Under the pieces are notes generated by a model. The model was not told where the DNA came from. It saw only the letters and a program-made list of their open reading frames with translations, and ran no database searches. From IMG/VR virus record IMGVR_UViG_3300013137_002628, positions 1 through 32,455 of that record: 32,455 bases of DNA. One strand, given 5' to 3'. This stretch comes from a virus. Below are positions 1 to 32,455 of the stretch, piece by piece. Numbering within the stretch: the stretch's first letter is position 1; each line of letters opens with the position of its first letter. A program made the translations under genes and the position numbers.

Positions 1-83
1 ACAAAGTGTTCCACAAAATCAGTTTGCGGCGCTCTCGTTACTGGTGCTTTGGAGTCTCTTCTTCGTTGATTCTTGTTTGACAT
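1..83 (-). CDS. N-terminus of a structural-arm gene, cut by the window edge
   Basis: Reading leftward from an ATG at 83, the frame stays open for 27 codons to the window edge. An AGAGGA sequence lies 8 nt before the ATG, a good ribosome binding site. The visible peptide starts MSNKNQRRRDSKAPVTRAP and is basic and probably disordered. It follows terminase, cupin and the polyvalent protein on the same strand, a place where many tailed phages carry the portal gene. That position is the only reason to suspect a portal; no domain is visible, so the product is left open. Confidence 0.5.
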   Translation of the reverse strand, partial: MSNKNQRRRDSKAPVTRAPQTDFVEHF

Positions 84-100
84 GTTATATGTCCTCTTAA

Positions 101-346
101 TCAATAAATCTTATCTGAATCGCTTTCCGGCGATTTGTCCAACTGAATCACTTCCACGTCTTTCAGATGCTTCTTTGCTATTTCAACAGCAACTCCGGCA
201 AGGAAAGGGGTTGCTGGGCCTGATGGGGCTTCCTCATCATACCAATCATTCAACAAATCCTGGAATGATTGGCTTCGAGATTTCCATTTATTTTCATTTT
301 TATTCCAGGTAGCTTGAACTCCACCAGATTCAATTATCGTAGACAT
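101..346 (-). CDS. Small hypothetical protein, 81 aa
   Basis: Leftward gene of 81 codons. It starts 1 nt after the stop of the upstream polyvalent-protein gene and has GAGAGGAAAGG as a ribosome binding site overlapping that gene's end, so it is very likely co-transcribed and translationally coupled. The protein is soluble and mildly acidic, with an N-terminal W/K-rich stretch and a middle helix-like segment (about residues 50-65). No signal peptide or membrane segment is seen. I do not recognise the family. The next gene starts 17 nt further on, which fits a compact late operon. Confidence 0.7.
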   Translation of the reverse strand: MSTIIESGGVQATWNKNENKWKSRSQSFQDLLNDWYDEEAPSGPATPFLAGVAVEIAKKHLKDVEVIQLDKSPESDSDKIY

Positions 347-347
347 A

Positions 348-1904
348 TTATTTTACCTTTCCTCTCAAAATATCTACTACGAGATCAAAATGCTCGGGAT
401 CTTTCTTGATAAACTTCGCTGGATCTTTTAAAAGCAATTCAAGCCCAACAGATAATATTTCAGTCTCTCCCCCTCTATATATCTTTCCAACATAACTATT
501 GACAAAACCTCCGTCCTTATATATTTCGTCGGAGTTTTCATAAAGCCTTTTTGTCGGCTTCCCTTCTGTCCGTCGCTTTAAAAATGTTTGGCATGCTTTT
601 GACACACCTCTATTGTTGTGTTCAATAAAATGCCCCATTTCATGAAATAATGCCTTTTTGTCTTTATTGCCAAGAAAAATGGTGTTATCTTCATAATATG
701 GCCTCACCCCTCTTCTAAAACCAACTCCAAAATACAGTTTATCTTCTCTCATCACATTGCTATTTTGCAATATATTCTTATCACAAATTGACATAAGAAG
801 ATCTGTTGTTTTCTCAGACCATTTCTTAAAAGCTTCTTTGTTCTCGCCATTATCAACAGAAATAATCCGGGCAGAGGTTTTGCTCGGAGATTTTGTTTTT
901 AAGAGATCAAATAGTTTATCTTTAATTCCCTTGGACAATTCCTTGTGTCTGCGATCAAGAGAATTTCTTTTGCTCCTATATTCCCTACTCTCTGGTCTTG
1001 AATCCATTGCTTTCCAATATCCTGCAAGGTCTTCGGCTTTTAATTTGCCACAAAAAGCGACATAATCTTTCTCTAAAGATCTAATCTTGGAATTAATATC
1101 ATCAAGTTCTTTGCGAACAACTTCATGATGCTTTTGAAATTCTTCTCTAATTTTAGATGAAGAAGTGTTGGACGTGACAGAAAATTCTTCCTTTTTCTCT
1201 TCTGTCTTCTGTTGTGTTGCCGGTGTCTCTTCCGACCTCTTTTCTTCCTTTTTGATAATAAGAGGCTCTTTCTTCTCTTCTTTTGATGTAGACTTTGCTT
1301 CAGACTTTTCTTCAGCTTTTTTGTTTTCACTATTGTCAGGAGATTCTTTCTCGCCACCAATTATTTTGCCTTGTGCTTCCTTAGGTAAATCACCACCAAT
1401 TATTTTGCCTTGTGAATTGAGCAAAATACGGCGGTATTTCTCGGAATTTGGTTTTTTCTTTATGGTAACCCAATGGCCTTCCGCATCTATTGTTGATCTT
1501 CTCTGCAAGAAATCTTTGAACTGATCGATGGTCATTTCTTTGATCTGCCCTAAGAATTTATAACCTTGCTGAGAATAGTGAGCAAGGTAGGCCACTTTCA
1601 CTTCTTCTGGATAATTGAAGCCGAGGAAAACCTTATGCTCATCAAACTTTCCAGAGATATCATTCTGATACACCACGAAGGCCTGCATTGAATTTTTATT
1701 GGGACCGATAAAAACATCTATACAGTCGTTGTCTCGGCCTTCTGTGTTGCTTATATAACCATAGTCAAAAAGGAAATTGGTCTGCCACTTTGTCCCATCC
1801 GGGGCTGTGCCTTGCCGTATAGACCCTTTCTGGTTCTCTATGTTAATAGAAATGCCATGGATTTGAATAGGCATCTTCGCTATGGATTCGGTGTCAACTA
1901 TCAT
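348..1904 (-). CDS. Polyvalent phage protein: inorganic-pyrophosphatase-like domain plus zincin metallopeptidase
   Basis: 518 aa in three parts. Residues 1-150 match the InPase-type domain of phage and plasmid polyvalent proteins: a GISINIENQKGSIRQG start, then YGYI, a D-rich NDCIDVFIGPN segment, FDEHKVFLGF and an AYLAHY segment. Residues about 160-345 are K/E/S-rich and coiled-coil-like. They contain a QGKIIGG motif twice, encoded by an exact 22-bp direct repeat. Residues about 400-518 hold HEMGH (421-425), a gluzincin-type zinc site, with a likely third ligand in GGETE near residue 480. Such proteins are thought to be packaged and act early in the infected cell, on host proteins or nucleotides; that role is inferred. 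The start overlaps the cupin stop by one base (TAATG). Confidence 0.8.
   Translation of the reverse strand: MIVDTESIAKMPIQIHGISINIENQKGSIRQGTAPDGTKWQTNFLFDYGYISNTEGRDNDCIDVFIGPNKNSMQAFVVYQNDISGKFDEHKVFLGFNYPEEVKVAYLAHYSQQGYKFLGQIKEMTIDQFKDFLQRRSTIDAEGHWVTIKKKPNSEKYRRILLNSQGKIIGGDLPKEAQGKIIGGEKESPDNSENKKAEEKSEAKSTSKEEKKEPLIIKKEEKRSEETPATQQKTEEKKEEFSVTSNTSSSKIREEFQKHHEVVRKELDDINSKIRSLEKDYVAFCGKLKAEDLAGYWKAMDSRPESREYRSKRNSLDRRHKELSKGIKDKLFDLLKTKSPSKTSARIISVDNGENKEAFKKWSEKTTDLLMSICDKNILQNSNVMREDKLYFGVGFRRGVRPYYEDNTIFLGNKDKKALFHEMGHFIEHNNRGVSKACQTFLKRRTEGKPTKRLYENSDEIYKDGGFVNSYVGKIYRGGETEILSVGLELLLKDPAKFIKKDPEHFDLVVDILRGKVK
1354..1414. repeat. 22-bp direct repeat inside the polyvalent-protein gene
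   Basis: An identical 22-bp sequence lies at 1354-1375 and 1393-1414, 39 bp apart (13 codons, in frame). On the coding strand it encodes the duplicated QGKIIGG motif just before the charged linker. The exact identity at DNA level points to a recent in-frame duplication, or to selection on the motif with little time for drift. Confidence 0.85.
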
Positions 1905-2347
1905 TAGTCTCCCTCTTTCATTGCTACAGCCTTCGTCTCATGGACGGTTCCTGGTGGGTGGTTGGGAGGGCTGTAAATTGTATAGAGCTTCAGTTCTTTG
2001 TCACCAGCGTTGATTACATTGTGAAAAGTGTTAGCCGGGACTGTAATGGCATCGTCTTTGGTCAAGAAAACCTCTTCAATATCGTTCAGAATGAATTTTG
2101 CCATGCCTTGCTCTATGCGGAAGAACTGGTCGACTTTGTGAATCTCATTACCAATATCTTCTTGAGGGTTAATGGACATGACTACGAGCTGAGAGTGCAT
2201 CCCTGTAAAAAGCACCTTGCGAAAGTAGTTATTGTCAATGGTGTCTTTTTGGATATTGCCGGAGTAGATGTTGGGGAGATTCAGAAATAGAGCCTTGTCT
2301 TCTGTTATAAACCTCCCATCTTTTTGAATTAGGTTTTCAAGTAGCAT
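1904..2347 (-). CDS. Cupin-fold protein
   Basis: 147 aa, single-domain cupin. Motif 1 is seen as GNEIHKVDQFFRIEQG, with the usual H...E spacing but only one of the two expected N-terminal histidines. Motif 2 is DDAITVPANTFHNVINAG, with the conserved P and the H before N. A single metal is therefore plausible but the ligand set is atypical. Family members bind sugars or small metabolites; no substrate can be assigned. It has TAGGAG as a ribosome binding site and lies between terL and the polyvalent gene, overlapping the latter by one base. A cupin in a packaging operon is unusual and could be a virion component or a metabolic accessory gene. Confidence 0.75.
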   Translation of the reverse strand: MLLENLIQKDGRFITEDKALFLNLPNIYSGNIQKDTIDNNYFRKVLFTGMHSQLVVMSINPQEDIGNEIHKVDQFFRIEQGMAKFILNDIEEVFLTKDDAITVPANTFHNVINAGDKELKLYTIYSPPNHPPGTVHETKAVAMKEGD

Positions 2348-2366
2348 TTTACTCTCCTAAATCAAT

Positions 2367-2473
2367 AAACCATGCCAGTCTTGTATAGAGAACTGGATTT
2401 TAATGCGTAGCTGCTGTTAGAGCGTGGCTTAAAATAAATTGTTTTCCCTCGATCACAGTGTCTGGCATGGTTT
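2367..2473. repeat. 12-bp perfect inverted repeat flanking the terL-cupin gap
   Basis: AAACCATGCCAG (2367-2378) and CTGGCATGGTTT (2462-2473) are exact reverse complements. They bracket an 83-nt spacer between the cupin gene and terL, and the right arm overlaps the terL stop codon by two bases. A smaller stem, CCAGT/ACTGG, lies near the left arm. There is no T-run, so it is not a classical terminator. It could be an RNA processing or stability hairpin, or a protein-binding site. Confidence 0.6.
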
Positions 2474-3704
2474 ACCCCACAAATGCAACCCAATCAATAC
2501 CGCCCTTGATCTGCTGGCACAAAGCATATCTCAGCGCATCCATCAAGTGATTGTTCTTGTCTACAATAATTGGAAGAACTTCTTGCGTCTTGGAGTCTTG
2601 TTTGTAGCTATAAAGCTTCAGCTCTTCCAGGGTGTGCTTACATCTGGGATGGACATGGATCTTCTCGAACTTCTTTATAAAGGAAATTCCATCCTCTACA
2701 GAACCCTTCCCTTTGGGAGCTGCTTCAATGTTCATGGAATGTTTTTTCTTTAAATAGGAAATAGTTTCTGGCCGGCTTTCGTCTCCCCAGGACTTCCACT
2801 TGTAGAAGTCAGGAATGGAATTTCTGAAGAGATCTGGTATCTCATCCAGCTCTACCCCTATACCATAGGCTTCATATTCGATGTAGAGGTGATTATCTTT
2901 TATCCAGCAGCGGAGCGCGGCAGTAGGATCATTCGAGAAGCCCCAGTCGCAACCTTGGAGCATTCTCTGATCTCGATGGGCCTCGAACGCTTCTTCGATA
3001 AACTTATTCTTGTAGATACATGCATCGGATACAGACTTTGGATTACCTTCCCATACATGATCATATGCATCAGGGTCTACCCGTTGGAGATACAGCCTTT
3101 CCTTCTCGAGTACTTGAGGGAAGAATGGATTGTCTCTCCAGGTTGCTTTCTTGCTGATGCAATCATCGGGAGGATTTTGAACAAACCTTTGATATGTAGG
3201 ATCCTTGGTTTCACCGGTGTTCCAGGTCAACCAAATTTCCGAACCGCATTTGAATGGGCCGAAGGGAGGATCCTTTCGAACCGTAGGGATCAGGTATTCC
3301 CATGACTCATCAGACACCGATTGAGCCTCTTCTATCCAACAGATGTCAATCCCCTCTGTAGATTTTATCTCTGTTGCATTTGCATGAAGACCTTTGAAAA
3401 TGAATTCGGTGCCAATGTGAGAACGGATACTATCTCTTGTTATGCTGTAGAATTTTGAGAGGCCGAGAACGTCTATCTGAGAAGAAAGTAGTTGGTGAAC
3501 CGACTCTCTAATTGAGGTTTGATATTCCCGGCAGCAAAGGATTCTAAGTTTTTGGGATGTCGCAATACCCGCCAATAAACGCGCTACGGTCCACGACCTT
3601 GCAGCTCCTCGGCCTCCGTATACGCTCTTGTAGCGATGCGGTTCGGCCATAAACCGATAGAAGGGAGGAATCTTGATTCTGACTTGGTTTACTTCTTCTG
3701 ACAT
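2472..3704 (-). CDS. terL: Terminase large subunit (DNA-packaging ATPase/nuclease)
   Basis: 410 aa from the ATG at 3704, chosen because it follows AAGGA at 5 nt spacing and lies 1 nt after the terS stop; an upstream in-frame TTG is less likely. It powers DNA translocation into the prohead and cuts concatemers. The ATPase domain has a Walker A-like GGRGAARS (residues 30-37) and Walker B DICWIEEAQ. The C-terminal RNase H-like nuclease shows CDWGFSNDPTA, the WGDESRPE segment and NHLMDALRYAL, giving the expected acidic residues. It resembles Terminase_3-type (PBSX/Sf6-like) large subunits in size and motif order. The invariant Walker A lysine position before S carries arginine. Confidence 0.93.
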   Translation of the reverse strand: MSEEVNQVRIKIPPFYRFMAEPHRYKSVYGGRGAARSWTVARLLAGIATSQKLRILCCREYQTSIRESVHQLLSSQIDVLGLSKFYSITRDSIRSHIGTEFIFKGLHANATEIKSTEGIDICWIEEAQSVSDESWEYLIPTVRKDPPFGPFKCGSEIWLTWNTGETKDPTYQRFVQNPPDDCISKKATWRDNPFFPQVLEKERLYLQRVDPDAYDHVWEGNPKSVSDACIYKNKFIEEAFEAHRDQRMLQGCDWGFSNDPTAALRCWIKDNHLYIEYEAYGIGVELDEIPDLFRNSIPDFYKWKSWGDESRPETISYLKKKHSMNIEAAPKGKGSVEDGISFIKKFEKIHVHPRCKHTLEELKLYSYKQDSKTQEVLPIIVDKNNHLMDALRYALCQQIKGGIDWVAFVG

Positions 3705-3705
3705 G

Positions 3706-4401
3706 TCAATCCTTAAACTCAAATAGAATCTGTGTCGCTACATTTGTTGTCTGAATAGGTTGCCCATCCGGCCCTGACACTTCCTGTCTTGTGTAATCGC
3801 CATATTTTTTCGGATACAATCTTGCCGCTACCCACTTCCTCGCATCTACCCTCAATCTTGATCGGGTTACATGCTCTGCGCAGAACACTTTTACAGGCTT
3901 CCCATCCTTGTCTTCTCTAATCAGCCAATCCCCGCCTCCATCATCAGAAATCCTAATGATATCATCAGCCATGAACTCCGCTTGCTTCTGTCGGGCCTCG
4001 TTGTATCTCCGTGTGAAATCTTTGTTTTCCGGCGTATCTCTCCATAACCATACAAGAACAGTAGTATAAGTAGGCATTCCATCCATTTTACAAATATCTT
4101 GCAGCGACATGCCCCCACTTAATAACGTACAAATTTGTTCGGACATCTCAAATGTATATACTTCTGGTCTTCCTTTTTCTAATTTTACATTCGGATCTGG
4201 CTTAGGAGGTTTCGGCGGGATCTTCTTTTTCGCTTTTGGATCATTCCTGGAAATAATTCTTATCCCTCTTCTTTGTTCTCTTTGTATACTCCTACTCGGA
4301 ATAGGATCATCTGAGATATCTTCCAAAATTAACGTTGGAATATCGTCTTTATCTCTGGCAACTTCTCTGGCAATTATTTTTGTTCGTCTATTGAGAACCA
4401 T
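3706..4401 (-). CDS. terS: Terminase small subunit (Sf6 gp1-like)
   Basis: 231 aa. Recognises phage DNA and regulates the large subunit. The N-terminal 80 residues are basic and proline-rich and look disordered. A helix-turn-helix-like segment then follows (GGMSLQDICKMDGMPTYTTV and a W-rich helix), a long helix with NEARQKQAEFMADDI, and the family-typical RSRLRVDARKWVAARLYPKKYGD. The order matches Sf6-type small terminases, with an N-terminal extension relative to the usual 140-170 aa. AAGGA lies 6 nt before the ATG at 4401. It is the first gene of the leftward operon and lies directly before terL. Confidence 0.88.
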   Translation of the reverse strand: MVLNRRTKIIAREVARDKDDIPTLILEDISDDPIPSRSIQREQRRGIRIISRNDPKAKKKIPPKPPKPDPNVKLEKGRPEVYTFEMSEQICTLLSGGMSLQDICKMDGMPTYTTVLVWLWRDTPENKDFTRRYNEARQKQAEFMADDIIRISDDGGGDWLIREDKDGKPVKVFCAEHVTRSRLRVDARKWVAARLYPKKYGDYTRQEVSGPDGQPIQTTNVATQILFEFKD

Positions 4402-4418
4402 ACAGTGTCCTTGTTTTT

Positions 4419-4447
4419 ATTATATAAAAGAAAAAAATGGTTGATAA
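4419..4447 (-). promoter_or_regulatory. Leftward sigma-70-type promoter of the packaging operon
   Basis: On the minus strand a TATAAT -10 box (4419-4424) and TTATCA -35 box (4442-4447) are 17 bp apart, 18 bp upstream of the terS start codon. Nothing else upstream of terS looks like a leftward promoter. It is divergent from the rightward promoter at 4543-4571. Confidence 0.6.
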
Positions 4448-4542
4448 AAAATTATTTTTAGATATTTTTGATAACTTGTTGATTTTAGTTGATTTTATAT
4501 TTTTTATATTTTTTATATTTTTATATTTTTTAAAAAAAATGC
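4448..4542. other. Very AT-rich divergent intergenic region
   Basis: Between the leftward and rightward promoters the DNA is nearly all A/T. It contains a run of TTTTTATAT-like units (about 4495-4530) and repeated TTGAT motifs at 4468, 4479 and 4489, spaced 10-11 bp, close to one helical turn. There is no gene. Such phased A/T tracts can bend DNA or bind a nucleoid-type repressor. It is the genome's arm boundary in this window, so it could be a control region or a replication start; nothing decides between them. Confidence 0.5.
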
Positions 4543-4571
4543 TTGATTTTTATAAAAAAGCAATATATATT
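4543..4571 (+). promoter_or_regulatory. Rightward sigma-70-type (early-like) promoter
   Basis: TTGATT (4543-4548) and TATATT (4566-4571) have a 17-bp spacer that is A/T-rich. The same arrangement (TTGATTTTTAT, A-run, AATATAT) recurs at 10884-10912, so these two form their own class, distinct from the six TTATAAT elements further right. It would transcribe the small genes and the AAA ATPase cluster. Confidence 0.6.
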
Positions 4572-4588
4572 AGAGTCAAAATTAAGTG

Positions 4589-4792
4589 ATGGTTCTTTTA
4601 AATAAGGTTGGTTGGCGGTTGAGAAGATGGCAAGTGAAACCATCTAAACCGAAACCTGATGGGCAGTCAGAATTCTGGCCGGATAGAGGAAGCAATCAAG
4701 AGAAACTTGATGAGGGACTCGGCAGGGAGTTAGAGCTGCAAGAGAATATGATCCTGTGGGGAGATTCTTCTGGAATCTCTCCGGCGCTATAG
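4589..4792 (+). CDS. Doubtful 67-aa reading frame in the early leader
   Basis: An open frame starts at ATG 4589 (or GTG 4586), about 11 nt after the expected transcription start of the 4543 promoter. There is no ribosome binding site and the peptide matches nothing I know. The stretch also holds a stem GAGATTC/GAATCTC (4761-4767/4773-4779) with a 5-nt loop. The region may equally be an untranslated leader of about 270 nt for the gene at 4851. Kept because no better gene explains 4572-4850. Confidence 0.25.
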   Translation: MVLLNKVGWRLRRWQVKPSKPKPDGQSEFWPDRGSNQEKLDEGLGRELELQENMILWGDSSGISPAL

Positions 4793-4850
4793 AAGATAAG
4801 GATCTGGAAAGCGCTTTTGTTCTGAATTTAAACTTTAAGGAGGGCATGTT

Positions 4851-5081
4851 ATGTACTTACAGCATCATTCCACGATTGTACAACCTGATGGAGTAATTGA
4901 AATTGAAGTGGCCATAATTGAACCTGTAAAGAAAAAGTTTGGAGTGTACAAGTATTATCTTGGTTCTGAATTTGCAGCACGGAAGTTTCATTCTTTGTAC
5001 AAAGTTGGCAGATCGGCGCACGGGAGAGCATTAGCAGTGTTGAATAAGTTTAAGATAGAAATCATAGAGAAGGAGGAGTAA
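4851..5081 (+). CDS. Small hypothetical protein, 76 aa
   Basis: ATG at 4851 follows AAGGAGG at good spacing. The protein alternates beta-like hydrophobic stretches (VIEIEVAIIE, FKIEIIEKEE) with a basic middle section (ARKFHSLYKVGR). It looks like a small soluble alpha/beta protein and I do not recognise it. It is the first confidently translated gene of the rightward arm and the next gene follows within 3 nt, so they share an mRNA. Confidence 0.75.
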   Translation: MYLQHHSTIVQPDGVIEIEVAIIEPVKKKFGVYKYYLGSEFAARKFHSLYKVGRSAHGRALAVLNKFKIEIIEKEE

Positions 5082-5083
5082 AA

Positions 5084-5380
5084 ATGAACAGTATGAGTAT
5101 AGTGCAACTGGGACACGGGGCCACCTGGTGTATCATCGCAGCCAACAAATGCCTGGAATATGAACAAGATGGGGACATATATCAGCAGGATGGGGTAGGG
5201 CAGCAGATGTGCATCGTCCATGTCTGCCCCGCGTATGGAGAACCATTCGATCGTGCCCGCCATGATTTAGCAAAGCAGATTTGGGAGGTGCTGCAAACCG
5301 AGCGGTGTCCCCGATCTAAAGAAGAGCGCCTGGCAATGATCTCCCGTGTCAGAGTAGCCGTATACGGGAGCGAGAGATAA
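5084..5380 (+). CDS. Small hypothetical protein, 98 aa
   Basis: Starts 2 nt after the preceding stop, with a GAAGGAGGAG ribosome binding site. The sequence has three cysteines in the first half (CIIAANKC and CIVHVC) and a helical C-terminal third rich in E/R. No membrane segment or known motif is seen. The early position suggests a host-takeover or regulatory role, but this rests on position only. After its stop a 136-nt stretch holds no convincing gene, only a 24-codon frame at 5399 with a poor ribosome binding site. Confidence 0.7.
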   Translation: MNSMSIVQLGHGATWCIIAANKCLEYEQDGDIYQQDGVGQQMCIVHVCPAYGEPFDRARHDLAKQIWEVLQTERCPRSKEERLAMISRVRVAVYGSER

Positions 5381-5516
5381 TATACAAAAATAGGGGGCAT
5401 GTCGCTGCTTTTGACCTCTGCCTGTCTTGGATCAATCAGGGACTCGAGGATCTCGATACAGGGGAAATTGTAGAGAAGGAGCATTAAATCGGGGACAATT
5501 AACAGGAGGGGACAAA

Positions 5517-5846
5517 ATGAGGCCAGAAATTATCGTCGAAGGCATCACAAGGGAAGAAATCAGAAATATCGAGGCGCAATTCCGTCGCTTTGCCTCAACA
5601 TATTGGTGGACACCTCCGCCCACTGCATCGGCCAGGCGAGCTGAAGAATGTAGAAACTCTAACTCCTGGTCGTTCAGTGTGAACGGAGAGCAGGTTGCGT
5701 GCAGCGTAGAAGTCTCCTGCTCGTGCAAAAATTACTACGCAACCAGGGAGATATGGGTCGGGGCAGAACGAAAAAAAATGATGGTCCCCTATCTGGCAAA
5801 ACTTTTAGCGGAGGGGAAATTTAACGATTCACAGGAGGCATTATGA
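5517..5846 (+). CDS. Hypothetical protein, 109 aa, coupled to the AAA ATPase
   Basis: ATG 5517 follows AGGAGGGG; a longer TTG-initiated frame from 5427 has no ribosome binding site. The stop overlaps the ATPase start (ATGA at 5843-5846), so the two are translationally coupled. The middle holds a WWTPPPTAS segment and a cysteine group (CSVEVSCSCKNYY) that could bind a metal. Family unknown; a partner of the ATPase is plausible from coupling alone. Confidence 0.7.
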   Translation: MRPEIIVEGITREEIRNIEAQFRRFASTYWWTPPPTASARRAEECRNSNSWSFSVNGEQVACSVEVSCSCKNYYATREIWVGAERKKMMVPYLAKLLAEGKFNDSQEAL

Positions 5847-7402
5847 AAGGCTTACAAGAACTGGTTTTTGGCATAAAAGCGGGATATTCATACTTCTACT
5901 GCGAAAGTCAAGAAATCGAAAAGACAACTCGTGATATCTCAGAAGGATTGACGGCCTACTTTGCAGAAAACACCAATGGAATTGACTACAAAGTTTACGT
6001 GTGGGACTTTGAATCTACCAACGCAATGGGCGAAAGCCAATTCAACAACCCCGATGACGCCTTACTCCTCCTCGAAGATGTCAGAGAAGGCATAGATAAA
6101 GTCCCTGTTGGGGCCATCCTTATTGCTCAAAACTACAACTGGTTCCTAACTGCCCCTGACGGTGAATGCGCTAAAGACAAAACAACTTGGCTGCTTAATA
6201 GGGCAGAAAAATTTTCGTCTCCGGAGTTTCGTAAAATATTCATCATCGTCGGGAGCACTGCATTCAACAAGGCAATTCCAGATATCCTGCAGCGGGACTT
6301 TGCAAGAATTGAATTCCCAATGCCAGGGCCTGAAGAAATTGAAAAAATTTACAATTTCATCGTCGACTCAGCCAGGGCTAATCCAAAATTTGTAGAGCCC
6401 GAAGAGAAAGAAAAGGCTCGGATCATTTCTGGGGCCAAGGGGTTGACCTATTCAGAAATAGTAAAAGTGTTTTCATACGCCATCGTCAAAGGTAAGGGCA
6501 TATTTGATCCTAAAACAGTTGAGGAGCTCAGAGCGGAGGAAATTAATTCTACTCCGGGGTTGTCTATCCGCCACTACGAAAAGAGCTTAAATGACCTTAA
6601 AGGCTACGAGGTGGCCAAAGAAATCGTCCAAGAATGGATTGATGATCCTGAGGCAAAGGGAATCATGCTTCTTGGCCCCGCTGGAGTTGGCAAAACTCAT
6701 TTCTGCCAGGCTCTGGCTGGTCATTACAACAGGTTGATCATCGAAATGGAATTTGCACAGCTTATGGGGGATGGATTAGTTGGGCAGGCAGAAAAAGCTA
6801 TGAAGCGAGCGTTGGACGTTATTACTGCAAATGCAAATCCTGCTGCGCCAACAATCCTGTTCATCGATGAAATCGAAAAAGGCTTGGCTGGGACCTCCGG
6901 GGCTGGTGGCCAAGGGGGAAGCAATGATGGCGGGACTACCGACCGATCAAATGCTCAATTCTTAAAGTTCTTGTCCGATGCAAGACCGAAAGGGATTTAC
7001 ATCGTGGCTTCCTGTAATGATATTGAGAGGTTACCAGCAGCATTCGTGCGGGCGGAAAGATGGGATTGCGCTCCTTTGTTCGTGGACTTGCCTAATGCAA
7101 TCGAGAGAAAAGCAATCTTGGCACACTATCAAGGAGTTTTTGGTTTAGATCTTAGCTTTGAGCCTATGGACATGGCAGGGTGGAGCGGCGCTGAAATCAA
7201 GACATGGTGTAAATTGGCCGCTAAGAAGCTTTCCCTTGGTAAAAATGTAAGCGAAGCTGACACCATGGTAGTAGCAGTCAGCAAAACCATGAGTAAGGAA
7301 ATTGATTATCTCCGGAAATGGAAGGACGGGAGAACAATCGCGGCAAACAGACCAACAGTTGTAAACCAATCAATTGTCAACAATCGCAAAATTGATATGT
7401 AA
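5843..7402 (+). CDS. Ycf46-like AAA ATPase
   Basis: 519 aa with the two-part plan of the Ycf46 family known from plastids, cyanobacteria and phages. Residues 1-235 form a degenerate N-terminal domain, ending in a segment typical of the family (EFPMPGPEEIEKIY, then GAKGLTYSEIVKVFSYAIV). Residues 240-450 are the AAA core: Walker A GPAGVGKT (278-285), Walker B ILFIDE (338-343), a glycine-rich loop at 350-367 as in Ycf46, sensor-1 ASCND and an arginine pair in VRAERWD. The function of the family is unsettled; a protein-remodelling role in replication or transcription is assumed. The next genes are DUF3150-, Ycf35- and DUF2997-like, companions seen with such ATPases elsewhere. Confidence 0.85.
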   Translation: MKGLQELVFGIKAGYSYFYCESQEIEKTTRDISEGLTAYFAENTNGIDYKVYVWDFESTNAMGESQFNNPDDALLLLEDVREGIDKVPVGAILIAQNYNWFLTAPDGECAKDKTTWLLNRAEKFSSPEFRKIFIIVGSTAFNKAIPDILQRDFARIEFPMPGPEEIEKIYNFIVDSARANPKFVEPEEKEKARIISGAKGLTYSEIVKVFSYAIVKGKGIFDPKTVEELRAEEINSTPGLSIRHYEKSLNDLKGYEVAKEIVQEWIDDPEAKGIMLLGPAGVGKTHFCQALAGHYNRLIIEMEFAQLMGDGLVGQAEKAMKRALDVITANANPAAPTILFIDEIEKGLAGTSGAGGQGGSNDGGTTDRSNAQFLKFLSDARPKGIYIVASCNDIERLPAAFVRAERWDCAPLFVDLPNAIERKAILAHYQGVFGLDLSFEPMDMAGWSGAEIKTWCKLAAKKLSLGKNVSEADTMVVAVSKTMSKEIDYLRKWKDGRTIAANRPTVVNQSIVNNRKIDM

Positions 7403-7420
7403 TCAGAAAGGAGAATGACC

Positions 7421-8302
7421 ATGATAACCGAACAGAATTTGTTTGAAAAGGGAATGCTGATTTCTTTGAGAATGGGATCTTATGCCGGACGCAAGAAAAT
7501 GTCTCGGGAACAGTTGGAAGGATTACCAGTTGAAATAGTCAGAGGCGTCCATGATTTATTTGATAAAGATTTTAAGGAACTCCTGGGGGAAATGGACAAT
7601 TTCGACTTGGAGGTTCGACATAAGATTCGAAATAATTCGATTCCTTTTCCCATTCATGGGATATTTTTTATTCCCTTACAAAAAATCGATAATCTGATCA
7701 ATTGGCTGGATGATAAAAAAATTGAAAGAAAAGAAATTACAGAGAAAATCATAAATAACTATGATGAAGCCATTCAAATATTCGCCCAAAACTACCCTAT
7801 GTATTATGAAAAGTCTAAGCAGTATTATCCGACAAAAAACGCCTTGAGTGCACGGTTTTACTTCAATTATCAGTTTATCAAAATTGCGGCGCCCGATGAG
7901 AATTCCGTTTTATCATCGGAGCAGTATAGAGAAGAAATGAAGAAGTTTCACGAGTCGATAAATAGCATGAAGGAAGAAGTCATGGAAATCATCTATACCG
8001 CATTATTAGAAAGTACAGAGAAATTGAAGGAGCAGTGCAATAATGGTAAGTTGAATCAACGGACATTTAATTCACTCGGTAAACTTCTGGAACAAATTAA
8101 TGATATCTACGCTGACTTCATTGACCGAAAGGATATAAAGGATATGATTGAGAAAATCAAATCTTCCGTATTGGGAACATCGGCAAAAGAATTACGGAGT
8201 AGATCAGATCTGAAAGATACGTTTGCAAAACAGATAAAAGAAATCGCCGCCGAGATTAAAGCCCTCCCCGACATGCCAATGAAAAGAGCCATAGAATTCT
8301 AA
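7421..8302 (+). CDS. DUF3150-like phage protein
   Basis: 293 aa from ATG 7421, which lies 8 nt after AAAGGAG; an ATG at 7415 is too close to that site. The protein is mostly helical, with an early LISLRMGSYAGRKKMS segment and conserved-looking FYFNYQFIKIA, followed by long amphipathic helices to the C-terminus. This plan agrees with DUF3150 proteins, which in phages and proteobacteria often sit next to a MoxR- or Ycf46-type AAA ATPase; the match is from memory of the family. It probably works with the upstream ATPase. No catalytic motif is visible. Confidence 0.6.
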   Translation: MITEQNLFEKGMLISLRMGSYAGRKKMSREQLEGLPVEIVRGVHDLFDKDFKELLGEMDNFDLEVRHKIRNNSIPFPIHGIFFIPLQKIDNLINWLDDKKIERKEITEKIINNYDEAIQIFAQNYPMYYEKSKQYYPTKNALSARFYFNYQFIKIAAPDENSVLSSEQYREEMKKFHESINSMKEEVMEIIYTALLESTEKLKEQCNNGKLNQRTFNSLGKLLEQINDIYADFIDRKDIKDMIEKIKSSVLGTSAKELRSRSDLKDTFAKQIKEIAAEIKALPDMPMKRAIEF

Positions 8303-8342
8303 TTACCAGCTGAGCTATCGGCTATACGGGCAGGAGGATAAT

Positions 8343-8675
8343 ATGCCGTGCTATGAAATTAGAACAGTAACAGTGGAATTCAAAATTGAAAATTTTGCAA
8401 TTCTCAAGAAAGCAATTGAAAATGAAGGTTTTCGAATAACAGAAGCATCCGGGACAGAAGGTTACATTGCCTTTAGAAACAAGGCTGAGGATCTATTCAC
8501 AATCAAACTAAAAGAGCAAAACTTCAAAGGAACATTGGATCAAAAACAGATGATCGATCTGTCCAATCAAATCAAACGGGCTTATAGCAGGCAAGTCATC
8601 AGTGAAGTCGCCCAAAATCAAAAGTGGTTTAAAAAAGAAATTCGGGCCAATAATTTTGTCTTGCAAAGATATTAG
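8343..8675 (+). CDS. Ycf35/DUF1257-like protein
   Basis: 110 aa, with an AGGAGG ribosome binding site. The N-terminus (an acidic beta strand followed by AILKKAIENEGF) and the C-terminal segment IKRAYSRQVISEVAQNQKWF, with a final strand ending in LQRY, follow the order of the DUF1257 (Ycf35) family, whose C-terminus reads like YARQVVLEEARRQGF and ends in LRRW. DUF1257 genes are repeatedly found beside Ycf46 ATPases and DUF2997 genes, as here. The molecular role is unknown. The match is good at both ends and weaker in the middle. Confidence 0.65.
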   Translation: MPCYEIRTVTVEFKIENFAILKKAIENEGFRITEASGTEGYIAFRNKAEDLFTIKLKEQNFKGTLDQKQMIDLSNQIKRAYSRQVISEVAQNQKWFKKEIRANNFVLQRY

Positions 8676-8715
8676 ATATTAACGAAGATTGAACAATACA
8701 TTAGGAGGTAAGAAA

Positions 8716-8793
8716 ATGACGTATTATCAAGCAATCAAAATCAGAATAAAATACTGGGCTTGGAGACGGCGCATATCACGCCTTTGCCATTAA
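8716..8793 (+). CDS. Micro-protein of 25 aa, arginine- and tryptophan-rich
   Basis: A complete frame, ATG 8716 to TAA 8793, sits behind a strong TTAGGAGG site with 7-nt spacing. The peptide is strongly basic, with a KIRIKYWAWRRRISR core and no acidic residue. It fits the gap between the Ycf35-like and DUF2997-like genes. Basic W/R peptides often bind nucleic acid or membranes, so a small host-interfering peptide is possible. It could also be a leader peptide with no function of its own. Confidence 0.45.
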   Translation: MTYYQAIKIRIKYWAWRRRISRLCH

Positions 8794-8838
8794 ATCGTTA
8801 ACTTTTTGTAAACTTATACCAGAGAGGAGAAATACACT

Positions 8839-9036
8839 ATGGATAATATAGCATTAGAAATATTGGAAGATGGGACAATCACGGTAAAAACCGAAGCCAT
8901 ATCGGCAGGCAACCATATGTCTGCCGATCAATTGCTGGCGCAGATGGAAAAATTAGCCGGAGGAGCCGTAGCCCGCAAAAAGAATCCTGATCAACATAAT
9001 CATGCGCATCTCCACAACCATGCACATTCTCATTGA
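8839..9036 (+). CDS. DUF2997-like protein with histidine-rich tail
   Basis: 65 aa with an AGAGGAG ribosome binding site. The first 40 residues follow the DUF2997 pattern: a strand with EILEDGTITVKTEAISAG, then a helix ADQLLAQMEKLAGG. The C-terminus is a histidine tail, HNHAHLHNHAHSH, with seven histidines in 13 residues, likely to bind Zn, Ni, Co or Cu. Typical DUF2997 proteins, as I recall them, lack this tail. Context is the Ycf46/Ycf35 cluster. Confidence 0.65.
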   Translation: MDNIALEILEDGTITVKTEAISAGNHMSADQLLAQMEKLAGGAVARKKNPDQHNHAHLHNHAHSH

Positions 9037-9063
9037 TGTCAATAAAAAGTAAAAGGAGGAAAG

Positions 9064-10878
9064 ATGACAACCGAAGAGCTCAAAAACAAAATTATTGAAG
9101 CCTCCCAAGCATATTACTCCGGGGAAGCGATTATGGAAGACTCAGAATTTGAAAAGATGATTAAAGAATTAAGAGCCATTAACCCAAACGATTCTTTGTT
9201 AAATAAAATCTCGTTTGGATACGACATCAACAAAGACACAACAGGAGAAAAAGTAAAACACAAATATCGCCTTGTCGGGTCTCTCAAGAAGATCAACAAG
9301 GAAACCATCAGCAAACACTTTACAAATGATGATGAGCTATATATTATCACAAGCAAATTTGATGGCGGCAGCGTGGTCGCTTATTACGATGGGGATGGGA
9401 AACTGGATAAAATTCTTACTCGTGGTGATGGAGAAATCGGGATTGATGTTACTTTGAAGTTGAAGTCCAAAGTGCCCAGAAAGATCAGTCTTCATAACTG
9501 CGCAGTGCGTGGTGAAATCACAATGAAGAATGAAATCTTCAAGCGGTTTTTCCCAGATGCAGCTTCACCTCGGAATTCAGCAATGGGGATTGTTGGTAAA
9601 GATTGCCCAACAGAAGCAGAAATAGACATGTTGACATTCGTGGCCTACTCTGCCTATGGGAATGAAGAAATCGATTCGTACACCAAGAACAAAATGATCG
9701 AATATTTAAGTGGACAGGGGTTCACTGCCCCAAAAAGAATTTCCTGGAATTCTTTGTACAAAAACGATGTTGAAGATTTCAGGGGCATGCTAAACCCCGA
9801 ACTACCTTCCGATGGGTTGGTCTTTACGGACAACAAAAACCCGTTGGTTGAGATCGCCTACAAATTTGAAGCCGAGGCAAAAATTACAACGGTCACGAAT
9901 ATTGAATGGGAAACTTCAAGGCTTGGGAATATCATTCCAACAGTGCATTTTGTCCCTGTAAAACTTTCAGGAGCAACAATATCAAAATGCTCAGGGTTCA
10001 ATGCCGCCTGGATTGCTTCAGAAAACATCGGAATTGGGGCCAAAATTGAGGTTCACAGGGCCAATGAAGTCATCCCGAATATAAAATCAATCATTGAAGC
10101 AACAAAAGCGACTATTCCTATAAATTGCCCCTGCTGTGTAGAGCCAATTAAATGGAATGGAGTTCATATTACATGTAAAAATCCAAGCTGTATAGCCCAG
10201 CAGTTGGGCAAATTGATGTTGTTTTATGAAACTCTATTCAGGATTGATAGTCTCGGTATTGATATTATGCATCATTTCTTCGGTAGAATGGATTTTAGGG
10301 AAGTAAAGGATCTTTTTCAGATGAGACAGTGGAGAGAACACATTAAAAAGCCAGAATTTACAGAACATGAAATTCAATTGCTTGATATTCTCCATCATAA
10401 ATTATACAAGGAAAAAGTCAATCCCGAAAACTTCTTGGCCGCTTTTGGATTACCCGCAGTTGGGCAAGCCGTCTCAAAAAAATTAACTGGAATTAATGGA
10501 ATTAAATGGTTCTTCGAAACAATGACAGAAACAGATCTGGGGTATTTATGTAAGGGAATGAGTATCCCAAACCCGGCACTTGATTCTATTCGTTCAAACT
10601 TTTCATATATGAAAAGCATCTATCTGAATATCCATCAGGGATTCATTGAAAAAACAGCGCATAAAATGAAAGTTGTCATAACAGGAAAACTTTCAAAGCC
10701 GAGAGAATCAATAGCCCATGAATTTGCCACAAGAGGAATTCAAATCCTCAGTTCTCTTAATAAAGAAACGGATTATCTCATCACGGAGGATCCAGACAGT
10801 GGCAGTAATAAAAACGAGAAGGCTAAAAAGTTGGGAGTCAAAGTTATTTCAGAAACGGACTTTAGAAAAATTATTTAA
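9064..10878 (+). CDS. ligA: NAD-dependent DNA ligase
   Basis: 604 aa. Seals nicks with NAD+ as AMP donor. Domains in order: short Ia domain (YYSGEAIMEDSEFEKM), adenylation domain with the nucleophile lysine in KFDG (K98) and RGDGEIGIDVT, OB fold, a four-cysteine zinc finger (CPCC and CKNPSC, followed by IAQQ), helix-hairpin-helix region (LPAVGQAVSKKL), and a C-terminal BRCT domain (KVVITGKLSKPRESIAHEF onward). All domains are present, a little shorter than the bacterial 670 aa. AAAAGGAGG lies 3 nt before the ATG at 9064. It would join Okazaki fragments made by the phage's own replisome. Confidence 0.95.
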   Translation: MTTEELKNKIIEASQAYYSGEAIMEDSEFEKMIKELRAINPNDSLLNKISFGYDINKDTTGEKVKHKYRLVGSLKKINKETISKHFTNDDELYIITSKFDGGSVVAYYDGDGKLDKILTRGDGEIGIDVTLKLKSKVPRKISLHNCAVRGEITMKNEIFKRFFPDAASPRNSAMGIVGKDCPTEAEIDMLTFVAYSAYGNEEIDSYTKNKMIEYLSGQGFTAPKRISWNSLYKNDVEDFRGMLNPELPSDGLVFTDNKNPLVEIAYKFEAEAKITTVTNIEWETSRLGNIIPTVHFVPVKLSGATISKCSGFNAAWIASENIGIGAKIEVHRANEVIPNIKSIIEATKATIPINCPCCVEPIKWNGVHITCKNPSCIAQQLGKLMLFYETLFRIDSLGIDIMHHFFGRMDFREVKDLFQMRQWREHIKKPEFTEHEIQLLDILHHKLYKEKVNPENFLAAFGLPAVGQAVSKKLTGINGIKWFFETMTETDLGYLCKGMSIPNPALDSIRSNFSYMKSIYLNIHQGFIEKTAHKMKVVITGKLSKPRESIAHEFATRGIQILSSLNKETDYLITEDPDSGSNKNEKAKKLGVKVISETDFRKII

Positions 10879-10883
10879 AAGCA

Positions 10884-10912
10884 TTGATTTTTATTCAAAA
10901 ATAATATATTCT
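10884..10912 (+). promoter_or_regulatory. Rightward sigma-70-type promoter before the RHH gene
   Basis: TTGATT (10884-10889) with TATTCT at 17 bp (10907-10912), or TATATT at 15 bp. The block matches the 4543 promoter closely: TTGATTTTTAT, an A-rich middle, then AATATAT. It lies in the 60-nt gap after ligA and would drive the ribbon-helix-helix gene and the two that follow. Confidence 0.5.
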
Positions 10913-10938
10913 ATTAAAAATTCAAAAGGAGGCTCAAT

Positions 10939-11106
10939 ATGAAAAATGAAAATCGAAAAACTATTGTTACAAATGTCCCAGAAGAAATTGATGATAAATT
11001 GACCAAATTGGCTCGAGATACAAGCCGATCAAAATCTGGAATGGTTATGGAAATTCTCAAGCGATTCTTTGCCAATGGTGAGAAGCATGATCAAATTAAA
11101 TCGTAG
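10939..11106 (+). CDS. Ribbon-helix-helix DNA-binding protein, 55 aa
   Basis: A short complete gene behind AAAAGGAGG. Residues 8-45 fit the RHH (CopG/Arc/MetJ) fold: a strand TIVTNVPEEI, helix DDKLTKLARDT, the turn SRSKSG and helix MVMEILKRFF. Such proteins dimerise and insert the paired strand into the major groove, usually as repressors. It sits alone behind its own promoter-like sequence and just upstream of the first TTATAAT-class element, so it could regulate an early-to-middle switch; that is inference. The next gene starts inside its 3' end. Confidence 0.8.
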   Translation: MKNENRKTIVTNVPEEIDDKLTKLARDTSRSKSGMVMEILKRFFANGEKHDQIKS

Positions 11107-11314
11107 GCCTTCGGCCATAGCTCGAAATAAGTGGGATGTTATTGCAAATACAGTAAAGGGAACTTGTTTTGTTTGTAATAAGATTCTCTCTAAAGACCCG
11201 AAGGCCAATATTTACATTGGTATACATCCCACAAATAAAATTGAATTATACAGACACGTGAATTGTAATTGCCATTCCAGTAATTGGATTAGAAAATTCA
11301 AAAATACATATTAA
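11087..11314 (+). CDS. Small zinc-finger-like protein
   Basis: 75 aa from ATG 11087, which overlaps the RHH gene by 20 nt with GGTGAG just upstream; earlier in-frame TTG and ATG codons have weaker sites. A CFVC pair near residue 28 and an HVNCNCH group near residue 63 would form a CCCC or CCHC zinc site across a beta-hairpin-like middle. The ends are basic (LNRRPSAIARNKW and WIRKFKNTY). A nucleic-acid-binding role is plausible; the family is not recognised. Confidence 0.65.
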   Translation: MIKLNRRPSAIARNKWDVIANTVKGTCFVCNKILSKDPKANIYIGIHPTNKIELYRHVNCNCHSSNWIRKFKNTY

Positions 11315-11327
11315 AAGGAGATGCGCT

Positions 11328-11741
11328 ATGCCAAGACAAGGAAAAAAAATGGTAGAGGAAAATTGGTTGGTTGGATACCAAGTGGCCTATGGTCACGGGA
11401 TTATAGACTATGATTCTCTCGGCTTGGATGTTTGGGCAGATGAAAAGGAATTTGTCGGGATGGATCAAGCAGATCTAAAAAGCTTATCCGCCAGTAGTCC
11501 AGAGTCGAATTTAATGAAAAGAGATCTTGTCAACCACCTAACATCTGAGGCAAAAGAAGTTGTATCTCTAATTCTAAATGGTCCATCAGAGGTGATTGAA
11601 TCCTTCAAAACCTTGAAGTATGATTGCATCAGCAAAACCAAAATTGCCGAATATTTGACAAAAATTGGCTGGAAAACACGCAAAATCGACCGTGTTTTTC
11701 GAGAAATTAAACAGTTTTCAAAAGAAATTTCAGAAATTTAA
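11328..11741 (+). CDS. Hypothetical protein with C-terminal helix-turn-helix-like region
   Basis: 137 aa, AAAAGGAG before the ATG. The N-terminal half is acidic without clear motifs. The C-terminal half has a helix pattern LTSEAKEVVSLILNGP, then SKTKIAEYLTKIGWKTRKI and a final helix, which reads like a compact helix-turn-helix similar in layout to sigma region 4 or phage activators. Position at the end of the putative early operon, directly before the first TTATAAT-class promoter, would suit a transcription factor. This is inference from layout only. Confidence 0.65.
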   Translation: MPRQGKKMVEENWLVGYQVAYGHGIIDYDSLGLDVWADEKEFVGMDQADLKSLSASSPESNLMKRDLVNHLTSEAKEVVSLILNGPSEVIESFKTLKYDCISKTKIAEYLTKIGWKTRKIDRVFREIKQFSKEISEI

Positions 11742-11758
11742 CTAAAACAGGTTATAAT
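11734..11758 (+). promoter_or_regulatory. TTATAAT-class promoter, copy 1 (helicase)
   Basis: AAATTT (11734-11739), then TAAAACAGGTTATAAT with -10 TATAAT at 11753-11758. There is no TTGACA-like -35. The start codon of the helicase lies only 5 nt after the -10, so the mRNA would be leaderless. The box overlaps the end of the preceding gene. Confidence 0.7.
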
Positions 11759-11763
11759 AAAAT

Positions 11764-13152
11764 ATGAGAATAGAATACATTGATACAAGTTATTGCAAAA
11801 CCGATCGACCAGACCTTTTGAGAATCAAACAGTTTTCATTCCCAAAATCTTATTGGAAACAAGAAGGGTATAGAAAGCAAGAAATTAAATATGATTCTTA
11901 TCTGGTAGATCGAAAAGGATACTTTCTCACGGGGCTTCTTGAATGCATTGTAAATTACTGCAATATGAATGACATAGAAGTAACTATGATTGGTGGAGAC
12001 ATTCATTCTGAATTCAAACCCGGAGATATTACCCCTCTTATCCAATTGAGGGACGATCAAAAACGGCTGGTTTACAATGCCCTAAGTTCACCAAGAGGAG
12101 TAATTAAATCCCCCACGGGTTCTGGCAAAACAGTAATGGCAGCAGCCATTATGTCAGCCTATCCGGAAAATCGAATATTATTTCTTTGCCATACAATTTC
12201 ACTTCTCAAACAAACGAAAGAAGAATTGGATAAATTTCAAGTTGGGCCATCCTCGATTGTATATGGGATGGAAAAAGATTTTTCGGCGAGAATTATCATT
12301 TCGACCGTCCAAAGTTTTTGCAAAGATGAAGTTTTAGAAGAAATGCAAAATGAATTTGATCTGGTAATAGTTGATGAGGCCCACCATTGCAATTCGCTGT
12401 CGGTAACAAAAAAACTTGTCAATGGAGTCAAGATCGAAAAGAAAACTGGTTATTTCAAAGTACTCACGTCTATCATAGCACCAATCAGATATGGGATAAC
12501 CGCTACCTTACAGGATTCAAAAGAAGGGAGATTTGCCTTGGAAGGGTTAATTGGCCCCGTTGTTTCCGAAATCTCTCTAAAAGAAGGAGTTGAGCAAGGT
12601 TTACTCGCTAAACCAAAAGTGAAATTAATTCCAATCCCAGAAATGGAAAATTTACGTGAGTATAGAACTTACCCTGATATCTATCAAGCAGCAATTGTTG
12701 AATACCGGAAGAGAAATCGAATTATCATTGATGAAACAAAAAAGCTCAATGAAGAAGGCAAATCGGTTCTGATCTATATTAACAAGATTGAACACGGAGA
12801 AAGATTGCAAGAAATTGCAGATAGAATTGGATTACCAGCTATTTTTGTCAGGGGAGAAACAACTGCCGAGGAAAGGGAATTTATCAGAAAACTCATGGAT
12901 GATAAAAAGTGCTTGACTGTCATCGCCACCACTGTCTGGAAAGAAGGTATCAATATTCGATCACTTGACTGCGTCATGATTGCCGGAGGTGGGAAAAAAG
13001 AATTAACGGTATTGCAGGAAGTGGGTAGAGCGTTAAGGAAAACCGAGCATAAACATGAAGTTCTTTTGATTGACTTTCTCGATCAAGGGAAATATATCTC
13101 TGAGCACTCTATTTCCAGAATATCAGTATATGTTCAGGAGGAATGGATATGA
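11764..13152 (+). CDS. SF2 DEAH-box DNA helicase (UvsW/RecG-like type)
   Basis: 462 aa. A substrate-recognition N-terminus of about 90 residues is followed by the Q-like LRDDQ, motif I SPTGSGKT (116-123), motif II DEAH (204-207), motif III-like GITATL, and a second RecA domain with VIATTVWKEGINI and motif VI QEVGRALRKTE. This is the plan of phage T4 UvsW-type and XPB-like helicases that remodel forks and recombination intermediates. The ATG has no ribosome binding site and lies 5 nt after a -10 box, suggesting leaderless translation. The end overlaps the phosphoribosyltransferase start (ATGA). Confidence 0.9.
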   Translation: MRIEYIDTSYCKTDRPDLLRIKQFSFPKSYWKQEGYRKQEIKYDSYLVDRKGYFLTGLLECIVNYCNMNDIEVTMIGGDIHSEFKPGDITPLIQLRDDQKRLVYNALSSPRGVIKSPTGSGKTVMAAAIMSAYPENRILFLCHTISLLKQTKEELDKFQVGPSSIVYGMEKDFSARIIISTVQSFCKDEVLEEMQNEFDLVIVDEAHHCNSLSVTKKLVNGVKIEKKTGYFKVLTSIIAPIRYGITATLQDSKEGRFALEGLIGPVVSEISLKEGVEQGLLAKPKVKLIPIPEMENLREYRTYPDIYQAAIVEYRKRNRIIIDETKKLNEEGKSVLIYINKIEHGERLQEIADRIGLPAIFVRGETTAEEREFIRKLMDDKKCLTVIATTVWKEGINIRSLDCVMIAGGGKKELTVLQEVGRALRKTEHKHEVLLIDFLDQGKYISEHSISRISVYVQEEWI

Positions 13153-13541
13153 TAGAACAATGGGGAAAAAAGTTATATGGGGCAGAAGAGATCGACACAA
13201 TGATCAAGCATCTTTGCTGCCTAATCCCGAGAGAAAAATACAGGGCCATTTTGGGAATTGCAAGAGGCGGTTTAATCCCGGCAATTTATCTCAGCCATCT
13301 GTTGGATCTTCCTTTGTTGTTTCAGTTGCCAGAAAAGGGAGATACCAATGATATCCTGGTTGTAGATGATCTTGTCGACACAGGGAAAACCATTAAAGGA
13401 TTACTCCAAGATACTGCTGTAATCTTCTATAAACCAAGATCAATTGTCAAGCCCACATTTTATGTAACGGAAGTTCCAAACGATGAGTGGATTGTATTTC
13501 CTTGGGAGCATCTTGATGAGATGCCAAACAGAGACTTATGA
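13149..13541 (+). CDS. Xanthine/guanine phosphoribosyltransferase-like protein
   Basis: 130 aa from ATG 13149, 8 nt after AGGAGG and overlapping the helicase stop. It shows GIARGGLIPA, the PRPP loop ILVVDDLVDTGKT, a KP pair and the C-terminal DEWIVFPWE, which parallels the WIEQPWD end of E. coli Gpt. The enzyme joins guanine or xanthine to PRPP to give GMP or XMP. It is slightly shorter than Gpt (152 aa). A salvage enzyme in a replication operon is odd; because DpdA releases free guanine from DNA, recycling of that guanine is a sensible role here (inference). Confidence 0.8.
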   Translation: MIEQWGKKLYGAEEIDTMIKHLCCLIPREKYRAILGIARGGLIPAIYLSHLLDLPLLFQLPEKGDTNDILVVDDLVDTGKTIKGLLQDTAVIFYKPRSIVKPTFYVTEVPNDEWIVFPWEHLDEMPNRDL

Positions 13542-14440
13542 TTGACCTTGTAGGGCTATTTGACAAAATACAGATAGATTATAAAAAATCTGGTAAAAAT
13601 GTCTCTAAGGGGTGGTTGGAAATTGCTTGCCCATTCCCTCAATGTTCTGATCCGGGATATCATATGGGAATCAATCTCAAAAGAGGAAACTTCCATTGCT
13701 GGATTTGTGGGCAAAAAGGCAGTCTAATTACTCTCTTAACAAAAGGTTTAAAAATCCCTTATTACCAGGTAAAAAATCTCCTTCAGGAGTTTGGTGATGA
13801 TGAAATCTATATTCCTGAAAAACGAAAAGAAATAGAATTTCACAATATCCTTCCTGCGGAGGCAACTGAAGTTTTGCCAGAACCTCATAAACAATATCTC
13901 ATCAATAGGGGCTTTGATCCCACAACTATTCAAAAGAAATATCATGTAAAAGCTTGTTATACCTTGGGAAATTATAGTTATCGTTTGCTCATCCCGGTTA
14001 TTAAAGAAGGGATTGTGGTAAATTTTACGGGAAGAGATATCTCCGGAATTCAAAAAGAGAGATATAAAACCTGTCCAAATGAAAAAGCTCTGATCCCAAT
14101 GAAAGAGTGTATCTATAATATCGACACTGTAAAGAAGGGAGGTCAAGTCATTATTTGTGAAGGGGCATTTGATGCATGGAGAATGGGGGATGGAGCCGTA
14201 GCCACAATGGGGATGGAAGTGACACCAGCTCAGATAGCTCTACTATCCAATAAAAAGCCTTTTAAGGCGTATATCCTCTTCGACCGCAATACCTTAAAGA
14301 CTTCTGAAAAACTCGCGAATTTGATGAGTCTAATTGGCTCTAAAGCGGAAATTCTTTGTATAAATAAAAAGGACCCAGCAGAATTAACAGATGAAGAAGC
14401 AAAAAACATCAGAAAAGAAATCAATTTTGAGGAGGGGTGA
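13538..14440 (+). CDS. DnaG-type DNA primase, short form
   Basis: 300 aa. The CHC2-type zinc finger is seen as CPFPQC (C31, C36), H42 and CWIC (C54, C57). A TOPRIM core follows with ICEGAFDAWRM and ILFDRN. The C-terminal helicase-interaction domain of cellular DnaG is absent, which accounts for the length. In the TOPRIM DxD motif the second acid is replaced (DRN), so metal binding may differ. It overlaps the preceding gene by 4 nt (ATGA) and would make primers for the phage polymerase III with the DnaB-type helicase at 16925. Confidence 0.88.
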   Translation: MIDLVGLFDKIQIDYKKSGKNVSKGWLEIACPFPQCSDPGYHMGINLKRGNFHCWICGQKGSLITLLTKGLKIPYYQVKNLLQEFGDDEIYIPEKRKEIEFHNILPAEATEVLPEPHKQYLINRGFDPTTIQKKYHVKACYTLGNYSYRLLIPVIKEGIVVNFTGRDISGIQKERYKTCPNEKALIPMKECIYNIDTVKKGGQVIICEGAFDAWRMGDGAVATMGMEVTPAQIALLSNKKPFKAYILFDRNTLKTSEKLANLMSLIGSKAEILCINKKDPAELTDEEAKNIRKEINFEEG

Positions 14441-14442
14441 GA

Positions 14443-15009
14443 ATGTTAAAAGATGATTTTCTAAAAGAGGCAAAAAGTATCAAGAGAGATGGGATTAATA
14501 AATTACTTGAGTATCTTGAAGACAAAACCGATTTCTTCTCCGCCCCAGCTTCGACCAAATACCATGGGGCGTATGAAGAGGGCCTACTCGAACATACCCT
14601 CGCAGTGTTTGATATCGCACTCGAGCAGGCACAGATATTCGAATTAAAAGAAAATATTGATTCGATAAAAATCTGTGCATTGTTCCATGATGTCTGCAAA
14701 GCAAACTTCTATGTAAAAGGAAAACGCAATCAGAAAATTGATGGGAAATGGATAGATAAAGAAGTGTGGGAGGTAAAAGATCAGTTTCCTCTGGGCCATG
14801 GAGAGAAATCTTTGTTTCTCGTTCAGAAATACATTGAACTTACAAATGAAGAAGCGCTTGCCGTAAGATGGCACCTGGGGGGATTTGACCCGGCATATCA
14901 CACAGGCTATCCTTCAGGATACTCATGTTTGGCCGCTATGAATGCCCATAAGCTGGTCAGTTTGATTCAAGCTGCTGACTTTATGGCTTCGTATCTTTTG
15001 CAGAAATAA
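14443..15009 (+). CDS. HD-domain metal-dependent phosphohydrolase
   Basis: 188 aa from ATG 14443, 5 nt after GGAGGGG. The HD signature is seen as EGLLEHTLAV (H51), ALFHDVCKA (H82, D83), a GHGEKSL histidine, RWHLGG and AADFMA (final D). The set agrees with the phage HD hydrolases that resemble 5'-nucleotidases or (d)NTP triphosphohydrolases; the substrate cannot be read. It is the last gene of the helicase-phosphoribosyltransferase-primase operon, so nucleotide-pool control is likely. A 278-nt gap without a gene follows. Confidence 0.8.
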   Translation: MLKDDFLKEAKSIKRDGINKLLEYLEDKTDFFSAPASTKYHGAYEEGLLEHTLAVFDIALEQAQIFELKENIDSIKICALFHDVCKANFYVKGKRNQKIDGKWIDKEVWEVKDQFPLGHGEKSLFLVQKYIELTNEEALAVRWHLGGFDPAYHTGYPSGYSCLAAMNAHKLVSLIQAADFMASYLLQK

Positions 15010-15287
15010 ATTATTTCGAACCGGCGTTTTTGGTTTTATATAGATGGAAGGTCGATTTTCCAGAATCGCTTTCATAGGATCCCGCGGAAGAGACAATTAA
15101 ATATGAAGGCTCCTTTGTAAGAAGTAAGACCAACTTCAGTAATTCCTCAATTGGTTGGCCTTACCCCTGGAAGGGTACCCCAATAAAATCTTCTTGTAGT
15201 AAATGCTTTCGCGGGCAATGTAAGTCAAGAATTTGTTGGTCTTACTTCTTACAAAGGAGCCTTTTTATTGTCTCAAAACTACAAATT
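15010..15287 (+). other. Structured non-coding region between the HD and initiator genes
   Basis: No gene is seen. The stretch is packed with complementary segments: CGATT/AATCG (15053-15057/15064-15068); CCCGCGGAAG with CTTTCGCGGG (15081-15090/15206-15215, one G-U); GTAAGACCAAC with GTTGGCCTTAC (15124-15134/15154-15164, one mismatch); TACCC/GGGTA (15162-15166/15173-15177); GTAAG/CTTAC (15220-15224/15241-15245); and the 29-bp perfect inverted repeat listed separately. The long repeat and the 15081/15206 stem cross each other, so they form a pseudoknot or are alternatives. This suggests a regulatory RNA, leader switch or replication element. No member of a known RNA family is recognised. Confidence 0.65.
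15090..15274. repeat. Long inverted repeat, 29 bp perfect inside a 40-45 nt imperfect stem
   Basis: Positions 15106-15134 are the exact reverse complement of 15235-15263. Outside them GAGACAAT (15090-15097) pairs with ATTGTCTC (15267-15274), separated by short unpaired or poorly paired bases. The loop of the long stem is 100 nt. There is no T-run and no open frame between the arms. It ends 14 nt before the ribosome binding site of the initiator gene, so folding would affect that mRNA's leader. Confidence 0.9.
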
Positions 15288-15309
15288 GGAGGAGGGAAAG
15301 AAGATAGCA

Positions 15310-16866
15310 ATGGATAATGAAAAACTATCAAATTACATTGGTGGTGGGTTTTGGCAATGTCACAAAGACTGGGTAAAAGTATTAGGAATTGAGAAAACAT
15401 TATGGATAACTCATCTCTTTGACTGGCGCCGATATCTTGTAAATTACAAAAAAATAGAAGAAAATGGCTTCTTCTATCTTTCTCAAAATAGAATTTTCGA
15501 AGAGACAATGATCAATGAAAAAAAACAAACTATCTATATAGATTTTTTTAAAGAAATTGGAGTCTTAGAAGTAAAGCGGCAAGGTATACCTTGCAAGAAC
15601 TTTTATAGGGTAAATGCAGAAAAACTAATAGAATTTGTAGAGAACCAGTTAGGAGAAAATCGGGGATCAAGTTCTGCAAAATTTCCGGAACTGGATCAGC
15701 AAATTAGGCGCAGCATATTAAATAATAATTTAAGTAATAATAATTCTAATAAAATTTCTCTTTTATTATCTAAAGATAATAAAGAAATTTTATTAGACCA
15801 GATTCCGGAGGAATCTGGTGAAGTCAATGTACCTGCTCCACAAAAGGTAGGAACTTCTACCTCTTCAGATATCAATTCAGATATCAATACCGACATCCAA
15901 TCAGATATCAATATCAGTCAAGCATCCAATACCAGACACCCTGTTAGAATCGCACAAGATATTAAAAAAGAAAAACTCCTATCCCAAGAGCCTCCGGCTC
16001 CTAAGATCCTGCGCATTTCTTCAGATATTGAAAGTATCATTGAATACTGGGCAGAAATGAAATTACACCCTACCCGTACAAATACCAAATCCTACATAGC
16101 AAATATTCAGAAGATTAGAAAACTGCTGAATGGAACCCTACTGAACAAGAAATTCACACCAGATGATATAAAAGCCTCTATCCGAAATTTCTCCATTGCC
16201 GCTTTCGATGAAGAATATGAGCCATCCAATCCAATTTACAAAAAACAACTCCAAAAAACTTCTATTGGAGATTTTATTCTATCGGAATTTACAAAAGGTG
16301 AGAAATACTTATTCAAAAAATATATGGATCCTCCTCAACTATCAAAGCGATTACTTAATGATCCAATGCCATATTACACTGAAAATCTAAAAGATCTTTA
16401 CCGGAAAGAAATTCTTGGCAATGCTTATATTGATAAATGGTCTACTCAGCAAGAAAACACATTTCGTTATTCCTCTCAAAAAATAAAGCAATTTGAAGAG
16501 AATAATTATGGAAAATTCATAAATCGACCGGGACAACCAGAATGGGCAGAATTGTTAATGAGCGCTATTTTGAAAGATTGTAGTGATACAAGTAAAATCA
16601 ATCTCGGATGGCTGGCATCCGATGATACATTCAATAGAAGATTACCCGCCTACTTGAATTCCCAAGGGTATTTCGTATTTAATCACGATAGCGGCGGCGG
16701 CTGTGTAGAGCAGGCCAGGATCTTTTCTGAACAAGCAAAAAAAAGAGAAGAGGAAAAAGAGAAGAGGCTTGAAGGGGATCAATGGGGGTATGGGCCAGAT
16801 TATGAAGAAGATGATAATGTTACTATTGATAATGGAGGGGATGTTAGATTAGATCTTTACGACTAA
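15310..16866 (+). CDS. Putative replication initiator / helicase-loader protein
   Basis: 518 aa from ATG 15310, behind GGAGGAGGG; an in-frame TTG at 15268 lies inside the hairpin arm and is unlikely. Residues 1-110 look like the winged-helix N-terminal domain of phage replisome organisers (FWQCHKDWVKVLGIEKTLWI, FFYLSQNRIFEETMINEKKQ, then GVLEVKRQG). A low-complexity linker of N/S/D (about 130-230) contains SDIN repeats. A second helical domain spans about 240-345, and the C-terminus is acidic with E/K-rich helices. It precedes the DnaB-type helicase, as lambda O precedes P. No ATPase motif is seen, so an origin-binding or loader role is inferred from fold and position. Confidence 0.6.
   Translation: MDNEKLSNYIGGGFWQCHKDWVKVLGIEKTLWITHLFDWRRYLVNYKKIEENGFFYLSQNRIFEETMINEKKQTIYIDFFKEIGVLEVKRQGIPCKNFYRVNAEKLIEFVENQLGENRGSSSAKFPELDQQIRRSILNNNLSNNNSNKISLLLSKDNKEILLDQIPEESGEVNVPAPQKVGTSTSSDINSDINTDIQSDINISQASNTRHPVRIAQDIKKEKLLSQEPPAPKILRISSDIESIIEYWAEMKLHPTRTNTKSYIANIQKIRKLLNGTLLNKKFTPDDIKASIRNFSIAAFDEEYEPSNPIYKKQLQKTSIGDFILSEFTKGEKYLFKKYMDPPQLSKRLLNDPMPYYTENLKDLYRKEILGNAYIDKWSTQQENTFRYSSQKIKQFEENNYGKFINRPGQPEWAELLMSAILKDCSDTSKINLGWLASDDTFNRRLPAYLNSQGYFVFNHDSGGGCVEQARIFSEQAKKREEEKEKRLEGDQWGYGPDYEEDDNVTIDNGGDVRLDLYD
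15748..15794. repeat. AT-rich imperfect palindrome in the initiator gene
   Basis: The left arm 15748-15771 and right arm 15774-15794 are complementary over 21 bp, with a 3-nt bulge and a 2-nt centre. Almost all bases are A or T, and the surrounding 15715-15800 is also A/T-rich. Easy melting or cruciform extrusion next to iteron-like repeats is what a lambda-type origin looks like. Confidence 0.7.
15865..15912 (+). repeat. Four 12-bp tandem iteron-like repeats (candidate origin)
   Basis: TCAGATATCAAT occurs at 15865, 15877 and 15901; a degenerate copy, ACCGACATCCAA, fills 15889-15900 in the same 12-bp phase. Each unit has the GATATC palindrome (changed to GACATC in the degenerate copy) and encodes one SDIN or TDIQ unit of the linker. 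Placement within the likely initiator gene beside an A/T-rich palindrome parallels the lambda ori within gene O. It could instead be a simple protein-level repeat. Confidence 0.65.
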
Positions 16867-16878
16867 GAAAAATTTTCA

Positions 16879-16904
16879 AAATTTTGTTTAAAAACGGTTA
16901 TAAT
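16879..16904 (+). promoter_or_regulatory. TTATAAT-class promoter, copy 2 (DnaB-type helicase)
   Basis: AAATTT at 16879-16884, then TTTAAAAACGG and TTATAAT with -10 at 16899-16904, followed by AATTTTGAAAGAGG, which supplies the ribosome binding site. The expected start point is about 14 nt before the ATG. It lies in the 58-nt gap after the initiator gene. Confidence 0.7.
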
Positions 16905-16924
16905 AATTTTGAAAGAGGAAATTT

Positions 16925-18484
16925 ATGCTGCGTCGTATTCAAGTTGACAATACTATTGAAGATAAAATCATTACCGCTCTTATTACCTCTACCCAATATT
17001 GTAGAGAAATTCAACCAATCTTTGATAAAAAACTTCTGTCTAATGATTATGTCAAAATTGTAGCAGAATGGACCTTGAGCTATTATAATCAATATAAAAC
17101 TGCTCCTGGCAACAAGATTCAAGATATTTATGATATTGAATCGGGAAAATTAAGGCCTGAAACCGCTGAAATTATATCGAAGTTCCTGGAAAAAATATCC
17201 TCTGAATATGCAATTGATGATTCTTTCAACTATCAATTCTACCTCGATAAAACATTTACATATTTCAAAAAACAAGCATTAAAAAACATGACAGAAAGAG
17301 TTTCGACTTTTCTGGAACTGGATCAAATAGAAGAAGCCGAAAGAGAGATTGATAGCAGAAAGAAGATCCTACTTCAGACCTCTGGTTGGATGTCAGTATT
17401 GACTGAAGAATCGGTGAATCAATTTTTTGTTGATGAAAAAGATAAAACCCATGAATTATTTCGATTGAATGGCGCTGTCGGCAATCTAATCGGTACTTTG
17501 GAAAGAAACTGGCTAATATCCATCTTTGCACCAGCCAAAAGAGGGAAAACATTCTGGCTACAAGAAATTGCGATTCAAGCAATGATGAATAATTTGAAAG
17601 TAGTTTTTATTTCGCTTGAAATGGGTGCTCATCGAGTAAAGAAAAGAATGTACCGTCGACTTTCTGCAATGGGAGATGAATCGAAAAACTATATATTCCC
17701 TTGCTTTGATTGTATGAAAAATCAAGATGGATCTTGCACTAAATCAATAAGAACCAATTCGGAGAGATTATTGAACAATAAAGGCTTAAAACCTCTTTTT
17801 TCAGAATTGATATCATACCGGCCTTGTTCAGTTTGTCGTAGTAAAAATGAAGATTATGCAATAGCAACATGGTTTGAAATGTTTCATGCAAATAAAATGA
17901 ATACAGTATGGGGCAAGAAAAAATTAGTTGCAATCGGTAAAATGTCCCGCAATAATCTAAAATTAAAATCTTACCCGGCATTTTCTGTGAGCTTAACTGG
18001 CCTAAAGCATGATTTAGAAATGCTCGAATACTCCGATGATTTTATTCCTGATGTTATTGTTATCGACTATGCTGATATTCTTGCCCCTGAAGATAACAGG
18101 TCTACAGGGAGAGAGAAAATTGATGAAACCTGGAAATCATTGAAGAATCTTGCTGATTCGAAACATTGTCTGGTTGTCACGGCTTCTCAAACTAACCGGG
18201 GATCGTTCGATAAGAAGAATGTAGTTGCGACAGATGCCGCAGAAGATATTCGTAAAATTGCTCATATTGATCTTGGCATTGCACTAAATCAGTTGCCAGA
18301 GGAAAAGAGAGCAAGCACGATGAGAGTATCGTTAATTGCAGATAGAGATGGAGAATTTGATCAGTTTAAATCGGCAATTGTGCTGCAACAGCTATCCCTT
18401 GGTCAAGCGAATCTGGATAGTGAAATTATAATAGAAAAAGAAAAGGAGGGAAATGAGAATGGAAACGGGAAAAATATTAGCTAA
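16925..18484 (+). CDS. DnaB-family replicative helicase with zinc-finger-like insertion
   Basis: 519 aa. An N-terminal helical domain (1-155) precedes a RecA-like ATPase with Walker A FAPAKRGKT (201-209), SLEMG (230-234), Walker B VIVIDYADI (D381) and a downstream VVTASQTNRG (H3-like). This is the DnaB/phage-helicase core that unwinds DNA ahead of the fork and partners with the primase at 13538. Between the SLEM motif and Walker B there is an insertion of roughly 60-90 residues with CFDC (C260, C263), C271 and CSVC (C301, C304), a four-cysteine zinc site not found in standard DnaB. The C-terminal tail is E/N/K-rich. The end overlaps queD. Confidence 0.88.
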   Translation: MLRRIQVDNTIEDKIITALITSTQYCREIQPIFDKKLLSNDYVKIVAEWTLSYYNQYKTAPGNKIQDIYDIESGKLRPETAEIISKFLEKISSEYAIDDSFNYQFYLDKTFTYFKKQALKNMTERVSTFLELDQIEEAEREIDSRKKILLQTSGWMSVLTEESVNQFFVDEKDKTHELFRLNGAVGNLIGTLERNWLISIFAPAKRGKTFWLQEIAIQAMMNNLKVVFISLEMGAHRVKKRMYRRLSAMGDESKNYIFPCFDCMKNQDGSCTKSIRTNSERLLNNKGLKPLFSELISYRPCSVCRSKNEDYAIATWFEMFHANKMNTVWGKKKLVAIGKMSRNNLKLKSYPAFSVSLTGLKHDLEMLEYSDDFIPDVIVIDYADILAPEDNRSTGREKIDETWKSLKNLADSKHCLVVTASQTNRGSFDKKNVVATDAAEDIRKIAHIDLGIALNQLPEEKRASTMRVSLIADRDGEFDQFKSAIVLQQLSLGQANLDSEIIIEKEKEGNENGNGKNIS

Positions 18485-18839
18485 AAAGAAATTTGAGTTC
18501 CAGGCTGGGCATTATTTACCAAATCATCAGGGAGCCTGCCATCGTCAACATGGACATTCATATCAACTTGAAATTATTATAAAAGGGCCTGTTAGAACAA
18601 AGGGACCGGAGAAAGGAATGATTGTGGATTTCTCCAATCTCAAGCAAATAATTCAAAAAGCTATTCTTGATAAAGTTGATCATCATATGTTGAATGATAT
18701 CTGGGAAAATCCCACCGCGGAAGAGATGGTAGGGTCAATTGCTACGATATTAAAAAAAGAATTACCACGTAATATTGTTTTGGAACAGGTAGAGCTCTAT
18801 GAAACATCCTCTTCATCTGCTATTTGGAGGAATAAATAA
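18459..18839 (+). CDS. queD: 6-carboxytetrahydropterin synthase, QueD
   Basis: 126 aa from ATG 18459 (9 nt after GGAGG; an ATG at 18453 is only 3 nt away from it, so either is possible). It turns dihydroneopterin triphosphate into 6-carboxytetrahydropterin on the way to preQ0. Zinc histidines are visible in QAGHYLP and HRQHGHS, the catalytic cysteine in GACHRQ, the DHHMLND segment, and the C-terminal catalytic E in VELYET. Length is typical. It overlaps the helicase 3' end and the queE start (TAATG), giving a tight queD-queE pair. Confidence 0.93.
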   Translation: METGKILAKKKFEFQAGHYLPNHQGACHRQHGHSYQLEIIIKGPVRTKGPEKGMIVDFSNLKQIIQKAILDKVDHHMLNDIWENPTAEEMVGSIATILKKELPRNIVLEQVELYETSSSSAIWRNK

Positions 18840-19489
18840 TGCGAATTTATGAAATTTTCTCATCAATCAATGGTGAAGTAAACAATTGCTACCAAGGATC
18901 TTTGTGTACTTTTGTCAGAACAGCGGGATGCAATTGTCGATGCGTTGCGTGTGACACAGCAAAAACGCAAGATCCGAAGGCAGGGATTGAAATGCAAATA
19001 AAACCAATTGTAGATAAGGTCATAACTCTTGGATGCAAAAACGTGACTATTACTGGTGGGGAGCCAATGTTGCAGCCAGATTTACAAGATCTTATCTTCT
19101 CTCTTGGCCAAAAGGAATGCAATATCTCAATTGAAACAAATGGATCTTTTCTCATCGAGAAAAATCCAAGGGTGAATTGTTGGATTGTAGATTGGAAAAC
19201 TCCCTCATCGGGTATGAGTCATATGATGAAACTGGAAAATTTCAAGAATCTATATTTTGATGATATTATAAAATTTGTTATCAAAGACAGAAAAGATTTT
19301 GATGAATCGCTAAAAGTTTGCCAAGATTTAAAAAAAATTAATCAATTTTTACCAAAATTCGCATTTTCTCCCTGTTTTGGAGAGATTAATCCAAAAGTAT
19401 TAGTCGAATGGATGTCGGCCGAGCCTTTTCTAAAAAAGCAAGGGGCAGTTTTTTCTTATCAGATTCACAAATTGATCAATGTTGCATAA
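18839..19489 (+). CDS. queE: 7-carboxy-7-deazaguanine synthase, QueE
   Basis: 216 aa radical SAM enzyme that contracts 6-carboxytetrahydropterin to 7-carboxy-7-deazaguanine. The 4Fe-4S cysteines are C31, C35 and C38 in CNCRCVAC, the usual CxxxCxxC; FVRTAGC and TITGGEP are the family's next landmarks. Length and order are as in bacterial QueE. The start overlaps the queD stop by one base and a TTATAAT promoter begins just after its stop. Confidence 0.94.
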   Translation: MRIYEIFSSINGEVNNCYQGSLCTFVRTAGCNCRCVACDTAKTQDPKAGIEMQIKPIVDKVITLGCKNVTITGGEPMLQPDLQDLIFSLGQKECNISIETNGSFLIEKNPRVNCWIVDWKTPSSGMSHMMKLENFKNLYFDDIIKFVIKDRKDFDESLKVCQDLKKINQFLPKFAFSPCFGEINPKVLVEWMSAEPFLKKQGAVFSYQIHKLINVA

Positions 19490-19501
19490 AATATTTTCAT
19501 G

Positions 19502-19526
19502 GAATTTCTCTAAAACAAGTTATAAT
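19502..19526 (+). promoter_or_regulatory. TTATAAT-class promoter, copy 3 (start of the queC module)
   Basis: GAATTT at 19502-19507 (the AAATTT position), then CTCTAAAACAAG and TTATAAT (-10 at 19521-19526), followed by AAAATTGAAAGG. This copy is the closest to the consensus and shares a long downstream block with the copies at 26742 and 30232. The -10 lies 12 nt downstream of the queE stop. Confidence 0.75.
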
Positions 19527-19544
19527 AAAATTGAAAGGAATAAC

Positions 19545-20012
19545 ATGATTTTAAAAATAAATGACTTTTCAATGGATTATGAACAATCAAAGAATAATGT
19601 TATTATGGATATTTTTACATTTCTGCTTGTTCACGCTCAGTATCAATCCCTGGAAACTCTGAAAGAAAATTTGTTATCTTCTTGTGAATTTCTAATAGAA
19701 GGGATTTCAAATGAAATTGATTTTATCAATATGAAAAATAAGACCCGAAGGTCTTATTATTTGCTGCAGAGAAGAAGAATTTCTAAATTTCAAAAACTCA
19801 TTGATAATTTTGAAACAAAAAATCAAATAATCCGGGCCATGTATGATATGTTCATGACAATTGAAAGCATGCCATTATTGCCCGGATTTGGAATGACAAA
19901 TAAATTTGGAGATTGGATCGGACAAAATCCGGAAAGAAGACTTCTACGCGATACGCCCGATGCTTTCTTTACTAAAGGAGGTATTTATGATAATTGCCAG
20001 AATACAAATTGA
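19545..20012 (+). CDS. Hypothetical protein, 155 aa
   Basis: ATG 19545 is chosen because AAAGG and the promoter lie just upstream; a longer in-frame TTG frame would span the promoter. The protein is largely helical (FTFLLVHAQYQSLETLKENLL, then KLIDNFETKNQIIRAMYDMFMTIE). A 9-bp stem with a CGAA loop (19737-19758) lies in the coding region. No motif is recognised. It is the first gene of the module that leads into the two QueC-like proteins and its stop overlaps the next gene by 26 nt. Confidence 0.7.
   Translation: MILKINDFSMDYEQSKNNVIMDIFTFLLVHAQYQSLETLKENLLSSCEFLIEGISNEIDFINMKNKTRRSYYLLQRRRISKFQKLIDNFETKNQIIRAMYDMFMTIESMPLLPGFGMTNKFGDWIGQNPERRLLRDTPDAFFTKGGIYDNCQNTN
19737..19758 (+). other. 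Intragenic perfect hairpin
   Basis: AATAAGACC and GGTCTTATT are perfectly complementary around a CGAA loop, followed by A/T-rich sequence. It is in the coding region of the 155-aa protein, so it may be an mRNA stability or pausing element, or chance. It is not GC-rich enough to be a convincing terminator. Confidence 0.5.
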
Positions 20013-20529
20013 AGAAGCAATTAAGAGGATGAATTTAATTGAATATACAAATGAAAATGGGAAATCTTTTCCAATTTTAAAAAATAAAATTCAGTATAAT
20101 CCCAAAGCTGGGAAAGATGTACTGATCGAATTATTTATGAATGCTTGTGAAGAAATTCCTGAAGGGGCCAACGGAATGCCTTCTCCTCAAGAAGCCGTAT
20201 TACCAGATGAAATTGTACTTCTATATAATGCTTTGGTGGATGGAGAGGGCGTAGTAGTTACCAAGGAAACGGTTTTATCAACATCAACAAATAAGAATAT
20301 CTTTGGCCACAGAATTAAATCACAATCGGCAAAAATCGACGAGTTATTAATAACCGGCGCTACTCTTACTTATGAAGAAATTGTCAATAAAACCGGTTGT
20401 CAGTATGCAAGACTTTCTCCGTATATTAAATATCTGGAAACTGATAAAGGCGCAGTATTTTTAAAAACCAGAACTGGAGATAAGAAAAGTATTATACAAA
20501 TAAAACTTGAAAGCTGGCCAGGGAAATGA
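19987..20529 (+). CDS. Hypothetical protein, 180 aa
   Basis: ATG 19987 follows AAAGGAGG at good spacing and overlaps the previous gene by 26 nt. The first part (IEEAIKRMNLIEYTN) is helical; the C-terminal half has TLTYEEIVNKTGCQYARLSPYIKYLE, which reads as a helix-turn-helix of the winged type found in DNA-binding proteins. The family is unknown. It is co-transcribed with the HAD-like and QueC-like genes, so an operon regulator or a DNA-modification accessory is possible. Confidence 0.7.
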   Translation: MIIARIQIEEAIKRMNLIEYTNENGKSFPILKNKIQYNPKAGKDVLIELFMNACEEIPEGANGMPSPQEAVLPDEIVLLYNALVDGEGVVVTKETVLSTSTNKNIFGHRIKSQSAKIDELLITGATLTYEEIVNKTGCQYARLSPYIKYLETDKGAVFLKTRTGDKKSIIQIKLESWPGK

Positions 20530-20780
20530 AAATATACGCAATTGATTTTGATGCAACGGCTAAATTATTCCCAGAAAAAGTTAACTTTCTCTATGAAAAT
20601 AAAAATAATTTTATTATCATTCACACTGCCCGTAGTTCTGCAATTCGCGACCTGACGGAAAAGGAACTAAAAACCATAGGAATCAAGTATCATGCCTTGG
20701 TAATGGATAAAATCAGGGCAGATGTTTTTATTGATGACCGCAATGAAGGAGGATTAAAATGGCCAGAAGACGTATTCTGA
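20526..20780 (+). CDS. Short HAD-like phosphatase-fold protein
   Basis: 84 aa; ATG overlaps the previous stop by 4 nt. HAD motif I is seen as AIDFDAT (D-x-D), motif II as IHTARSS (T/S), a lysine in VMDKIRAD and motif IV as FIDDRN. The motifs are all in the right order but compressed; a typical HAD phosphatase has 150 or more residues and a cap. Such mini-HAD proteins occur in many phages beside nucleotide or DNA genes. Substrate unknown. Confidence 0.7.
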   Translation: MKIYAIDFDATAKLFPEKVNFLYENKNNFIIIHTARSSAIRDLTEKELKTIGIKYHALVMDKIRADVFIDDRNEGGLKWPEDVF

Positions 20781-21466
20781 TGTTTAGTGCGGGTCTTGAT
20801 TCATATGCAATCAAGAAGCTTTATCATTTTAAAGACGAGGAATGTTTATTCTTAATAACGGGAACAGAAGACAATAAGCAAGAATTAGAGCTTATTATGG
20901 AACTTTTCCCGGCAATAAATTTATACTCTTTGCCAATAGTCAATTTTGAACTTGAGAATAAAATCATTCCATTTCGAAATCATTTGATGGCTTTAATTGC
21001 CGCTCAGTATGGAAATGAAATTTGGTTTGGTTTTACTGCTGGGGATACCACGAAAGATAAAGACTATGTTTTCAAAGCTCAGATAGAAGACATACTAAAC
21101 TACTTTTCTATAGATGAAGAAAAAGTAGTCTATAAAGCACCATATTCAATCTCAATGCCATTTAAAGAGATGACCAAGACACAGATTGTAAAACGCTTTC
21201 TTGATGATTTTTCGTCAGACCTTTTGTTTTCGGAAACAAGAAGTTGTTATTCTGGAAATTCAATTATGGAATGCGGGGTTTGCAGAAGTTGTTTGAGAAA
21301 ATTTGTTGCCGTATCTTTAAATGAGATTCCAGATAGCAACCTGCATTTCCAAAATGATCCGGTACCAAAACTGAAAGAATTCTATTATGAATGCTTATCA
21401 AAAAACAGAAAAAATGAAATAAAGGAGGTAGAAGCATGTTGCAAAAAGTATGGGGTTACCATTTAA
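20759..21466 (+). CDS. Divergent QueC-like PP-loop protein, copy 1
   Basis: 235 aa. The ATP PP-loop is MFSAGLDSYAI. The QueC zinc motif C-x8-C-x2-C-x2-C is exact (CYSGNSIMECGVCRSC). Canonical QueC features are weak: the YGQ motif is absent and the RN of the GRN segment is seen as IPFRNHLMALIAA. QueC converts 7-carboxy-7-deazaguanine to preQ0 using ATP and ammonia. With a second, more canonical copy at 22170, this copy may act at another step, for instance on the nitrile or on another acid substrate. GGAGG lies before the ATG, and the end overlaps the SpeD-like fusion gene. Confidence 0.75.
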   Translation: MARRRILMFSAGLDSYAIKKLYHFKDEECLFLITGTEDNKQELELIMELFPAINLYSLPIVNFELENKIIPFRNHLMALIAAQYGNEIWFGFTAGDTTKDKDYVFKAQIEDILNYFSIDEEKVVYKAPYSISMPFKEMTKTQIVKRFLDDFSSDLLFSETRSCYSGNSIMECGVCRSCLRKFVAVSLNEIPDSNLHFQNDPVPKLKEFYYECLSKNRKNEIKEVEACCKKYGVTI

Positions 21467-22185
21467 TACTCAATTTGAAAAAGTGTAATGATAATGTAAC
21501 AAGGAAAGAGAACATCTATGATTTTGTAAAAGACCTGGTGCCGAGTATTGGAATGGTAGCTTATGGGCAACCAATTATTGAACACTTTGCTGAGCAGGTT
21601 CCAGAGGCCGCCGGATATTCTCTGGTTCAGCTAATTGAAACCTCGGCTATAACGGGTCATTTCTCTGATTTAACTTGTGATGCATATATTGACATCTTTT
21701 CTTGCAAAAAGTTTGATAAGGAGCTTGCTATCGGCAAAATTCGCGAACATTTTGCCCCTTCTTTAATCCAGGAATTGTTTTTAGAAAGAGATGCTGCGAT
21801 TATCCCCGTTCAAATGACTGTAATTCCCGATAAGAGAGAAATTCAAACAGGAACCTGTAATGGCTGTGGAATATGTTGTCACAGCGATGCAATTATTGTC
21901 AAGGAAGAAGGGATTTCTCATTTTTTAGATCTACATGGAATGGATTATCCAGAAGGAGTAGAACAGTTGCTTCCGGTTATGTTAAAAAAACTCGATAAAA
22001 ATACAATTCAATTCACACTGTTTGAAAGATGCAAAAACGCAAAAAATGAAGATTCAAAAACAATATGTGGAGATTACAAAAATCGACCTGAAAAATGCCG
22101 CAAATTTCCAAGCAGCAGTTTTCAGATAAGGCAAATCCCTCAATGTTCATATAAGTTCAAGGAGGAGAAATGGGTAGAGCCATAA
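21436..22185 (+). CDS. SpeD-like / YkgJ-like two-domain fusion
   Basis: 249 aa. Residues 1-125 read as the AdoMet-decarboxylase fold: WGYHLILNLKKC, then GYSLVQLIETSAITGHF (60-76) where the self-processing serine of SpeD would lie (T69/S70), and AYIDIFSCKKFD. Residues 138-249 read as the YkgJ-type metal domain: CNGCGICC (C141, C144, C147, C148), then C199, C211, C221 and C237. True SpeD makes decarboxylated SAM for polyamines. Here it sits inside the deazaguanine genes between two QueC-like proteins, so a pyruvoyl-dependent decarboxylase acting on a deazaguanine is possible (inference). AAAGGAGG lies 7 nt before the ATG, which overlaps the preceding gene. Confidence 0.7.
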   Translation: MLQKVWGYHLILNLKKCNDNVTRKENIYDFVKDLVPSIGMVAYGQPIIEHFAEQVPEAAGYSLVQLIETSAITGHFSDLTCDAYIDIFSCKKFDKELAIGKIREHFAPSLIQELFLERDAAIIPVQMTVIPDKREIQTGTCNGCGICCHSDAIIVKEEGISHFLDLHGMDYPEGVEQLLPVMLKKLDKNTIQFTLFERCKNAKNEDSKTICGDYKNRPEKCRKFPSSSFQIRQIPQCSYKFKEEKWVEP

Positions 22186-22853
22186 TGGTCACGGGTGGAA
22201 TTGATTCCACTTTACTTATGTATGAAGCCAAGAAACTGGAGCAACGACCAATTCTTTTATCGGCCAACTATGGTCAGTTAACATGGGAGAAGCAGGAAGA
22301 ATTGATTAATTACCATGCTGCAATACTTGGATTTGACCAGGTCATCGCTATTGATTACATGTATAACCACAAATGGCAGCTTACTTCTGCTGGATTATTT
22401 CAGACAAAATTTGTTCCTGCTAATAAAGACCCTCTTGGTAGTTGGGATAAAATCTTACATGAGGACTATTATATTGAGGGAAGAAATGCCATTATGTTGC
22501 TTTATGCCATTGCCTGGTGTTCTGCTCATCAAGTAAGCGAATTGCAGGTTGGCTATGAGTATGAAGAAGATGAATGGAAGAATACCAGGTCTTACAAAAT
22601 GATTACCGACGATACATCGCCACATTTTGTCGATGCAATTAATCTACTTGCTATTACCGGATTTAAGCATCATGTCCGGGTAAGGGCTCCATTTCTGGAA
22701 CGGAGAATGGATAAAAAAGCAATTCTGGCAAAGTATAAACAATTTAACATTGATATTGAAAAAACGTATTCATGCTATTTTGTTCCAGAATGCGGGGTTT
22801 GTGAAAATTGTTTACTTAAAAAAGACGCAATAAAATCTCTGAAATTTCAATAA
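22170..22853 (+). CDS. queC: QueC, 7-cyano-7-deazaguanine synthase, copy 2
   Basis: 227 aa. PP-loop VTGGIDSTLL, YGQ motif (SANYGQ), YIEGRNAIMLL (the GRN segment), and a C-terminal C-x5-C-x2-C-x2-C zinc site (CYFVPECGVCENC). This is the more canonical of the two QueC-like proteins and is the best candidate for preQ0 formation from 7-carboxy-7-deazaguanine. AAGGAGG lies before the ATG and the start overlaps the SpeD-like gene by 16 nt. The next promoter (copy 4) lies directly after its stop. Confidence 0.88.
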   Translation: MGRAIMVTGGIDSTLLMYEAKKLEQRPILLSANYGQLTWEKQEELINYHAAILGFDQVIAIDYMYNHKWQLTSAGLFQTKFVPANKDPLGSWDKILHEDYYIEGRNAIMLLYAIAWCSAHQVSELQVGYEYEEDEWKNTRSYKMITDDTSPHFVDAINLLAITGFKHHVRVRAPFLERRMDKKAILAKYKQFNIDIEKTYSCYFVPECGVCENCLLKKDAIKSLKFQ

Positions 22854-22866
22854 AGCAAGTTATAAT
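22842..22866 (+). promoter_or_regulatory. TTATAAT-class promoter, copy 4 (folE-dpdA)
   Basis: AAATTT at 22842-22847, then CAATAAAGCAAG and TTATAAT with -10 at 22861-22866. The box starts inside the queC end. The downstream block differs (ACAAATAGGAGG) but still places the ribosome binding site right after the expected start point. Confidence 0.7.
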
Positions 22867-22883
22867 ACAAATAGGAGGTAATC

Positions 22884-23468
22884 ATGTCCGACGATCATTT
22901 ATCAGAAAAACACAAGATAATTTTAGAACAGCTTAAATTTATCGGGGAAAATCCGGAAAGAGAAGGATTAAGAGACACCCCAAAAAGAGTTGTAAAAGCC
23001 TGGGATGAATTATTCGCCGGTTATAATCAAGATCCAAAAGACCTCTTTACGGTTTTTAAGGAAGACAATATTAGTGGCTTGATTTATCTCAAGAACATCG
23101 AATTCTACTCAACGTGTGAACATCATCTTCTGCCCTTCTCCGGCCAGGCCCATATTGGATACATTCCGAATGGTAAAGTAATTGGAATTAGCAAACTGGC
23201 CAGGCTCTTGGATGTTTTTTCAAAGAGACTTCAAATTCAGGAAAGAATAGCAGAACAGGTGACAGATGCTATAATGACTCACTTGGAACCCCTTGGAGCT
23301 GCCTGTATTATTGAAGCAAAACATCTATGTATTGCCTGTAGAGGGATAAAGAAACAACATTCAATTATGGGATATTCATCCATGAAAGGAATCTTTCTGG
23401 AAGATTCGCATAAAGGGGTTGCTGCCAGAAATGAATTCACAAGATTGGTAATGATGAAAGGAGAGTAA
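22884..23468 (+). CDS. folE: GTP cyclohydrolase I
   Basis: 194 aa. Converts GTP to dihydroneopterin triphosphate, the first step toward preQ0. The family markers are complete: NPEREGLRDTPKRV, STCEHHLLPF with C78 and H81 as zinc ligands, GISKLARLLDVFSKRLQIQE, and KHLCIACRG with the third zinc cysteine (C149). Length is typical for FolE1. AGGAGG precedes the ATG. It is separated from queD-queE by 3.4 kb but likely uses the same promoter class, so the pathway is switched on together. Confidence 0.96.
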   Translation: MSDDHLSEKHKIILEQLKFIGENPEREGLRDTPKRVVKAWDELFAGYNQDPKDLFTVFKEDNISGLIYLKNIEFYSTCEHHLLPFSGQAHIGYIPNGKVIGISKLARLLDVFSKRLQIQERIAEQVTDAIMTHLEPLGAACIIEAKHLCIACRGIKKQHSIMGYSSMKGIFLEDSHKGVAARNEFTRLVMMKGE

Positions 23469-24461
23469 ATGTCTCAAAAAAATCTCGGTCTGTTTTTAGA
23501 TTCTGGAGCATATTCGGCGTATTCTACTGGAGTCCCGGTTAATTTGGGGGAATATGCCAATTTTATTAAAGGTCTCCAAAAAATTACAGATGGATTAACA
23601 GTGTATGCAAATCTTGATGTAATTGGCGATCCTGAAGCAACACTGGCCAATCAAAAGCAAATGGAAGAATGGGGATTGAACCCACTACCTTGTTTTCATT
23701 GTGGAGAAGATTTTAATCTTCTAAAAACTTATGTCAAGAAATATGATTATATTGCTTTGGGGGGAATGGTTACATCTGACAGAGCTTTAATAGGAAACTT
23801 TCTTGAAAAAGCCTGGAATATTATTTGTGGTACTTCGGATAGAATGCCTCAGTGTAAAGTTCATGGATTTGGAATGACGTCTCTTGATCTAATGTTTAAA
23901 TACCCCTGGTGGTCAGTCGATAGCACAGCCTGGGTCATGATTAGCCGGACAGGTGGAGTTCTTATTCCTAAAAAAGTTAATGGCAAGTATGATTATCACC
24001 AGAGTCCATGGAAAATCAGTGTTTCAAATAAATCACCCAGTGTTAAAATGGAAGGAGAACATTTTTCTTCAAAAACTTTAATGGAACAAGCTGTTTTTCT
24101 TAACTATTTTGAGGAAAAAGGATTCAAGATGGGCAAATCAGAATTTAAAACTGAATCCAGAAGAGGAGATAAATCAAAAGGAATTCCTCCATATGAATTA
24201 AAAGAAAATGAGAAATGGTGGGGTAAAGAAGAAGCAGATTTACAAAGAATGAAATCTACGATAACAGGTAAAGAGGGATATGTCTCATGGGGATGGGGAG
24301 AGGATGACATGGTTGAAATTATTATTGAACCAGGGCTATCCAATGATTATAAAATGAGAGATAAAATGAATGTAATTTACTATGGTGATCTTCAGGAGCA
24401 ATTTCCTCCTTGGCCTTGGCCTTACATTGTTACAAAAAGGAAAGGATTTGGATTAATATGA
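23469..24461 (+). CDS. dpdA: DpdA-like DNA guanine transglycosylase
   Basis: 330 aa. Members of this TGT-like TIM-barrel family insert 7-deazaguanine bases into DNA in place of guanine. Visible landmarks: LFLDSGAYSAYSTGV (D11), YANLDVIGDPEAT, NPLPCFHCGEDF, IALGGMV, KVHGFGMTSLDLMFKYPWW and SVDSTAW (D151, the likely nucleophile). The C-terminal third is W/E/K-rich and divergent. It starts at the LDSGAYS strand, so the first beta-alpha unit found in longer DpdA proteins may be missing. The ATG follows the folE stop directly, with GAAAGGAG upstream. Confidence 0.85.
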   Translation: MSQKNLGLFLDSGAYSAYSTGVPVNLGEYANFIKGLQKITDGLTVYANLDVIGDPEATLANQKQMEEWGLNPLPCFHCGEDFNLLKTYVKKYDYIALGGMVTSDRALIGNFLEKAWNIICGTSDRMPQCKVHGFGMTSLDLMFKYPWWSVDSTAWVMISRTGGVLIPKKVNGKYDYHQSPWKISVSNKSPSVKMEGEHFSSKTLMEQAVFLNYFEEKGFKMGKSEFKTESRRGDKSKGIPPYELKENEKWWGKEEADLQRMKSTITGKEGYVSWGWGEDDMVEIIIEPGLSNDYKMRDKMNVIYYGDLQEQFPPWPWPYIVTKRKGFGLI

Positions 24462-24625
24462 TTATCTATCTTGCAACATGGGCCGAAGATAATCAGGGAG
24501 ATACCCTTAGTAAAGGACGGTGCAAAAATCGCCTACTATCTTATTTCTTCTTAAAAGATCTTGGACCGGAATGGTTAAAAGAATACATTGAGAAATCCAA
24601 TAGAATCATGAATGAAGGAGTATAG
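24458..24625 (+). CDS. Short MIIYLA-type protein, 55 aa (paralogue of the 25649 gene)
   Basis: Starts at an ATGA overlap with the dpdA stop. The N-terminal strand MIIYLA and the LLSYFFLKD segment match the same positions (MIIYLA, LISYF) in the protein at 25649, so the two are likely paralogues. The strand-helix-strand order looks like the first unit of a DpdA-type barrel, which the neighbouring DpdA appears to lack. Whether this is a detached subunit or a coincidence is open. Next is the sliding clamp, 1 nt away. Confidence 0.6.
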   Translation: MIIYLATWAEDNQGDTLSKGRCKNRLLSYFFLKDLGPEWLKEYIEKSNRIMNEGV

Positions 24626-24626
24626 A

Positions 24627-25652
24627 ATGTTAATAAAAACCGAAGATTTCAAGAAAATACTGCAGACAATTAAACCAGCTATTTCAAAAAGAGAAGTTGT
24701 AGAACAATCTACTCATTTTATTTTTACGGGGACAGATGCTACGGCTTACAATGATCGGATTTGCATTAGTTATCCTTGCGAAAGCGATTTTGTTTGTTCG
24801 GTAAATTCTGATGATATGAGCCGTATTATTAATGGTTTTTCATCTACCGACATTGAAATCACCATGAAAGATAATCAGCTTCAAGTGAAAGGTAAAAAGG
24901 CACGCTCTGGATTGGCTTGTATTGAAGAGGGTCCAATAATGAAAATGATACAGGATCTAAATACAAAAAATTTACTGAAAAATTACAAATGGTATAATCT
25001 CCCTGCAGAGTTTAATGAAGCTTTGAATCTTTGTTTGTTTTCGGCATCTAAAGATGTTTCTCTGGTAGAATTATCCTGCTTGTCCATTTCAAATAAAGGA
25101 ATCATATCATCAGATAATCTCCGAATCAGTTCTTATAGTTTGTCGATCGATGTCCCAAGAGATTTTTTGATTCCTTTATCTTCAGCTGAAGAATTAGCAA
25201 AAATCAAAGTCACCAAGCTCTTACTAACCGAGGCATGGGCCCACTTTGCTACTGAAGAAAACATCATTTTTAGTTGTCGTATTGTTTCTGCAGAATATCC
25301 TGATGTATTTGAATTCTTCGAGATGACTGATGCTATGAAATTAGAAATGCCAAAGAATTTGAAGAAAACTATCGATTCCATTATTTTTAGTGTAGAAGGG
25401 GATATTGATATCGATAAAAAAATGCAGTTAACTATTACAGATAATAAAATTTGTTGTAGAGCCGAGAAACAGAATTGCTGGATTGAACAGGATATTGATA
25501 TCGAATATAATTCAGAAACTATTCAATTTGACATCAATCCGATTTTTCTCGCGCAGATTCTTGAGAAAAGCACAACAATGAAAATCGAACCTGGCAAGGC
25601 ATTATTTGAATCGGGTGATAATTTTAAACACGTGATGGCCATGCCGATATGA
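24627..25652 (+). CDS. dnaN: Beta sliding clamp (DnaN-like)
   Basis: 341 aa from ATG 24627, 6 nt after GAAGGAG. Ring-shaped processivity factor for the phage polymerase III. The N-terminal start MLIKTEDFKKILQTIKPAIS is typical; strands with FIFTGTDATAYNDRI, the middle-domain LLTEAWAHFATEEN and SCRIVSAEYPDVFEFF resemble the three-domain DnaN fold, and it ends VMAMPI in the place of the usual VMPM(R/K)L. Slightly shorter than the 366 aa of E. coli DnaN. Its stop overlaps the next gene (ATGA). A clamp loader and polymerase follow, so it is probably a functional phage clamp. Confidence 0.85.
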   Translation: MLIKTEDFKKILQTIKPAISKREVVEQSTHFIFTGTDATAYNDRICISYPCESDFVCSVNSDDMSRIINGFSSTDIEITMKDNQLQVKGKKARSGLACIEEGPIMKMIQDLNTKNLLKNYKWYNLPAEFNEALNLCLFSASKDVSLVELSCLSISNKGIISSDNLRISSYSLSIDVPRDFLIPLSSAEELAKIKVTKLLLTEAWAHFATEENIIFSCRIVSAEYPDVFEFFEMTDAMKLEMPKNLKKTIDSIIFSVEGDIDIDKKMQLTITDNKICCRAEKQNCWIEQDIDIEYNSETIQFDINPIFLAQILEKSTTMKIEPGKALFESGDNFKHVMAMPI

Positions 25653-25846
25653 TAATTTATCTTGCAGGATCGTCAGGATTAAACGTGAGAGAAGCCTTAT
25701 TGGTCAATAGTCATCGTTTGATATCTTATTTTAACATAAATGAGAGAAATCTTTATTACAGGCTAAAACTGCAAGGGAAACTAAAATATGATCCAGAGAG
25801 ACAAGAGTCAGCCGCTGCATCTGAAATATCGTCCGAAGACATTTGA
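25649..25846 (+). CDS. Short MIIYLA-type protein, 65 aa
   Basis: Starts at an ATGA overlap with the clamp stop. It shares MIIYLA and LISYF with the 24458 gene. The C-terminal 20 residues are read through the start region of the clamp-loader gene in another frame (overlap 59 nt), and are E/S-rich. It is retained as a real gene because of the shared motif and the tight coupling; function unknown. Confidence 0.55.
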   Translation: MIIYLAGSSGLNVREALLVNSHRLISYFNINERNLYYRLKLQGKLKYDPERQESAAASEISSEDI

Positions 25847-26723
25847 TGAATTCATCGGTAATGAAGCGACTATTGAAGCTTTAAAAAGCGTTGTATCCAG
25901 AACCAGTGGAGAAGTCAGAAGCTTCTTATTTACCGGACCATCGGGTTGTGGAAAAACTACATTGGCCAGAATAGTTGCCTCTGAATTAAATTGTCAGGCC
26001 AAAGATATTTACGAATACAATTCTGCCAATACCAGAGGGATAGATACTATTAGAGAGATTGCTCAATCATCCCGATATCTCCCTCTGGGGGGCAAAATAA
26101 AGGTTTATTTATTGGACGAGATACATAAAGCCACAGCCGATGCCCAGAATGCCTTATTAAAACTTTTAGAGGATACTCCAAAGCATATCAGATTCATTCT
26201 ATGTACAACCGATCCAGAAAAACTAATCAAAACAATCAAGACCAGATGCTCTACATTTACTGTATCCTCTCTCCAGAGATCTAAAATAATGAAACTTCTT
26301 CATTGGATCTGCTCTGAAGAAAAAGTTAAAGTGGAGGAAGCCGTTTTACAAAAAATTGCTGAATGCTGCGATGGTAGTGCTCGACAGGGAATCGTATTTC
26401 TTGACCAGATTATTGATATTGAAAATCAAGAAACAGCCCTGCAGGCTATTGTTGATGCTACAGTCCAAGATTCTTCCATTAAAGATTTAATTCAGAAGCT
26501 TCTCCAGCCAGGAATTTCATGGAAAACATTAACCCCGATTATTAAGAGCCTGGATGAAGAGCCAGAGCAGATCAGAAGAGCAATTCTTGGATATTGTGAA
26601 AAGGTTATGCTTGATTCTCCTAATGAAAGACTTTGCAGTATTATTGAAATCTTCTGGGATAGTTGGACGTATGTCGGAAGAGCAGGGTTGATTCGATCAT
26701 GCTACCGCGCATTAAATCTATAA
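25788..26723 (+). CDS. Clamp loader ATPase (DnaX/RFC-like)
   Basis: 311 aa. Opens and loads the sliding clamp. LHLKYRPKTFDEFIGNE starts the AAA+ domain, followed by Walker A GPSGCGKT (50-57), NTRGIDTIREI, Walker B LLDEIHKA (D110, E111), ILCTTDPEKL and the arginine-finger sequence TRCSTF. A helical lid and collar follow. The four-cysteine zinc module of bacterial DnaX is absent and no separate delta or delta-prime gene is seen, so the loader may be homomeric or use host subunits. The start overlaps the previous gene by 59 nt and has only a weak ribosome binding site. Confidence 0.9.
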   Translation: MIQRDKSQPLHLKYRPKTFDEFIGNEATIEALKSVVSRTSGEVRSFLFTGPSGCGKTTLARIVASELNCQAKDIYEYNSANTRGIDTIREIAQSSRYLPLGGKIKVYLLDEIHKATADAQNALLKLLEDTPKHIRFILCTTDPEKLIKTIKTRCSTFTVSSLQRSKIMKLLHWICSEEKVKVEEAVLQKIAECCDGSARQGIVFLDQIIDIENQETALQAIVDATVQDSSIKDLIQKLLQPGISWKTLTPIIKSLDEEPEQIRRAILGYCEKVMLDSPNERLCSIIEIFWDSWTYVGRAGLIRSCYRALNL

Positions 26724-26747
26724 AATTCATTTAAAACAAGTTATAAT
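26723..26747 (+). promoter_or_regulatory. TTATAAT-class promoter, copy 5 (polymerase)
   Basis: AAATTC at 26723-26728, then ATTTAAAACAAG and TTATAAT with -10 at 26742-26747, followed by TAAATTGAAAGG. The downstream part is nearly identical to copies 3 and 6. The expected start is only about 12 nt before the polymerase ATG. Confidence 0.75.
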
Positions 26748-26765
26748 TAAATTGAAAGGTATATT

Positions 26766-29700
26766 ATGTTCAATTCTGAATTTTGTCATCTTCATGTCCA
26801 CAATGAATACAGCATTTTAGATGGATATGGATCTGCAGATTCTTACGTTAAAAAAGCTAAAGGACTTGGATTTATTGCTCTTGGCTTAACAAATCATGGT
26901 AATATTGATGGATTGATTCAATTTCAAAAAGCCTGCGATAAGATTGGTTTGAGTCCGATTCTGGGTTGTGAGGCATACATTGTTCCCAACTTAACAATAA
27001 AAGAAAAGAAAGAATCACGAGGCCACATCACTCTTCTTATCAAGAATCAAGTTGGATATGAAAATCTGTGTAAAATGCTGTCTAAAGCGAATTTGGATGG
27101 GTTTTATTATAAGCCCAGAATTGATTTTGATCTCTTGATAAATAACTGTGAAGGTTTAGTGATCCTTACTGGATGCGGTTCATCTTTTTTGAATCTGCCC
27201 GGTGGGGAAGACTGCCTGACTGAGATATACAAAAAACAGCCAGAAGATATTTACTTTGAAATTATGCCTCACAATTTGCAATCTCAAATTCAGATCAATG
27301 AAAAATGTGATTATCTTTCTAAGCAATATTCGTTAAAATATGTCGCAACCAATGATTGCCATTTTATAGATTATGAAGATCATACAGTACATGAGGTTCT
27401 TCTTGCTGTGCAGACTAATGCAAAATGGAATGATTCTAACCGATTCAGATTTGAAGTCAAGGGTTTGCATTTGAGAACAGTACAAGAGATGATCGCCACA
27501 TTTAAAGAACAGGGATATTTTGATAGAAAATTCGTAATTGAAGCAATAAAAAATACCATGGAAATTGTAGAAAAATGCAAAAACTTCCGGATCATCAAAA
27601 AAGAAATGTATCTTCCTCAAGTTCCAGGTTATGAAGATAAAAATCCCTCCGAATTCCTTTATGATCTCTGCGAAAAAAGGTTGTTAGAACTGTCAAAGGC
27701 AGAGAATTGGACAATTGAAAAACTGAATTTCTATTTCGAAAGATTATCTTCGGAATGGAAACTCATCAATGATAAAAAATTTGCACAATATTTCATGATT
27801 GTATGGGAAACGGTGAAATGGTGCAGAAAAAATAATATTCTGACCGGGCCCGGCAGGGGCTCCGCCGGGGGAAGCCTTATTGCGTATCTTCTTGATATCA
27901 CTTGCGTAGACCCTATTTCTTATGGATTGTTATTTTCAAGATTTATTGCAGAAGACAGGATTGATTATCCAGATATTGACACGGACTTCGAGGATAGAAA
28001 AAGAGACCAGGTTAGAGAACATCTCGAACAATTGTATGGCAAAAATAACGTAACTTCTATTTCTACCTTCCTAACAATGAAAGGAAGAGCAGCCATAAGA
28101 GACGTGGCAAGAGTATTTGAATTACCAATGAAAGAAACAGATGAATTTGCCAAATCTATTGAAAGTATTGAAGATGACAATCATGATTCGATTGAAAGAT
28201 GTATTGAAAAAACAGATATTGGTAAATCTTTTAACACAAAATATCCCGAACAAGTTAAAATTGCTATAAAATTGGAAGGCCAAATCCGCGGTCAAGGACA
28301 ACATGCAGCTGGAGTGGTAATATCAGCAGATGATCTTACACAGGGATCGCGAGGAAATTTGGTTGCCAGATCAAATCAAATTGTTATTAACTGGGGAATG
28401 TCGGATTCAGAACATGTTGGCTTGGTAAAACTTGATATACTGGGATTAAATGCTCTCTCGATTCTATCTGAAACAAAGAAATTAGTATTGGAAAATACTG
28501 GATTAAAAATTGATTTTCCAAAAATTCCATTAAATGATCCAAAAGTTTATGCCGAAATTTCTGCGGGGAATACTACCGGAGTATTTCAGTTAAATACCTG
28601 GTCAACGTCAAAGCTGGCAAAAGAAATCAAGTGTAAAAATATTTTAGAATTGAGTGATATTATTGCTCTTGTAAGACCGGGGCCAAGCGACAGTGGCATG
28701 ACGTCTGATTATATAAAAAGAAAAGAATCCGGACATAGAAGAAAGGAAACGAAAGAATATGAAGAAATCGTAGGCACTACTCATGGTATTATTATTTATC
28801 AAGAACAGATTATGCAGGTAATTTACAAAATTGGTGGATTGTCCTATTCTGTTGCCGATAAAATTAGAAAAGTTATTTCCAAGAAAAGAGACGTAAAACA
28901 ATTTGAGCCCTTTAGAATTATGTTTTTGGAAGGATGTGCAAAAAAGAAAATATTTTCCCAGCAGCAAGCTGAGAAGTTTTGGGAGATGTTGCTTGCTCAT
29001 AGCCGTTATAGTTTCAATCTATCTCATAGTGTTTCCTATTCTATTTTGGCTTATTGGACCGCATGGTGCAAATATTATTATCCCACAGAATTCATTTGTG
29101 CCAATTTGTCTTTTGGATCAGAAGGGAAAAAGGAAGAAATTATCAAAGAAGCAAAAAGAATCGGATTAAATATCGTGTTCCCCAAAATTGGAGTTTCTGA
29201 TCCTTTGCTTTGGAAAGCAAAAGACAATAATCTTTATATCCCATTTGTGGAGATAAAAGGCATTGGTGAAAAAACAGCTTTAAGTGTCCCAGTTGAGAGA
29301 AAAGAAAAACCAAAAAATGAAAAAACACCGGTTGTTGTAAAACCAACACTAAAAGGATTCTTCTTCTCAACTCCTGAAAAGAGAAAAGAAGTAAAGATTG
29401 AAAAAGAGAAAGAAGAATCAAAATCCAAGCTTGAAAAGGTCTTGGAGGACATTGAAAAAATAGTCGAGGCTGGAGATCAAGATAGGCTAAAAAAATATTT
29501 TACCTTTGATATTTCAATCAAAAAAGAAGAAAAATTGAAATATCCCTTACTTATGAAGAAAGTTCCAATGGCATTTACTGATCAAGATTTATCTAAAATC
29601 CAAAAACTTGATTTACCCCGGGATTATATGAAAGGAGTGATTCAGAAGAAATCTTATTCTCTGTCATCCGAATTAATAAACTGTACAGATTGCAAGCTTT

Positions 29701-30212
29701 GTTATGAAACTGTTTATGGACCAGTAGAACCTTCTCCAGGAACTTATAATGTTATGGTTGTCGGAGAAGCCCCGGGAGCAGAAGAAGATGAAAGGGGAGC
29801 AGGCTTTATTGGCAAATCTGGCGAATTGCTTTGGCAAAAATTGTCGGTCCATAGACTTCAAAGAGAAGATTTTCACATTACAAATGTTTGTAAATGCTAC
29901 CCTTCTCAAACTAAAACCCCAACAATTGACCATATAGATATTTGTAGAAAATGGATTGAAGATGAAATTAAACAAACGAATGCTTGTCTTATCCTTTCTT
30001 TTGGGAATACCGGATTGAGATTCTTCACTGGGAAAGATAGCGGCATTACTTCTTTAAATGGAACGACTGTATGGTCAGAAGAATTCAATGTTTGGATATG
30101 TTGGTGTATCCATCCCTCTTCTGTTTTGAGAAATCCTGGTAATAAAAGATTATTTGAAGATGGGATAAGAAATTTCTCAGAAAAAATTGCAGTACTTGGG
30201 GATTTTATTTAA
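26766..30212 (+). CDS. dnaE: DNA polymerase III alpha subunit fused to family-4 uracil-DNA glycosylase
   Basis: 1148 aa. PHP domain (1-270): HLHVHNEYS, LTNHGNIDG, GCEAY and ATNDCHF-EDHTVHE keep the metal-binding pattern. Polymerase core: PGRGSAGGSLIAYLLDIT, catalytic PDIDTDF, KLDILGL (third Asp), FQLNTWSTSKLAKEI and SYSILAYWTAWCKYYYPTEF; a helix-hairpin-helix (VEIKGIGEKTA) ends it near residue 838. Then comes a charged linker (with TLKGFFFS at 861-868) and, from C973, a UDG4 domain: CTDCKLC, GEAPGAEEDERGAGF (from 1000), CKCYP, C1060, and HPSSVLR (H1116). The OB and tau-binding C-terminus of DnaE is absent. It would copy DNA and excise uracil in one polypeptide. Promoter copy 5 drives it. Confidence 0.92.
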   Translation: MFNSEFCHLHVHNEYSILDGYGSADSYVKKAKGLGFIALGLTNHGNIDGLIQFQKACDKIGLSPILGCEAYIVPNLTIKEKKESRGHITLLIKNQVGYENLCKMLSKANLDGFYYKPRIDFDLLINNCEGLVILTGCGSSFLNLPGGEDCLTEIYKKQPEDIYFEIMPHNLQSQIQINEKCDYLSKQYSLKYVATNDCHFIDYEDHTVHEVLLAVQTNAKWNDSNRFRFEVKGLHLRTVQEMIATFKEQGYFDRKFVIEAIKNTMEIVEKCKNFRIIKKEMYLPQVPGYEDKNPSEFLYDLCEKRLLELSKAENWTIEKLNFYFERLSSEWKLINDKKFAQYFMIVWETVKWCRKNNILTGPGRGSAGGSLIAYLLDITCVDPISYGLLFSRFIAEDRIDYPDIDTDFEDRKRDQVREHLEQLYGKNNVTSISTFLTMKGRAAIRDVARVFELPMKETDEFAKSIESIEDDNHDSIERCIEKTDIGKSFNTKYPEQVKIAIKLEGQIRGQGQHAAGVVISADDLTQGSRGNLVARSNQIVINWGMSDSEHVGLVKLDILGLNALSILSETKKLVLENTGLKIDFPKIPLNDPKVYAEISAGNTTGVFQLNTWSTSKLAKEIKCKNILELSDIIALVRPGPSDSGMTSDYIKRKESGHRRKETKEYEEIVGTTHGIIIYQEQIMQVIYKIGGLSYSVADKIRKVISKKRDVKQFEPFRIMFLEGCAKKKIFSQQQAEKFWEMLLAHSRYSFNLSHSVSYSILAYWTAWCKYYYPTEFICANLSFGSEGKKEEIIKEAKRIGLNIVFPKIGVSDPLLWKAKDNNLYIPFVEIKGIGEKTALSVPVERKEKPKNEKTPVVVKPTLKGFFFSTPEKRKEVKIEKEKEESKSKLEKVLEDIEKIVEAGDQDRLKKYFTFDISIKKEEKLKYPLLMKKVPMAFTDQDLSKIQKLDLPRDYMKGVIQKKSYSLSSELINCTDCKLCYETVYGPVEPSPGTYNVMVVGEAPGAEEDERGAGFIGKSGELLWQKLSVHRLQREDFHITNVCKCYPSQTKTPTIDHIDICRKWIEDEIKQTNACLILSFGNTGLRFFTGKDSGITSLNGTTVWSEEFNVWICWCIHPSSVLRNPGNKRLFEDGIRNFSEKIAVLGDFI

Positions 30213-30237
30213 AATTTTGTCTAAAGCAGGTTATAAT
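30212..30237 (+). promoter_or_regulatory. TTATAAT-class promoter, copy 6 (recombination operon)
   Basis: AAATTT at 30212-30217 (starting on the last base of the polymerase stop), then TGTCTAAAGCAGG and TTATAAT with -10 at 30232-30237, followed by AAAATTGAAGGAG. It would serve the UvsY-like, small membrane, SSB and recA genes. Confidence 0.75.
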
Positions 30238-30257
30238 AAAATTGAAGGAGAAAAATT

Positions 30258-30791
30258 ATGGGGTACAAAGAAGATTTGGAAATTGATAAATTTGCACTTG
30301 ATGAAGAATGGTTAAAACAAGCTTCTTGTTTTATGAAATATGCCGAATCAACAGTTGAAGCCGAGGATAAAAGAGATAGATGTAAAGAAAGATTGGTCCT
30401 GGTTGAAGCAGAAATGGGAAGCAAGATCCGCACGGATCCTCAGCTATTTGGTCTGAAAGAAAAAACAACAGAAGCTTCCATTAAAGAAGCTTTATTACAA
30501 ACCGTCGAATATATGGAAGCCAGTGATAATTATCTGAGCGCGGTAAAAGAAGCCAAAATACTCGGTATTTCAGTGCAAGCATTTGATCATAAGAAAAGAG
30601 CTTTAACTAAATTAACAGATCTATTTCTTTCCAATTACTGGGCCGGGCAACCAGGAGAGCAAGAAATAAAAATGCTTGATAAAAACTGCGGGGCAAAAGA
30701 GCAGCAAACATTAGAAACAAATCCAAGATTGCTCGAGAGAAAGAAAAGAATACTATGCGAAAGGGAAAATATCAATGAAGATAACAGTTGA
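30258..30791 (+). CDS. UvsY-like recombination mediator candidate
   Basis: 177 aa, GAAGGAG before the ATG. The first 120 residues are helical with a pattern WLKQASCFMKYAE, AEDKRDRCKERL, IRTDPQLFGL, KTTEASIKEALL and KEAKILGISVQAFDHKKRALTKLTDLF. Phage proteins with this layout, often next to SSB and RecA-like genes as here, have been likened to T4 UvsY, which loads UvsX onto SSB-covered DNA. The likeness is from layout only and could be wrong. The C-terminus is charged. Confidence 0.5.
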   Translation: MGYKEDLEIDKFALDEEWLKQASCFMKYAESTVEAEDKRDRCKERLVLVEAEMGSKIRTDPQLFGLKEKTTEASIKEALLQTVEYMEASDNYLSAVKEAKILGISVQAFDHKKRALTKLTDLFLSNYWAGQPGEQEIKMLDKNCGAKEQQTLETNPRLLERKKRILCERENINEDNS

Positions 30792-30945
30792 TGCCCTTTA
30801 CTACGGTGCCATATCATTTATCGCTTTATTTGGTTTATATCTTCTCGTAAGAGTTTTAACCAAAGCAGCATTTAAAAGTTATTTTGAAACAAAAAAAGAG
30901 TTTAATAATCACAAAAAAGAAAAGGAGGATAACCATGAAGTTTGA
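30775..30945 (+). CDS. Small single-pass membrane protein, 56 aa
   Basis: A frame from ATG 30775 to TGA 30945, behind AAGGGA, overlaps the UvsY-like gene end and the SSB start. Residues 7-30 (ALYYGAISFIALFGLYLLVR) form a clear transmembrane helix, followed by a basic, then E/K/N-rich cytoplasmic-type tail. Small membrane peptides are common in phages (holin-like or membrane-anchoring). A holin role is not supported by neighbours; tethering replication or recombination to the membrane is conceivable. Confidence 0.5.
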   Translation: MKITVDALYYGAISFIALFGLYLLVRVLTKAAFKSYFETKKEFNNHKKEKEDNHEV

Positions 30946-31966
30946 TCGTATCAAAGCAAAAGAACAATTGGCAAAAAGAACAGAGGATAACTATAACAGA
31001 AAGGATGGTGATCTCAATTTTAAATTTTTTAATCCGGCCGTGGAATTGAAATTATGGCAACCAAGGCCTACAAAAGACACTCCCCATCTAATAGATATTA
31101 TCCCATTTCTTGCGGGTAAGAATTACCCCATGCTGAATCCTCGCAATCCAGTCAAAGAAGGAGATTATTGCTATGTTTTGGAGTTGTATGTTCATCAAGG
31201 TATTGGCCCAGGGAAGGCATGGGTAATTTGCCCTTCCAAAAATTACAAAAAACCTTGTCCTATTTGCGAAGATATTGATGCCCGAGTTGCCGAAGGCGAA
31301 GAATATGATACTTACTCGGCTATTGCTTTAAAGCGTCGATGTGTTTATAATGTTCTGGTTTACAGCAATAATGAAGAGAAAAAAGGCGTTCAGATATGGG
31401 AGGTATCTCATAAATACTCCGAGAAGCCGATTCTTCTCCAGGCACGATCCCCTCGCACTGGTGGGTATGAGCCATTCTCTGACGTTGATAACGGGAAAAG
31501 CATTTCCTTTGAAATTGCTAATGATGAATATAAAACAGTACAAGGCCACAAATTTGTTAACCGTGATTACAAGATTTCCGATGATATATTGGATCAAGCA
31601 AAAACATTGGATGAAATAGTAAAAGTTTATTCATATGATGAGATTTCAAAGATGTACTTCAGTCATAGTGGACAGGAAAATGAAACCGATGAGGTGAGTT
31701 CGACCAGACGTGAAAGCCGCACCGAGGAGAAAAAAGAAGAGAAAATAGAGGCATCCATCCTTGGCACTGGATGCCCTGCAAATGGTAAATTTGGAGAAGA
31801 CATTGATCAGCTCGATAATTGTAATAACTGCAAACAATACAATTCTTGTGCAGCAGAGAATGAAGAAATTGAAAAAAAGAAACGTCAAGCCAGACAACAG
31901 AGAATGACTCAAGAATCTGGTACAGAGAATGGGGGAAGAATTGCGAGACGCCAGAGGGGAGAATAA
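30935..31966 (+). CDS. Single-strand DNA-binding protein, gp32-like, with zinc sites
   Basis: 343 aa from ATG 30935, 7 nt after AAGGAGG. The N-terminal basic start and the core with FFNPAVELKLWQPRP and CPSKNYKKPCPICE (a zinc-ribbon-like Cys set), then RRCVYNVLVYSNN, agree with phage T4 gp32-type SSBs that have an OB fold and zinc finger. The tail carries a second cysteine group (GCPANGKF and CNNCKQYNSC), then a charged E/K/R end, in place of the acidic tail of classical SSBs. It would coat the lagging strand and work with the recA-like gene downstream. Confidence 0.8.
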   Translation: MKFDRIKAKEQLAKRTEDNYNRKDGDLNFKFFNPAVELKLWQPRPTKDTPHLIDIIPFLAGKNYPMLNPRNPVKEGDYCYVLELYVHQGIGPGKAWVICPSKNYKKPCPICEDIDARVAEGEEYDTYSAIALKRRCVYNVLVYSNNEEKKGVQIWEVSHKYSEKPILLQARSPRTGGYEPFSDVDNGKSISFEIANDEYKTVQGHKFVNRDYKISDDILDQAKTLDEIVKVYSYDEISKMYFSHSGQENETDEVSSTRRESRTEEKKEEKIEASILGTGCPANGKFGEDIDQLDNCNNCKQYNSCAAENEEIEKKKRQARQQRMTQESGTENGGRIARRQRGE

Positions 31967-31979
31967 TTTCTTTTCAGCC

Positions 31980-31999
31980 GGGGCTCCTTTTGGAGCCCC
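31980..31999 (+). other. Strong GC hairpin between ssb and recA
   Basis: GGGGCTCC and GGAGCCCC form a perfect 8-bp stem with a TTTT loop. C-rich and A-rich sequence follows and there is no T-run, so it is not a standard rho-independent terminator on the plus strand. Read on the minus strand it is not followed by T-run either. It lies between the ssb stop and the recA ribosome binding site and may act as an mRNA stability or partial attenuation element. Confidence 0.7.
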
Positions 32000-32016
32000 C
32001 CCAAAAGGAGCTTGAA

Positions 32017-32455
32017 ATGGCAGTATTAAAAAGAAGAGCAGTAGAAGAAATTGCTGAAGAAATCGTTAAAGTTACAACTGAAGAGAAAGTTGTTGAAAAA
32101 AAAGAATACAATTACAAACAGATGATTTCGACAGGCTCTACTCTACTTGATCTTGCAATTTCTGGGGGAAGAAGTGAAATTGGAGGAATACCCGGAGGAA
32201 TCATTGTTGAAATCTTCGGCCCATCTGGATCTGGTAAAACAGCAATTCTATCTGAAATGAGCGCATCTACTCAAAAAAGAAATGGAGAAGTAATATTTCT
32301 TGATCCCGAAGCAAGATTGGATCAGGAATACGCCAGAATCTATGGAATGAAGCTTCCTGAAGAAAATTATTACAGGCCCGACACAGTAACCGAAGTTTTC
32401 GATCTGATTGGTCAATGGAAACCAAAAGATGAAAATGCTATAAATCTTGTTGCAA
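32017..32455 (+). CDS. recA: RecA/UvsX-type recombinase, 3' end beyond the window
   Basis: First 146 codons only; the frame is open at the window edge. ATG 32017 follows AAAAGGAG at 6 nt. After an acidic 35-residue leader come ISTGSTLLDLAISGG, IPGGIIVEIFGPSGSGKT (Walker A, 68-75) and VIFLDPEARLDQEYARIYG, the RecA ATPase core order. Strand exchange and recombination-dependent replication are the expected roles. It closes the recombination operon that starts at promoter copy 6. Confidence 0.9.
   Translation, partial: MAVLKRRAVEEIAEEIVKVTTEEKVVEKKEYNYKQMISTGSTLLDLAISGGRSEIGGIPGGIIVEIFGPSGSGKTAILSEMSASTQKRNGEVIFLDPEARLDQEYARIYGMKLPEENYYRPDTVTEVFDLIGQWKPKDENAINLVA

Follow-up and report, generated by a model that had tools for sequence, protein, structure and literature searches.

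The 32,455-nucleotide stretch of viral DNA analysed here (the window; IMG/VR record IMGVR_UViG_3300013137_002628) contains, at positions 26766–30212 of the plus strand, a gene that joins a DnaE-type (family C) DNA polymerase to a C-terminal family-4 uracil-DNA glycosylase (UDG), so that a replicative polymerase carries an excision-repair enzyme in the same chain, beside a likely clamp contact. This arrangement raises the question of what a replicase would do with a tethered glycosylase, and, before that, of whether the two parts truly form one protein.

Architecture and active site of the fused protein

The gene is a single open frame with an ATG start and no internal stop, encoding a protein of 1148 residues in which all four Pfam domains score far above cut-off. 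A PHP domain (residues 8–165, 26787–27260; PF02811, 125.9 bits) is followed on the plus strand by the palm/catalytic region (DNA_pol3_alpha, residues 316–560, 27711–28445; PF07733, 254.6 bits) and the fingers (DNA_pol3_finger, residues 564–727, 28455–28946; PF17657, 147.7 bits), with the UDG match (PF03167, residues 994–1128) reaching 84 bits against a cut-off of 24.3, and the full UDG domain spanning about residues 966–1144 (29661–30197) from the combined Pfam, phmmer, and Foldseek results. The palm region holds the motif PDIDTDF (residues 402–408) and D557, with D403, D405, and D557 invariant in the homologue alignments, and a helix-hairpin-helix (IKGIGEK..., residues 830–842, 29253–29291) is recognised from the sequence and its conservation in these alignments. 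The PHP, palm, and finger domains in order, the catalytic aspartates, and a fold match to Thermus aquaticus DnaE are the features of a family-C polymerase. The bacterial enzymes (T. aquaticus 2hpi, E. coli 5fkv) share the PHP, palm, fingers, and helix-hairpin-helix and can be aligned to residues 4–846 (phmmer against the PDB), with the full-length AlphaFold2 model (mean pLDDT of 83) matching 2hpi over about 900 columns at 32% identity in Foldseek and the T. thermophilus UDG 1ui1 at its C-terminus. The fusion of DnaE and UDG4 in one open frame, as proposed in an earlier note made from the sequence alone, is therefore borne out by the open frame, Pfam, AlphaFold, and Foldseek.

Bacterial DnaE also possesses an OB fold and a tau-binding domain, whereas the window protein has the UDG in their place, with no Pfam match other than UDG found after the fingers. 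The OB fold and tau-binding domain are accessory in bacterial DnaE and are not required for family-C membership, and other phage DnaE proteins, L032–L035 among them, likewise stop before this region. The absence of the OB fold described in the earlier note holds for the window protein, but may not extend to about a dozen fusions (L031, L036, L190, L191, L196, L199, L202, L206, L219, L221, L223, and L224) that carry ~100 extra residues between the clamp-like motif described below and the UDG, often including GGVYGN/F.DDT, an insert that gives no Pfam match over cut-off and is possibly an OB remnant. Nor is the stretch from the helix-hairpin-helix (near residue 838) to the UDG the simple linker that had been described, as a helical remnant of the helix-hairpin-helix region (residues 870–902) and a conserved motif (residues 905–914) intervene.

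That two adjacent genes were joined by an assembly or annotation artefact is extremely improbable. Nothing was found in its favour; in the related contig L193 the DnaE is split into several frames, probably through sequencing errors. A second contig, IMGVR_UViG_3300013125_000116, the sole match in a single-sequence search of IMG/VR, matches 6088 bp running through the join, gap-free and with 2 mismatches (99.97%), and the same architecture is found in about 43 distinct, divergent IMG/VR proteins (whole-protein identity of 32–52% to the window protein among those aligned) and in two Rhizobium phages. As the second contig may stem from the same site as the window, the recurrence of the family is the stronger argument against an artefact. 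A search with the DnaE alignment, blind to the UDG, recovered 13 fused contigs, all carrying the UDG domain, and a UDG-seeded search raised this total to about 43. The false join that the earlier note had asked to be looked for is thus refuted, and its suggestion that other DnaE–UDG4 fusions be sought yielded this family and the Rhizobium phage RHEph10. Recurrence in dozens of uncultured phages indicates that the arrangement is genuine, ancient, and subject to selection.

The C-terminal domain closely resembles stand-alone family-4 enzymes. T. thermophilus UDG (1ui0) aligns with residues 966–1125 (phmmer against the PDB, 1.5e-25), and AlphaFold modelling of residues 800–1148 with 13 homologues gave a mean pLDDT of 81, with values >90 across most of the UDG. 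T. thermophilus UDG4 was the top-ranked Foldseek match to this model (TMt 0.84, 1.7 Å), and overall the matches to 1ui1 (TMt 0.84–0.86, rmsd 1.6–1.7 Å) were better than those to UdgX or TDG, giving residues ~966–1144 the UDG4 fold that structure prediction had been proposed to check. Identity with UdgX was rejected, since the alignment has a gap opposite the KRRIH insert with the cross-linking His109 and the structural match is poorer. The T. thermophilus and T. maritima enzymes (1ui0/1ui1, 1l9g/1vk2) share with the window protein the fold, the Fe-S cysteines, and the GE.PG, Phe, Asn, and HP elements, but act as stand-alone proteins. Residues 844–876 and 920–954 are modelled with pLDDT <50, and the UDG is therefore probably tethered flexibly to the polymerase.

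The UDG4 signature is complete, comprising motif A (GE[AG]PG), Phe, Asn, and motif B (HP[SA]). The cysteines C973 and C976 (29682–29693; kept in 43/45 sequences), with C979 beside them, C1044 (29895–29897; 43/45), and C1060 (29943–29945; 42 of the 44 readable rows) are as the earlier note had listed them, and C973, C976, C1044, and C1060 line up with those of 1ui0 and phage UDG4s in UDG4 spacing. The same is true of motif A, GEAPG (residues 1000–1004, 29763–29777), and motif B (H1116–S1118, 30111–30119), where the window protein reads HPSS from residue 1116. E1001 is kept in 41 of 45 alignment rows, the active-site N1040 (TN..KCYP, 29883–29885) in 41/45, and the motif B histidine in 40 of 44 readable rows; such counts are biased upwards by the use of the GE.PG and TN..KC.P motifs in the UDG-seeded search, although the histidine, C973, C976, and C1060 were not part of the seeds. 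The catalytic histidine is absent from four sequences that bear the domain. Judged by their residues, catalysis is evidently lost in L034, probably lost in L028 (N to T, H to N), and clearly lost in the Rhizobium phages RHEph10 and RHph_Y2_11, so that in these few lineages the domain can have no more than a binding or structural role.

The Rhizobium phage proteins (RHEph10 gp048, AGC36092.1 in JX483881.1; RHph_Y2_11, QIG75658.1) likewise consist of a single chain in which a DnaE-type polymerase is followed by a UDG-superfamily domain at the C-terminus, with gp048 scoring 38.8 bits against Pfam UDG and carrying the GenBank note ‘uracil-DNA glycosylase-like’. In the DnaE tree their polymerase sits next to the fused clade, and they are 28% identical overall to the window protein, but their UDG lacks the four cysteines, the Asn, and the catalytic His (FNPGE instead), no clamp-like motif is found by the regular expression used here, and the phage has a dUTPase. 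The earlier note had mentioned only fusions of UDG to A-family polymerases; these do exist, with PolA–UDG fusions published for PaBG gp205 and the Lupandier group (PMC7412058) and deposited for Thermus phage phiLo (PDB entry 9qhs), but they are not the only kind, the RHEph10 DnaE–UDG protein having already been annotated. The PolA fusions share with the window protein a polymerase and a UDG4-like domain in cis, but are of family A with the UDG N-terminal, whereas the window protein is of family C with the UDG C-terminal and falls on a separate side of the UDG tree. The PHROG family phrog_4335 covers both the DnaE and UDG domains with no function assigned. No paper on a DnaE–UDG fusion was found in the open-access literature searched, and neither uracil nor UDG is mentioned in a 2024 survey of DNA polymerase swapping in Caudoviricetes; the fusion is thus apparently undescribed in the literature. 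The apparent novelty is that the clade is widespread and has an intact active site, with an apparently single origin, repeated loss, and the UDG positioned behind a clamp-like peptide.

A clamp-like peptide ahead of the glycosylase and the history of the fusion

The motif at residues 905–914, QDRLKKYFTF (29478–29507), is a candidate clamp-binding peptide picked out by its conservation. A match to [LIVAM]xx[YLFM]FxF lies between the helix-hairpin-helix and the UDG in 29/44 fusions, where shuffling of the linkers would give 1.1, an excess that reflects conservation rather than independent trials, as the 44 fusions are related; several further fusions carry near-misses. Three relatives, L032, L033, and L035, share 44–46% identity in the core, show no UDG at any point of their (partial) records, and end exactly at the clamp-like peptide, their C-termini reading QDLRTFKQFFIF, QDLREFRSYFIF, and QDLKTYKEYFIF before the stop (pattern QDLRxFxxYFIF). 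In the fused proteins this peptide is internal, with the UDG behind it. As the relatives devoid of UDG end at the peptide, the UDG of the fused proteins probably sits directly behind a clamp-binding element. A similar peptide, KKASLFDMFDF, terminates RB69 gp43 (read from its record), the C-terminal tail of which binds the RB69 clamp. GFF at residues 864–866 was set aside as an alternative clamp motif, since it aligns with DF of the HhH_6 region in other DnaEs, and the motif at 905–914 is preferred because it forms the C-terminus in the sisters without UDG.

A likely partner for this motif is encoded upstream, with the phage sliding clamp (processivity factor) at 24612–25652 on the plus strand recognised through phrog_947 (2e-32); its match to DNA_pol3_beta_2 is weak (18.2 bits, below cut-off) and its sequence matched nothing in the PDB. 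The polymerase gene is further flanked, on the same strand, by a clamp loader ATPase (25788–26723; phrog_5846, 5.9e-65) and a gp32-like single-strand binding protein (30884–31966; PF08804), both syntenic. The set of TGT, clamp, loader, one further gene, gp32-like single-strand binding protein, and RecA is common to most fused contigs of sufficient length.

The DnaE tree holds 41 fused sequences and 4 unfused ones nested among them, and requires 3 changes, which can be read as one gain and two losses of the UDG, one in the L032/L033/L035 group and one in L037, sister to L028, in what is a quick tree with a very short branch bringing in RHEph10 and L073. In the UDG tree the DnaE-fused domains lie on one side of a branch with support of 78, which separates them from the PolA-fused and the free phage UDGs, the placement of the long-branched L003, L034, and L073 being unsure. 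Together, the trees fit a single origin of the fusion and at least two later losses of the UDG. As regards a bacterial origin, none of the best 80 contig loci listed aligned past residue 879. Pairwise dN/dS is 0.13–0.20 in the UDG (three measurable pairs) and 0.09–0.10 in DnaE (two pairs), and the UDG domain is under purifying selection. Between L029 and L038 (both 5001–8423), dS is 0.38 in the UDG part and 0.04 in the DnaE core, which suggests that the UDG end was exchanged by recombination.

Proposed function of the tethered glycosylase

The explanation we favour, at a probability of about 0.6, is uracil excision that is coupled to replication and takes place next to the clamp. A family-C replicase would carry a working family-4 UDG directly behind its clamp-binding peptide; the polymerase would run on the phage clamp whilst the UDG tethered to it surveys the DNA at the fork, excising uracil misincorporated from dUTP or formed by cytosine deamination, and the resulting abasic site would be handed to host base-excision repair. 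We infer the glycosylase activity, the clamp binding, the coupling to replication, the strand that is cleaned, and the hand-over to host repair from the fold, the conservation of the active site, selection, trees that fit a single origin, the adjacency of the motif, and synteny. The suggestion of the earlier note that the replicase strips its own template or product of uracil is plausible, given the conservation of the catalytic and Fe-S residues in nearly all homologues and the purifying selection. There is precedent for delivering a UDG to the replication machinery, with human UNG2 and PCNA and the vaccinia D4-A20-E9 assembly described in PMC8053108 and PMC4450493, the former indicating that tethering to PCNA permits rapid post-replicative removal of uracil; these are family-1 UDGs, held non-covalently or bridged by another protein, and are functional analogies only. 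Counting against coupled excision, removal of uracil from a single-stranded template ahead of the polymerase would leave a blocking abasic site, some close relatives exist without any UDG, and four fusions lack the catalytic histidine. The 22 fused-phage records, mostly fragments, yielded no AP endonuclease (PF01261 over cut-off, PF03372), so that completing the repair would fall to the host.

The degenerate members point to another possibility, in which the UDG serves chiefly to bind DNA or confer processivity, standing in for an OB fold and C-terminal domain that have been lost, with glycosylase activity secondary, much as vaccinia D4 serves independently of catalysis in the poxvirus holoenzyme (PMC4450493, PMC1936997). 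In L034, L028, and the RHEph10 pair the domain persists with its catalytic histidine gone, and in the RHEph10 pair with all four cysteines gone as well; the window protein has no OB match. However, pure binding would not need the histidine and asparagine kept in 40/44 and 41/45 sequences, the sisters devoid of UDG replicate with the clamp-like peptide only, the phage encodes its own clamp and loader, and some fusions retain extra residues between the motif and the UDG. As a general account this is unlikely, a structural or processivity role being favoured for the degenerate members only. Somewhat less likely again is a role as a uracil sensor, with the domain binding template uracil and stalling or redirecting the replicase so that uracil-containing DNA stays uncopied. 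Archaeal family-B polymerases sense template uracil through a read-ahead pocket. UDG4 folds bind uracil specifically, the uracil-pocket residues are conserved, and domain and polymerase share one chain, but sensing alone requires neither conserved catalytic residues nor a long flexible linker, and the low-confidence linkers described above give no fixed read-ahead geometry.

An adaptation to the nucleotide pool, in which the UDG limits the harm of high dUTP arising from host pool defences or from a missing phage dUTPase, is improbable. In its favour, no PF00692 dUTPase was found in 21 fused, mostly partial records, in which PF08761 gives only matches below cut-off, whereas RHEph10, with its degenerate UDG, has a dUTPase; against this, the records are mostly fragments and the contrast, taken from a single genome, is suggestive only. 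The earlier note's rationale that uracil removal is useful where dUTP is high is thus weakly supported by the absence of a dUTPase family over cut-off in these records. Returning to coupled excision, a broader proposal, to which we give a little less than even odds, is that the fusions represent a widespread, single-origin lineage of family-C replicases in which an active UDG4 behind the clamp peptide lets the replisome clean its own uracil, substituting for a phage dUTPase or a free UDG, with the UDG module lost and swapped independently of the core. The family supplies natural controls in its intact fusions, catalytically degenerate fusions, and UDG-less sisters ending in the clamp-like peptide, so that whether a replicase benefits from coupled uracil removal, or uses the UDG as a DNA-binding module, can be tested directly. 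The family could also yield a polymerase that cleans uracil during synthesis.

Other genes in the window and in other phages

Upstream of the clamp gene, the window encodes QueD, QueE, two QueC-like proteins, FolE, and a TGT/DpdA-like protein (18453–24461), a 7-deazaguanine pathway that suggests the phage DNA is modified with 7-deazaguanine; FolE also occurs in 6/21 fused IMG/VR records. Within this queuosine-type cluster, a single frame at 21436–22185 combines an S-adenosylmethionine decarboxylase-like domain (9–113) with a CxxCxxCC metal-binding domain (141–228). In L033, the TGT-like gene (290–2830) occupies an unusually long frame of 847 residues and may be a further fusion. The DnaE of Rhodococcus phage Dorin (L017, 1498–5298) has about 160 extra residues before SHSVAYS, an insert that starts with Cys, ends with HN, and looks like an intein. 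At 348–1904 on the minus strand, the window encodes a 518-residue protein with a PF18823 inorganic pyrophosphatase domain at its N-terminus and minor-head/structural PHROG matches.
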